43,169 nucleotides of DNA from a virus, in IMG/VR virus record IMGVR_UViG_3300046512_000362, positions 1 to 43,169 of that record; one strand, written 5' to 3'. Below the pieces are notes generated by a model that was not told where the DNA came from, ran no database searches, and worked only from the letters and a program-made list of their open reading frames with translations. Positions 1 through 43,169 of the stretch are shown here, one piece after another (position 1 is the stretch's first letter; every line of letters begins with the position of its first letter). A program made the translations under genes and the position numbers.

Positions 1-1071
1 TCAGTGCATTGCGCTTCGTGATTCAGAATGCCATTGCTGACTTCGAAGTCGATCCCAGGCCTTGGACAGGTGACTCGGCTTTAGCTCGCGCTTCTTCCGC
101 TCACTCCAACTCTGCACGCCATCTATCATCGCGTCTACGTCCTCGCGCGCTGCAGGAGTGTGGCACATGACCCAGTGCACAGTGCTGAGAAGCTCGAGTC
201 CGTACGGATCTTCAAACCCCTCGATTAGCTTGGCGACGCGCTCAATTCTATCCATCGTTGCCTGATCTTGGGCCACGTGTTCACTCGCCTCTACGACGGC
301 GCCGTCGAGGATCTCAATCTGAGTCCGAGGGTTGTCCGAACCCGCCCCGTATCCGGAGATGTAATGTCCATCCAACCGAATAAGCACTTGTCGCAAATTT
401 TCTGCGTATGGCCCGAATGGTTTTTTCTCATACTTCAACCGAAGCGGCTGGCCAGCTTCCTGAAGAAAATACATTAGTTTGTGCAGCTCTAGAAGTTCCA
501 AGTTGGGATCGAACATCCCTTGTCGATACCGATCTGCTATCGCGATCAGTGCAGCTCGCCCAGGCGTCATCGATGGACGCTCCGTGCGGACAAGCATACT
601 CCCGGCTGGTGGGGCACCGTTCGGCGGGAACAACAGGACATCGACTTCCCGCAGGTCCGAAAAGGCTGCCTCGATCAGCGGCCTGACCTCATCCCATTCC
701 AATCCACCAAGACCGCATCCAAGCGGGGGCACAGCAATCGACCCTATTTTAAGTTCGCGAACTTTCGCAACCAAATCGTCAAGACCGCTCTGAATGTCCG
801 AAAGCTTACTCTTTGCGCGCCAGTGACCTTTCGTCGGAAAATTGACGATCCAGCGCGGGCCGCCCACCAACCCGCCGAGATCATAAACGTGCACATGACC
901 AAGGCGCATTTCGCCATTCTTGCAGGCCTGCTCATACGCCTTATACATAGCGGGATACGCTTGCTTAAATTGCAAAGCGATGCCCTTGCCCATCACGCCT
1001 TCAGTATTGACTGTATTGACGAGAGCTTGGGCGTCCGCTTGGAGAAGATTGCCAAAAGTTAAGTGAACCAT
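1..1071 (-). CDS. darG: DarG antitoxin: DNA ADP-ribosyl glycohydrolase (macro domain)
   Basis: Antitoxin of the DarTG pair. In this family the N-terminal macro domain removes ADP-ribose from thymidine in DNA and the C-terminal domain binds and blocks the toxin. Residues 1-155 show a macro fold: NTVNTEGVMGKG (ligand loop, about 19-30), FPTKGHWRAKS (about 78-88) and a second glycine loop PPLGCGLGGL (about 115-124). Residues about 168-345 form an alpha-helical C-terminal region typical of full-length DarG; at 356 aa the protein has the usual length. Its ATG lies just beyond the darT stop codon (1 nt apart), so the two are one operon with the toxin first. The stop codon is the first three bases of the window. 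Family assignment is firm; activity is inferred from the intact motifs. Confidence 0.92.
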   Translation of the reverse strand: MVHLTFGNLLQADAQALVNTVNTEGVMGKGIALQFKQAYPAMYKAYEQACKNGEMRLGHVHVYDLGGLVGGPRWIVNFPTKGHWRAKSKLSDIQSGLDDLVAKVRELKIGSIAVPPLGCGLGGLEWDEVRPLIEAAFSDLREVDVLLFPPNGAPPAGSMLVRTERPSMTPGRAALIAIADRYRQGMFDPNLELLELHKLMYFLQEAGQPLRLKYEKKPFGPYAENLRQVLIRLDGHYISGYGAGSDNPRTQIEILDGAVVEASEHVAQDQATMDRIERVAKLIEGFEDPYGLELLSTVHWVMCHTPAAREDVDAMIDGVQSWSERKKRELKPSHLSKAWDRLRSQQWHSESRSAMH

Positions 1072-1072
1072 G

Positions 1073-1702
1073 TCAGTAGTACCAGTTTCGCTCGACGGTT
1101 ACGGGAATTGCTACGCCATGTCGCTGAAGGATGGCCCACGTTCGCTCCGCTGTCCGTTCGTTGTGACACCCAATCGCGGTGAATGCACCGAAGGGGTAAA
1201 AATCTGCCACCAGGAATTCGCTTGCTTTTGCGTAAATTCGACTCCCTGCCCAATCATTCGAGTTGACGATTGGCCAATTAACAGTTTCGAGCGCATCAGC
1301 ACCGTTGGCAAACTCGGCATAGCCAGCACCAGCGTTACCATCGCTGACGGCCCACGCGCGTCCGAGCGACATACCCGCGCCAGCATTACTTACCAAATGC
1401 AGAATTTCAGTCTGGCAGCCCGGCTCACGGCCCGTATTGCCTTTGTTTATAGTGTAGAGCATCGGCGACCTTGGACAGTAATAAAAGGGAACGAACTCGC
1501 CAACGAAACGCTCGCCGCAGACCGCAATGCGATACTGTTCCATACGACGTTGCTTGATGTGGGAGTAGCCAATTTGGCTGTTTTCGCGCCCCATTAGCTT
1601 GAGCTGCACATCCGAGTACAGACCGCCCGCAGTCAAGATCTCGACAAGATTTTCCACATGCGTGATGTGATAGATCTTCGTGCGGTGTGGATCGATGGGC
1701 AT
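1073..1702 (-). CDS. darT: DarT toxin: ssDNA thymidine ADP-ribosyltransferase
   Basis: Toxin that uses NAD+ to ADP-ribosylate thymidine in single-stranded DNA, blocking replication; DarTG pairs are known anti-phage systems. The 209-aa protein starts with the family signature YHITHVENLVEIL (11-23), contains HIKQRR (48-53), the conserved stretch FVPFYYCPRSPMLY (70-83), and near the C terminus ASEFLVADFYPF, where E162 matches the catalytic glutamate. Nothing looks truncated. The ATG at 1702 is preceded by AGGA at good spacing, and a perfect TATAAT -10 lies upstream (1734-1739). darG follows after 1 nt. It is not clear whether the pair belongs to the prophage or to the flanking chromosome. Confidence 0.92.
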   Translation of the reverse strand: MPIDPHRTKIYHITHVENLVEILTAGGLYSDVQLKLMGRENSQIGYSHIKQRRMEQYRIAVCGERFVGEFVPFYYCPRSPMLYTINKGNTGREPGCQTEILHLVSNAGAGMSLGRAWAVSDGNAGAGYAEFANGADALETVNWPIVNSNDWAGSRIYAKASEFLVADFYPFGAFTAIGCHNERTAERTWAILQRHGVAIPVTVERNWYY

Positions 1703-1733
1703 GTATATCCTGGCGCCAATTTAAAGTTGCTCA

Positions 1734-1739
1734 ATTATA
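1734..1739 (-). promoter_or_regulatory. -10 element of the darTG promoter
   Basis: On the minus strand this is a perfect TATAAT. The predicted transcription start is near 1727, about 25 nt before the darT ATG. No good -35 hexamer sits at 16-18 bp, which may keep the promoter weak or activator-dependent. Apart from this element, 1703-1822 is AT-rich intergenic DNA with nothing recognisable. Confidence 0.5.
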
Positions 1740-1822
1740 AGACAGTATTGTTTCTCATTAACTTCCCTTTTTTCACAATGTGCCGACAGAGGTAGTAACA
1801 ATACAACAATCACAAGCGAAAC

Positions 1823-2497
1823 TTAACGAATACGCCGTGCCTCTCTTTTCGTCAGTTCGCGTTCTTTGACGTCAAGCTCGCATAGCCACCCGCCACGCTC
1901 GAGGCGCTGGGGCATCTCTTGGTGCGCTTCGCGGACGTATAGCCCGCCGAGACCGAAAGTGGATTCCCCGATGAATTCAATATGGCAGTTGATCAAACGC
2001 TTCGCCGGGAAGGTTGATATCTGGTGGTGGTGCACCTCAGCGCAGGTTGTGTGTCGCTGTAGCGTATTCGAATACTCGCCGGCCACCACCAGCTTTCCGC
2101 GCGTTCCAGTGGTCTGGTGCAATGCCGCGCGCGGTAGGCGGACGCCGCAGGCGTAGGTTTCTTTAACTCGGAAACCCACAGCGTTTTCCGGCGGCCGCAA
2201 GTCGCAGAGCCAGGTCTGCCCCACACCGCGAATTTGACTCCCGTCGTTCCGCAGTTCCTCAATGCCGCTCAGCACCAACTTCCAGCCCTTCAGTTGAACC
2301 AGGTCCGGCAACTTCAGCTGAGCCAGGATGCGCTGTTGGCCCAGCGGATACAGCCTGGCCACCTTGATCGGTCTGCGGTTGCCTTCCTCGGTGATATCGA
2401 CCACAAGCAACTCAAGCAGGCCAGCGCCCTCCACTGCCGACACCGGCGAGGCTAAGGCTGCACCATCCTCCCGCCGCCGCGTCACCCATGCTTTCAT
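1823..2497 (-). CDS. Hypothetical protein, divergent from SRAP gene behind a LexA box
   Basis: Unknown function, 224 aa, no family recognised. The frame is open for 68 more codons upstream, but the ATG at 2497 (protein begins MKAWVTRRREDG) is preferred: it has a purine-rich GGGAAAG ribosome site and lies just downstream of the LexA box, which a longer reading would place inside the coding region. The sequence alternates short beta-rich segments (ELLVVDIT, WKLVLSGIEEL) with charged loops and ends in a basic tail. No signal peptide or membrane segment is visible. The shared, divergent regulatory region with the SRAP gene suggests SOS induction and a role linked to DNA damage; that is inference from position. 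Confidence 0.65.
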   Translation of the reverse strand: MKAWVTRRREDGAALASPVSAVEGAGLLELLVVDITEEGNRRPIKVARLYPLGQQRILAQLKLPDLVQLKGWKLVLSGIEELRNDGSQIRGVGQTWLCDLRPPENAVGFRVKETYACGVRLPRAALHQTTGTRGKLVVAGEYSNTLQRHTTCAEVHHHQISTFPAKRLINCHIEFIGESTFGLGGLYVREAHQEMPQRLERGGWLCELDVKERELTKREARRIR

Positions 2498-2515
2498 TAT
2501 CTTTCCCGCATAAAA

Positions 2516-2535
2516 TACTGTATGTGCGTACAGTA
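2516..2535. promoter_or_regulatory. LexA box (SOS operator) between divergent genes
   Basis: The sequence is TACTGT-N8-ACAGTA. It matches the gammaproteobacterial LexA consensus in both conserved arms. It lies between the unknown gene (ATG at 2497) and the SRAP gene (ATG at 2567). On the minus strand it fits between a TTGATA -35 and a TATTTT -10, so bound LexA would block both directions. Confidence 0.88.
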
Positions 2536-2566
2536 TATCAAAACGGAAATGCGGTAGTATGTTTTC

Positions 2567-3292
2567 ATGTGTGGCAGACTCGACCAAAACGACATAAGCA
2601 GAATCCTGGCGAACTTTGACTGGGTAGATGAGGTATTGAATCGCAGCGAGGCACCGGCGCGGTGGAATGTCCCGCCTGGCACCTATCGCCCCGTCCTGCA
2701 TATGGAGGCCGGCCGGTTGGTAGCCGACGACGTGTTCTGGAGCTACCGACCGGCTTGGGCGGCGGCCTCCACGCCCGCGCCGCCAAAGAAGAAAATCCCA
2801 ATCGCTGTGAACGCCAAGGTAGAGAAATTGCTCGGCGCGTATTGGAAGCCGCTGATGCGCGCCGGTCGCGGCATTATCTGCGCCAACGGTTGGTACGAAT
2901 GGACCGGCTCAAAGGGCAACAAGCAGCCGTGGCATATCCACCGAAAAGACGGCGAGCCGCTATTCCTCCTAGCCTTGGCCAACTTCGGTACCTTTATCGA
3001 AAACCGGGAGGAAGCCGGCTTCGTGCTAGTGACCGCCGACTCGCTAGGTGGCATGGTCGATGTGCACGATAGGCGACCAGTCGCGGTATCCGAAGAGGAC
3101 GCGCGGCGCTGGCTCAACCCGCAGCTGACGCCCGAAGAAGCGGAGCAAATTGCGCGCACAGCGATGCTTGACGTGGAACTGTTCGCTTGGTTCCCGGTTA
3201 CCCGTTCGCTCAATAGTGGCGCCGACGGGCCGGAGGTATCGATGCCAATCGAAATGCCCGCAGATGCTGCGCCGGCACAATTGGAGCTTTGA
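2567..3292 (+). CDS. SOS response-associated peptidase (SRAP, YedK/HMCES family)
   Basis: SRAP proteins crosslink through Cys2 to abasic sites in single-stranded DNA and protect them during replication. The 241-aa protein begins MCGR, so Cys2 becomes the N-terminal nucleophile after Met removal. Other conserved residues are visible: N82 in VNAKVEK (usually NARxE), E111 in GWYEW and H167 in VHDRRP. Start choice is certain because Cys2 must follow the initiator Met. A LexA box lies 31 bp upstream, fitting the SOS link of this family. Its stop codon overlaps the next ATG (TGATG), so the two are translated together. Many phages and mobile elements carry SRAP genes; this copy could be phage cargo or chromosomal. 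Confidence 0.95.
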   Translation: MCGRLDQNDISRILANFDWVDEVLNRSEAPARWNVPPGTYRPVLHMEAGRLVADDVFWSYRPAWAAASTPAPPKKKIPIAVNAKVEKLLGAYWKPLMRAGRGIICANGWYEWTGSKGNKQPWHIHRKDGEPLFLLALANFGTFIENREEAGFVLVTADSLGGMVDVHDRRPVAVSEEDARRWLNPQLTPEEAEQIARTAMLDVELFAWFPVTRSLNSGADGPEVSMPIEMPADAAPAQLEL

Positions 3293-3534
3293 TGGACGCC
3301 AACGAGGAACGGCCAAAAGCAGGTGATCTTGTGCGCATGGTCGGCGACCCTGACGGTCAGGTCATGTGGGTGACGTCTTCGGCGCTGGGAGAGCAGCACG
3401 ATTGGGAGGGCGTGAGGAATGGGATTTACTGCGAGTGGATAGAAGATGAGCAGACCGTGTTCGAGGTATTTCGGCCAGGTCAGCTTGTAGTCGTGGAACG
3501 CACCACTGAGCGCGCGCCCACAGACCCTAATTAA
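3292..3534 (+). CDS. Small DUF2158/YodC-like protein
   Basis: An 80-aa protein whose ATG overlaps the SRAP stop. A TTG one codon earlier is a less likely start. The pattern KAGDLVRMVGDPDGQVMWV, then YCEWIEDEQTVFEVFRPGQLVVVE, resembles the small beta-barrel DUF2158/YodC family, in which a 'GDxV...GG..M.V' strand is followed by a 'CxW' strand and an 'F....L..v' strand. Function is unknown. Translational coupling to SRAP suggests co-regulation through the LexA box. Confidence 0.7.
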   Translation: MDANEERPKAGDLVRMVGDPDGQVMWVTSSALGEQHDWEGVRNGIYCEWIEDEQTVFEVFRPGQLVVVERTTERAPTDPN

Positions 3535-3573
3535 GTGTACTAGCTCAGACTTGACCTGACACGAGGTGTCAGA
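3531..3573 (+). repeat. Intergenic hairpin repeat, left copy
   Basis: This stretch carries GTACTAGCTCAGACTTGACC followed by a perfect 7-bp hairpin, CTGACAC-GAG-GTGTCAG. Its reverse complement matches 5157-5199 at most positions, including CTAGTACA and GACACC..GTGTC. A diverged third copy lies at 42854-42890. The rest of 3535-3656 holds nothing else I recognise. Confidence 0.65.
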
Positions 3574-3656
3574 TGAGTTAGAGTTGTGAAAGACCGTTAC
3601 CGCCCAATACCTGCCCTTCATGAAACAATGGAAAACCGGATATCCAGCACATTGAA

Positions 3657-4376
3657 ATGACTTGCGATCTTATTTTTTCTCTTCAGGAATTCTTCAAAAT
3701 TGTGCCTGGCTTAGCTATCTTTCCAATTAGCTTTTACCTCGCAATAAAAAAAATAGGCACTGGTGTTTCATTCTCCTACACATGGACTATCAGCAGCCTA
3801 GGGGAACGAATTAGCTCCATTGTTCTTGTAAATAGGAAGGACCGGCCAGCAATAATTAAGGGTGTTATCGCAGTATGCGAAGGTATTGAAATTGACCTCC
3901 ATACCTTTCAAGAACCTTTGATACTGAAAGCTTATGAGGCAACCCGAGTTGTTCCTGAGCCTTATTCCTTTCTGACTTTCAAGGGTGAAAAATGGGCAAT
4001 ACCTCATAAAGCTAGTAAAGGAAATATCGATTTATTCCTTGTACTTCCAGACGGGAGACATAAATGTAAGCCGCTATTTAAGGCCCCTTGGTATTCCATA
4101 AAAAAATATCGCCCATTCCCTGCCGCATCTAAACATAAAGTAGCGCATAATGACATCGTTTACAATCCCGATGCCATCAAGTTTATTGTCGTCTATCTTC
4201 ATCAAGGTAAGCAGATGACCACCTTTATAGAGAACAGCGGATTCATCTCAGAGTCAACTGGGCTCGGAGTCGACATGCTGCGGCAGGAGGAAATGATTTC
4301 TCCTCAAGTCGCTGCAGCTACTTTACAGCGAGCTACTCCCGGTTTAGTAGTCAACGTTTCATGGCCGCGAGCGTAG
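3657..4376 (+). CDS. Hypothetical protein with N-terminal membrane anchor
   Basis: Unknown, 239 aa. A hydrophobic helix (about 11-30, VPGLAIFPISFYLAI) is followed by a predicted soluble, beta-rich domain with segments such as ISSIVLVNRKDRPAIIKGVI and IKFIVVYLHQG. This gives a membrane-anchored cytoplasmic or periplasmic domain. No catalytic motif is recognised. Base composition is clearly more AT-rich than the surrounding phage genes, a sign of separate origin. The last 16 nt overlap the next small ORF, and a third membrane gene follows, making a compact three-gene operon. A defence or exclusion role is a guess from the context. Confidence 0.65.
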   Translation: MTCDLIFSLQEFFKIVPGLAIFPISFYLAIKKIGTGVSFSYTWTISSLGERISSIVLVNRKDRPAIIKGVIAVCEGIEIDLHTFQEPLILKAYEATRVVPEPYSFLTFKGEKWAIPHKASKGNIDLFLVLPDGRHKCKPLFKAPWYSIKKYRPFPAASKHKVAHNDIVYNPDAIKFIVVYLHQGKQMTTFIENSGFISESTGLGVDMLRQEEMISPQVAAATLQRATPGLVVNVSWPRA

Positions 4377-4564
4377 GGGGAAATTTACCATTGACTGTTG
4401 CTAAAGATCTTTTAAGACGGGCCGATAGACTGTTTGCGGTCAGACTAGATCTAGAGCAACACCGGCTGTTGATGCAAGGTGAAAATTCCCTTCAGATTGA
4501 GGACCAATCGACCAAGCACCGTTATCGCTCGGCCGATGCCACATCAACCAAAAGAGAATACTGA
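4361..4564 (+). CDS. Small hypothetical protein linking two membrane genes
   Basis: A 67-aa ORF that overlaps the upstream gene by 16 nt and the downstream ATG by 1 nt. It is charged, with no membrane helix (LLRRADRLFAVRLDLEQHRLL in the middle could be amphipathic helix). No family recognised. Overlap at both ends favours a real, translationally coupled gene, but the ribosome site is weak and it could be non-coding spacer with an accidental open frame. Confidence 0.42.
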   Translation: MAASVGGNLPLTVAKDLLRRADRLFAVRLDLEQHRLLMQGENSLQIEDQSTKHRYRSADATSTKREY

Positions 4565-5037
4565 TGGATACGACTCCGATCAACAATAACTCGCCTAATG
4601 CCTTGGAAAAATCTCACGTGGTTGAGCAGGAAATCGACTTTTCTACCCGCTTTGATAAGTATCTTGACTTTCCCGTTATCGGAATCCAAGTATCTACACA
4701 CAAGCAAATTGGAGACAATTTACGAGCTTATCCTGTAATCGCCATATTTGCGGTCGCGCTCTCCTATCTGTGGACGTTTCCGGGATGGGAATACTATCCA
4801 TCTTGGATGTTCAAAGTCGCAGCCGTTGTATGGGCTGCGTGGGTTACCTGGTATTCGGTGCTGACGATCGTTCAGACTCATAAGCTACTTTCTGATTCGA
4901 TTTTTACAGTAATGCCCAAATGGATTAGCCGTCATAGACGCTTTAGAATGGTGGTTGCAATCACGATAGAATGGTTTTTTATTTTTGGTGCGATCAGCAT
5001 CGCGCTCTTAATTTTGAATCACAGCCTTACAAAATGA
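4564..5037 (+). CDS. Hypothetical three-helix membrane protein
   Basis: Unknown, 157 aa. About 50 hydrophilic residues are followed by predicted membrane helices near 58-73 (YPVIAIFAVALSYLWTF), 82-103 (FKVAAVVWAAWVTWYSVLTIV) and 133-152 (WFFIFGAISIALLILN), with a basic loop (PKWISRHRRFR) between the last two. The ATG overlaps the previous stop (TGATG) and is preceded by AAGAGAA. It is the last gene of the AT-rich cassette. No homologue recognised. Membrane proteins of this size in prophage cargo regions include exclusion proteins and defence effectors, but nothing here proves that. Confidence 0.65.
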   Translation: MDTTPINNNSPNALEKSHVVEQEIDFSTRFDKYLDFPVIGIQVSTHKQIGDNLRAYPVIAIFAVALSYLWTFPGWEYYPSWMFKVAAVVWAAWVTWYSVLTIVQTHKLLSDSIFTVMPKWISRHRRFRMVVAITIEWFFIFGAISIALLILNHSLTK

Positions 5038-5156
5038 AGCGAGTATCAGAACCGGTATCTGGCTTGCAGAGGCTCCCTAACTAACGGTTGCAGCGGCTTC
5101 ATTGTGCGGTGATAAGTGCAAATGTCTGCAACGGTGCGGGTGCTGTCGCTCGTCCG

Positions 5157-5199
5157 TCAGACACCCTGTGTCGGGTCGAGTATGAACTAGTACAAATTA
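5157..5199 (-). repeat. Intergenic hairpin repeat, right copy (inverted)
   Basis: This is an inverted, diverged copy of the repeat at 3531-3573. It contains GACACCCTGTGTCGGGTCGAG followed by ACTAGTACA in the same order as the reverse complement of the left copy. The two copies bracket the three-gene cassette 3657-5037. The remainder of 5038-5228 shows no gene. Confidence 0.6.
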
Positions 5200-5200
5200 A

Positions 5201-5224
5201 GGCAGTGCAGACGTCTGCACTGCC
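5201..5224 (-). terminator. 24-bp perfect palindrome after the methylase gene, possible terminator
   Basis: A perfect 24-bp palindrome containing the GTGCAGACGTCTGCAC motif that recurs in this window. It starts 5 nt beyond the methylase stop. On the minus strand it is followed by TTAATTTGT, so the hairpin could end the methylase transcript, but the U tract is imperfect. Confidence 0.5.
5205..5220. repeat. GTGCAGACGTCTGCAC palindrome, copy 1
   Basis: Exact 16-bp palindrome, intergenic. The 14-bp core TGCAGACGTCTGCA occurs five times in the window. Confidence 0.85.
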
Positions 5225-5228
5225 CTTG

Positions 5229-6017
5229 TTAGAACAGGCCTACCGGATCGGCCTGTTTATCCCAGCTGTAAATGATCAGCTCTTGCCGCTCCACAGCCTT
5301 GCCCCCACCGCCGACAGTGTAGGCGATTCCAGTCGTATCCATCTGGAACTGGGCAAACGCCTTTCTGATGTTGGGATGGTCGTTGATACTGAGAATTGCC
5401 TTACCCTTGATGCGCGCCATCAGCGCCGCCATTCTCTCGTATTCCGAGAACGGAAAATCGACCCCGTAGCCTTCCGTTTCCCAGTACGGCGGATCTAGAT
5501 AAAACAGCGTATGAGGCCGGTCATAGCGCTCGATGCACTTGTGCCAGTCTAAGTTTTCGATATATGCGCTAGCAAGGCGCAAATGGGCGGCCGACAGATT
5601 CTCCTCGATCCGGAGCAGATTGATCGGAGGGGCAGTCGTGGCCGTGCCCCAAGTCTGGCCCTGCACCTTCCCGCCGAAAGCCTGCTGCTGCAGGTAGAAG
5701 AAGCGCGCGGCCCGCTGAATGTCGGTCAACACATGTGGCGGCGTGTCTTGCATCCACTTAAAGACGTCCCTACTGGACAGCGCGTACTTGAACTGACGGA
5801 CGAACTCCTCCAGATGGTTCTTCACCACGCGATATAGGTTGACCAAGTCGCCATTGATATCGTTGATCACCTCAACATCTGCCGGCGGCCGCATGAAATA
5901 AAGCGCCGCGCCGCCAGCAAATACCTCGACATAGCAAGAATGCGGAGGAAATTGAGGAATAAGACGGTCAGCCAAGCGACGCTTGCCGCCGATCCACGGA
6001 ATGATTGGTGTTGCCAT
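5229..6017 (-). CDS. DNA adenine methyltransferase (Dam/D12 class)
   Basis: Transfers a methyl group from S-adenosylmethionine to N6 of adenine in DNA. The 262-aa protein has the D12-class layout: N-terminal IIPWIGGKRRL (5-15), the AdoMet-binding VEVFAGGAALYF (30-41), NDINGDLVNLY (52-62) and the catalytic DPPYWETEGYG (175-185). A late strand ending ELIIYSW closes the fold. Length is normal for a phage orphan methylase. No restriction endonuclease gene is adjacent, so it most likely protects phage DNA from host or competitor restriction, or alters regulation. It is transcribed away from the hairpin-rich leader at 6018-6228. Target sequence cannot be read from the protein. Confidence 0.93.
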   Translation of the reverse strand: MATPIIPWIGGKRRLADRLIPQFPPHSCYVEVFAGGAALYFMRPPADVEVINDINGDLVNLYRVVKNHLEEFVRQFKYALSSRDVFKWMQDTPPHVLTDIQRAARFFYLQQQAFGGKVQGQTWGTATTAPPINLLRIEENLSAAHLRLASAYIENLDWHKCIERYDRPHTLFYLDPPYWETEGYGVDFPFSEYERMAALMARIKGKAILSINDHPNIRKAFAQFQMDTTGIAYTVGGGGKAVERQELIIYSWDKQADPVGLF

Positions 6018-6039
6018 TAGTAAACCTTACTTTTTCATT

Positions 6040-6160
6040 TGTGCTAGACTGCCGCCGCCCTCCGGAGGGTGGCAGAGCCTTGCTCGGTTCACTGGCCTAT
6101 ACAGTGGATTAAGGCCCGCAGCCGCTGTTGACGCAGCTGCTGCGGGCGCTCTGTTCTTGA
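6040..6160 (+). ncRNA. Candidate structured RNA between divergent genes
   Basis: Several strong hairpins follow one another: CTGCC-GCCG-CCCTCCGGAGGG-T-GGCAG (from about 6049), GGCCT...AGGCC (about 6093-6115), and CCCGCAGC...GCTGCGGG (about 6115-6146) with an inner GCTG/CAGC stem. A possible extended -10 (TGCTAGACT) lies just before the first hairpin. The compact run of GC stems in an otherwise AT-rich spacer suggests a structured small RNA or long leader. It matches no family that I recognise. Confidence 0.35.
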
Positions 6161-6228
6161 GAATTTATTGCTAGAAATAAATCTGTGATACCGTTAGAAG
6201 ATATTAATTCGCGTCGAAAAGAGTACCC

Positions 6229-6708
6229 ATGACTAAATCAGCCGAAGATCAAAAAAGCAACTCTTCGTGGACACCACTAAAGTTGATTTCCGCTTTCATT
6301 GGCGTTATTGAGACAGTTATGGGTGTCGGCGTCATCCAGACCACGGGCGGCATCCAGATTGCACTTACCACTTTCTTTATAGTCTTTACAAGCTTAGTAG
6401 CAGGCGTCTTTTTCTTTCTCCTTTGGCGAAAGCCAGAGGTGCTACTAACGCAACCAGACTTCAAATCGGCGGCGGAAGGTATTGACTACATCGCCGCTCT
6501 GCGTGGAATCGTTAAGCAAGCAGAATCGGACGCAAGCAGTATCTACGCCTCCGCCGAGGAGATGAAATTGATCGCCGCCCAAACGAAGGTTTCTTACGAG
6601 GCGATAGAGGGCCTGAAAGTTCAGTTCGAAGAAGAAGTCAGGAATCTGCAACAACAGATCAAAAACTCCGAACATCGCAGTCTTATGCACGCGATGATGC
6701 TCAGTTGA
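6229..6708 (+). CDS. Hypothetical membrane protein with C-terminal coiled coil
   Basis: Unknown, 159 aa. Two predicted membrane helices, about 17-34 (LISAFIGVIETVMGVGVI) and 40-63 (IQIALTTFFIVFTSLVAGVFFFLL), form a hairpin. The soluble region 75-155 is helical and includes a coiled-coil-like segment with spaced E/Q/L residues (YEAIEGLKVQFEEEVRNLQQQI). It stands on the plus strand between the leftward methylase and the converging end of the late operon, the usual place for a prophage moron. An exclusion, holin-modulating or signalling role is possible but not shown. Confidence 0.6.
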   Translation: MTKSAEDQKSNSSWTPLKLISAFIGVIETVMGVGVIQTTGGIQIALTTFFIVFTSLVAGVFFFLLWRKPEVLLTQPDFKSAAEGIDYIAALRGIVKQAESDASSIYASAEEMKLIAAQTKVSYEAIEGLKVQFEEEVRNLQQQIKNSEHRSLMHAMMLS

Positions 6709-6723
6709 GCGAACCGCCACGCC

Positions 6724-7149
6724 TTAAACAATACGCCCGCCGGTAATCGAATGACCGGCACCCCGCGCATCTTCGTTCCACGCCGACGCCCCACCAACAC
6801 GCACGCCAGCGTAAATCCCAGCCCGGCGCCAGCGGGGAATACCTTCCACAGTCATCGCCTCCATCAGCACATCGTCGGCCTGGGCGCGACTACAAACTTC
6901 ATGGTGGCGATAAAGCCAGTCATGGACCACCGCCGCGCGGTGGCTTGTATCGCCAAAAAGCCAGTATGCAAACGGGATACGCGGCACGCTTGCGTAGTCC
7001 GTCAGGAAGCCTACTTCGATCTCGATCTGCCGGCCGAGGACATCGGAGTAATACCGCAGGGGCGCGGTCAAGCGCCAGATGCCACGCCCACTGCTGGCTG
7101 TATCGTCCACACATTCAACTTCCAGGGCGCTGAGAAAAGCTGCGGTCAC
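6724..7149 (-). CDS. DUF1353 phage protein, end of late operon
   Basis: A 141-aa DUF1353 member, a family common near lysis genes in tailed prophages. Its signature is visible: VGFLTDYASVPRIPFAYWLFG (about 47-67), then AAVVHDWLYRHHEV (about 73-86) and ADDVLMEAMTVEGIPRWRR. The D-Y-A-S-V-P and V-H-D-W-L-Y motifs with conserved His and Asp suggest metal binding or hydrolysis, but no activity is established for the family. The ATG overlaps the upstream stop (ATGA). It is the last gene of the leftward late transcript. Confidence 0.82.
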   Translation of the reverse strand: MTAAFLSALEVECVDDTASSGRGIWRLTAPLRYYSDVLGRQIEIEVGFLTDYASVPRIPFAYWLFGDTSHRAAVVHDWLYRHHEVCSRAQADDVLMEAMTVEGIPRWRRAGIYAGVRVGGASAWNEDARGAGHSITGGRIV

Positions 7150-7853
7150 TTCGCGCCCTCCCCGCTTACCGGCGGCGCAGATCCGGATTGCACCGCTGCG
7201 CCGACACCCAGCACGCTATCGGACGTCACAGGCGGCGGCGCGGCCGTCGACGCCGCGACGAAGCCGGGATACACCTTCAGAATTGCGGCGATGGTTTCCG
7301 CGTTCAGCGGCGCGGTCACCGGATTGAAGCACAGCGCCTGCCAGCCCTTCAGGCGGTCTGCATTGGCGCCGTACAGGCGCAACCAGGTGCCAATTGGGAT
7401 ATCGCGGCAGATAGTGCGCTCCGACGACTGGACAACCGTCTGCGCCACGCCTTCCTGCACCGCACTGACGTTCTGTGGCATCAACGAGCAAGCGGACAAG
7501 ACGGCCAGCGTGCACAGCGCCATCACCATCATCATGCTCAGGCGCGCGAACCCAGCCTGCAGGCCACTCGCCGACTCAGGACGCATGGGCGGTGCCGGCG
7601 GCAAGGCAGTCTGCCTGCCGCACACCATCACCGCCTGCTCGGCCGCCACGGGCGAAGGCGCCGGCACAGTTGACGCATCAGACGCGTCTTTCATATTGCG
7701 CAGCGCCAGTCCAATGGTGCCGGTGGCCATGCCGACGTTGAACACCAGGAAGTCGTGACGCAGGGACGGATCGAAGAACGCCATCAGCGCCCACACCGCA
7801 TAGCCTACGAAGCCAATCAGGACGTGCAGAATCAATTTCTCTTTATGAGACAT
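7146..7853 (-). CDS. Holin-like membrane protein continuing into a lipoprotein-like domain
   Basis: A 235-aa protein with two parts. Residues 1-55 resemble a small two-helix holin (LILHVLIGFVGYAVWALMAFF, then a second helix near 39-51 and a basic end). A proline- and alanine-rich linker leads to residues about 108-125, MMMVMALCTLAVLSACS, which has the look of a lipoprotein signal with lipobox LSAC, followed by a soluble domain with several Cys (TICRDIPIGTWLRLYG, ALCFNPVTAP). The start at 7853 has GGAG upstream; the longer open frame is shadow sequence. The lipoprotein part could be made separately from the internal ATG run, giving two products. It follows the endolysin and overlaps DUF1353, so a lysis role (holin and outer spanin) is likely but inferred. 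Confidence 0.6.
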   Translation of the reverse strand: MSHKEKLILHVLIGFVGYAVWALMAFFDPSLRHDFLVFNVGMATGTIGLALRNMKDASDASTVPAPSPVAAEQAVMVCGRQTALPPAPPMRPESASGLQAGFARLSMMMVMALCTLAVLSACSLMPQNVSAVQEGVAQTVVQSSERTICRDIPIGTWLRLYGANADRLKGWQALCFNPVTAPLNAETIAAILKVYPGFVAASTAAPPPVTSDSVLGVGAAVQSGSAPPVSGEGAK

Positions 7854-7874
7854 ACAAACTCCAGGATAAGGAAG

Positions 7875-7903
7875 AAAAAAGCCGCTGGCGGTCGCGCAGC
7901 GGC
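7875..7903 (-). terminator. Rho-independent terminator after endolysin gene
   Basis: On the minus strand a GCCGCTG...CAGCGGC hairpin is followed by six T. It lies directly after the endolysin stop and before the holin-like gene. Confidence 0.75.
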
Positions 7904-7915
7904 TGTTGAAAGCGA

Positions 7916-8440
7916 TTAGCGCTGGGAATCCAGACCAATCAGGTTGTGACCGCGCAGCACCTGCAGCACCTTGTCCAGGTACGCTGGATCGGTGGCGTAG
8001 CCGGCGGCGGCGATCTGCATGGCGAACCACGCTGGCCGGGCCAGCGCCGCGCTGTTTCCGCACTTGACCAGCAGCTGCCGGCCAGCCGGCGAAGTCCAAT
8101 CTGGCGGTGCGAAACATGCCGCGTAGCGCTTGTTCTTTTTCAGGAACGCGGCGTGATCCTCCACGCTTGCCTGCCAGCTCGGATACATGCGCCACTTCGC
8201 AGGAACCAGCACCGTGCGGCCGGCGACGTATTCCTGGCTGGCCATCTGCCAGGCCGGGCCGGTCCAGCTCGCGTCGGCTTTGATGTTGAACAGGTTGAGC
8301 GCATTGACCGCCGGCTTCGCGGTCCCCCAGCCAGATTCCAGCGCCGCCTGGGCGACCACGAAGCTGGCCGGGATTCCGCTCAGCTTGGCTGAGGCGATAG
8401 CGGCCGGCGCCAGTTGTGCGATAAAGTCGTCAGGCTTCAT
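7916..8440 (-). CDS. Endolysin: FlgJ/GH73-type N-acetylglucosaminidase
   Basis: Phage peptidoglycan hydrolase, 174 aa. The glucosaminidase fold is shown by FVVAQAALESGWGTA (about 27-41), where the Glu of ALESGWG matches the catalytic acid, by NLFNIKADASWTG (about 49-61) and by the later YPSWQASVEDHAAFLKKNKRY and ATDPAYLDKVL. The real start is the ATG at 8440, which overlaps the upstream stop in ATGA; an open frame extends further but lacks support. No signal peptide is visible, so export should depend on a holin. Neighbours on both sides encode membrane proteins, consistent with a lysis cassette. Confidence 0.88.
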   Translation of the reverse strand: MKPDDFIAQLAPAAIASAKLSGIPASFVVAQAALESGWGTAKPAVNALNLFNIKADASWTGPAWQMASQEYVAGRTVLVPAKWRMYPSWQASVEDHAAFLKKNKRYAACFAPPDWTSPAGRQLLVKCGNSAALARPAWFAMQIAAAGYATDPAYLDKVLQVLRGHNLIGLDSQR

Positions 8441-8835
8441 ACGAGGCGTACCCCCATCTTCGCCAAGCCCAAGGCAACCGCGACAGCCAGGCCAGTACGC
8501 GCCAGTTCCCACAGCCAGCGGTTGCGCTCTTTCAGCTCGTTCTCGACGCGGCGGGTTTCCGCTGCACCGACGTTTGCGGCCAGATCGGTGATGCGCTTGT
8601 CCAGCTTCGCAGCCGCTTCGTTGACGGCGCGGAATTGCTCGAAGACGCGCTTGATCGTGCGGCGATCCTCTGCGCGTTCGGCTTCCAGCACCGCCAGCTT
8701 GTGCATGTCGTCGGCCACCTGCAGCAGCGCGGATTTGACCTCGCTGAACATTTCCTTCAAAAAGCCGACTTCGGTTTCCACCCGTGCCAGGCGTTCCTGG
8801 TCAGAGTGCGAAGGGGCGTGTGAATCTCGGTGCAT
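8437..8835 (-). CDS. Coiled-coil protein with C-terminal membrane helix (XhlA-like)
   Basis: A 132-aa protein. Residues 14-100 are charged and helical with heptad-like spacing (RLARVETEVGFLKEMFSEVK, AAKLDKRITDLAANV). A single hydrophobic helix follows (about 111-126, LARTGLAVAVALGLAK). This coiled-coil plus tail anchor resembles XhlA-type haemolysin or holin partner proteins, and the gene is coupled to the endolysin by an ATGA overlap. AAGGA precedes the ATG. A holin accessory or inner-membrane spanin-like role is inferred from topology and position. Confidence 0.65.
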   Translation of the reverse strand: MHRDSHAPSHSDQERLARVETEVGFLKEMFSEVKSALLQVADDMHKLAVLEAERAEDRRTIKRVFEQFRAVNEAAAKLDKRITDLAANVGAAETRRVENELKERNRWLWELARTGLAVAVALGLAKMGVRLV

Positions 8836-8853
8836 AACTTCCTTTCAGCAGAC

Positions 8854-8880
8854 AAAAAAATAGCCACCCGAAGGCGGCTG
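8854..8880 (-). terminator. Rho-independent terminator after fibre chaperone gene
   Basis: Minus-strand hairpin AGCCGCC-TTCG-GGTGGCT (one G-U pair), then T7 after one A. It separates the fibre genes from the lysis genes. Confidence 0.75.
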
Positions 8881-8900
8881 TTGGGAGAGTGAAGCGTTCG

Positions 8901-9335
8901 TTACTGCGGGATACCCGCGAGGATTTCCTCGATTCGCTCCGCGCCGGCGAGGATGCCGGCGCCAGGGCCAGGCTCCACCGGCGCGGCCAGGTAGCCGATT
9001 GCCTCGCGCACTGAAGGCAGATTCGGGTCGGTCGGCTTCTGCAGCTGCACCGACAGCTGATACATCGCCCAGAATTCCTGCACCAGCGGATCGGCCGACG
9101 TCTTGATCGCAATGCGCTCCGCCGGCTTGAACGCCATGTACAGCGTCATCGGGGTCAGCAGCGGAAGTGCCTCGACCGCGTCGCCCGCGTCCTCCTCGAA
9201 TTGAATCTGGCGGTGCTGGCCAGCGTCGGCCAGCAAGCCTGACTCGCATCGCCAGGCGCCATAAACGGTATCGAAATGCGGGAACGACGTGCCGGCGTAA
9301 AAGCGATCATCGCCAGTTACCAAAAAATATTTCAT
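8901..9335 (-). CDS. Probable tail fibre assembly protein
   Basis: A 144-aa protein directly downstream of the large fibre gene, with ATGA overlap (the ATG at 9335 is preferred over the adjacent GTG). The C-terminal half has a pattern seen in phage fibre chaperone-like proteins: LTPMTLYMAFKPAERIAIK, DPLVQEFWAMYQLS and DPNLPSVREAIGYLA. The N-terminal half (MKYFLVTGDDRFYAGTSFP) may bind the fibre tip. The role in folding or attaching the fibre is inferred from position; no catalytic residues are apparent. Confidence 0.55.
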   Translation of the reverse strand: MKYFLVTGDDRFYAGTSFPHFDTVYGAWRCESGLLADAGQHRQIQFEEDAGDAVEALPLLTPMTLYMAFKPAERIAIKTSADPLVQEFWAMYQLSVQLQKPTDPNLPSVREAIGYLAAPVEPGPGAGILAGAERIEEILAGIPQ

Positions 9336-10951
9336 CACTGAACTCCCAACAAGATTGCGCTGTTACCGACGATGGACATTTTTTGACCAGGCGGCGTGTT
9401 GCCCTGATAGTTCACGACGTACGGTTGCTTGAACCCCACGCGCAGGCTTGCGACGCCGGTGTACTGCACCGGCACAGCAGAACCTTTCGCCCCGCTCGCC
9501 GTGGCCACCCCGATTAGGGTCAGCTTTTGAACGAAGCTGTTGTAGATCCCTACGATCACGCCCGATGAGCCGAACGAGATCACCGCAAAGGTCGGGATCG
9601 CGCTGATCGGACTGGTAATGCCGAAGCCGAAAATCGGAGGGAGTCCGGTGGTCGCAGCCACGTTCGTCCCAGGCGAGCCAATTACATTCAGGTTGGCGTC
9701 TACGCGGGTGAAAACTGCAGCCGAGCCTTTTACGTACGAATACAGGATCGAACCGTCGCTCAGCACCGACTCGGTGACGTAATTACTGGTCGTCGTTCCG
9801 CTATCCAAAGATAGCGTTGTCCCGACCTGCACGCCGCCGGCATTGAAAATCCAGACGTTCAAGCTCGTCGCGCAAACCGCTACACGATAGCCACCGCCAG
9901 GGAGCGCAGTGAGCGAGTGCCCCCAGGTCAAGCCGCCGACGGCTGGGCCTACCGCGTTGCCGCCAACATCATACTTTTTGATGTTGTTACTCGCCGAGAT
10001 CACAAAACCGCCATCGGTCGTCGCACAGAGCGCCAGCGGGGCGCCGTTGCCAGACGAGCTGGTGCCGGCGTGCGAGGTACGAGCAGCCTGAGCAGCGCCG
10101 GTCGCGTCGTACCGCCGGAAGAACGTATTGGTATTGGTTCCGTCGAAGAGGCCAAACGCATACACGAAGGAACCACCGCTCAGCACCGTGACGCCGATCA
10201 CGCCAAGCGCAGTGCTTGGCAGCGTGATCGCAGCGGTAATCGTCGTGTCCACTTGGACGTTGGACACTTGCGCGACGCCAGCGGTGTTGTAGATCGAAAA
10301 GCGCGGCTGGTAGTTCGTACCGTTGTGCGCGCCATACGCGTAGATGATGTTGCCGCTGGCCAGCTGCTGAATATCGATGGCGATAGTGGCGAACGACGTC
10401 GCGGGATTCTCCACGTTAAGTACGGCGTTCTGCAGCACTCCAGACGCATCGTAGAGTGCGAACCGCGGCGTGTAGATCGCACCGTTCAGATTGCACCAGC
10501 CGAGCGCGAAGCCACCGGCAGCAAGTGCCCTCACCTTCACGGGGCGGTTGATCGTCGGTGTGCCGCCATTTTCGATGAGCGTTGCAGGCAGAACCGGCGT
10601 GCCGTCAGGCTTGTAAATCGCGTAGTAGAGGAATGGATCGGTGCGCCAGGCAATCACAATGTTGCCGTTGGCCAGCTTGTCCGCAGAGAAGGCGCTGATA
10701 GCGGTCGGCACCTGCGTCGATGCGGTAATCAACGGGATCTGCAGGCCATTGATTACCGGGTTGGCGTTGTTCAGCGGGCGCAGCGATGCCCCGACAGCGG
10801 ATGGCTCGACGCCCCAATACGCCAGGCCATCGGCGCCGATTGAGATGGGATCGCCGGCCTTCACATCCTCGCCGAGGATCATGGTAGCCAGATTGGCTTG
10901 GACGGCCTGGTTGCCGGAAGTGCCGGTATTGCTTGTCAAATATCGTGGCAT
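9335..10951 (-). CDS. Tail fibre / receptor-binding protein, predicted beta-propeller
   Basis: A 538-aa protein. An N-terminal attachment-like segment (1-60, including QANLATMILGEDVKAGDP) is followed by at least seven repeats of 40-60 residues. Each has a strand pattern 'L..G.hhhAh' (near residues 92, 142, 197, 257, 311, 349 and 397) followed by 'Y-D/N-x-x-G' turns such as YDASG, YNTAG, YDATG and YDVGG. Seven such units suggest a beta-propeller. A C-terminal segment (about 480-538) carries VGFKQPYVVNYQG. Location between baseplate genes and a chaperone-like gene fits the adhesin that contacts the host. No enzymatic motif is visible. Specific receptor unknown. Confidence 0.65.
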   Translation of the reverse strand: MPRYLTSNTGTSGNQAVQANLATMILGEDVKAGDPISIGADGLAYWGVEPSAVGASLRPLNNANPVINGLQIPLITASTQVPTAISAFSADKLANGNIVIAWRTDPFLYYAIYKPDGTPVLPATLIENGGTPTINRPVKVRALAAGGFALGWCNLNGAIYTPRFALYDASGVLQNAVLNVENPATSFATIAIDIQQLASGNIIYAYGAHNGTNYQPRFSIYNTAGVAQVSNVQVDTTITAAITLPSTALGVIGVTVLSGGSFVYAFGLFDGTNTNTFFRRYDATGAAQAARTSHAGTSSSGNGAPLALCATTDGGFVISASNNIKKYDVGGNAVGPAVGGLTWGHSLTALPGGGYRVAVCATSLNVWIFNAGGVQVGTTLSLDSGTTTSNYVTESVLSDGSILYSYVKGSAAVFTRVDANLNVIGSPGTNVAATTGLPPIFGFGITSPISAIPTFAVISFGSSGVIVGIYNSFVQKLTLIGVATASGAKGSAVPVQYTGVASLRVGFKQPYVVNYQGNTPPGQKMSIVGNSAILLGVQ

Positions 10952-10959
10952 AGGTCCTC

Positions 10960-11274
10960 CTAGCGACCGTGCGCGCGCCAGCTCAACGTGGCGGCGCTGT
11001 TAAAGACTGTTATTGCTTCGCCCGCGAGAACCGCGTACGCGGTCAATTCGAGCTTGCCGCCGGCTGGAATGACCAGATCCGGAATTTCGATGTAATCAGC
11101 AGCGGGGATCGGCAGCGGCGCCACGGCCGCACTGGACAGGCCGAGGCGGACTGTCACCGCGTTGATCGGATCAGTGTTGACGCCGATGATGTTGATGGTC
11201 ATATCGTTGGGCACCAGGCCCAACGTCGTGTACTGCCCGGCTGGCGGTGCCGCCTTTGCTACAAAACTTCCCAT
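10960..11274 (-). CDS. Small phage structural protein, fibre region
   Basis: A 104-aa, mainly beta-strand protein without Cys or membrane helix. It contains TINIIGVNTDPINAVTVRLGL and a second strand-rich half (YIEIPDLVIPAGGKLELTAY), resembling a small beta-sandwich such as virion accessory proteins use. No family identified. It lies between two fibre-type genes with short spacers, so it is likely a tail-tip or fibre component. Confidence 0.55.
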   Translation of the reverse strand: MGSFVAKAAPPAGQYTTLGLVPNDMTINIIGVNTDPINAVTVRLGLSSAAVAPLPIPAADYIEIPDLVIPAGGKLELTAYAVLAGEAITVFNSAATLSWRAHGR

Positions 11275-11283
11275 CGTTTCCTC

Positions 11284-11922
11284 TTAAAGTTGACCGATAA
11301 AAAACATATCTGACGACAGCGCCGCGTAGTTCACTGCCAGGTTGCCCGCACCGTCGTTGACCAGTCCGGCGCCGATGCCGAGCTTGGCCAGCGCACCGAA
11401 CTGCGACGGCACGACGCTGTTGAGCAGGAACGCGTTGGATGGCTTGTCATAGGTCGCGCTGACGATGCTGTTGTTGGGCACGTCGCCCTGCTGCAGTGGC
11501 GCGCCGTCGTCGCGCTGCAGCGGCACTGGGCCGGCGCCCGCGTCCAACGTGCACGCGCCGGCATTGGCATGCGTCGCGCGGAATCGCACCTGCAGGCCGT
11601 TCGGATAGGCGGCGACCGGGGGACTCAGCGCAACGACGAACGCGCCGGCCACCCCGGTATCGAGCGCGTAGTTGCCCGAGCGCGCCTCGATCAGGTTCTG
11701 GATCGCCAGCAGCATCTGCCCGTTCGATCCTTTCGCCGGTGCCAGGCCACCGGCAGCAACGACCGCCAGCAGCTCCAGCATCACCGCGTTGAGAAACTCC
11801 GCCGGCACGACAGTCGGATCGATGCCGCCGGCAACGCTTCCGTCAGTGAAATATCCGGCCAGGCCCGGCGCCGAAGCAGCTGGCAGCGTGGGTGAGGCAC
11901 TTGGCACATCAATTTGATACAT
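11284..11922 (-). CDS. Tail fibre N-terminal type protein
   Basis: A 212-aa protein following the gp48-like gene, where Mu-like phages encode fibres. The start (MYQIDVPSASPTLPAASAPG, then GYFTDGSVAGGIDPTVVPAEFLNAVMLELLAVV) is typical of phage fibre proteins that begin with a baseplate-binding segment followed by PAEFLN. The middle (GLQVRFRATHANAGACTLDAG) resembles repeat strands in adhesins. Short for a complete fibre, so it may be the proximal part with the distal part encoded by the downstream 538-aa protein. Confidence 0.65.
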   Translation of the reverse strand: MYQIDVPSASPTLPAASAPGLAGYFTDGSVAGGIDPTVVPAEFLNAVMLELLAVVAAGGLAPAKGSNGQMLLAIQNLIEARSGNYALDTGVAGAFVVALSPPVAAYPNGLQVRFRATHANAGACTLDAGAGPVPLQRDDGAPLQQGDVPNNSIVSATYDKPSNAFLLNSVVPSQFGALAKLGIGAGLVNDGAGNLAVNYAALSSDMFFIGQL

Positions 11923-11930
11923 CTGTCACC

Positions 11931-12494
11931 TCAGTTGAAAACGAATTTAAGGAAGGCGTACGGCGGCGCCAGGCGCTGCATTTCCTGCTGCAGCAGCGCG
12001 GGACCGTACGCGCCGAACGGCATCGACGCCAGCGCGTGCGCGGTGACGATCCACTCGAACATGCGCTCGACGCCGCCGACGTGCGCGCCTGCGCGGCTCT
12101 GGCCACAGCGGAATGGCGCATTCCCTTTGACCGTGATCGAGTAGCCGAGCAGCGCCGCGTAGCCTGCGAAATCGTCGGCCGCGATGCCGTTGGCGCCGAT
12201 CAGTCTGGCCACCACCAGCGCCTGGCGCCCGGCAACTGTCGCGGCCGGCCCTGCGCTGGTCAAAGTCAGCCCGAGCGTCGCTTCCCACTCCGGCAGCAGC
12301 TCCGCCGCAGTCTTGGGGAACGCGTCGACCAGCAGGTTGTTGGCGCGCTGGTTTTGCGCCTCGTAGACCCTCGTCAAGCCGGCCAGCACCTTGGCCTGCA
12401 CCGAGGACACATCACGCGGCCAGATCCGGCCGCGCGGCATCAGCGCCTGCAGCGCGCCGAGATAGTCAGACGCGCTATAAGAAGGAGCGGCCAT
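11931..12494 (-). CDS. Baseplate wedge protein, Mu gp48 / YmfQ (DUF2313) family
   Basis: A 187-aa member of the YmfQ/DUF2313 family of Mu-like tail proteins. The family opening is clear: YSASDYLGALQALMPRGRIWPRD (about 5-27), followed by AELLPEWEATLGL and a helix-rich region with GRQALVVARL. The ATG at 12494 has a GGAGG site 6 nt upstream; the longer open frame overlaps the gp47 stop region and is not supported. Gene order (gp46, gp47, gp48, fibre) matches phage Mu. Confidence 0.85.
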   Translation of the reverse strand: MAAPSYSASDYLGALQALMPRGRIWPRDVSSVQAKVLAGLTRVYEAQNQRANNLLVDAFPKTAAELLPEWEATLGLTLTSAGPAATVAGRQALVVARLIGANGIAADDFAGYAALLGYSITVKGNAPFRCGQSRAGAHVGGVERMFEWIVTAHALASMPFGAYGPALLQQEMQRLAPPYAFLKFVFN

Positions 12495-12495
12495 A

Positions 12496-13611
12496 TCAAC
12501 CTCCGAAACTAATCGTGCCAACCACCGGCAACTGGCCGAAACCACAAACAACGTCGGCGGTAGGCGTCACAGTGAACGCATTACCGTTCACGGCCGTGGC
12601 GATTGCCGACCAGACGGCGCCGAAGGGGATCGTTCCCCCTGGCCGGCCTTGCGTCAGCAGCGTGGCTGCGACAGCCGCCGTGACGGTCGCTTGCAGCGCC
12701 GGGTTCAAACCTTGTATGGTCAAGTTGACCGGATGCGGGATCGGCGCGGCGGCATACACCAGCCCCACCGCAGCCTGCAGGCCGTAAAGGGTGTTGGCCA
12801 CGACCAGCTGGTCCCCGCTGGCGACGATCCCGCGCGGCTCAGCAGCAGATACGCCGTCCGTGCCCTGCGGGAAGCCGCCCGAAGCGGCGCGCACCTGGTC
12901 AAACATCGTGAAGATCACCACCGTGCCGACGCCGAAGCCATTGGGCACGCACCAGGCGCGCGTGACGCCGGGCGCTGTCTTTGCCCAGCCCTCGTAATCG
13001 GTCTGGCCACCGCCCTGCGGCGCCTGCTGATAGGCAGCAAGCATCCGGCTGCGCAAGCTATCGCTGCCCTCCAGATCCGCGCCGCCTTTGACCTCGACGC
13101 TCACAGCGCCCGTAGATTGGATGCCGGCGACGGACTGCGATAGCGTCATCGCCGAGCCGACCGGCGTATTACCGAAGGCGCCAGCAAGCCCGGCAGGATC
13201 GGCAACAGCGCTCACCGGCACTGAAATCGTGCCGTCCGCCGCCACGATGGCCGCCGACGTTGCAACGAACGCGACGCCGTCGCTGCGCGCAATGCCCGCG
13301 CCCTTCGGGATCGACTTTCCGGCGGCGCCATTAAACGTGACCGTGCCGGCCGCGCTGGTCGGTGGGGCGCGGAAGACGCCCTTGAGCGCCGCCCAGCCTT
13401 CCAGGAATTCATCGGTGCACGTGAAGGGCACCGCTTGCTTGGCGATCCAGTCCAGGTAGCCGTAGTGCATGTTGGCCAGGCCCGCCTGCGCCCGGCCGGT
13501 GATGCCCAGATTGGAGAAGCGCAGCAGTGCATCCGAACCCTTGAGGCTGGCGGCAATGTCGCTGGCCACCGTCTCCTGCAGGCCGGACAGTGTTGGTCGT
13601 GCGTATGGCAT
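12496..13611 (-). CDS. Baseplate J-like protein, Mu gp47 family
   Basis: A 371-aa baseplate wedge component. Markers of the family are the helical start (RPTLSGLQETVASDIAA), the segment ANMHYGYLDWIAKQAVPFTCTDEFLEGWAALKGV (about 47-80), GTVTFNGAAG, and the C-terminal beta-rich domain. The ATG at 13611 lies next to the gp46 stop; the 45-codon upstream extension is shadow reading of gp46. In contractile-tail phages this protein links the spike hub to the fibre-bearing periphery. Nothing unusual in length or motifs. Confidence 0.9.
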   Translation of the reverse strand: MPYARPTLSGLQETVASDIAASLKGSDALLRFSNLGITGRAQAGLANMHYGYLDWIAKQAVPFTCTDEFLEGWAALKGVFRAPPTSAAGTVTFNGAAGKSIPKGAGIARSDGVAFVATSAAIVAADGTISVPVSAVADPAGLAGAFGNTPVGSAMTLSQSVAGIQSTGAVSVEVKGGADLEGSDSLRSRMLAAYQQAPQGGGQTDYEGWAKTAPGVTRAWCVPNGFGVGTVVIFTMFDQVRAASGGFPQGTDGVSAAEPRGIVASGDQLVVANTLYGLQAAVGLVYAAAPIPHPVNLTIQGLNPALQATVTAAVAATLLTQGRPGGTIPFGAVWSAIATAVNGNAFTVTPTADVVCGFGQLPVVGTISFGG

Positions 13612-13612
13612 G

Positions 13613-14047
13613 TCAGGTACTCCAGTTCCAGAAAAATTGCATTGATGTCGGCCCGCCGGCCGGCTTGTGTGCGACCACGTTGGCGCCCAGCATCCCGGCC
13701 GCTGTCCACTCGACCGTGATATCGAAGCTGCCAACAACCTCGTCATCGATCAGCCACTGGAGCGCCTCGGTGATGTAGTCCTTGGCCAGGTTCAGCGTTT
13801 CGATGGTCTGTTTGGAGCGGCGCAGCAGCCACAGCCGCGAGCCGATGACAACATCGCCATCGCCCCACCAGCCGCGCGGGTCGCCCGAGCCGTCCGGAAT
13901 GACGTCGTCGGCGCCGGCCACCCGGTCACTGAATATGCTGATGTAGACAGCCGTCACCAGATCGTTCCCGGCCTGCAGCTGGGCGCCGTCCAGCGCCCAG
14001 TCGCCAAGCCCCTGCTTGGGGTCCCAGATAATTGTTGTGTCGCTCAT
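13613..14047 (-). CDS. Baseplate protein, Mu gp46 family
   Basis: A 144-aa gp46-like baseplate wedge protein. It begins MSDTTIIWDPKQGLGDW and has SGDPRGWWGDGDV (about 54-66), GSRLWLLRRSKQTIETL and a long helix leading to ALQWLIDD, all family features comparable to gp25-type lysozyme-fold wedge proteins without a catalytic site. It overlaps gp45 by 4 nt and is followed by gp47. Confidence 0.9.
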   Translation of the reverse strand: MSDTTIIWDPKQGLGDWALDGAQLQAGNDLVTAVYISIFSDRVAGADDVIPDGSGDPRGWWGDGDVVIGSRLWLLRRSKQTIETLNLAKDYITEALQWLIDDEVVGSFDITVEWTAAGMLGANVVAHKPAGGPTSMQFFWNWST

Positions 14048-14697
14048 TCGGATTGGTTCGGTTTGTTGGTCTTGACGCTGTCGGTGCCGGCCTTGACGCT
14101 GGCCACCGCGTGATCGTGGTTGTTGAAGACGTCGCGCATCGCCGCCATCGACTTGCTGCCGTGGTCGGAAATATCGCCCTGCGCCGTTATGCTCTTCTCG
14201 ACCAGGACGTTCTGCTCGACCGTGGCGTCTTTCTTGACCAGCAGCGCGCCGTCGATAACTACATCGCCAGTCGCGTGTACGGTAGGTGTGTCGAACGTCA
14301 CGGACGGCGTGTTGTGCACCAGGATCGGCAGACCGGCGCCGTCGATGACGATGCCGCTCTGCGTCAGGTAGACTGACTGCCCCAGGTTGTCGGAGATCGA
14401 TACCTCGCCCGGCTTGAGGTTGCGCATGCGGTACGTCTGATTGCCGGTGGCGATGATGACGCCGTCGCGGCGGTTGCCCCCGGCGAAGATCAGCACCGCG
14501 TCGGACTCCTCCGGCGGCATCGAATTGAAGCCGTACTCAGACAGCCGTGGGATGTCGTCGAACGTCTCGAACTGGCTCAGCCGCACCTGCTGCCTCTGGG
14601 CTGGGCCGTCGTCCGCGCCGGTCTTGATCCGGCCGCGCCCGACCACTAGCAGCACCCGGCGATACACCCGCTCGATGGCGGCGTAAATCTCACTCAT
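14044..14697 (-). CDS. Baseplate central spike, Mu gp45 / gpV family
   Basis: A 217-aa trimeric spike protein expected to pierce the outer membrane. N-terminal residues 1-95 form the OB-fold region (RVLLVVGRGRIKTGADDGPAQRQQVRLSQFET followed by DIPRLSEYGF and AVLIFAGGNRRDGVIIA). Residues 105-200 are a repetitive beta-helix stretch (VHATGDVVIDGALLVKKDATVEQNVLVEKSITAQGDI style repeats), the usual needle. The C-terminal HDH motif (FNNHDHAVASV) could bind a metal ion at the tip, as seen in related spikes. Confidence 0.88.
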   Translation of the reverse strand: MSEIYAAIERVYRRVLLVVGRGRIKTGADDGPAQRQQVRLSQFETFDDIPRLSEYGFNSMPPEESDAVLIFAGGNRRDGVIIATGNQTYRMRNLKPGEVSISDNLGQSVYLTQSGIVIDGAGLPILVHNTPSVTFDTPTVHATGDVVIDGALLVKKDATVEQNVLVEKSITAQGDISDHGSKSMAAMRDVFNNHDHAVASVKAGTDSVKTNKPNQSE

Positions 14698-14705
14698 GCG
14701 TTCTC

Positions 14706-15767
14706 CTATTGCTGCCCCAGCTCCGCAGGTCCCTGCTGGAGCAAGATTGGTTCAGGCGCGAACGCTTCCGGCGGCATGATGACCAGGTCGGCCGCCGTGC
14801 CCTGCCCGTCGCGCCGGTATGTCACCTCGCTGATTAACCAGGTGCGCTTGACGATCTTGAGGAACGGAATATCGATGTCGACCAGCGTGTTCGGCTTGTA
14901 GAGATTGCCGGCGGAGTCCCGCCAGCTGTCCGTGGCCAGGCGCAGTTGCGCCGCTCGGCCCCAGCGTCTGCTGCATTCCCACAGCGCGCGCTGCTTCGCC
15001 ACGTCCGATCCCATGTCGCCGCCCTCCGAAACGATCACGCGGCGCCGATGCCGCTTGATGTTCGGGTTCGTGACCGTCTCGACCGTGTTGCCGGCGTCGC
15101 CAGCGTCCTGCAGCACGTCCATCGACATACGCACCACCAGGTATTCGGAAAACTGCTGGTCAGCGGAGAACGCGCATGCCGCGCTCGACACGTTGACGCC
15201 CTGCTGGAAGCCGCTCGCGGCCTTCTCCGTCCCCACCTGGCTCAGCACCAGGTTGCCGTCGTGACCTTCGTACACCAGCAGCGCGCTGTATCGGCAGACG
15301 CGTTCGATGATCTCAAAGGCCGTCTCGCCGTTGTTAAGGACCATCAGCGGAATCGGGCCGCCAGCATCGCCGAGGCAGGTAGCGGACAGGTCGTACGGCT
15401 CGCACAGCTTCTGCGCAACACCCAGCGCGCTCGACGCCGTAATCTGACCTCCCGGCCACTCCGCCGCGCAATCCACAAGGTCCTGACAACGCCCGCGTCC
15501 AGCGGCCTGTATCGCGTGTTGCCCTTCGTTGATCGTCGGTATGAAGCGGTCAAGGTAGCCGCGTATCACCAGATCGTCGCCGAGCAGCACATCGCAGGAG
15601 TCGCCCGCGTTCACCACCGTCGACGCGCCGGCCAGCTCGCCCGCAAAGCGCTCACTCATCGTGATATCGAACTCGTTCGGACAACGCTCGATGCCGGCGG
15701 TGACGCGGATCGAGTCCCAACCGGACAGGCGCATGCCCCCGACAACGAGAGTCAGATCATCTTGCAT
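14706..15767 (-). CDS. Baseplate hub protein, Mu gp44 (gpD-like) family
   Basis: A 353-aa hub subunit related to P2 gpD and T4 gp27. Visible features are the opening beta-strands (DLTLVVGGMRLSGWDSIRVTAGIE), GDSCDVLLGDDLVIRGYLDRF (about 57-77), QDLVDCAAEWPG, and FEIIERVCRYSALLVYEGHDGNLVLSQVG (about 155-183). The C-terminal half carries a basic stretch (KRHRRRVIVSEGG). It binds the gp45 spike and the end of the tube. It lies between gp43 and gp45 as in Mu. Confidence 0.88.
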   Translation of the reverse strand: MQDDLTLVVGGMRLSGWDSIRVTAGIERCPNEFDITMSERFAGELAGASTVVNAGDSCDVLLGDDLVIRGYLDRFIPTINEGQHAIQAAGRGRCQDLVDCAAEWPGGQITASSALGVAQKLCEPYDLSATCLGDAGGPIPLMVLNNGETAFEIIERVCRYSALLVYEGHDGNLVLSQVGTEKAASGFQQGVNVSSAACAFSADQQFSEYLVVRMSMDVLQDAGDAGNTVETVTNPNIKRHRRRVIVSEGGDMGSDVAKQRALWECSRRWGRAAQLRLATDSWRDSAGNLYKPNTLVDIDIPFLKIVKRTWLISEVTYRRDGQGTAADLVIMPPEAFAPEPILLQQGPAELGQQ

Positions 15768-15783
15768 CGTTTTTCTTTCGGAA

Positions 15784-15799
15784 GGCCGCCGAAGCGGCC
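15784..15799 (-). terminator. Hairpin after gp43, weak terminator
   Basis: GGCCGC-TTCG-GCGGCC stem-loop directly after the gp43 stop on the minus strand. It is followed by TTCCGAAAG and not a U run, so it may slow polymerase or protect mRNA ends more than terminate. Confidence 0.4.
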
Positions 15800-15802
15800 G
15801 GT

Positions 15803-17347
15803 TTATCGCGCCAGCGCCTTGAACGACGGCGGCATGAACGCGGGATGTATCGGGTTGGCCTCGGCCACCAGCTCGTCAGCCCGGCTGGCGTCCCTGTAGA
15901 GCCGTTGTGCCAGAAACAGCGCCGGCACCGAATGGGGCGTGGCAACCTGCACCATGCTGGCCAGGTCGGCGGCGCGTGCCGCAAGGTCCTGCACGACCGC
16001 CGTACGGACATCGTGCAGCGCTTGGTAGCTGTCATCCTGCCCTTGGTCGGCGGCGATCTGCATCTCGGCTTCGACCAGCTGGGTTACCTGCTGCCGGACT
16101 GCAACCGCATCGTCGGTGGACGACGGCGTGTAGCTCGCGCTCGCCTTCGCCAGCTCGATCACGCCTGCGCGCCGGAACAGATCCGCAGTCGCGCCAGCCA
16201 TCAATGCGGACGCCTGCGCACTGGTTGCCGGCGCCACGGTATTGACGGGGTACACAGGCTTAGCGAAACCGCCCGGCAGACCCGGCGCGGCGGCAGTCAG
16301 GCCCGTCAGCAGGCGCAACGCGTCCGGAGGCGACGGCGCCGCAGCAGCTACCGTGGCAACCAGGGCATGCACCGCGTCGACGTAAGCTGACAGCGCAGCG
16401 GACACCGCAGGCGGCACGCTGCTGCCAGCTGTGGACGTCTGCGCGCCGGCAGGTGTCGCACCGCCACCGGAGACACTTGCAAGCGCGCTGGCGGTGCTGG
16501 TGAGCTTAGTGGCCGCTACCGCCACCTTGGCGCGGTTGGCTGCGCCTTGCGCCACCAGGCTGTCGACAGTTGCACCAGACCCGGCGGGCCTTGTTGAATT
16601 GCTGCCGAACATGCGCCCGAACTCGCCGGGCATGGTTTGTACGAAGTGGTACAGGTTCGTCGCATCGTTGACCAGGCGCTGAGCGGCGCCCGCCCAGGTC
16701 GAGACCGCCGAGGTGGCCTGCGCCACCACCGCCAGTCCCGACTTCAGCGCGCCGGCAGCGGCGCTGATCAGGTTTGCCTTCGCCGCCGCCTTGGCCTTTT
16801 CAGCAGCACCGGCCACAGCCGACTGCGTATCGACCGCAGAATTTGGAAATATGCGCTTGCCCTGCTCTACGAACGAGAAGGCAAGCTCAAATACCCTGCC
16901 GCGATCCCAGCGCTCCGCGCAGCTCACGCCATCTGCCAGGCTGACGATCATGCGGCCCAGCGTAGGGTGCACCAGTTCGCCGCCCTCGACCGCGCCGGCT
17001 TCCTCACAAACTTTCAGCAGTTGGTCGCGCTGCGCGATGACGTCGTCGCCGACGATGTATGCCGTGAAGGCGATACGGCGCGCGGCGCGGCCCAGGTCCT
17101 CCACCCACACCGTGTCACGGAATGGGTATTCATGGATGACGCTGCGGCGCCCGAACTTGAGCTGCCCTTCCAGTACCTTGAAGGGCACGCCTCGAAACGA
17201 CGCCGGCCGCAGCTTAGAAAGCCACGATCCGGCGTCGCCACCGCCGCCAGCGCCCAAGTCGGCGGCAAGGCGGTTGGTGACGTTCTGCCCGCTCGAAACA
17301 GTGTTCGCCAGCGACTGAACGCCGCCGGTCAGTTGGTCAAAACTCAT
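15803..17347 (-). CDS. DNA circularisation / tail protein, Mu gp43 family
   Basis: A 514-aa baseplate/tail protein. The N-terminal DNA_circ_N-type domain is visible: WLSKLRPASFRGVPFKVLEG, RRSVIHEYPFRDTVWVEDLG and DDVIAQRDQLLKVCEEAG. The rest is alanine-rich and helical with a gap-like central region. The ATG at 17347 overlaps the tape-measure stop in ATGA; an open frame running further upstream is a shadow of that gene. The name comes from an old annotation of Mu; its likely role is in the baseplate hub, not DNA. Confidence 0.85.
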   Translation of the reverse strand: MSFDQLTGGVQSLANTVSSGQNVTNRLAADLGAGGGGDAGSWLSKLRPASFRGVPFKVLEGQLKFGRRSVIHEYPFRDTVWVEDLGRAARRIAFTAYIVGDDVIAQRDQLLKVCEEAGAVEGGELVHPTLGRMIVSLADGVSCAERWDRGRVFELAFSFVEQGKRIFPNSAVDTQSAVAGAAEKAKAAAKANLISAAAGALKSGLAVVAQATSAVSTWAGAAQRLVNDATNLYHFVQTMPGEFGRMFGSNSTRPAGSGATVDSLVAQGAANRAKVAVAATKLTSTASALASVSGGGATPAGAQTSTAGSSVPPAVSAALSAYVDAVHALVATVAAAAPSPPDALRLLTGLTAAAPGLPGGFAKPVYPVNTVAPATSAQASALMAGATADLFRRAGVIELAKASASYTPSSTDDAVAVRQQVTQLVEAEMQIAADQGQDDSYQALHDVRTAVVQDLAARAADLASMVQVATPHSVPALFLAQRLYRDASRADELVAEANPIHPAFMPPSFKALAR

Positions 17348-19638
17348 GGTGTAATCCCCGTTGGCATCGAATACGCGACCCGGACAGGCATCGACTGCCC
17401 GCCCTTCGTCTGTGCGCTGGCCGTTACGCCTGCAGGCAAGCCGTGGAGCGTCAGCGCCATCTCGACCTGTTGGGGTGCCGATTTCTGCTGCGTACCGGCA
17501 CCCGCCGCGCCCAGCTGGGCGGCGACGGCCTTGTTGATCATTTCGTCGCTGTACGCCGCGCCGTTGCCCTCGTGCTTGATGATGCTGGAGATCAGCGGTG
17601 CAACCGTCGCAGCGTCGTCCAGATTCAGGCGTTGCTTTGCGCCGAAGCCGGTACGCTTGACCACGTCCGAGATGTAGGCGCCGGTATCGTTTTCCGACGG
17701 TGGCGCCCACTTGCCGATGATGCTCTCGATGGTGTTCAGCCCGTGGACCTGCTGCTGAGCGCGCAGGTTCTTGATTGCCGCAGCCAGCCCAGCGTCAGCC
17801 GTGGGAAACATGGCGTAACCCTTCGCGTCGCGCGGCATGTCGCCCCACTGCCGCAGGTTGCCAGGATTATTGTTCCTCACCCCCAACGAAGCAGCAGTCT
17901 TCTGTGCAGACGTCTGCACTGTCGGCACGTTCGGCGCAGACTTCGGACCACCTGCAGCTGGCGCCACGGTAGCCGACACCTGAACCGGAGAATTGGCCCA
18001 GCCCTCGATGCCCAGGAATTTCAGCACCGACTTCGGCAGCATCGCTGCGACCGACTTGACACCACCGATAAGCCGGTTGATGAGGCTCTTGCCTGCGTCG
18101 TACAGATCGAAGTCAAACAACCACTTGGACAAGCCGTTGAACGCGTCGGCCAGAATCTTGACGGGATTGAATTCCCATAGCGCCTTGACGATCCCGTTCA
18201 GCCAGTTTTTCTGGAACGCCGCTTTGATGCCGGCGAATTTCTCGCTGAAATAGGCCGTGATGTTGTCCCAGTTCTTGTAAATCGCGTAGACCGCTGCGGC
18301 GACGGCCGCCGCACCAGCAATCAACCAGCCGACCGGCGTGGCAGCGATGGCCGCGCCGACGCTCGCAAACGCGACAGAAAGGCCGCCAAGCAACGATCCG
18401 ACCACGGGGATACCCACAGCCATATCGGCCAGCATCGCCGTGTACAGGGCCGCATTGGTCAGCCCCTTGACGATTGCAGGCACAAGCGACGCTTCCGTTG
18501 CCGCCGCCAACAGGCCGAAGCCGCGAATCAGAACCGGCACAGACACGACGGCGAGATTGCCAATAGCCAGGCCAAGGTTGATGACGCCTGCCAGCAACCC
18601 GGCATTCATGGCCAGCACGACGGCACCGGCAGCGTTCTGCCAGCCGCCGAACTTATCCACCAGCGACTCGATGTCCGCGCAGAACTGGCGTACCTGCTCA
18701 CCGATCTCTTTGAAGTCGAGGCGCGAGATCCACTGCGCCACGCCTTGCACGAACTCGGCCACCTTCGTCGAGATCAATTCGCGGTTGCCGGCGATCCACG
18801 CCGTCAGCTGCTCGATCAGAGGACCGATTATCGGCTGCAGCTTCTCGCCGATGGAGTTGCGCACGCCCTGCACGGCAATGTCCAGAAAGCTCAGCGACTC
18901 CTTGAACTTCACGGCGGCGGCCAGCGCCTCGCCACCCATGATGCCACCGAGCGACGCCACCTTGCGCTCGTATGCCTCGATGGCTTCCGGCCCCTTGCGG
19001 AGCAGCGGCAACGCTGCCTCCAGGCCAAAGGTGCGAGCGATGAGGCCCTGCACCTGTACATTCTTCGTTGCGGCAATCGCACCGGCCAGGTCGCGGAAGC
19101 CGCGCGCCGCGTCGATCGAACCGTCCTTCGTTTTGTGGATGCCCACGCCCAAGCGGTTCAGCACCACCAGCGCCTGCTGGTTGCGCCCGTACAGCGCATC
19201 CTCCATTGTGTCGCCCAGGCTTTTCAGCCCACCTTCCAGCTCCTGCGCGCCTACGCCGGCCAGCGCACCGGCACCGCGCAGCGCCTGCAGCTTGCCAGCG
19301 CCCATATCGAGCATTGAGGCAGTTCGCGAGATCTCGGAACCCATGCGACCCCACTCCGTCGCAAGCGCCGCGATCCCGGCCAGCGTTCCGCCCCCGGCAA
19401 TGATCGCCAGCGGTCCCAGCAACGAGCCCAGCTGGCTGCCAAGCTGGCGGACGTTCTTGACGACGCCGCCAACGGCCACCCCGACTTTGTCGAAGCCCAG
19501 TTCCCTTGTCAGTGCGCCGGCAGCTCGACGGATGTTCGTGATCGGCTGTGTGATGCGCGCCATCCCGGCGTTGATTCGGCGCACAACAGCAGTCGCGCGA
19601 TCAATCGCCGTGATCGTGATTTGAAAATTATTTGCCAT
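17344..19638 (-). CDS. Tail tape measure protein with C-terminal peptidoglycan-hydrolase-like domain
   Basis: A 764-aa Mu gp42-type protein that sets tail length and is ejected with DNA. The N-terminal region is helical and rich in Ala/Gly. Residues about 340-470 hold hydrophobic segments (AGLLAGVINLGLAIGNLAVV, PVGWLIAGAAAVAAAVYAIY) able to enter the inner membrane. Near residue 595 is RNNNPGNLRQWGDMPRDAKG, followed by NLRAQQQVHGLNTIESIIGKWAPP, a lysozyme-like module seen in tape measures and virion hydrolases. The start at 19638 is overlapped by the frameshift extension of the upstream chaperone gene. A GTGCAGACGTCTGCAC palindrome lies within the gene (reads VQTSA), just upstream of the hydrolase-like module. 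Confidence 0.9.
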   Translation of the reverse strand: MANNFQITITAIDRATAVVRRINAGMARITQPITNIRRAAGALTRELGFDKVGVAVGGVVKNVRQLGSQLGSLLGPLAIIAGGGTLAGIAALATEWGRMGSEISRTASMLDMGAGKLQALRGAGALAGVGAQELEGGLKSLGDTMEDALYGRNQQALVVLNRLGVGIHKTKDGSIDAARGFRDLAGAIAATKNVQVQGLIARTFGLEAALPLLRKGPEAIEAYERKVASLGGIMGGEALAAAVKFKESLSFLDIAVQGVRNSIGEKLQPIIGPLIEQLTAWIAGNRELISTKVAEFVQGVAQWISRLDFKEIGEQVRQFCADIESLVDKFGGWQNAAGAVVLAMNAGLLAGVINLGLAIGNLAVVSVPVLIRGFGLLAAATEASLVPAIVKGLTNAALYTAMLADMAVGIPVVGSLLGGLSVAFASVGAAIAATPVGWLIAGAAAVAAAVYAIYKNWDNITAYFSEKFAGIKAAFQKNWLNGIVKALWEFNPVKILADAFNGLSKWLFDFDLYDAGKSLINRLIGGVKSVAAMLPKSVLKFLGIEGWANSPVQVSATVAPAAGGPKSAPNVPTVQTSAQKTAASLGVRNNNPGNLRQWGDMPRDAKGYAMFPTADAGLAAAIKNLRAQQQVHGLNTIESIIGKWAPPSENDTGAYISDVVKRTGFGAKQRLNLDDAATVAPLISSIIKHEGNGAAYSDEMINKAVAAQLGAAGAGTQQKSAPQQVEMALTLHGLPAGVTASAQTKGGQSMPVRVAYSMPTGITP
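17904..17919. repeat. GTGCAGACGTCTGCAC palindrome, copy 2
   Basis: Exact 16-bp copy inside the tape-measure gene, read in frame as Val-Gln-Thr-Ser-Ala in a linker before the hydrolase-like module. Confidence 0.85.
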
Positions 19639-20079
19639 CTTTAGCCGCCTCGTTCATCCGCAGAGCTTGTTGATTCCACCACTTCATTTCCGACCAGGTC
19701 AGGGACCACGCGTCGCGCGGCCCCCATCCGTAGTACTTGGTCAGTTCGGCGACGACGTCTCGCCAGTTGTCGGGACGTCCTCGCTGAAGCTGCCCAAAAA
19801 AGTGGATGCTTCTTTCAGGTCACGCGAGCACAGACCTTCCGCCACGGCGCGTGGAACCTTCGCCACCAGCGAAATCAGATTCAGCACAACGCCGATTTCC
19901 GTATCCGCCTTCGATGCCTTCTCCAATTCGCCGGCAGTCGGCTCGCGCAGATCCAGCGTGGTGTACACGACACCAGCGCCCTTACCGACCGTCACCGGCT
20001 TACGCAGCGTGACCGTCTTTTCGTCCTGAACTGCTACATCGGCGCCAGCGCCGTCCTGCTCGTTGTTTACCGTTTCCAT
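19628..20079 (-). CDS. Frameshifted tail assembly chaperone (gpG-T type fusion)
   Basis: This is the predicted product of a -1 ribosomal frameshift. Reading the first 95 codons of the gp41-like gene, slipping back one base at T-TTT-TTG (19795-19801) and continuing gives 55 more residues up to a TAA at 19628, for 150 aa. The extension has gene-like content (WRDVVAELTKYYGWGPRDAW, then SLTWSEMKWWNQQALRMNEA) that is otherwise left as a 100-nt gap. A possible stem-loop (19782-19774 with 19759-19751) lies 12 nt after the slip site. The end overlaps the tape-measure start by 11 nt. In many tailed phages such a fusion is needed, in low amount, to load the tape measure. Confidence 0.78.
19741..20079 (-). 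CDS. Tail assembly chaperone, Mu gp41 type (unshifted form)
   Basis: A 112-aa chaperone that coats the tape measure during tail assembly. The core has KTVTLRKPVTVGKGAGVVYTTLDLREPTAGELEK, the common fold of these proteins (strand pair followed by 'LREPT.GEL'), then helices. The ATG at 20079 follows the tube gene after 2 nt. It shares its first 95 residues with the frameshift product; codons 96-112 are used only without slippage. Conservation of the slippery run T-TTT-TTG within codons 93-95 supports the dual decoding. Confidence 0.85.
   Translation of the reverse strand: METVNNEQDGAGADVAVQDEKTVTLRKPVTVGKGAGVVYTTLDLREPTAGELEKASKADTEIGVVLNLISLVAKVPRAVAEGLCSRDLKEASTFLGSFSEDVPTTGETSSPN
19795..19801 (-). 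promoter_or_regulatory. -1 frameshift slippery heptamer T-TTT-TTG
   Basis: In the chaperone frame the codons read ACT-TTT-TTG-GGC, giving an X-XXY-YYZ heptamer. A 9-bp stem with one mismatch follows after 12 nt. Confidence 0.75.
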
Positions 20080-20081
20080 CC

Positions 20082-20450
20082 TTAAACCTCCTCGACGCTA
20101 AAACCTTCCCACTTCACTTCAAACGTACCCTCGGCGGTTTTCACCTCCTGGGCCTCCACGGTCCACATGTTCCGGCCCAGTACCGTCTTGCCGTTGGCCA
20201 GCTCCAGCGTGACCGTCACATTGGTCATCGCATTGAACGACTTGACGGACAGGCCGCCGGAGTCGCGCAGCGTCGCGCTGATCGAGCCCTGCTTCGGCTT
20301 CTCCGAGTAGCCGTGCACACGATCCTGACCGGTCAGCGTTTCCCGCGTCACGCCCGATGGGCTGTAACCCAGGTCGCCAGCCAGCATGTAGGTCTGGCCA
20401 TCGACCGAGATAAACGCGGTACCGGCCAGCCGGTTGGTTGTATCTGCCAT
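20082..20450 (-). CDS. Tail tube protein, Mu gpM family
   Basis: A 122-aa tube subunit. Features of the Mu tube family are NRLAGTAFISVDGQTYMLAGD (about 6-26), GYSEKPKQGSISATLRD (about 47-63) and TNVTVTLELANGKTVLGRNMW (about 76-96), with a C-terminal strand VKWEGFSVEEV. It hexamerises to form the inner tube inside the sheath. Located directly after the sheath gene and before the chaperone, the Mu order. A terminator separates it from the sheath gene. Confidence 0.92.
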   Translation of the reverse strand: MADTTNRLAGTAFISVDGQTYMLAGDLGYSPSGVTRETLTGQDRVHGYSEKPKQGSISATLRDSGGLSVKSFNAMTNVTVTLELANGKTVLGRNMWTVEAQEVKTAEGTFEVKWEGFSVEEV

Positions 20451-20463
20451 ATCACTTCCCTAT

Positions 20464-20486
20464 AAAAAAAGCCGCCCGAAGGCGGC
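20464..20486 (-). terminator. Rho-independent terminator between sheath and tube genes
   Basis: Minus-strand hairpin GCCGCC-TTCG-GGCGGC followed by seven T. It lies inside the late operon, so it probably sets relative levels or depends on antitermination for read-through. Confidence 0.78.
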
Positions 20487-20510
20487 ATGGTTGACTGCTT
20501 GCGCTGACCG

Positions 20511-21992
20511 CTACTGCAGGCGGAACTGAGCCAGCAGCGCGAAGATGCGCAGCTGGTTGATCAGCGTGCCCGGCCACAGGACGTCAACGCGGTTGGGGTT
20601 CTGCGCGTTCTGCTGCACGATCAGGTTGGCCTTGAAGGCGTCACCGTTCTGCACCACGCCCTGCTGCTCCAGCGTCCGGTACTGGGCAATCAGATCCGCG
20701 CGGATCAGGTTCGGCGTCACCACGTTTGCGCCAGGACCGAAGCGCGTACCGTTGGCGGCCAGCTTCGAGCGCGCGTACTTGCTGGTGACCACGCTCTTCA
20801 TCTGGCGCAGCACATACGCCAGCGTGAACAGCGTCTCCACTTCCAGATAGCTGTTGTCGGCATTGCCGGCAGCGTTCTTCTGATAGGTGGTGATCTGGTT
20901 CTCGATAGCGACCGTGCCATCGTCGCCGACCGTGAAGGTCGAGATACCGTCGTACAGCAACGTGTTGCGGTCGGTCAGCAGAAAACGCGACTGCAACGGC
21001 GGCGCCAGCACGCCTTGGATGACGACCGTCTGCAGCGGCTGCGCCGGATCAGCACGCACGCTGTTGGCGACCGCGCCGGCATTCGCAGCCGCCCACAGCC
21101 AGGTTGGCGTCGGGCTGTCGTACACACCCATGATCGAGGTGTGCGCATCATTACGCAGCAGGCCGGCCGTGGTCAACGCACCGACCGTGCCCTTCAGCGA
21201 CGCGAACGCGTGGCCGTACAGCTGGGTGGACCAGCTCCAGCGACCGGTGATGTCGTTCAGCAGGGCTTGCACCGCATTCAAGCTGGTGGCATCGGTGTAC
21301 GGGCACACGATGAAGTCGAACGCCTGGTTCGAGAAATTGGCGAAGGCGTTGGTCAAGTTCGGCGCCGTTGCACCGCCGGTCATCTGCGTGATCGTCGCGG
21401 TCATGCCGGTTGGCGTGACCTCGCCGCCACGCGTGCCCAGGTAGTTCAGGCGCAGGTCGATGTCGTTGCCGCACGGCCCCTTGTTCAGCGCCGTCAGCGT
21501 GACCGTGTTGGTCGCGGCCGTCGCCGACACCGGCAGGCCAGGCGTTGCGTTAATCGCAGCGGCCAGCGCCGTTGCCAGCGCGGCGGTGGTCTGCGTGGTC
21601 AGCACCGGCAGCGCGACCTTCACACCGCCGACGTACAAGTTCAGCGTGCCATTGGCGCTCGCAGCTGCGGTGAAGTTGACGGAGCCTACGGCGGCCGTGG
21701 CAGCCGCGTCGTCCGCCAGCGGCAGATACCAGACTTCGCCGAAGGTGTCGTTGAGGCGGTATGCCTGCGTCATCAGGTGCAGCATCGAGCCGACACCGCC
21801 GACCGAGGCCGCATCGGTGACGCCTTGCGACATCACCGGCACGTTGGCCGCGCCACTGCCGGCCGCCGTCATCTGACCGATGATCAGCGCTCGCTGCGTT
21901 GACTGGCCGCTGTTGGCCTGCGAGTTATCCGTTTCTGCGTAGAACAGCGGTACGCGGACGTTCGCAGGAATGTTCTTGAAGCTGATCGCCAT
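20511..21992 (-). CDS. Contractile tail sheath protein, Mu gpL family
   Basis: A 493-aa sheath subunit. The family start is clear (FKNIPANVRVPLFYAETDNSQA, then QRALIIGQMTAAGSG). The central variable domain includes PYTDATSLNAVQALLNDITGRWSWSTQLYGHAF (about 240-272). The C-terminal region carries ENQITTYQKN and YLEVETLFTLAYVLRQMKSVV, helices that join neighbouring subunits. Presence of sheath, tube and baseplate genes shows the phage is a myovirus. The ATG overlaps the gp38-like stop. Confidence 0.93.
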   Translation of the reverse strand: MAISFKNIPANVRVPLFYAETDNSQANSGQSTQRALIIGQMTAAGSGAANVPVMSQGVTDAASVGGVGSMLHLMTQAYRLNDTFGEVWYLPLADDAAATAAVGSVNFTAAASANGTLNLYVGGVKVALPVLTTQTTAALATALAAAINATPGLPVSATAATNTVTLTALNKGPCGNDIDLRLNYLGTRGGEVTPTGMTATITQMTGGATAPNLTNAFANFSNQAFDFIVCPYTDATSLNAVQALLNDITGRWSWSTQLYGHAFASLKGTVGALTTAGLLRNDAHTSIMGVYDSPTPTWLWAAANAGAVANSVRADPAQPLQTVVIQGVLAPPLQSRFLLTDRNTLLYDGISTFTVGDDGTVAIENQITTYQKNAAGNADNSYLEVETLFTLAYVLRQMKSVVTSKYARSKLAANGTRFGPGANVVTPNLIRADLIAQYRTLEQQGVVQNGDAFKANLIVQQNAQNPNRVDVLWPGTLINQLRIFALLAQFRLQ

Positions 21993-22192
21993 TATTGTTC
22001 ACCTTCATGGTTAGCGGCCGGAGCCGGCGCTGGCGACTCGTCCTCTGCAGGCGCTTCCGCCTCGATGACGTCGTTGTCGCGCACGCGGCGCAGCCAGTAA
22101 TCGGTATCGGGCACAAGGCGGCCCGATTCCGGCAGCAGGTCCTTCAGATCCGGGTCGCGGATACTCAGACCCGGCGCGGGTTTCACGTACAT
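21992..22192 (-). CDS. DUF2635 protein, Mu gp38 type
   Basis: A 66-aa protein of the DUF2635 family found just before sheath genes in Mu-like phages. The diagnostic part is MYVKPAPGLSIRDPDLKDLLPESG followed by VPDTDYWLRRVRDNDV; the tail is acidic and proline-rich. Role unknown; the stop overlaps the sheath start codon. Confidence 0.85.
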   Translation of the reverse strand: MYVKPAPGLSIRDPDLKDLLPESGRLVPDTDYWLRRVRDNDVIEAEAPAEDESPAPAPAANHEGEQ

Positions 22193-22200
22193 AAAATCTC

Positions 22201-22836
22201 CTAGTGAGGAAAATTGATAGAGAGGCCACCTTCGTCACGGCCGTCGGGGCCGGCGCTACGCGGCGCCGGTAGAGTTGCAGCTGGAAATGCGCCGTTTGGG
22301 TAGGTGCCGCTGGGATCAAAAACGTTGACCAGGTCAGCGTGCACGGTCATCCCATCGAGCGACACCGCCACCGGCTGGAAAGCCGACGGAGCGTCGTACA
22401 CTGGATCAAATGCCTCGGCAACTTCGCATCGGATGGTGAACTTTGTTCCGCCGTAGTGATGCCGCCCTTCGGACGACACCTCTGATTCGACGTCGATAGT
22501 CACCTGCTGCACCAACGCGATAAACGCATGATTCGTGAAGAGCGCAGCCTCGACTTCGGCGTCGAGCGCTTCCAAGTTGTCCTGCGCTTCAGGGCCGGTC
22601 TTGCCCAGCACCTTAGTCTCGATTTCGACCGCCACCGTGGACGTGAAGTTGAAAGCCCCACGGCAGAACGCCTCCTTACTCCCACGCGGCGAGCGGACCA
22701 AGATCGCCGGCATGTTCGGAGGTTGCGTCGTCCAATCACCTGGCGAGTCGACGGCGACCGCACTCGTCGCATTCTTCAACGCGGCCAGAACGGCCAAACG
22801 CAGCTGGCGTCTGGCTGTCATCGGTGGCGAACTCAT
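22201..22836 (-). CDS. Tail terminator-type protein, Mu gp37 position
   Basis: A 211-aa protein with helical start (ARRQLRLAVLAALKNA), then PGDWTTQPPNMPAILVRSPRG and FTSTVAVEIETKVLGKT, a layout like tail-terminator or head-tail joining proteins (helix, strand 'P.i.v', then sheet). It sits between the connector-type ORF and DUF2635 as gp37 does in Mu. Specific function inferred from position; overlaps the preceding gene by 4 nt. Confidence 0.72.
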   Translation of the reverse strand: MSSPPMTARRQLRLAVLAALKNATSAVAVDSPGDWTTQPPNMPAILVRSPRGSKEAFCRGAFNFTSTVAVEIETKVLGKTGPEAQDNLEALDAEVEAALFTNHAFIALVQQVTIDVESEVSSEGRHHYGGTKFTIRCEVAEAFDPVYDAPSAFQPVAVSLDGMTVHADLVNVFDPSGTYPNGAFPAATLPAPRSAGPDGRDEGGLSINFPH

Positions 22837-23162
22837 AGTCCGTCTCCGATGTAGTTCAGCGACAGTGTCACGCTACCCTTGCCGTCCTCGTTCACGTCCG
22901 CGATGACGAACAGGTCGCCGGTACGCACGATCAGCACCGTGTCGCCTTGCTCAGGCTCGACAGGGAAGACCGAAATCTGGCCGCTGACGATTGGATTCGA
23001 CGAATTGAGAGAGCTACCGCCCGCCAGGGAGATGTCCTTGTTGCCCTCGTCGTAGACGAGCTGGACATCGACTGCCTGCCCTCCTGCGGGCGTGAAAGTC
23101 ACCGTTTCACCAAAGACTTTCACCGTCGGGCCGAGAACCATGCGGTCCCAGTCGATGCCCAT
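22833..23162 (-). CDS. Small head-tail joining protein
   Basis: A 109-aa beta-rich protein (VKVFGETVTFTPAGGQAVDVQLVYD at about 14-38, GDTVLIVRTGDLFVIADVNED at about 78-98). The composition and position after the capsid gene recall lambda FII-type or stopper proteins. No firm family hit from reading alone. Overlaps gp37-like ATG by 4 nt. Confidence 0.6.
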   Translation of the reverse strand: MGIDWDRMVLGPTVKVFGETVTFTPAGGQAVDVQLVYDEGNKDISLAGGSSLNSSNPIVSGQISVFPVEPEQGDTVLIVRTGDLFVIADVNEDGKGSVTLSLNYIGDGL

Positions 23163-23164
23163 TG

Positions 23165-23380
23165 CTACGCGCCCGCTTCGCCGGTGATGTTCACCGACGG
23201 CGTCGGGCCGTCCACCACTTCGACATCGGCATCCGGATCAACCAGGAAGCCTTTGCCGCGCAGTTCAGCAACCTCTGCCGTTGGCAGCGTCACCGTGGCG
23301 CCGGGGCCGTAGATCTTGCCGTCGACATCGACGGACTTGCGCGCCGCGACCACTGCGTCTTGCGTTTCGTTTTTAGCCAT
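23165..23380 (-). CDS. Small hypothetical head/connector protein
   Basis: A 71-aa acidic protein with a pattern VDGKIYGPGATVTLPTAEVAELRGKGFLVD, a short strand-helix unit seen in many small phage connector ORFs. It lies 1 nt after the capsid gene and 2 nt before the joining protein. Role unknown; probably head completion or decoration. Confidence 0.6.
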   Translation of the reverse strand: MAKNETQDAVVAARKSVDVDGKIYGPGATVTLPTAEVAELRGKGFLVDPDADVEVVDGPTPSVNITGEAGA

Positions 23381-23381
23381 G

Positions 23382-24437
23382 TCAGATCACCATTGCCGAG
23401 AACGACGCATTGACGCGCGACGGGATAACAATCGGCGACGACTGCAGCAGCAGAATGCGCTGAGCCGGATCATTTTCGACCCAGGTCTTCGGCGCGTATG
23501 GCAGCGCTTCGTAGTTGAAGGCCGGGTCCATGATCTGTCCGAAGGCGCGCGTGCCCATCAGGTCGGCGCCGGCCATGATCACCGTGCCGTCGACCAGCAT
23601 AGGCTGCTCGACGTTGTTGTCGTCCACGTACCAGTCGTTGTACAGCCACAGGTCGTACTGGCCCCAGCGGCCTTTGTACACCGCGCCGCGCTGGATCTGC
23701 GCGCCGTTCTGGATCACGTTGCCTTGCTCACCCAGTTTCGGATAGATGATCGCGCCGGTCAGTGCCGGGTCCTTCAGGAAGCCGGCCCAGGCGCTAGTGG
23801 TGAACACGATATCGGTGACGACGGCGCCGGACTTCTTGAGGATCTGGGTTTGCCAGTTCTCAATGTCCTGCGCCGGGGTCGCGGTGCCGGCGACGACGTT
23901 CTGCGGAGTCCATTTGGCGGTGGTGGTCTTCGCCACGGTCAACGTGGCGTCGCGGCCGAAGTCAACGACGACCGTTGGGAAGCCGTCGCCCGTGATGGTC
24001 ACCATACCGAAGGACAGCGCCGACGCGGCCATCCATTCCAGGCGGCGATCCAGGATGTCCAGCTGGTCGGTCATTTCCGATTCCAGATTGGCCTGCTCAC
24101 GCTCAGCACCGGTCATGCTGCCGCCGATGGTTTCGCCGATCATGCGGCGCACTGGCTTGCGCAGGTCCGGTGCACGCTTGTCCTTGATGTACGCCGGCTT
24201 GAACTGGTTCGTTTGGTAGCGGCGCTGTTCGACCAGCTTACCTTCCACCAAAGGCGATACGAACGGCGACATCCGGCGCTTGCCGATATCGACGTCGATG
24301 GAGACATACTCGGTATCGCTCATGACGATGTTGGGGAAGAAGCGGTCCAGCAGGAATTTCTGGGAGCGCTTCAGGTTTGGCACGACCTGAATCAGGGTGT
24401 TCGTGTCGTAAATAAATGCGTTATTTGCTTGTGGCAC
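23382..24437 (-). CDS. Major capsid protein, lambda gpE family
   Basis: A 351-aa capsid subunit with HK97 fold expected. Family markers are the opening (LKRSQKFLLDRFFPNIVMSDTEYVSIDVDIGKRRMSPFVSP at about 22-62), IKDKRAPDLRKPVRRMIGE (about 84-102) and the central R-L-E-W-M-A-A. Start is GTG at 24437, supported by AGGAG 6 nt upstream; no ATG suits. The terminator ahead of it and its own ribosome site fit high, separately tuned expression. A decoration protein gene lies upstream, as in lambda. Confidence 0.93.
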   Translation of the reverse strand: MPQANNAFIYDTNTLIQVVPNLKRSQKFLLDRFFPNIVMSDTEYVSIDVDIGKRRMSPFVSPLVEGKLVEQRRYQTNQFKPAYIKDKRAPDLRKPVRRMIGETIGGSMTGAEREQANLESEMTDQLDILDRRLEWMAASALSFGMVTITGDGFPTVVVDFGRDATLTVAKTTTAKWTPQNVVAGTATPAQDIENWQTQILKKSGAVVTDIVFTTSAWAGFLKDPALTGAIIYPKLGEQGNVIQNGAQIQRGAVYKGRWGQYDLWLYNDWYVDDNNVEQPMLVDGTVIMAGADLMGTRAFGQIMDPAFNYEALPYAPKTWVENDPAQRILLLQSSPIVIPSRVNASFSAMVI

Positions 24438-24462
24438 TGCGATCTCCTAAAGAGAAACGAAC

Positions 24463-24487
24463 AAAAAAAAATCCCGCCGAAGCGGGA
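24463..24487 (-). terminator. Rho-independent terminator between decoration and capsid genes
   Basis: Minus-strand hairpin TCCCGC-TTCG-GCGGGA followed by nine T. It is located inside the late operon. Confidence 0.8.
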
Positions 24488-24508
24488 CGTCTGCCGGGAA
24501 AATCTGGC

Positions 24509-24922
24509 TTAGGTTGGGTCGGCTGCGCTCACCGCGGATTTCAGGAAGATGCCCTGTGCGCGCATAGCTGGCTTCAGCGTCGCCAGCGTCCAGCTCGCGT
24601 CCCACGACATCGCGTTCGTATTGAACTCGCCAGTCAGGTACACACCGGCGATAACCGCGCCGCCGCTTGCATCGGCGGCGTCGGCCAGCACCGCAGCGGG
24701 AACCTGGCTGCCGTCCGCAGCATTTTTCACGCAGGAGATGAAATTGCCGGTGGCGGTGATTTGCCCCAGCACCGCGCCGCGCTGCAGGATGCCCGCGCCC
24801 AGGGTGATGGAATCGCTGACGATCTTTTGATTGCCGGCGACCAGTTGGTCCGGGTTGTAGATCTCGGCGCTGATACCAGGCGTTTGCCCGGCGTCGCCGA
24901 CGTTCAGAGTGCTCAATGCCAT
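24509..24922 (-). CDS. Head decoration protein, lambda gpD family
   Basis: A 137-aa capsid-stabilising protein that would bind as trimers on the outer capsid surface. Recognisable segments are DSITLGAGILQRGAVLGQITATG (about 37-59), VPAAVLADAADASGG (about 74-88) and GEFNTNAMSW. Slightly longer than lambda gpD (about 110 aa). Gene order protease, scaffold-like, decoration, capsid matches lambda C-Nu3-D-E. Confidence 0.88.
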   Translation of the reverse strand: MALSTLNVGDAGQTPGISAEIYNPDQLVAGNQKIVSDSITLGAGILQRGAVLGQITATGNFISCVKNAADGSQVPAAVLADAADASGGAVIAGVYLTGEFNTNAMSWDASWTLATLKPAMRAQGIFLKSAVSAADPT

Positions 24923-24976
24923 ATCGATACTTTCGTTGAAAGAAGTTGAAAATTAACTACCTGTCGGCAGCGACGC

Positions 24977-25555
24977 TTACGCCTCGCCGCGACGCTTTCG
25001 GCCAGCGGCCAGAATCGCTGCTGCAGCCGCCGCCGCTGGATTCCCAGCTGGTGCCGCCGCGCTTGCACCGACGACTGGGACACGCACGTTTGCCATCCGG
25101 CTGGCCAGCGACTGCTTTGCAGGTGCGCCACCGGCCGCGAAGGTGTTCAGCATGTCAATGGCCGCCTCGCTGGACATATCGGTCTGGAAGGCCAGGTGTG
25201 CGGCGACATCCGGACGGGTAGCGGCAGCACTGCAGGCGAAGATAGCGGCGCAGCGGGCGCGTTCTTTCACGGCGCCGGCCTTCTCTTTCTCGTCGTCCGC
25301 GTCGTCGGTGTTGTCATCGTCGTCGCCTACGTCCTTGTCCGTCTCTTCCATACGCTTGGCGTAGTCGGCGTCGGACTCACCATCGCGCTGCTTCTTGTCT
25401 TCTTCCTCCATCCGCTTGGCGTAGTCCTCGTCCGACTCGTCCTCGCCCTGCTTCATCTCGTCTTCGGCATCGTTGCCATCATCAGCGCGCACACCGGCGC
25501 GGCCCAGGAGGTGCGCGAACGAGAATGCCCGCGCAGGTTGTTTTGCTTTTGCCAT
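24977..25555 (-). CDS. Acidic repeat protein, probable capsid scaffold
   Basis: A 192-aa protein between protease and decoration genes, the place of the lambda Nu3 scaffold. Residues about 38-78 are very acidic and contain a tandem repeat (E/D-SDEDYAKRMEEEDKKQRD, then ESDADYAKRMEETDKD). The C-terminal half is alanine-rich and helical, ending in a basic AGRKRRGEA. Separate from the protease, unlike lambda, where the scaffold is an internal in-frame product of gene C. Scaffold role is inferred from position, acidity and coiled composition. Confidence 0.6.
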   Translation of the reverse strand: MAKAKQPARAFSFAHLLGRAGVRADDGNDAEDEMKQGEDESDEDYAKRMEEEDKKQRDGESDADYAKRMEETDKDVGDDDDNTDDADDEKEKAGAVKERARCAAIFACSAAATRPDVAAHLAFQTDMSSEAAIDMLNTFAAGGAPAKQSLASRMANVRVPVVGASAAAPAGNPAAAAAAAILAAGRKRRGEA

Positions 25556-25570
25556 GTCCTACCTCTTTCG

Positions 25571-26431
25571 TTATTGAATTTGCTTGAGCAGTGCCATGAA
25601 CGCCGCGTCAGGCGCCAGCACCTCGTCCGCCAGCCCAATGCTGACCCCTGCGGCCCCCATGTACGTGCGGGCCTGCGTATCCCGGATGACCTTCGCCGAG
25701 ATATTCCTGTTACGGGCGGCCGTGCTTACAAACAGCTCGCCCATCGTGTTGATATCGGACTGGAAGCGCTCCAGCGCCTCGCCGGATAGCGGAATCTCCG
25801 GGTGGCCGTCCGCCTTGCTCTCGCCGAAGGTGATGAACGTCACCTTGAAGCCGGCCGTGGTCAGCGCCTTACTCCAGTCCATGTGCATCCAGATCACGCC
25901 GATGCTGCCCACGCCGCCGGTGCGGGGCACGCAGATGCGGTCGGCAGCGCTGGCAATGGCGTAGCCGGCGCTGTACGCCGACTCGTTCAGGATCGACCAG
26001 ATTGGCTTCGTGCCTCGCGAGTTGTAGATCGTGTCGACCAGGTCAAAGCAGCCGCTGACTTCGCCGCCCGGACTGTCGATGTCCAGCATGATCGCTTTCA
26101 CCTCCGGGTCAATCATCGCCGTCATAAAGTTTTGACGGATACCGTCGTAGCCGGTCATTCCCGAGAACGGCCGAAGCGTTCCCAGCTTTTGCACCAGCGT
26201 GCCGCACACCTGAATGATCGCCACGCCGGCGACGACGTCATACCCGCCACGCGGATTGTCGCCGCGCGACGAATAGACGACATCGTCGTCTTCCATCATG
26301 GACGGCCCCACCCGCGCCACCTGGGAGATACCAAGGCGTTCGGAGAGCGCGGCCATGATCACTTCGGCTTTACCCGGTAAGATTGCCAGCGGCGTGTTGA
26401 ACAGCCGCTGCGCCAAAAACTCAAATTTCAT
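25571..26431 (-). CDS. Prohead protease, S49 (SppA-like, lambda gpC) family
   Basis: A 286-aa S49 serine protease that would process the prohead or scaffold. The fold is shown by VAIIQVCGTLVQK (about 70-82), the DIDSPGGEVSG loop (117-127), the nucleophile region NESAYSAGYAIAS with S154, and K206 in SKADGHP as probable general base. It lacks the long scaffold-containing tail of lambda gpC, consistent with the next gene supplying that part. ATGA overlap with the portal stop. Confidence 0.9.
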   Translation of the reverse strand: MKFEFLAQRLFNTPLAILPGKAEVIMAALSERLGISQVARVGPSMMEDDDVVYSSRGDNPRGGYDVVAGVAIIQVCGTLVQKLGTLRPFSGMTGYDGIRQNFMTAMIDPEVKAIMLDIDSPGGEVSGCFDLVDTIYNSRGTKPIWSILNESAYSAGYAIASAADRICVPRTGGVGSIGVIWMHMDWSKALTTAGFKVTFITFGESKADGHPEIPLSGEALERFQSDINTMGELFVSTAARNRNISAKVIRDTQARTYMGAAGVSIGLADEVLAPDAAFMALLKQIQ

Positions 26432-28059
26432 CAGGTTGCCTCCGGTTCGTTAATCGCTTGTGCCGCATTCGCGCCAGCAGCCCAGTCCGGCAGCGGCATG
26501 CCCAGTTCCTTGAAGCGCGCGATTTCCAGTGCACGCTGCGCCACGGTTTCACGCCAGTCGGCACCGCCCAGTTCTGCCGCCTCGTCCTCCAACGTGGACA
26601 GGCCGGCATCCATGCCGAGAATCGAGCCCTGGCGTTCCTTGACTGGATCGATGACACCACGCCCCGGCCCCATCCACTTCGCCCTTGCGTACGCCGCGCG
26701 GTAGAGGTGGAATGCCGGTGCACCGTTGGGCAGCGGCAGGTCGTCGACTTCCATCGCCTCCTCGGCGAAAACCGTGACGACCTGCTGGCCGGTACCGACT
26801 GCAAAGTCGGTGCGACGCCGTGACAGGGTCTTCCAGGCTTCCAGCAAAGCGCCCCGCGCCGAGCTGTAGTTCACGTCCGACCAGTCGTTGCTGACCTGCT
26901 GCGCCGACAGGCCGGTGGCGGACGCGAAGTTGCGTAGCACCGCGCTCTCGAACAGCTTGAAGTTCGCATTTGGCCGCGCAGCCATGACGGTCTTGAGCGA
27001 TTCGCCAGGGAACAGAATCGGCATACGCGCGCCACCAAGCTTCAGGCGCCGCTCCTCGTGGAAGTCGGCGCGTGCTTCTTGGTACGCCCCAACGTCATCG
27101 CCGCCGCCCAGCGCGCTCTCGACCATCTCCGGGTCGTACGGCGATTCGATGTAGGCAGCGAAGATCGCGTTGACAATCGATGCATCCAGCTCCGCGCTGT
27201 CGTACCGCGCCAGCATCTTGAGGCGCTGCAGTACGGGCGCGAACATGCCGCCAGCACCTCGATGCTGGCCGGCGCGGTCGTGATCGAAGTCATGGATGAT
27301 GATCGGGCGCCCCCAGCTCGTCTCGCGCTCTACCCGATCCCAGGTCACGGCTTTCGCCGCGCTGAAGTAGTCGCCTTGGTGCGCGCGTCGGATGTGGTAC
27401 GCCACGGCAGCGCCGAACTGGTCAACTTCAACGCCGCCCCGCGTCAGGTCCGTGTCGAAGCCCATCTGCGGATTGGACAGCCTGTCCGGGTCGATGACTT
27501 GCAGCGCTGTAGCGTACTGCGCACGCCCTTCGCCTACCCGATCAGGTAGCCAGTGCGCCATCATCAGGGCATCGCCGTCGACAACTTTGTGGCGGAACGC
27601 CAGCCGCAGCATCTGCGACATCGTCAGATTGCGCTGTACGTCGCAGTAGCGCCCGACATCTGTGGCCCAGGTGCGGTAGCTGGCGTCCAGCGCCTGACCG
27701 AACTCGTCGGCCCACACGTGGTCGAATCCCTTGATGCCTGTATGAGCTTTCAGGACCAGCCAGTCAGGCTTGAAGATCGGCCGGAAATTCGCACCGATGA
27801 CGTTGTCCAGCAGCCGGGTAACGGCGCCGGATGCCCAGCCATCATTGCGCACCATGTCACGCACCCGCGCGACAATGGTGTCGCGGTACATGTTCATTTC
27901 GCCGTCTGGTGATCCCAGATACGGCGTCCAGTCGGCCATGTGATCGCCGCTACGGTCGGCCGCATCGTATGGAATGTTGCGGCTGCCGTGTAACATCGAC
28001 GGCCGGCTGCGCGCCAGCGGCAGACCGTTGGCGCCAAGTATTTTCACAGGATCGCTCAT
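26431..28059 (-). CDS. Portal protein, lambda gpB family
   Basis: A 542-aa portal subunit forming the ring through which DNA enters and leaves. Characteristic parts are WTPYLGSPDGEMNMYRDTIVARVRDM (about 44-69), ASGAVTRLLDNVIG, QMLRLAFRHKVVDGDALM (about 150-167), and VQQVSNDWSDVNYSSARGALLEAWKTLSRRR type helices near 380-410. Length agrees with lambda gpB (533 aa). ATGA overlaps on both sides couple it to gpW and the protease. Confidence 0.93.
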   Translation of the reverse strand: MSDPVKILGANGLPLARSRPSMLHGSRNIPYDAADRSGDHMADWTPYLGSPDGEMNMYRDTIVARVRDMVRNDGWASGAVTRLLDNVIGANFRPIFKPDWLVLKAHTGIKGFDHVWADEFGQALDASYRTWATDVGRYCDVQRNLTMSQMLRLAFRHKVVDGDALMMAHWLPDRVGEGRAQYATALQVIDPDRLSNPQMGFDTDLTRGGVEVDQFGAAVAYHIRRAHQGDYFSAAKAVTWDRVERETSWGRPIIIHDFDHDRAGQHRGAGGMFAPVLQRLKMLARYDSAELDASIVNAIFAAYIESPYDPEMVESALGGGDDVGAYQEARADFHEERRLKLGGARMPILFPGESLKTVMAARPNANFKLFESAVLRNFASATGLSAQQVSNDWSDVNYSSARGALLEAWKTLSRRRTDFAVGTGQQVVTVFAEEAMEVDDLPLPNGAPAFHLYRAAYARAKWMGPGRGVIDPVKERQGSILGMDAGLSTLEDEAAELGGADWRETVAQRALEIARFKELGMPLPDWAAGANAAQAINEPEAT

Positions 28060-28322
28060 CAGAATCGGAACCGGATAGCGCGGCGTGGCCGCTGGACGAT
28101 GCCCAGCTGCGCCTGCAGAGTTTGAATGAGTGCCGTCAGGTCGGCGATGTTGGCCTTCGTGTAGGTCACGGTGCGAGAGCCGTCGCCCTGGGTGTACGAA
28201 TACGATTCACCCTTCGCGCCCGTTGTCAGATCGATGTACGCCTGCTGCGCGTTCGTCAACGCCGTCCGCAGTGCAGACGTCTGCATACCGGCGAGGATGC
28301 CTCGCTGTGCGTTATAAGCCAT
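28059..28322 (-). CDS. Head-tail connector gpW-like protein
   Basis: An 87-aa gpW-type protein. The order AYIDLTTGAKGESYSYTQGDGSRTVTYTK followed by ADLTALIQTLQAQLG and a basic tail (RPRRAIRFRF) matches lambda gpW (helix, beta-hairpin, helix). It lies between terminase and portal as W does in lambda. The palindromic core TGCAGACGTCTGCA falls inside the gene (reads MQTSA). Its residues near the start (GILAGMQTSALRTAL) may thus have been shaped by that motif. Confidence 0.85.
   Translation of the reverse strand: MAYNAQRGILAGMQTSALRTALTNAQQAYIDLTTGAKGESYSYTQGDGSRTVTYTKANIADLTALIQTLQAQLGIVQRPRRAIRFRF
28272..28285. repeat. TGCAGACGTCTGCA palindrome core, copy 3
   Basis: The 14-bp core is exact, but the outer base pair is not kept (G..T). 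It lies inside the gpW-like gene. Confidence 0.8.
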
Positions 28323-28331
28323 GTGTTTTCC

Positions 28332-30347
28332 TTATGCCAGGCGCCTTGCCCGTTTCTTCGCTGGTGGCGTATCCACCGCGACTACTTTTACGAAGTCCGC
28401 CTTTTCCTCCAGCTGCGCGTCGCTGATTACCTCAGCAGGCTCGATCAGCGCTACCTGCGCGCCGAACATGTCGGCAATCGGAGGACACACAACGGATTCC
28501 AACTTGGCCCACATTTTTTCCGTGTACCGGTGCAAGTCCAGCATGTGCGCCGCGAATAGCGCGTACACAGTGCAATCCAGCACCTCGTTGCGTGGCTGGC
28601 GTTTGACCCAGCGGTATTGCTCGCCGCTGGCGGTCTTCTGCAGCACCCGTACCTCGGCGGTCAACTGCGCGTAGAACTCCGCCGGCAGCGCGGTCGAGAA
28701 ATGGATGTAGCCGGGACCGTGCTGCACCACCTTCAGGCGGCCATATATCAAGTCCTTCGCCGTGTCGGTGCCCACCATCCACAGCCGCACGCCGCGCTTG
28801 AGTACCTTGCCCTTGAAGTTGACGTCCTGCAGGCTGCTGCGGCCTTTCACCGGCTTGCCCTGCTGACTGTCGCCTTTCAGTGCGTGCACGCCTTCGCGGT
28901 TGCGTGTGCGGCAGTAGTTGTAAGCCTGGTGCGTAAAGTGGCCGCCGGTATCGATGCCAATGCCCTCGATGGCGAGCGACTGGCCGCCCGCGTGCGCGAA
29001 GCGCATCGACAGGTACGGATCGAGCTTTTCTTCCCACTCGCGCTCGTCGGCCGGGTTCGCATCGATGACGTGGTAATCGACTACCCACATTTCCTCGCCC
29101 TTGCCGATGGCCCACACGACCACCTCAAAGCGATTCGACTGCACGTCAACGCCGGCCACCAGGATCAGGCCGCCCATAGGCACGGTCCGCAGCTGATACT
29201 TTTCGGCGCGGGCGATCAACTCGTCCGCTTCCGTTTTCTCCACCGCTTCCTGCCAGGTCTCGCCCAGCGTGGTGTTGGTCCAGGTCTTCAGTTCACTAGT
29301 GTCGCCGGCGCGTGCTTTTTCGACGGCGGCGAGGTAGTCGCGCACGATTGCCTGCCAGGTCGCCTGCGGGCTGTAGGCCGTCCACACGTAGAACGCGAGA
29401 GCGCGCGGCGGCGGAACTATATCTCCGTCGCTGTTGCGGAACCGCGCATCCGCGTCGATCCACGTACCGTCTTCAGCAACCCAGCGCCCCTGTTGCCAGA
29501 CGCGCAGATAATCGGCCTGCGTGTACAGCACCGCGCAGTGCGGGCAAACCTGCCCCACCGTTTCAGGATCGCCGTTGATCCACTTCATACCGTGGCGCTT
29601 GTCTTTACCGCCCCAGGTGACCGCGTGGCGCTCGCCGCACGATGGGCACGGCACCTGGAACACGAAGTGCAGGTCGCACTGTTCCTCCCGCGCCTCGATG
29701 CGGCTGAAACCTTTCAACTTTGGCGTCGAGCCGTAGATTTCTTTCGGGAAGACAGCGCCCTCCACGCGCTTGCCGGCCAGCTTGTCCGGACTACCTTCCT
29801 TTTCAATGTCGATGTCAAAGCCGTCCAGCTCGTCCAGAATCGCGTAGTCGACCGAGATCCGGCGGTAACTGCGCGCGGCCTTGCCCCCCTTGGTGTAGAG
29901 CCGCGAGCCCAGGAAAATCTTGCCCTTGAGGGTGTCGCGCTTATCGTGGCCACGCCCCCTCGGGAACACCTCGCGCATGACCTTGACGTCGCGCAGCATG
30001 GTGTCCAGCTCTGTCTTAACAAACTCTTCGGAGTCGTCGTCCGTGGGTTGCCAGACCGCCTGGTTGCGGCGCTTGTGGTGCGCCACGTAGGCAATCAGCG
30101 CGACCAGCATTTTCGTGTAGCCCACGCGCGCGGACTTCTTCACGACGACGACCTCGATGTCGTCGTTGCTGAACGCATCCATAATCGCCGGCTGGAATGG
30201 ATAAGCCTCCCATGCCCCCTCGACGTACGAGGATTCCGCGCTCAGGTAAAAGTGCTTGGCCGCCCACTGGGACAGCCGGATTGGCTCCGGGACCTCAAGA
30301 CTCTTCAGTCCACTCCGGATCGCCCTCGTTATCTCGCTTAGATCCAT
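28332..30347 (-). CDS. Terminase large subunit, lambda gpA family
   Basis: A 671-aa packaging motor and nuclease. The ATPase site is clear: VVVVKKSARVGYTKMLVALIAY (about 66-87), almost as in lambda gpA, followed by QAVWQPTDDDSEEFVKTELD (Walker B region) and later ILDELDGFDIDIEKEGS (about 171-187). A zinc-like pattern CPSCGERH...CPHC (about 233-275) and the nuclease part with VAGVDVQSNRFEVVVWAIG (about 397-415) and IDTGGHFTHQAYNYC follow. Length is close to lambda gpA. Start ATG overlaps the small subunit by 53 nt. Confidence 0.95.
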   Translation of the reverse strand: MDLSEITRAIRSGLKSLEVPEPIRLSQWAAKHFYLSAESSYVEGAWEAYPFQPAIMDAFSNDDIEVVVVKKSARVGYTKMLVALIAYVAHHKRRNQAVWQPTDDDSEEFVKTELDTMLRDVKVMREVFPRGRGHDKRDTLKGKIFLGSRLYTKGGKAARSYRRISVDYAILDELDGFDIDIEKEGSPDKLAGKRVEGAVFPKEIYGSTPKLKGFSRIEAREEQCDLHFVFQVPCPSCGERHAVTWGGKDKRHGMKWINGDPETVGQVCPHCAVLYTQADYLRVWQQGRWVAEDGTWIDADARFRNSDGDIVPPPRALAFYVWTAYSPQATWQAIVRDYLAAVEKARAGDTSELKTWTNTTLGETWQEAVEKTEADELIARAEKYQLRTVPMGGLILVAGVDVQSNRFEVVVWAIGKGEEMWVVDYHVIDANPADEREWEEKLDPYLSMRFAHAGGQSLAIEGIGIDTGGHFTHQAYNYCRTRNREGVHALKGDSQQGKPVKGRSSLQDVNFKGKVLKRGVRLWMVGTDTAKDLIYGRLKVVQHGPGYIHFSTALPAEFYAQLTAEVRVLQKTASGEQYRWVKRQPRNEVLDCTVYALFAAHMLDLHRYTEKMWAKLESVVCPPIADMFGAQVALIEPAEVISDAQLEEKADFVKVVAVDTPPAKKRARRLA

Positions 30348-30813
30348 CGGGGTCTTCCATATCGAATTGAGCCGAGGCGGCGATGTTGCGCGCCTTGGTA
30401 ATTTCGGCGGTGATGATTTCGATGTCCTCAGCTGTTAAGTTCTTGCTGCGGCGCTTGATCTTGACGGGCACCGCCTCCAGCACCGCCGCGACCTTGCGAC
30501 CGATAGCGGCGACGGCTATTTCCAGCAGCACAACCGGGGCGTTTTCCTTCCGCGTCTCCGCGTTCTGCATTTCGATCCGTTCGCGCTGGGCGCGCGCGAG
30601 GGCGGCGCGTTCCGTGGCCAGGTCGAGATCGCCGGCAGCGGCCCGGCCGGCGGCCTGCTCGCGCAGGTGCGCACAGTAGGCGTGCAGCCAAACTGCCGCC
30701 GGCTGGCCCCGCAGCAGAACGTCGCGCTTCAGCAGATCGCTGACCGCTTGCTGGCTGATTCCGACCAGGTCGCCGAATTCCGACTGGGTCATGGTCTCAG
30801 CGAGGTTCACCAT
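30295..30813 (-). CDS. Terminase small subunit, lambda Nu1-like (DUF1441-like)
   Basis: A 172-aa DNA-recognition subunit. An N-terminal helix-turn-helix (MTQSEFGDLVGISQQAVSDLL at about 8-28) is followed by a charged helix (ERAALARAQRERIEMQNAETRKENAPV) typical of Nu1-type proteins and an acidic C terminus. Its long overlap with gpA suggests tight translational coupling. A cos site would be expected nearby upstream (30814-30929) but I could not identify one. Confidence 0.88.
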   Translation of the reverse strand: MVNLAETMTQSEFGDLVGISQQAVSDLLKRDVLLRGQPAAVWLHAYCAHLREQAAGRAAAGDLDLATERAALARAQRERIEMQNAETRKENAPVVLLEIAVAAIGRKVAAVLEAVPVKIKRRSKNLTAEDIEIITAEITKARNIAASAQFDMEDPDGSKRDNEGDPEWTEES

Positions 30814-30929
30814 ACAACCCCCTTAGAAAAGTTTTTGGCGTAGCGGAAGATCGCGGCGCGCAATGCCCGTGGTACAGAGACCCCCAGGAGGGACCCGTTG
30901 CATATCTATTAGGCAGTCTCGGCCGTCGT

Positions 30930-31595
30930 TCAGTGCGCCGTGGCCGTGGCGCGCGCCAGGGCGCGGGTGAACTCGGCCTGAAAGTTCCGGTCGATGCTGG
31001 CCTTGGCCGTGGATCGGTAGCCGAGGCGCTTTGTCGTCGGCTGCGGATCGGTGAACCGCACCAGCAGTTTGAGCGCGCCCGATGTGTTGTAGCCCCTTCC
31101 CAGCTTTGAGTTGCCCCGCACCTTGCCGCTGCCGCCGCGCATGTATGGCCGTTGCCATACACCGTTGATCACCTCGCCGCTCTTGGTCTTGACGGGACCG
31201 ATGAAGACATCGGCGCGTCCCTTCAATCGCGCGATAAGATTGCGCGGCAAGTTGCCGTACTGGTTGACCGGAGACGCTTTCGGATTCAACACCGCGCGCC
31301 CGTTTACCTTCTGCACGTCGCCGCTTTCATACGGCGCCAGGTAGCCGGCGGCCTTGTCCTTGACATACACCACTGCCCGCAGATCGCTCTTGCGCGCGGC
31401 CTTGACGCCGACTGCGTTGAGTGTGAACGGCGTCGGCCGATCAAGCACGCGGTTGAACTGTTTCTTCTCGTCCGCCTGCGCATGCTTGCCCAGTGCGGTC
31501 AGCGCCGTGGCTGTGGCGAACGGCAGCTGTCTGTCGATGAACGCGCCGAACTGGCGCTGTACCTGCAGCAGATTCGATTGCACCGAGATGTCCAT
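30930..31595 (-). CDS. First late gene: minor structural protein (GpZ-like)
   Basis: A 221-aa basic protein, start ATG at 31595 (MDISVQSNLLQVQRQFGAF) with AAAGG upstream; the open frame continues through a terminator and is not coding there. The opening helix, KKQFNRVLDRPTPFTLNAVGV and basic C-terminal half recall minor tail/virion proteins of the GpZ kind. Family assignment is weak. It is the first gene after the terminator at 31629-31652, so it should be the first product of the late transcript. A GTGCAGACGTCTGCAC palindrome lies just upstream of its ribosome site. Confidence 0.6.
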   Translation of the reverse strand: MDISVQSNLLQVQRQFGAFIDRQLPFATATALTALGKHAQADEKKQFNRVLDRPTPFTLNAVGVKAARKSDLRAVVYVKDKAAGYLAPYESGDVQKVNGRAVLNPKASPVNQYGNLPRNLIARLKGRADVFIGPVKTKSGEVINGVWQRPYMRGGSGKVRGNSKLGRGYNTSGALKLLVRFTDPQPTTKRLGYRSTAKASIDRNFQAEFTRALARATATAH

Positions 31596-31605
31596 GCGCG
31601 CCTTT

Positions 31606-31621
31606 GTGCAGACGTCTGCAC
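31606..31621. repeat. GTGCAGACGTCTGCAC palindrome, copy 4
   Basis: Exact 16-bp copy, intergenic. It lies between the late terminator and the ATG of the first late gene, where a bound protein or RNA hairpin could affect expression. Confidence 0.85.
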
Positions 31622-31628
31622 TGCTTGA

Positions 31629-31652
31629 ATAAAAAAGCCCGGCGGACCGGGC
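31629..31652 (-). terminator. Strong terminator ahead of the late operon
   Basis: Minus-strand hairpin GCCCGG-TCCG-CCGGGC followed by six T. No minus-strand gene lies immediately upstream, so it resembles a lambda tR'-type site that blocks a late promoter until antitermination. No consensus late promoter was found in 31653-31852. Confidence 0.78.
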
Positions 31653-31852
31653 AAAGGAGAAACGTAGCTTGTATCCACCGCTCTGCAGCGGGTCGAGACA
31701 GATCACCACCTTTCGTCGTTGAGAATTGGTGCGCTTAACGTTGTCGCCCAACGCCGCCGTGCTTAGGCTACGGCCGAATTTTCTTCCAGCAGACGTGCAA
31801 AATGTAGAATGGCAGGCGGCACAGCGCTACCAACCTACCAGGGGAATCTAAT

Positions 31853-32710
31853 TTGGAACTTACCGACTATTTTCAATCACCGCCAGCCGACAGGGTTTTC
31901 TACCACTACACCAGCGTCGATACCCTGATCAATGTGGTTTCGCACGGGACATTGCGCGCAGGCCACGCCGCGTATATGAATGATTCAATGGAATTGAAGC
32001 ATGCGCTCAAAGTGCTTGAAGAGACGCTGCTGCCGTTGACCGTGTTCGGTGAAATGCATGCGCTAGATGTACGGTTTTACATGGAGCTAATCGAATGGGT
32101 CGGACTCATAATCGATACCTCCCATCCCTGCTTCATATTTTCACTCTCCGAAGAGGCGAGCCTGCTAAGCCAGTGGCGCAGCTACACAAAGGCAGGAAAG
32201 GGAGTATCAATCGGTTTCAACGCGGATCGCCTTAGGAAAATCGCGTCACTCAATGAGTTCGTGCTCGCGCGATGCCTCTATGACGAGGACGCGCAAAAGG
32301 TGTTAATGCACAAACTTGCCACACACCTCTATGACACGTTCGATGAGTCTGGCGCGCAGCCAACAAAGGAAGCTAGGTTCACTCATTTCGAGACATCCCA
32401 ACGCGATATTTTTCTCACGCTTGCATTAATTAAGCACAAGGCGTTTTCGGAAGAAAAGGAGTGGCGCCTGATTGCTTACAACCGTCACAAGCCTGAGGCA
32501 ATTGGTTACAGGGAGGGGCCCTTCATGCTGGTCCCATACGTCGAGATTGATCTCAAAAAGATAGGTCCGGGCCCACAACTATTTGACTATGTCATCCTTG
32601 GTCCCACGCAGCACCGCGAACTGGCGCTCAGCGCAGCGAACGGCTACCTAAAGGCCAAAGGATTCTGTCCCTTTGTAACAGCAACAGACATACCATTCAG
32701 GCACTGGTGA
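31853..32710 (+). CDS. DUF2971-type protein, prophage cargo
   Basis: A 285-aa protein with the DUF2971 signature: RVFYHYTSVDTLINVVSHGTLRAGHAAYMNDSMEL (about 14-48), FIFSLSEEASLLSQWRSYTKAGKGVSIGF (about 97-125) and KAFSEEKEWRLIAYN (about 200-214). Start is TTG at 31853 with AGGGGA 8 nt upstream. It is the only plus-strand gene in the late-control region and stands apart from phage functions, so it is probably a moron expressed in the lysogen. The HYT and E-E-x-E-W-R elements are spaced as in some ADP-ribosyltransferase-like folds, but the biochemical role of the family is not known to me. A defence role is possible. Confidence 0.8.
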   Translation: MELTDYFQSPPADRVFYHYTSVDTLINVVSHGTLRAGHAAYMNDSMELKHALKVLEETLLPLTVFGEMHALDVRFYMELIEWVGLIIDTSHPCFIFSLSEEASLLSQWRSYTKAGKGVSIGFNADRLRKIASLNEFVLARCLYDEDAQKVLMHKLATHLYDTFDESGAQPTKEARFTHFETSQRDIFLTLALIKHKAFSEEKEWRLIAYNRHKPEAIGYREGPFMLVPYVEIDLKKIGPGPQLFDYVILGPTQHRELALSAANGYLKAKGFCPFVTATDIPFRHW

Positions 32711-32745
32711 CCACGCGGTTGAGGGAACAGCATAACCGGTCACCA

Positions 32746-32782
32746 ATAAAAAAAGCCCAGCGGGTTAAGTAAGCTGAGCTTT
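32746..32782 (-). terminator. Terminator after the Q-like gene
   Basis: Minus-strand stem AAAGC-TC-AGC...GCT-GG-GCTTT with a loop of about 11 nt and a run of T after it. It ends the leftward early transcript and may also act weakly in the plus direction after the DUF2971 gene. Confidence 0.65.
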
Positions 32783-32817
32783 CGTAATCTGCCGCTACTG
32801 GCGAAACGATGCCTCCA

Positions 32818-33393
32818 TCAAGGAAGCGTCATTTCGACAGTAGGCACGGGACACCCCGGCAGGCAAGTTGTAGAGCGAATGGTAGCCGCGTCTCCAAGTC
32901 TTATCAAGACCCTTTGTAGATTTTTCTCAGCCTTCGCAATAACCAGCGGCACGTGCGGGCCACGGACACCGCGCAGGAAGCGTCGGATTTGCGATGCTGG
33001 CCAGCGCTGGATATAAAGGCTCTTGAGCGCTTGTCGCTCGTTATAGTCGCCCAGCGTTCGCCATGCCGCCTCAACCAGCCATGCATCCAGCACATTCGCC
33101 GACACCAGTGGACTGAGCGGCTTGTATTTTTCGTCCAGTAGTTCCTGCGCCGGCGGCGCTTCGCTGGCGCGGAGATGCACATACAGCTTCGCCCAGCCGG
33201 CGCAATACTGCGAAGCGCCACCGGCGTTGGTCGATCCGTGAACCACCTTGCGCCAGTTGTCCATCCGGGCGATGAACTCTTGACGGAAATCGGATTCCTC
33301 GCCCATTACTTGTGCGCGCCGCTGCTGTACCTGCTGAGCGACCACCGCCACCTCAGCGAATACCACGCCATCTACTTCAATCTCGACACCCAT
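32818..33393 (-). CDS. Putative late-gene antiterminator (Q-like)
   Basis: A 191-aa basic protein. The ATG at 33393 has AAAGG 7 nt upstream; an upstream TTG in frame lacks a site. The C-terminal part, LGDYNERQALKSLYIQRWPASQIRRFLRGVRG, has the look of a sigma-region-4 or helix-turn-helix DNA-binding unit. Two Cys are near the C terminus. It is the last gene before the late operon and lies just after the candidate origin, the place of Q in lambdoid phages. Combined with the terminator at 31629-31652 this suggests a Q-type factor, but sequence similarity to known Q families was not established by eye. Confidence 0.5.
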   Translation of the reverse strand: MGVEIEVDGVVFAEVAVVAQQVQQRRAQVMGEESDFRQEFIARMDNWRKVVHGSTNAGGASQYCAGWAKLYVHLRASEAPPAQELLDEKYKPLSPLVSANVLDAWLVEAAWRTLGDYNERQALKSLYIQRWPASQIRRFLRGVRGPHVPLVIAKAEKNLQRVLIRLGDAATIRSTTCLPGCPVPTVEMTLP

Positions 33394-33428
33394 GCCCAAC
33401 CTTTCTAATTTTGCCCGTATTTTCAACC

Positions 33429-33626
33429 CCCAACACTGCCAACATTACCCTCCACATCGGAGAGCCTGATTTTTACTAGCTTTGTTGACAGTATTGATAG
33501 TGTTGATAGTTAAATTTGAATTGATATAAAAATTTATCCGCCGCCCTGCTACTTTATTTCTGCGCCAGCCTATACGTGCGCGTGGGTGAAATTTAAACCG
33601 CCAATACTGCCAATACCGCCAACATC
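33429..33626. repeat. Clusters of 9-bp iterons with AT-rich stretch; candidate origin
   Basis: Three groups of tandem 9-mers occur. At 33429-33446: CCCAACACT, GCCAACATT. At 33485-33511 in inverse orientation: TTGACAGTA, TTGATAGTG, TTGATAGTT. At 33600-33626: GCCAATACT, GCCAATACC, GCCAACATC. An AT-rich segment (about 33511-33536) lies beside the middle group. TCCACATCG at about 33451 and CGATGTGGA at about 33667 form an outer inverted pair. The region follows the primase-helicase gene and contains no ORF, consistent with a replication origin. Confidence 0.6.
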
Positions 33627-33678
33627 CCCAGTATTCATGCGGGTTTGCGATGTGGGGGGTTTGCTACGATGTGGACGG

Positions 33679-36258
33679 TTAACCCTCAACATCGACAAAG
33701 CCCCTGTTTTTGTACGACTTGAGCGATGACTCGAACAGAGCGCACGCCGACTCGGCCCACTCGCGCAGGTTCTTACCTTCCGGCTGATCGCCAACCAGGA
33801 ACACGATGCGCTGCTTGACCACAGACCCGTACTCGTACTTGATCGGCTGCTTCTTCAGCACGGCGCCGGCGTAACGCTCGACGGAAGGGCTGAACATGGT
33901 CTGCGTCGTGTACCGCGACTCGCCCGAACGGTTGCACCAGGTTTGAAAGGCTTCGTACAGCTGCGTGACACCTACCGTGATAAAGGGCAGCGGCAACAAG
34001 CCGGTCGACCATTCGCGGTAGAAGCGCTCGGCCGGCGCTAGGCTCTTTTCGATCAGGCTGTCTTTCGCCTGGTTGTAGATCGGCTTCGTGTGTTCGTTGA
34101 AGTCGCCCATGTCCAGCTCGTACATCAGGTAGTAGTAAAACGCCTCGATGCCGCCGGCGTCGATCTCGTTGGCCACGCTAACGTAGAACTCCTTGTCCAT
34201 CGCCGGCGGCGTCCACACCACCAGGTAGCGGCGGTCGGTCTTGTCCAGGGCCAGCGGCTGCAGCTCGTTGGACAGGAAGACGAAGTTCATCTGGTTGCGC
34301 TCGCTGTGTTCCGGCAGGCCCTTCGGGTTGATGATGATGGTGTCGCCCGATACCAGGTACTTCAGCTTGCCTTTCATCTGCTTCAGCTCGGCCCGCGTGA
34401 CCACTTCGTCTGCCACCAAGAACAGCTTCATGGATGCCCAGTCATTGAACGGCGCTTCCAGCTGCTGATTGCCGATCACGTAGCCGTATTTTCCGTAGAT
34501 GGCCTTGATGACCTTCTCGAAGAAGAAGTTCTTACCTGAGCCTTCGTCGCCGTGCATGATGATCGATGTCTCCATCTTGGCGCCGGGATTGCGCAGCGGG
34601 TAAGCCAGCCAGCGCGAGATCCACTCGTACAGATCGTCGTTGCCGTCGCACAGGTGCGCCAGCAGTCCCTTGATCTGTGTACAGCTGCCCTGCTTCGGCT
34701 CCATGTGCCAGCCGTTAAACAGGTTGACAGTCGCTGTCGGGCCGCTGCGCGCAGGGCTTGGCGTTTCAGTAGGATCGAAGACGATGTTTTCCTTCAGCAC
34801 CCACTTGCGCGCCTCGCCGCCCCAAAACTTCATCACGTCATTGTTCTGGACGATGATCCGCATTGCCGACAGCTTCATCAGCTTGCGGTGGCGGCAATCC
34901 CATACTAGATCTTCGCCGTAGATCAGGATGAAGTTATCGAGGACGTCCTCGACGGCCGCCCAGTGTTCGGCGCCGTAGACCTTCTTCGGCTTCTCTTTCT
35001 TGGCCACGGTTCCCGCCCCCTCGCCCCCGGCGAAAAGTGGTGCGCTCTCGCCGAACGGGATGTCGTCCAGGCCTGCCGGCTGGCTGTCGTCGTCAGCCAG
35101 CGGATCGTCGTAGCTGGCCACTATCGAGTCGACGGCGGCCGTGAACGCATCAGCGGCGCCACCAACTGCCGCTTCGACGACTTGGTCGTCGTTCTCGGGG
35201 GCCTTCGCCCCCGCTTGAATTAACTCCTCTCCTCGCGGGGCAGGCCCCGCGCTGATTTGGCCGCCGTCGCTTCCCGCCGGGGGCGGGGGGGCGACGGCCG
35301 AGCCGACAGCTTCGCTTCCGCTCGGGGGGCGGGGGGACAAAGAGCCAGACTTGATAGGAGGAGGAAGGACCGAGCGCGGCGGCTTCCAGCCACCATCAAT
35401 GCCCATTTTGAAAATGGTCGCCTCGGTGATATTGACGCCGCGTTTGCCGAACGACGCCCAGCGCTTTTTCAGTTCTTCTTCGCCGCCGTAGTTATCTGCG
35501 CGGGAGGACCAGTAGTCCCACACGCGAAAGCCATTTTCGCCAAGGGCGCTATATAGCGCCATCCCGACACGAATCCATTGGTCATGGCCCTCCGGGCTGA
35601 TGTACGCCAGGGCGGCGTCAAGACGCGCGCGAAGGTCGCTTGCGCCGGGGGGAAGGGGGGCCGACGTATTGGCACGCGCTGGAGTAGCAGCAGGACGAGC
35701 ACCACGGACGAGCACGCGCAGGCGGTCAAGCTCAGCTTCCGAAACGGCGTTGATCGTGTCAGGCGATCCGGCGAACTGGCGGCCGGTGAACGTGAAGAAC
35801 TGGCTGGAGCAGAACACCTCCAGGCCGATGTCGTTCGACTTAAAGGTCGTGGTGGCACCGGCGACAATGATGTGGACGCCAGTGCCCGAAGGCGAGTATT
35901 CGGTGTACGAGTTGCAGCCGGCAATGGTCTGCATCGCCAGGTCGCTGACCTCCCCTGTCTCCGGATCGATGCACTTGTCGATGTCGACGCCGATCAGGCC
36001 ATCGCCAGGGAGAAACGCAAAGCCGATGCCCGTGTAGGTACCATTGGACGCGGCCAGCTTGGCCAGGGCGACGTCGAGCGTAACCAGGCCGCTGCGGTCG
36101 GCTTGGTCGCCCTGGACGCCACGGCGCCGCTTGCCGTTCATCCAATACGGAACCTTCAGCTGCTTCTTCTTCGCCGGGTTCGGGTTCGGCTCGAAACGCC
36201 ATACGAGCCATTGTGGCCGCTCACGCAGCTCTTGTGGAATAGCGTCAAAATCAGGCAT
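33679..36258 (-). CDS. Primase-helicase fusion (PrimPol domain plus SF3 helicase)
   Basis: An 859-aa replication protein. Residues 1-200 form a bifunctional primase-polymerase-type domain with catalytic GVDIDKC (D92 and D94) and SPSGTGVHI (about 122-130). A PriCT-like helical segment follows (about 205-275, including GHDQWIRVGMALYSALGE). After a proline- and glycine-rich linker (about 290-410) comes an SF3 helicase with Walker A GDEGSGKN near 570, LFLVADEVV (Walker B) and a later arginine in DKTDRRYLVVW. The ATG at 36258 overlaps the upstream gene by 8 nt; an in-frame TTG three codons earlier is less likely. It can prime and unwind at the adjacent iteron region. Confidence 0.9.
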   Translation of the reverse strand: MPDFDAIPQELRERPQWLVWRFEPNPNPAKKKQLKVPYWMNGKRRRGVQGDQADRSGLVTLDVALAKLAASNGTYTGIGFAFLPGDGLIGVDIDKCIDPETGEVSDLAMQTIAGCNSYTEYSPSGTGVHIIVAGATTTFKSNDIGLEVFCSSQFFTFTGRQFAGSPDTINAVSEAELDRLRVLVRGARPAATPARANTSAPLPPGASDLRARLDAALAYISPEGHDQWIRVGMALYSALGENGFRVWDYWSSRADNYGGEEELKKRWASFGKRGVNITEATIFKMGIDGGWKPPRSVLPPPIKSGSLSPRPPSGSEAVGSAVAPPPPAGSDGGQISAGPAPRGEELIQAGAKAPENDDQVVEAAVGGAADAFTAAVDSIVASYDDPLADDDSQPAGLDDIPFGESAPLFAGGEGAGTVAKKEKPKKVYGAEHWAAVEDVLDNFILIYGEDLVWDCRHRKLMKLSAMRIIVQNNDVMKFWGGEARKWVLKENIVFDPTETPSPARSGPTATVNLFNGWHMEPKQGSCTQIKGLLAHLCDGNDDLYEWISRWLAYPLRNPGAKMETSIIMHGDEGSGKNFFFEKVIKAIYGKYGYVIGNQQLEAPFNDWASMKLFLVADEVVTRAELKQMKGKLKYLVSGDTIIINPKGLPEHSERNQMNFVFLSNELQPLALDKTDRRYLVVWTPPAMDKEFYVSVANEIDAGGIEAFYYYLMYELDMGDFNEHTKPIYNQAKDSLIEKSLAPAERFYREWSTGLLPLPFITVGVTQLYEAFQTWCNRSGESRYTTQTMFSPSVERYAGAVLKKQPIKYEYGSVVKQRIVFLVGDQPEGKNLREWAESACALFESSLKSYKNRGFVDVEG

Positions 36259-36682
36259 CAGCAGCAACCGCTCCTGGACGATACTCGATACGCTGGCCAG
36301 CCATCAGTGAAGGGATAGCACGATACTCGTCGCCCTCCGGGCGCTGGGGGCGCGGGGGAAAATGCTTAGCGCGATTCAGCGGTTTCACAGTGCCCTTGTA
36401 CGGAGCGCCTACCGGTTCAGCCGGCGCCTGTGGCTGGGCATGAACTTGCACACCCAAGTAGCTGCGTCCCGTGGAAGTGACCGCGCAGAATGCCCCCGCC
36501 ACCTCGATCAAGCCGGCACGCTGCAGGCGGTCTACAACATCCCTGCTGAAGTTCAGCTGGCTGCCACGCCAATCCACTACACGCATCCACGCAGGTACAA
36601 AGGACTGGCCACCTATGTTATGGAGCGCGCGAAGGCCCATATGAGCGGCGCTATCACGGCGCGGCAAATCCAATTTAGCCAT
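36251..36682 (-). CDS. Winged-helix-like phage protein
   Basis: A 143-aa basic protein. Residues about 40-80 (LNFSRDVVDRLQRAGLIEVAGAFCAVTSTGRSYLG) look like a winged-helix DNA-binding unit. The C-terminal part is proline-rich and basic (KPLNRAKHFPPRPQRPEGDEY). The ATG at 36682 overlaps the YmfL-like stop by 8 nt. Coupling to the primase-helicase suggests a replication-initiator or loader role (inference); no family was recognised. Confidence 0.55.
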   Translation of the reverse strand: MAKLDLPRRDSAAHMGLRALHNIGGQSFVPAWMRVVDWRGSQLNFSRDVVDRLQRAGLIEVAGAFCAVTSTGRSYLGVQVHAQPQAPAEPVGAPYKGTVKPLNRAKHFPPRPQRPEGDEYRAIPSLMAGQRIEYRPGAVAADA

Positions 36683-37166
36683 GAGCCACCTCGCGCTGCG
36701 GCGCCTCAAACTTTACCGTCGAGGTGCGCGGGCAGTAGACGCTAAACATCAAGGCGAGAAGCGTTTCGGTTTTGCGATGAAGAGCCTTGCCTTGCGCCTG
36801 CAGCTGCGCGCGCTCGTTGTCGTCAATGACACCGTCAGCGATAGCGGCGGTGAAGGTGGCGAACATACCCCCCAGTTCCGCGTAGTTCTCATTAAACATG
36901 GTCTGGATCGAGTCCGGCTCGAGTTCGTCAATCGAAGGCAATTTCACGAATGTGCCACCGCTCTCGGCGGCGATTGCCTCCGCGAAGTAGTTGCCGCCCG
37001 ACAGCTGCTGCAGCGACAGCGCGTCGCGCGTCGAAAGCTGCCAACCCTTGTTCTCATAGACGCGGCTGCGCAGCGAAGCTTCGCTCATGCCCAGGTAAGC
37101 GGCAGCGACCGACCAGGTGCCGCTGATATTTGAGATCGTTTTTAAGACTGCGTTCCGGATTCCCAT
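36675..37166 (-). CDS. YmfL/CII-like phage regulatory protein
   Basis: A 163-aa regulator. The N-terminal helix-turn-helix (WSVAAAYLGMSEASLRSRVYENKG at about 18-41) and the following RDALSLQQLSGGNYFAEAIAAESGGTFVKLP match the YmfL family of CII-like proteins in e14-type prophages. The C-terminal half is helical and may oligomerise. It is the second gene of the leftward operon after the Cro-like gene, as cII is in lambda, so it probably activates lysogenic transcription. Confidence 0.8.
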   Translation of the reverse strand: MGIRNAVLKTISNISGTWSVAAAYLGMSEASLRSRVYENKGWQLSTRDALSLQQLSGGNYFAEAIAAESGGTFVKLPSIDELEPDSIQTMFNENYAELGGMFATFTAAIADGVIDDNERAQLQAQGKALHRKTETLLALMFSVYCPRTSTVKFEAPQREVAHG

Positions 37167-37216
37167 AAACTGCCTTTTTATTGAGGTTTTTGAAACTGTC
37201 GCCTACCTGTAAACTT

Positions 37217-37471
37217 CTAAATAACTCTTGGCAGGGCAGCACAGCAATCACAAGTGCTACGGAGGTAAGCCCAATCAACATCGGGCCGAAGCGTTTCGCA
37301 TAGAACCTTGCGGCGGGACTCGCGCTCGATGCGGATGCACAGACCCTCGCCCAGCTGCTGATTGATCGAGATTGCCTTCCGGAGATAGCGCTCCGTGGTC
37401 TGGCAGGCCGAGCAAAAAGCGGCGCGGTCACCCTTCGGCAAGCAATTTAGAAATTTGAGTAAGTTTTCCAT
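37217..37471 (-). CDS. YdaS/Cro-like DNA-binding protein
   Basis: An 84-aa Cro-type regulator. NCLPKGDRAAFCSACQTTERYLRKA (about 8-32) and ESRRKVLCETLRPDVDWAYLRS (about 47-68) match YdaS-like phage Cro proteins, whose helix-turn-helix replaces the usual one with 'YLRKai'. Five Cys occur, unusual for such a small DNA-binding protein. The start ATG at 37471 coincides with the predicted transcription start, so the mRNA seems leaderless; no other Met is available. It is divergent from the CI-like gene across three operators. Confidence 0.82.
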   Translation of the reverse strand: MENLLKFLNCLPKGDRAAFCSACQTTERYLRKAISINQQLGEGLCIRIERESRRKVLCETLRPDVDWAYLRSTCDCCAALPRVI

Positions 37472-37478
37472 ACGCGAA

Positions 37479-37507
37479 ATATTACCAAACGGTAATGACT
37501 TGGTCAA
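37479..37507 (-). promoter_or_regulatory. Leftward early promoter (cro-like gene), TTGACC-17-TAATAT
   Basis: The -35 TTGACC (37502-37507) and -10 TAATAT (37479-37484) are 17 bp apart. Operator 1 lies inside the promoter. The predicted +1 falls at 37471-37472, on the ATG. Confidence 0.8.
37482..37495. promoter_or_regulatory. Operator 1, TTACCAAACGGTAA
   Basis: Palindromic half sites TTACC and GGTAA with a 4-bp spacer. It overlaps the -10 of the leftward promoter. Confidence 0.8.
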
Positions 37508-37528
37508 TACCGTTTGGTTATTTACTAA
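37500..37528 (+). promoter_or_regulatory. Repressor-gene promoter, TTGGTC-17-TACTAA
   Basis: A moderate promoter in the direction of the CI-like gene. Its start would be near 37535, giving a leader of about 20 nt. It overlaps operators 2 and 3 and the -35 of the leftward promoter. Confidence 0.5.
37507..37520. promoter_or_regulatory. Operator 2, ATACCGTTTGGTTA
   Basis: Same operator in inverse orientation, with one outer mismatch in each half. It lies beside the -35 of the leftward promoter. Confidence 0.72.
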
Positions 37529-37535
37529 ACGGTAA
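37522..37535. promoter_or_regulatory. Operator 3, TTACTAAACGGTAA
   Basis: Third copy in the cI-cro spacer, with one mismatch. It covers the -10 and start region of the repressor promoter, suggesting autoregulation. Confidence 0.75.
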
Positions 37536-37555
37536 TTGGCAGAGACAATCAAACC

Positions 37556-38005
37556 ATGCAAACACAGGACATTCGCCGCCAAAGACTTCGCCAGCTGATC
37601 CAGGATCGTTATGGAGACTCGCAGGCGCGGTTTATTGATGAGACTGGTGAGAACCAGGGAGAGATATCGGGCCTACTTCGCACTAAGTCATTCGGCGAAA
37701 AGAAAGCTCGCAATTTGGAGAAGAAAGTCGGACTTCCCGCCGGATGGCTTGACACGCCACTACAGGCCGGGGATCAAGTGCCAATCGAGAAGGCTGCGCC
37801 AGTGCCTGCGCCTGCTCCGGGGCCATACCTAGTTCCGCTTGCACACATCGAGAAGGGAAAAGCAGCGCTCGTTTACGTCGACATGGTCGAGCTTGAGCTG
37901 TTGACAAACTATCGCCAGGCGACGGACGTCGGCAGGAGTTCGATCCTTGTAGCCGCAGAAGTCTCAGAGAAACGTTTTGCCACCGTTATTGGAAACCAAT
38001 CGTAG
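37556..38005 (+). CDS. CI-like repressor, short form without protease domain
   Basis: A 149-aa repressor with N-terminal helix-turn-helix: RQLIQDRYGDSQARFIDETGENQGEISGLL (about 12-41), followed by KKARNLEKKVGLPAGWLD, typical of phage CI/XRE proteins. After a proline-rich linker (about 75-90) the remaining 60 residues show no S24 Ser/Lys catalytic pair, so LexA-type self-cleavage is unlikely. Full-length CI is usually 200-240 aa. No frameshift was found that would restore a longer tail. It should bind the TTACC-N4-GGTAA operators; loss of self-cleavage implies induction by another route. Confidence 0.8.
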   Translation: MQTQDIRRQRLRQLIQDRYGDSQARFIDETGENQGEISGLLRTKSFGEKKARNLEKKVGLPAGWLDTPLQAGDQVPIEKAAPVPAPAPGPYLVPLAHIEKGKAALVYVDMVELELLTNYRQATDVGRSSILVAAEVSEKRFATVIGNQS

Positions 38006-38140
38006 TAACGCCGGACGCTCGGCCGGATGACGCACAGCCATCGCCTCAGCGATCTTGATCACCTGCTCCCTTGCTTCCACATTCATTGCTAAATACGCAT
38101 CTATCAGACGGCGCGTTTCGGGCGTCATTGTTCCGGGCAT
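37964..38140 (-). CDS. Small ORF antisense to the repressor 3' end
   Basis: A 58-aa ORF starting MPGTMTPETRRLIDAYLAMN, with amphipathic helices (EAREQVIKIAEAMAVRHP) and codon use like the phage genes. It overlaps the last 42 nt of the CI-like gene on the other strand. No clear ribosome site at the first ATG; the second ATG four codons later has GGA nearby. It may be a small regulator or antirepressor; function not recognised. Confidence 0.45.
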   Translation of the reverse strand: MPGTMTPETRRLIDAYLAMNVEAREQVIKIAEAMAVRHPAERPALLRLVSNNGGKTFL

Positions 38141-38318
38141 AGTGTTACTTATTGTTCATTGTAAATAGCAAATATATCTCAAAAAGAACATTTAGATCCG
38201 AAAGGCAACTTTTTTGTCGGAATATTTCCATTAGGGATAGAGCAGGAAGGATCGCAGAAGTGCCGCCAAAGTGTCAGCACTTTTCCACCATTGTACACAA
38301 ACGCGCGAGAATCGCGCG

Positions 38319-38555
38319 ATGACCCTAGCAAAAAAGCAAAAACCTGTACGCATTAAAACAGCCCTTCGCATACCCGAAGAACTCCACGCCGAGATCAAAA
38401 AAGCCGCCGACCTAAACGACCGCTCGATCAATGCAGAGATCTTAGCCAGGCTGAGCCATACCCCCATTTTGACCTCGTTGGACTCTCTACAAGCAGATAG
38501 CACGGACATCAAGGCGCTGGCCCAGGAGATCCTACGAACAGTGCGCCAGCGATGA
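38319..38555 (+). CDS. Arc-family ribbon-helix-helix DNA-binding protein
   Basis: A 78-aa Arc-like protein. RIKTALRIPEELHAEIKKAADLNDRSINAEILARL (about 10-44) holds the beta-strand (IKTALRI) and two helices of the MetJ/Arc fold. The ATG at 38319 is preferred; the open frame continues upstream without a ribosome site. A terminator follows at 38604-38628. Placed next to the repressor, it may modulate the switch, as Arc does with P22 ant. Confidence 0.85.
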   Translation: MTLAKKQKPVRIKTALRIPEELHAEIKKAADLNDRSINAEILARLSHTPILTSLDSLQADSTDIKALAQEILRTVRQR

Positions 38556-38603
38556 GCGCCGCAATAACGTTTGCCGTCATAAACTAGCAACAAAGTAGTC
38601 AAG

Positions 38604-38628
38604 AATCGGTGAAATGCCGGTTTTTTTT
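38604..38628 (+). terminator. Terminator after the Arc-like gene
   Basis: AATCGG...CCGGTT stem (one G-U pair), 7-nt loop, then a run of T. It insulates the next operon. Confidence 0.62.
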
Positions 38629-38668
38629 CGCCCTATTTTTTACAAAATGGTGTTTTTTTTCGTCAACA

Positions 38669-38682
38669 TTACCATTTGGTGT
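38669..38682. promoter_or_regulatory. Operator 4, TTACCATTTGGTGT
   Basis: Copy of the cI-cro operator just upstream of the -35 of the ParB-integrase operon. Two mismatches lie in the right outer half. Confidence 0.68.
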
Positions 38683-38710
38683 TGACTTAGAAATTACCAC
38701 TTAGTAATAT
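38682..38710 (+). promoter_or_regulatory. Promoter of the ParB-integrase operon, TTGACT-17-TAATAT
   Basis: Near-consensus sigma-70 promoter. Operator 5 fills the spacer and part of the -10. A GGAG ribosome site and ATG (38741) follow. Confidence 0.82.
38694..38707. promoter_or_regulatory. Operator 5, TTACCACTTAGTAA
   Basis: Fifth operator, one mismatch from TTACC-N4-GGTAA, overlapping the promoter, so repression is expected when bound. Confidence 0.75.
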
Positions 38711-38740
38711 TCGCTTCGTCATCTTTCAACGGAGCGGCAA

Positions 38741-38932
38741 ATGAACACTTCGCAAACCAGCAGCACCATGCCTTACGACGGCGACCACATCGGTGTCGTC
38801 AGAACGGTGGCAGTGGCCATCGATCAGTACAGTGGCCTGAAGGGTCACGACTACATCAAGGCCCGCAATCTCAATCCACCGGTTCAGCGTGTGCAGACGT
38901 CTGCACACAGCGGGAAGGTGGCCTGCAAATGA
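38741..38932 (+). CDS. Small hypothetical protein, first gene of the ParB-integrase operon
   Basis: A 63-aa protein, ATG preceded by GGAG. It begins MNTSQTSSTMPYDGDHIGVV and shows no known domain. The GTGCAGACGTCTGCAC palindrome falls in its 3' part (reads VQTSA). Its stop overlaps the next ATG (ATGA), and its promoter carries two phage operators, so it should be controlled by the lysogeny switch. Confidence 0.6.
   Translation: MNTSQTSSTMPYDGDHIGVVRTVAVAIDQYSGLKGHDYIKARNLNPPVQRVQTSAHSGKVACK
38891..38906. repeat. GTGCAGACGTCTGCAC palindrome, copy 5
   Basis: Exact 16-bp copy, extended to a 20-bp palindrome (38889-38908), inside the 63-aa ORF. Confidence 0.85.
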
Positions 38933-39444
38933 TCCTCGCAAGGCCCCCATGCCTGACGCTCGCCGACGGCACATATCAGGACATCGCAGCAGCGCTCACC
39001 GCCTCATTCGACACGCTCGCTACGGCAGCCGGCAACGCTGTCGAACTTCTTTCGGCAGCCGGCTTTGCCGGAATGACAGGCGATACCGCCGACGATCTGC
39101 GCCTCGCCATCGCTCGCCAGCAGCATGTGCTGTCCGAGTTCTGCGTCAAGGTGCGCACCACTGCGGAAACCACCGTGTACACAGCCCAGGCTGAGACGGC
39201 CTACCAAGCGTACGAGGAGGCGGCGACAAGGCAAGGCGACACGCCGTGCGGCATTTCCGTGCGGCCGGCCGAACCCGATTTGGCATCCCTGTCCGCCGCG
39301 CACCGCACCTTGCGCATTGCCGGCTCGCTCGACAGCGCCCTCAAGAATCCAACCCTAAGCGTAGCCCTGCACTCCTACGCACGCAAACACCCGCGCCGTG
39401 CCGCTGCCGACTACAAGCAGCTGGCCGCGAACGACATCGATTGA
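38929..39444 (+). CDS. Hypothetical alanine-rich helical protein
   Basis: A 171-aa protein, mostly helical and alanine-rich (ALTASFDTLATAAGNAVELLSAAGFAGM, AQAETAYQAYEEAATRQGD). No family recognised. ATGA overlap with the previous gene and 14 nt before the ParB-like gene place it firmly in the operon. Possibly a DNA- or ParB-accessory protein; this is inference. Confidence 0.6.
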   Translation: MILARPPCLTLADGTYQDIAAALTASFDTLATAAGNAVELLSAAGFAGMTGDTADDLRLAIARQQHVLSEFCVKVRTTAETTVYTAQAETAYQAYEEAATRQGDTPCGISVRPAEPDLASLSAAHRTLRIAGSLDSALKNPTLSVALHSYARKHPRRAAADYKQLAANDID

Positions 39445-39458
39445 ACGGAATCACATAC

Positions 39459-41360
39459 ATGACCAATGCACTGACCACCTTGCCAGCTCCAACCGTCCCG
39501 GAGCCCGCCGAAAAGAGGATCGTTGTGGACGAAGTCGTCTTTGAAGATGGTAGCCGCTTCGGCAACTACAACCTGGTGCACATCCGTATCTCCCGCACCA
39601 ACCGTAAGCGCTTCAACCAGGCGAAGCTGAGCGAGCTTGCGGCAAGCATCCTGTCCAAAGGACTTGCCCAGCCTATCCTGATTCGGCCAGTTACGCCTAC
39701 CGCCGACGAGCCGCAGTCGTTCGAGATCGTCGCCGGCGAGCGTCGCTTCCGCGCCTGCATCATTGCCGGCCTGTCGGTTATTCCCGCGTTCTGCCGCAAC
39801 CTGAGCGATCAAGAGGCGCTTGAGCTGCAGATTCTGGAGAACCTGCAGCGCGACAATCCGCATCCGCTTGAAGAGGCAGAAGGTTATGAGCGCCTGATGA
39901 TGAAGCACGGCTACACGGCCGACCAGCTGGTCGACAAGCTCAACAAGAGCCGAAGCTATGTCTACGGTCGCCTGAAGCTGTGCGCCTTGAATCTCGAAGT
40001 GCGCGAACTGTTCCTCGACAACGAGGAACACCTGCAGGCGTCGACCGCGCTACTGATCGCCCGCATTCCGCTGGCCAAACTGCAGACGAAAGCGCTGAAC
40101 GAAATCCTGCGTCCCAACGGCCGCGTGGATGATGAGCCGATGTCGTACCGCAAGGCGAAGGAATGGCTGCAGCAGAACTACATGCTGGATCTGCGCAAAG
40201 CCATATTCTTGACGGACGATGCAAAGCTCGTCAAGACCGCCGGCAACTGCAACAAATGCCCAAAGCGTGCCGGCAATCAACCCGAAGTATTTGAAGGCGT
40301 GGATGCAAACGTCTGCACCGATCCTGAATGCTTCAAGGAGAAGACTGCCGCACACTACGACAAGCTGCACGCGGACGCGCTGAAGCAAAAAATCCCGGTA
40401 CATGAAGGCCAGGAAGCGTACAACACGTGGAGCGAGATCTACCGTGCCGGGAGTGACCTGGTATGTGATGAAACGCCTTTGTACACGTTCGAGCGCGTGG
40501 CTCCGCATACCGGCTTATCTGGCACTTTGGCTACCCGCCTGAAGCGCGAACAGCTGCCGCAAGTCGCTGCCTATACTCGCAGCGAGAAGGGCATCATGCA
40601 GCCGCTGTATGTACGCGCGGTCGCACAGTCCTCCCTGGAACAAGCCGGCGCGTGCGAGACGGCCGAAGTGCGCGAAGCACGCACGCAAAGCGAGCAAAAA
40701 GAGCTGGTCAAAGAGTCGCCGAAGAAAAAAGCGAAGGAAGCTGCGCAGCATGCCGCCGAAGCGAGCAAACAAGAGCGCGCAGAAGAAATCACCAGCAAGC
40801 GCGTCGCCCTTTACCGGAAAGTGCGCAGCTCGACACAGACCGGCTTTAGCTTGGAAATGATCCGCGAAGTGGCGAAGCTGCTTGTCCGGGAAAAACCGCT
40901 GCCTGACGATCTTCTCGATGACCTGTACACGTTTGAAGACCGCAGCGATGACGGAATTTGCGCCTATATCGACCAGGCAGAATTCCCGCAGATCGAACTG
41001 CTGATGCTCGACCTGATGATGGGCGAACACCTCAGCGTCGAACACTGGGAGGTTGACCGCGCTGATGACAGCTACGGCGTCGACGCGCTTAATGCAATGG
41101 CAAAACTAGAACGCATCGACCCTGGCCAAGATCACCGTCAGGCAGCCCAGGCGCCGGCAGAACCTGCGCTCGCACAGTCAGCTGATGCAGCCCCACCGGC
41201 AGCCAAAGTCGCACGGCCAAAGCTGCAGCTCAAGGCCAAACCTGTCGACATCGAGCCGGTGCCAGTAGCCGACGCCGGCCCGGTCATCAAGGTGAAGAAG
41301 CACCGCACTGTCGAATTGAAGCCAGCAAGCGCTTGGCCATTCCCAACTCAATCAAACTAA
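39459..41360 (+). CDS. ParB/Spo0J-like protein with Cys cluster and long C-terminal tail
   Basis: A 633-aa ParB-family protein, start ATG at 39459 (an open frame runs upstream through the previous gene). Residues 38-115 form the ParB/Srx domain with FEIVAGERRFRAC (the GERR motif of the CTP pocket at 93-96). ILENLQRDNPHPLEEAEGY (about 125-143) and a helix-turn-helix (YTADQLVDKLNKSRSYVYGRL) follow. C264, C267, C286 and C291 (CNKC...CTDPEC) could bind zinc. The tail has a Lys/Ala-rich coiled region and a Pro/Ala-rich end. Twice the usual ParB length. No ParA gene lies nearby, so it may act in regulation, replication or DNA compaction, not partition. Confidence 0.88.
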   Translation: MTNALTTLPAPTVPEPAEKRIVVDEVVFEDGSRFGNYNLVHIRISRTNRKRFNQAKLSELAASILSKGLAQPILIRPVTPTADEPQSFEIVAGERRFRACIIAGLSVIPAFCRNLSDQEALELQILENLQRDNPHPLEEAEGYERLMMKHGYTADQLVDKLNKSRSYVYGRLKLCALNLEVRELFLDNEEHLQASTALLIARIPLAKLQTKALNEILRPNGRVDDEPMSYRKAKEWLQQNYMLDLRKAIFLTDDAKLVKTAGNCNKCPKRAGNQPEVFEGVDANVCTDPECFKEKTAAHYDKLHADALKQKIPVHEGQEAYNTWSEIYRAGSDLVCDETPLYTFERVAPHTGLSGTLATRLKREQLPQVAAYTRSEKGIMQPLYVRAVAQSSLEQAGACETAEVREARTQSEQKELVKESPKKKAKEAAQHAAEASKQERAEEITSKRVALYRKVRSSTQTGFSLEMIREVAKLLVREKPLPDDLLDDLYTFEDRSDDGICAYIDQAEFPQIELLMLDLMMGEHLSVEHWEVDRADDSYGVDALNAMAKLERIDPGQDHRQAAQAPAEPALAQSADAAPPAAKVARPKLQLKAKPVDIEPVPVADAGPVIKVKKHRTVELKPASAWPFPTQSN

Positions 41361-41381
41361 CCGCACAAGGAGATCAAGATA

Positions 41382-41564
41382 ATGGACCGTAATATCATCG
41401 CAATCCACCGTGCGTATGCAGACCACGAAGAAGCCGCCGCTGCTGCCTGCTATGACGCGGCGCACCAGGCCGGACACACCGAGGAGCATGCCGACCAATG
41501 CGACGATGGCTCGCATGCTTGCCCCGCTTGCCCGTTCTCGCAACCTAACCAGGTGAAGCAATGA
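41382..41564 (+). CDS. Small Cys-containing protein
   Basis: A 60-aa protein with AAGGAG 8 nt upstream. The C-terminal half has spaced Cys and His (HADQCDDGSHACPACPFSQ), a possible zinc site of the CxxC kind. N-terminal half is helical. No family recognised. ATGA overlap with the DUF4224 gene. Confidence 0.6.
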   Translation: MDRNIIAIHRAYADHEEAAAAACYDAAHQAGHTEEHADQCDDGSHACPACPFSQPNQVKQ

Positions 41565-41785
41565 GCATGTTTCTTGACGCGGACGAGGTCAGGGATTTGA
41601 CGAACCGCATACAACGCCAGGCACAGGCCAAAATGCTGCGAAGCTTGGGAATCACATTCAAAGTGCGTGCCGATGGCAGCGCCCTGGTGCTGCGCTCGCA
41701 CGTTGAGAAGGAACTCGGCGGCGGCGCACCAGCTGCAGCACGCACCCGCGAATTCACGCCGAACTGGGGAGCTGCGAATGCCTAG
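41561..41785 (+). CDS. DUF4224 protein next to integrase
   Basis: A 74-aa DUF4224-type protein (FLDADEVRDLTNRIQRQAQAKMLRSLGITFKVRADGSALVLRSHVE), a family almost always found just upstream of phage integrases. Role unknown; it could regulate integrase translation or act as an excision accessory. Overlaps the integrase start by 8 nt. Confidence 0.85.
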   Translation: MSMFLDADEVRDLTNRIQRQAQAKMLRSLGITFKVRADGSALVLRSHVEKELGGGAPAAARTREFTPNWGAANA

Positions 41786-42848
41786 GAAGCGGAACAAAGA
41801 GAACGCCGGCTTGCCATCGCGCTGGAAGCACGCACACGGCGCGTACTACTATCAAGTGCCGCCAGGCATGGAGAGCCGCTGGGATGGCAAAAAGCTGTTC
41901 CGACTTGGTGCGACGCTACCGGAAGCCTACGCCGAGTGGGCCAAGCGCCTGGAGGTGGTCGACGCCGCGAAGTCGATAGGCGCCCTGCTTGACCGCTATG
42001 CTCTTGAAGTTGTGCCGACCAAGTCGCCGCGCACCCGCGTAGAAAACCTCCGCGCAATCAAAAATCTAAAGGCCGTGTTCGGCGCCGCGCCGCTGACCTG
42101 GTTACGGCCGCAGCACGTCTACCAGTACGTCGACACGCGAAAGGCTAAGAAGATCGCCGCACATCGGGCCGTCGACGTCTTATCTCACGCATTCACAAAA
42201 TGCGTGGAATGGGGTCTGATCGACCGCCACCCGTTTAAGGGCGAAGTGCGCCTCAGCGGAGAGGAGTCCCGCACGCGCTACGTAGAGGACTGGGAGTTAA
42301 TCGAGGTACTCGCGCTGCCGAGTAAGCGCAAGAAGGGCAGCGTGCTGATGATGCAGGCTTACATCCGCCTCAAGCTACTCACCGGCATGGCGCGCAGCGA
42401 TCTGCTGCGCCTGAAGCCGGACGTACATTTCAAGGATGACGGAATCCACATCACGCGCCACAAGACCGCCGGTAAGACAGGCAAGTCTACGATCTACGAA
42501 TGGAACGACGACCTGCGAGCTGCAGTCGCGGCCGCCATCGCTGTACGCTCGGCCGCCAGCTCCGCGCTGTTGTTCTGCACCCGCGACGGCAGCAGTTACA
42601 TTGACGAAGTGAAAGAAACCGCATCAGGCTGGGATTCCATGTGGCAGCGGTTCATGGTGCGCATCATGGAGGAAACCAAGCTGGAACATCGCTTCACAGA
42701 GCACGACCTGCGTGCGAAGTGCGCAAGTGACGCGGAGTCACTGGAGCATGCGCGCGCCCTGCTTTCACACGTCGACAGCCGTGTAACTGACCGCATCTAT
42801 CGTCGCAAACCAGAGCGAGTTCAGCCGGCGAAAATCTCGTTTGAATAA
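41778..42848 (+). CDS. Tyrosine recombinase integrase
   Basis: A 356-aa phage integrase. N-terminal arm-binding part (1-60, with LPSRWKHAHGAYYYQVPPG) and core-binding helices (65-155) precede the catalytic domain. Catalytic residues are visible: R206 in TGMARSD, K229 in RHKTAGK, H309 and R312 in EHDLR, H331 in LLSHVD and nucleophile Y341 in DRIYRR. The ATG at 41778 lies inside the end of the DUF4224 gene. It is the last phage gene on the right; the attachment site should be in 42849-43085. It shares the operator-controlled operon promoter unless an internal promoter exists. Confidence 0.93.
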   Translation: MPRKRNKENAGLPSRWKHAHGAYYYQVPPGMESRWDGKKLFRLGATLPEAYAEWAKRLEVVDAAKSIGALLDRYALEVVPTKSPRTRVENLRAIKNLKAVFGAAPLTWLRPQHVYQYVDTRKAKKIAAHRAVDVLSHAFTKCVEWGLIDRHPFKGEVRLSGEESRTRYVEDWELIEVLALPSKRKKGSVLMMQAYIRLKLLTGMARSDLLRLKPDVHFKDDGIHITRHKTAGKTGKSTIYEWNDDLRAAVAAAIAVRSAASSALLFCTRDGSSYIDEVKETASGWDSMWQRFMVRIMEETKLEHRFTEHDLRAKCASDAESLEHARALLSHVDSRVTDRIYRRKPERVQPAKISFE

Positions 42849-42853
42849 TTCAG

Positions 42854-42890
42854 CGGTACTAGCACACTTGACCTCAGACAGGACGGCCGA
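42854..42890 (+). repeat. Third, diverged copy of the intergenic repeat; possible att region
   Basis: GTACTAGC and CTTGACCT are identical to the repeat at 3531-3573, with a 2-nt length difference between them. It lies just after the integrase gene, where attR is expected. The rest of 42849-43085 shows no tRNA gene and no ORF. Confidence 0.45.
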
Positions 42891-43028
42891 CTGACAACCA
42901 GCGGCATCCGCCCCAAAGCGGCTATTCAGGGCCTGTCCTAGCAAAATAAGCGCTCTGCTCGCCGTCTTCTCTCCGATTTCCAACACTCAACACCTGTAAA
43001 ACCACTGAATTGTTGAAATAATACCAAA

Positions 43029-43056
43029 TTGACTGTTAAAAAAAATGAACTAATAT
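43029..43056 (+). promoter_or_regulatory. Promoter of host response-regulator gene, TTGACT-16-TAATAT
   Basis: Near-consensus hexamers 16 bp apart, about 30 nt before the ATG at 43086. It suggests the host gene keeps its own promoter beside the prophage. Confidence 0.62.
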
Positions 43057-43085
43057 CTCTTTACACACTCAGCTTGGGAGCGAGC

Positions 43086-43169
43086 ATGGAGGAAACACCT
43101 ATCAAAGTATTGGTGGTGGACGACGATGCAGACGGCGCAACTGCTACTTCCGCCGTCCTTGAATGCTAT
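43086..43169 (+). CDS. Response regulator receiver domain, truncated by window end
   Basis: Only the first 28 codons are present. IKVLVVDDDADGATATSAVL shows the acidic pair (DDD) that starts a receiver domain, matching two-component response regulators. The output domain is beyond the window. This is the first clear host gene to the right of the prophage. Confidence 0.8.
   Translation, partial: MEETPIKVLVVDDDADGATATSAVLECY

Follow-up and report, generated by a model that had tools for sequence, protein, structure and literature searches.

The repeat array at positions 33426–33691 of the window, by which we mean the whole 43,169-nt stretch of viral DNA analyzed here (IMG/VR record IMGVR_UViG_3300046512_000362), is very likely a phage replication origin, whose initiator would be the adjacent helicase; this enzyme would act by way of the winged helix at its C terminus, probably in two hexamers, and without DnaA. 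In the course of events that we infer, including the binding, the origin activity, the hexamer stoichiometry and the order of the steps, the half of the protein that carries the DUF5906/SF3 helicase would bind the 9-bp-spaced units through the C-terminal winged helix, probably with one hexamer for each of the two groups of six units that flank a central gap. This pair of hexamers would open the AT-rich or alternating central segment, and the attached primase, which is a separate protein in some relatives, would start synthesis without the host DnaA. The participation of two hexamers is suggested by the presence of six units per side together with the hexameric nature of the helicase. An origin beside the primase–helicase gene had been proposed in an earlier note on this DNA, and this proposal is supported by the arrays found in 127 of 133 relatives, and by origins with a similar plan that have been investigated experimentally in SaPI, PICI and SCCmec elements.

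The phage of the window is temperate, with a gene layout that comprises an integrase gene (41667–42848), CII-like and repressor-like regulators, the primase–helicase gene, and terminase and tail-sheath genes. The array lies in the gap between the primase–helicase gene (33679–36267, minus strand) and the next open reading frame (32818–33426, minus strand), which is where the earlier note had placed the repeats, and it starts within the last codons of the primase–helicase gene. The large terminase subunit TerL is encoded at 28332–30347, and the preceding open reading frame (30295–30813) is likely TerS by its position.

Scoring with a PWM gave 12 units of a TRTTGRCGGT-like 10-mer, arranged in 9-bp steps, with six units on each side of the central gap. 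From the primase side, unit 1 (TGTTGAGGGT, 33682–33691, minus strand) is located inside the last codons of the primase–helicase gene, and it is followed by two inverted units on the plus strand, which are unit 2 (TGTGGACGGT, 33670–33679) and unit 3 (TGTGGGGGGT, 33651–33660). Next comes the left tandem triplet of head-to-tail units at 9-bp steps on the minus strand, consisting of units 4 (TGTTGGCGGT, 33615–33624), 5 (TATTGGCAGT, 33606–33615) and 6 (TATTGGCGGT, 33597–33606). Past the central gap there are three inverted units on the plus strand, also at 9-bp steps, which form the right triplet (unit 7, TGTTGATAGT, 33501–33510; unit 8, TATTGATAGT, 33492–33501; unit 9, TGTTGACAGT, 33483–33492), and then three outer units on the minus strand within 33426–33456 (unit 10, TGTGGAGGGT, 33447–33456; unit 11, TGTTGGCAGT, 33435–33444; unit 12, TGTTGGGGGT, 33426–33435). 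Hence, the repeats of the eight 9-bp units described initially are real, although their number was too low. The outer inverted 9-mers TCCACATCG (33451) and CGATGTGGA (33667), which had been noticed as a frame of the region, each occur once in the window. When up to two mismatches were allowed on both strands, the best 9-mer family had 8 non-overlapping copies, as compared with a maximum of 7 and a mean of 4.5 in 200 dinucleotide shuffles. In the stricter count with one mismatch the window alone was not above the shuffles (4 copies, with 4 in the best of 20 shuffles), owing to the degeneracy of its units, and the argument depends on the relatives. The spacers between the outer units and the triplets (33625–33650 and 33457–33482, also in loci L004 and L057) contain conserved non-repeat elements, CGCAAACCCGCATGAATAC and, in near relatives, AAAGCTAGTAAAAATCAGGCTCTCC; by eye, the CGCAAACCCGCATGAATAC element resembles a short hairpin with a changing stem in several loci.

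The AT-rich stretch reported previously is real, as the 60-mer at 33481 (33481–33540) has 77% AT, and few 60-mers of the window are richer in AT. This candidate unwinding element overlaps the right triplet, and in the window the AT peak of the array is located between the unit sets and at the right set. The central gap contains AT-rich DNA and also a GC-rich tract of alternating purines and pyrimidines (TATACGTGCGCGTG, 33571–33584), a 14-base run that was equaled in length in 4 of 100 shuffles. Alternating runs of a length that no more than 5 of 100 shuffles attained were present in 86 of 133 representatives of the relatives described below (35/45 in the clade of the window, 2/4 in that of L058, 24/26 in that of phage pAN, 0/7 in that of Mcat1, 9/34 in that of S1, and 16/17 in that of H4907), and a role of this tract in the formation of Z-DNA or of a hairpin is a conjecture. 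Only 42 of 129 representatives had their AT-richest 40-mer inside the central gap, so the description of the units as flanking an AT-rich region is only partly general. Among 44 loci of the window clade this 40-mer was central in 22, in the right triplet in 12, and in the right spacer in 10. A turn of the GC skew, to which the earlier note had looked as a sign of an origin, was not observed at the array, as the skew falls steadily along the window. The consensus DnaA box TTWTNCACA was found in none of 132 representative arrays, the window included, where only the consensus was searched and degenerate boxes may remain; this agrees with an initiator that also serves as the helicase.

Neither a distant blastn search with the array nor a megablast search with 23 kb gave a match among the named phages, and for this reason relatives were sought through the protein. 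They were found in seven loci of bacterial genomes (Duganella, Massilia, Janthinobacterium and a Formivibrio MAG) and in 63 viral contigs, and the set was widened by five more scans, which used helicases of other phages or contigs as seeds. The gene end was usable in 309 loci from the scans, and 420 bases downstream of it were available in 305, of which 238 were unique and 133 non-redundant after near-duplicates were recognized by k-mer overlap. The data showed that arrays located directly 3′ of genes of DUF5906 (SF3/D5-like) helicases exceeded all 20 shuffles in 127 of these 133 relatives, as judged by the best 9-mer. By clade, these were 39/45 for the window, 4/4 for L058, 26/26 for pAN, 7/7 for Mcat1, 34/34 for S1, and 17/17 for H4907 together with NrS-1. 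Six representatives, including the window, did not exceed the shuffles in this strict count. Among 521 stretches that served as controls and came from the same contigs, the highest count was 6 copies. The named phages with an array include Pseudomonas pAN/PG1, Stenotrophomonas phage S1, Moraxella phage Mcat1, Halomonas phage H4907, and the well-studied deep-sea phage NrS-1, the reference for this enzyme, in which 10 exact copies and 2 copies with one mismatch of TTACACTTT are present within about 330 bp after the primase gene. The titles, abstract beginnings and passages of the open-access literature that were covered contained no description of such arrays in phages with a DUF5906 helicase. 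The array of NrS-1 (7139–7452 of locus L076, about 17063–17376 of AB746912.1) lies directly after the polymerase gene and under the annotated open reading frame NRS1_29, and that of S1 (2454–2804 of locus L073) similarly lies under the annotated gp2. These two reading frames may represent over-annotation of an origin.

The layout of the array is conserved across the lineages while its word changes. Both 9-bp triplets were present in 41 of 44 representatives of the window clade, with all 12 slots filled in 20 of these 41, and the outer units of this clade were located mostly about −36, −55 and −67, and +36/37, +48 and +57 from the triplets. The orientations of the outer units vary among the clades, with the pattern +++-++ and ---+++ on the two sides in pAN-type arrays, and ++++++ and ------ in many S1-type arrays, while the number of six units per side recurs. 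Across all clades (n = 129) there were 6 units on the left in 71 representatives, 6 on the right in 73, and exactly 6 on both sides in 41, where the per-side counts depend on the score threshold. Loci L310, L314 and L278, with fewer than 8 units, were left out of these and the AT counts. Unit calls omitted L070 (40% identity, a partial match), calls with one seed omitted L028, which has a short flank, and the eleven loci misfitting this seed (L058–L063, L065, L066, L069, L072 and L073) were also left out; representatives of these eleven were called with their own seeds.

The proposed initiator is a protein of 862 amino acids, which by Pfam and PHROG matches contains an AEP-type primase at its N terminus, a PriCT-2 domain (residues 218–288) and a DUF5906 helicase domain of the SF3 type (residues 571–680). 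The AEP primase and the DUF5906 helicase are thus present in one chain, as in proteins of the NrS-1 type. The AlphaFold2 model of the helicase half (pLDDT 84.6) ends with helices at residues 745–754, 767–781 and 789–803, followed by a two-stranded wing at 804–825. This region (residues about 745–825, nucleotides 33793–34035, minus strand), modeled with block pLDDT values of about 79–95 and the order helix–strand–helix–helix–wing, is predicted to form a winged helix, and is the proposed repeat-binding domain. The closest solved structure was the NrS-1 CTR (Z 27.4, 370 residues aligned, rmsd 5.5), followed by the SaPI5 primase–helicase (Z 17.8, 368 residues, rmsd 5.8), with both alignments reaching into the C-terminal domain, and then by African swine fever virus and poxvirus relatives; five phage loci of the scan were not part of the structure alignment. 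The NrS-1 tail family PF22762 had no match in the window protein at an E value of 0.001, yet the model aligns to NrS-1 through residue 718.

The primase part differs among the clades, with AEP and PriCT-2 domains in the window, Toprim in pAN and S1, a zinc ribbon and Toprim in Mcat1, and a separate Toprim protein in H4907. A scan of 9 proteins detected DUF5906 in 8, and the remaining one was the separate primase. The primase family is exchanged between AEP and Toprim while the helicase and the repeats stay. The earlier note had regarded loss of the repeats from relatives with a conserved primase as evidence against an origin, and the opposite was seen, since the repeats were kept even where the primase domain had been replaced. 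Swaps of the primase domain family at the N terminus of the conserved helicase were also observed within the clade of the window (L007, L017–L026, L029–L035 and others).

To identify which protein part follows the repeat sequence, the words of the relatives were compared with their proteins. In the clade of the window the words were TTGASGGT, which is the class of the window, TGAANGGT, TGATGGGT and TTGGGCGG; the other clades had TGTTGGGT, TGTGCGGG, TGTGCAGGG, TCAGACAG/TTCCGACA and GGTTRCGCG, and two lineages of environmental phages had TTGACGGT and TGAAGGGT, respectively. For 49 of 54 loci, which remained when those with open reading frames shorter than 800 amino acids were left out, the rank correlation of word distance was 0.64 with the helicase, 0.57 with the C-terminal domain and 0.22 with the N-terminal primase. 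The partial correlation was 0.02 for the primase given the C-terminal domain, and 0.54 for the C-terminal domain given the primase. Consistently, 18 loci keep the word class of the window with an unrelated N terminus (distance of at least 0.97), while L003 shares its N terminus with the window (0.36) and yet has a different word. The N terminus of PHROG 2249 was found in L019, the sole one of the 18 loci checked, and also in three loci that carry different words. When the four word states were placed on the helicase tree, 3 changes sufficed, which is the minimum, as compared with a mean of 21.2 in shuffles, and the state TGAA appears in two separate places. Within the helicase half, the partial correlation was higher for the AAA part given the C-terminal domain (0.455) than for the reverse (0.298); all parts of this half are linked by phylogeny, and it may therefore be the AAA+ part that the word follows. 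Localization of the recognition to the C-terminal domain by an association test of alignment columns, in which L055 was left out of the word classes, was rejected, because the raw values were higher in this domain but its enrichment was lost after control for column variability (p = 0.66). The word tracks the helicase half rather than the primase or the upstream winged-helix protein, and these comparisons of sequences point to the helicase half as the reader of the word, with the AAA+ part and the C-terminal domain not separated.

The earlier note had suggested as a possible iteron binder the product of the upstream gene (36251–36709, minus strand, 152 amino acids). The array would then be an origin or operator bound by this protein, with the helicase recruited second, which we consider improbable. 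AlphaFold2 indeed predicts a winged helix for this protein, and among the 37 representatives of the window clade for which upstream sequence was available, 27 had it near the primase–helicase. However, no such protein was detected in representatives of the other array-bearing clades (tblastn limit 1e-4), and its correlation with word distance, 0.27, fell to 0.056 given the helicase C-terminal domain (26 loci), as compared with a partial correlation of 0.564 for the helicase half. The winged-helix prediction stands, while the distribution and covariation of the protein disfavor the binder role, so that this proposal is most likely wrong.

It is still less probable that the units serve as positions on the template where primer synthesis by the primase domain begins. 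The polymerase of NrS-1 does require a recognition sequence of 8 nt, TTTGGTTA, given later as GTGA/GTGG (PMC7102993 and PMC8718748), and the SCCmec primase is described in passages of PMC7581432 as preferring start sites at its origin. This reading was rejected, because the word does not track the primase domain (the partial correlation of 0.02) and the arrays survive the exchange among AEP primases, Toprim primases and a separate primase. Moreover, the repeat of NrS-1 itself is TTACACTTT and not TTTGGTTA, and twelve units in both orientations appear to be more than priming needs.

A packaging (cos/pac) site with repeats for the small terminase subunit is very unlikely. The array of the window is upstream of the terminase genes and that of S1 lies just before TerS, but in the window further genes separate the array from the terminase. 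The record of pAN opens shortly before TerS (71) and closes shortly past HNH (39408 of 39466), with its array (about 37130–37455) lying about 2 kb inside, and this position of the record end, together with the tracking of the helicase by the word, speaks against the packaging role. There is hardly any likelihood that the array is a regulatory intergenic region only, composed of a terminator of the primase operon and repressor operators. A hairpin followed by T's was seen by eye inside the array of Moraxella phage Mcat1, but scans of the window array for terminators, promoters and Rfam families gave no site, and 12 units that flank a gap at constant distances would go beyond an ordinary operator.

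An origin bound by the adjacent helicase, as proposed here, has several counterparts in mobile elements. The SaPI Rep helicases and SCCmec Cch2 are reported to recognize repeats directly downstream of their own genes through the C-terminal domain (passages of PMC7581432), and a pri-ori fragment of E. coli EcCICFT073 was kept as a plasmid better than versions without pri or ori (passages of PMC6092414). As in the descriptions of SaPIs and PICIs in these two sources, the primase–helicase gene is directly followed by a putative origin, in which short iterons form two sets and AT-rich DNA lies between them. In the present data the position immediately 3′ of the helicase gene applies to the window and its relatives, and the two unit sets to the 41 of 44 window-clade representatives. 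The SaPI5 protein is also a close fold match across the whole helicase half. The recognition of the origin by the helicase C-terminal domain is described for SaPIs and PICIs in the same passages, while for the window the winged helix is a prediction. In contrast to these satellites, which lack structural genes and need a helper, the window belongs to a phage coding for a terminase large subunit, a tail sheath and a circularization protein. It also differs in its 9-bp unit, the layout of about 6+6 units, the alternating purine/pyrimidine tract, and words that vary with lineage. Overall, the comparison of sequences gives good support to the view that the array is a putative helicase–iteron origin of the SaPI/PICI kind that occurs in temperate phages, where its word is specific to the lineage. 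The plan with two iteron sets has been stated to be confined to PICIs (in a passage of PMC6092414), which the phage arrays contradict, and this bears on the question of where the satellites obtained their replicon.

The SCCmec helicase Cch2 likewise binds direct repeats of a putative origin downstream of its operon, on which its C-terminal domain was tested, while it differs in having, as reported, three iterons of 5 nt and another primase, CCPol-MP (passages of PMC7581432). The archaeal plasmid pRN1 is similar by description, as its replication-protein gene is accompanied by an essential sequence of 166 bp downstream (PMC4234260). The NrS-1 polymerase has the same domain order, a hexameric DUF5906 helicase, the best fold match and an array directly after its gene. 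Two copies of the 8-nt primase site are the only possible origin named in the discussion of PMC7102993, and the Tail domain of NrS-1 has been termed a novel fold. The main texts of PMC7102993 and PMC8718748 contain no word beginning with "repeat", and that of PMC7102993 has none beginning with "iteron". The window differs from classical iteron plasmid origins, as its units have a period of 9 bp and there is no consensus DnaA box. The iterons of those origins (RepA, RepE, TrfA) are 17–22 bp long and accompanied by DnaA boxes. The SV40 T antigen and papillomavirus E1 are SF3 helicases that bind paired sites and form double hexamers, while their origin-binding domain is N-terminal and their sites are different.

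Tentatively, and with somewhat more doubt than confidence, we propose a broader view, in which DUF5906/D5-like helicases would carry their own origin cassette of about 6+6 nine-base units, one for each subunit of a double hexamer, with a melting segment in the middle that is AT-rich or alternates purines and pyrimidines. The pair of helicase and origin would be inherited as a unit while the primases are swapped and the word stays private to each lineage, and such elements, including NrS-1 and its Tail domain, would form a general class of phage replicators. If this is true, NrS-1 would be a biochemically tractable system for studying SF3 double-hexamer assembly that is already in hand, and for this model enzyme of the family there would be a proposed site together with a function of the Tail domain. 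For the large group of temperate phages that are linked by this helicase, the array provides a directly testable putative origin, and models of a double hexamer can be checked for agreement with its 6+6 layout. The lineage-specific words offer a natural series of matched helicase and site pairs for working out recognition.

Three other genes of the window were noticed. Between the gene on the origin side and the terminase region, on the opposite strand, a DUF2971 protein is encoded at 31853–32710; it has weak matches to the PADLOC candidate PDC-S31 (E value 4.5e-07) and is possibly the product of a cargo or defense gene. Beside the integrase gene, positions 39246–41360 encode a protein of 704 amino acids with ParB N-terminal and HTH domains, which is large for a ParB protein. 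A gene of a D12-class adenine methyltransferase is located at 5229–6017.
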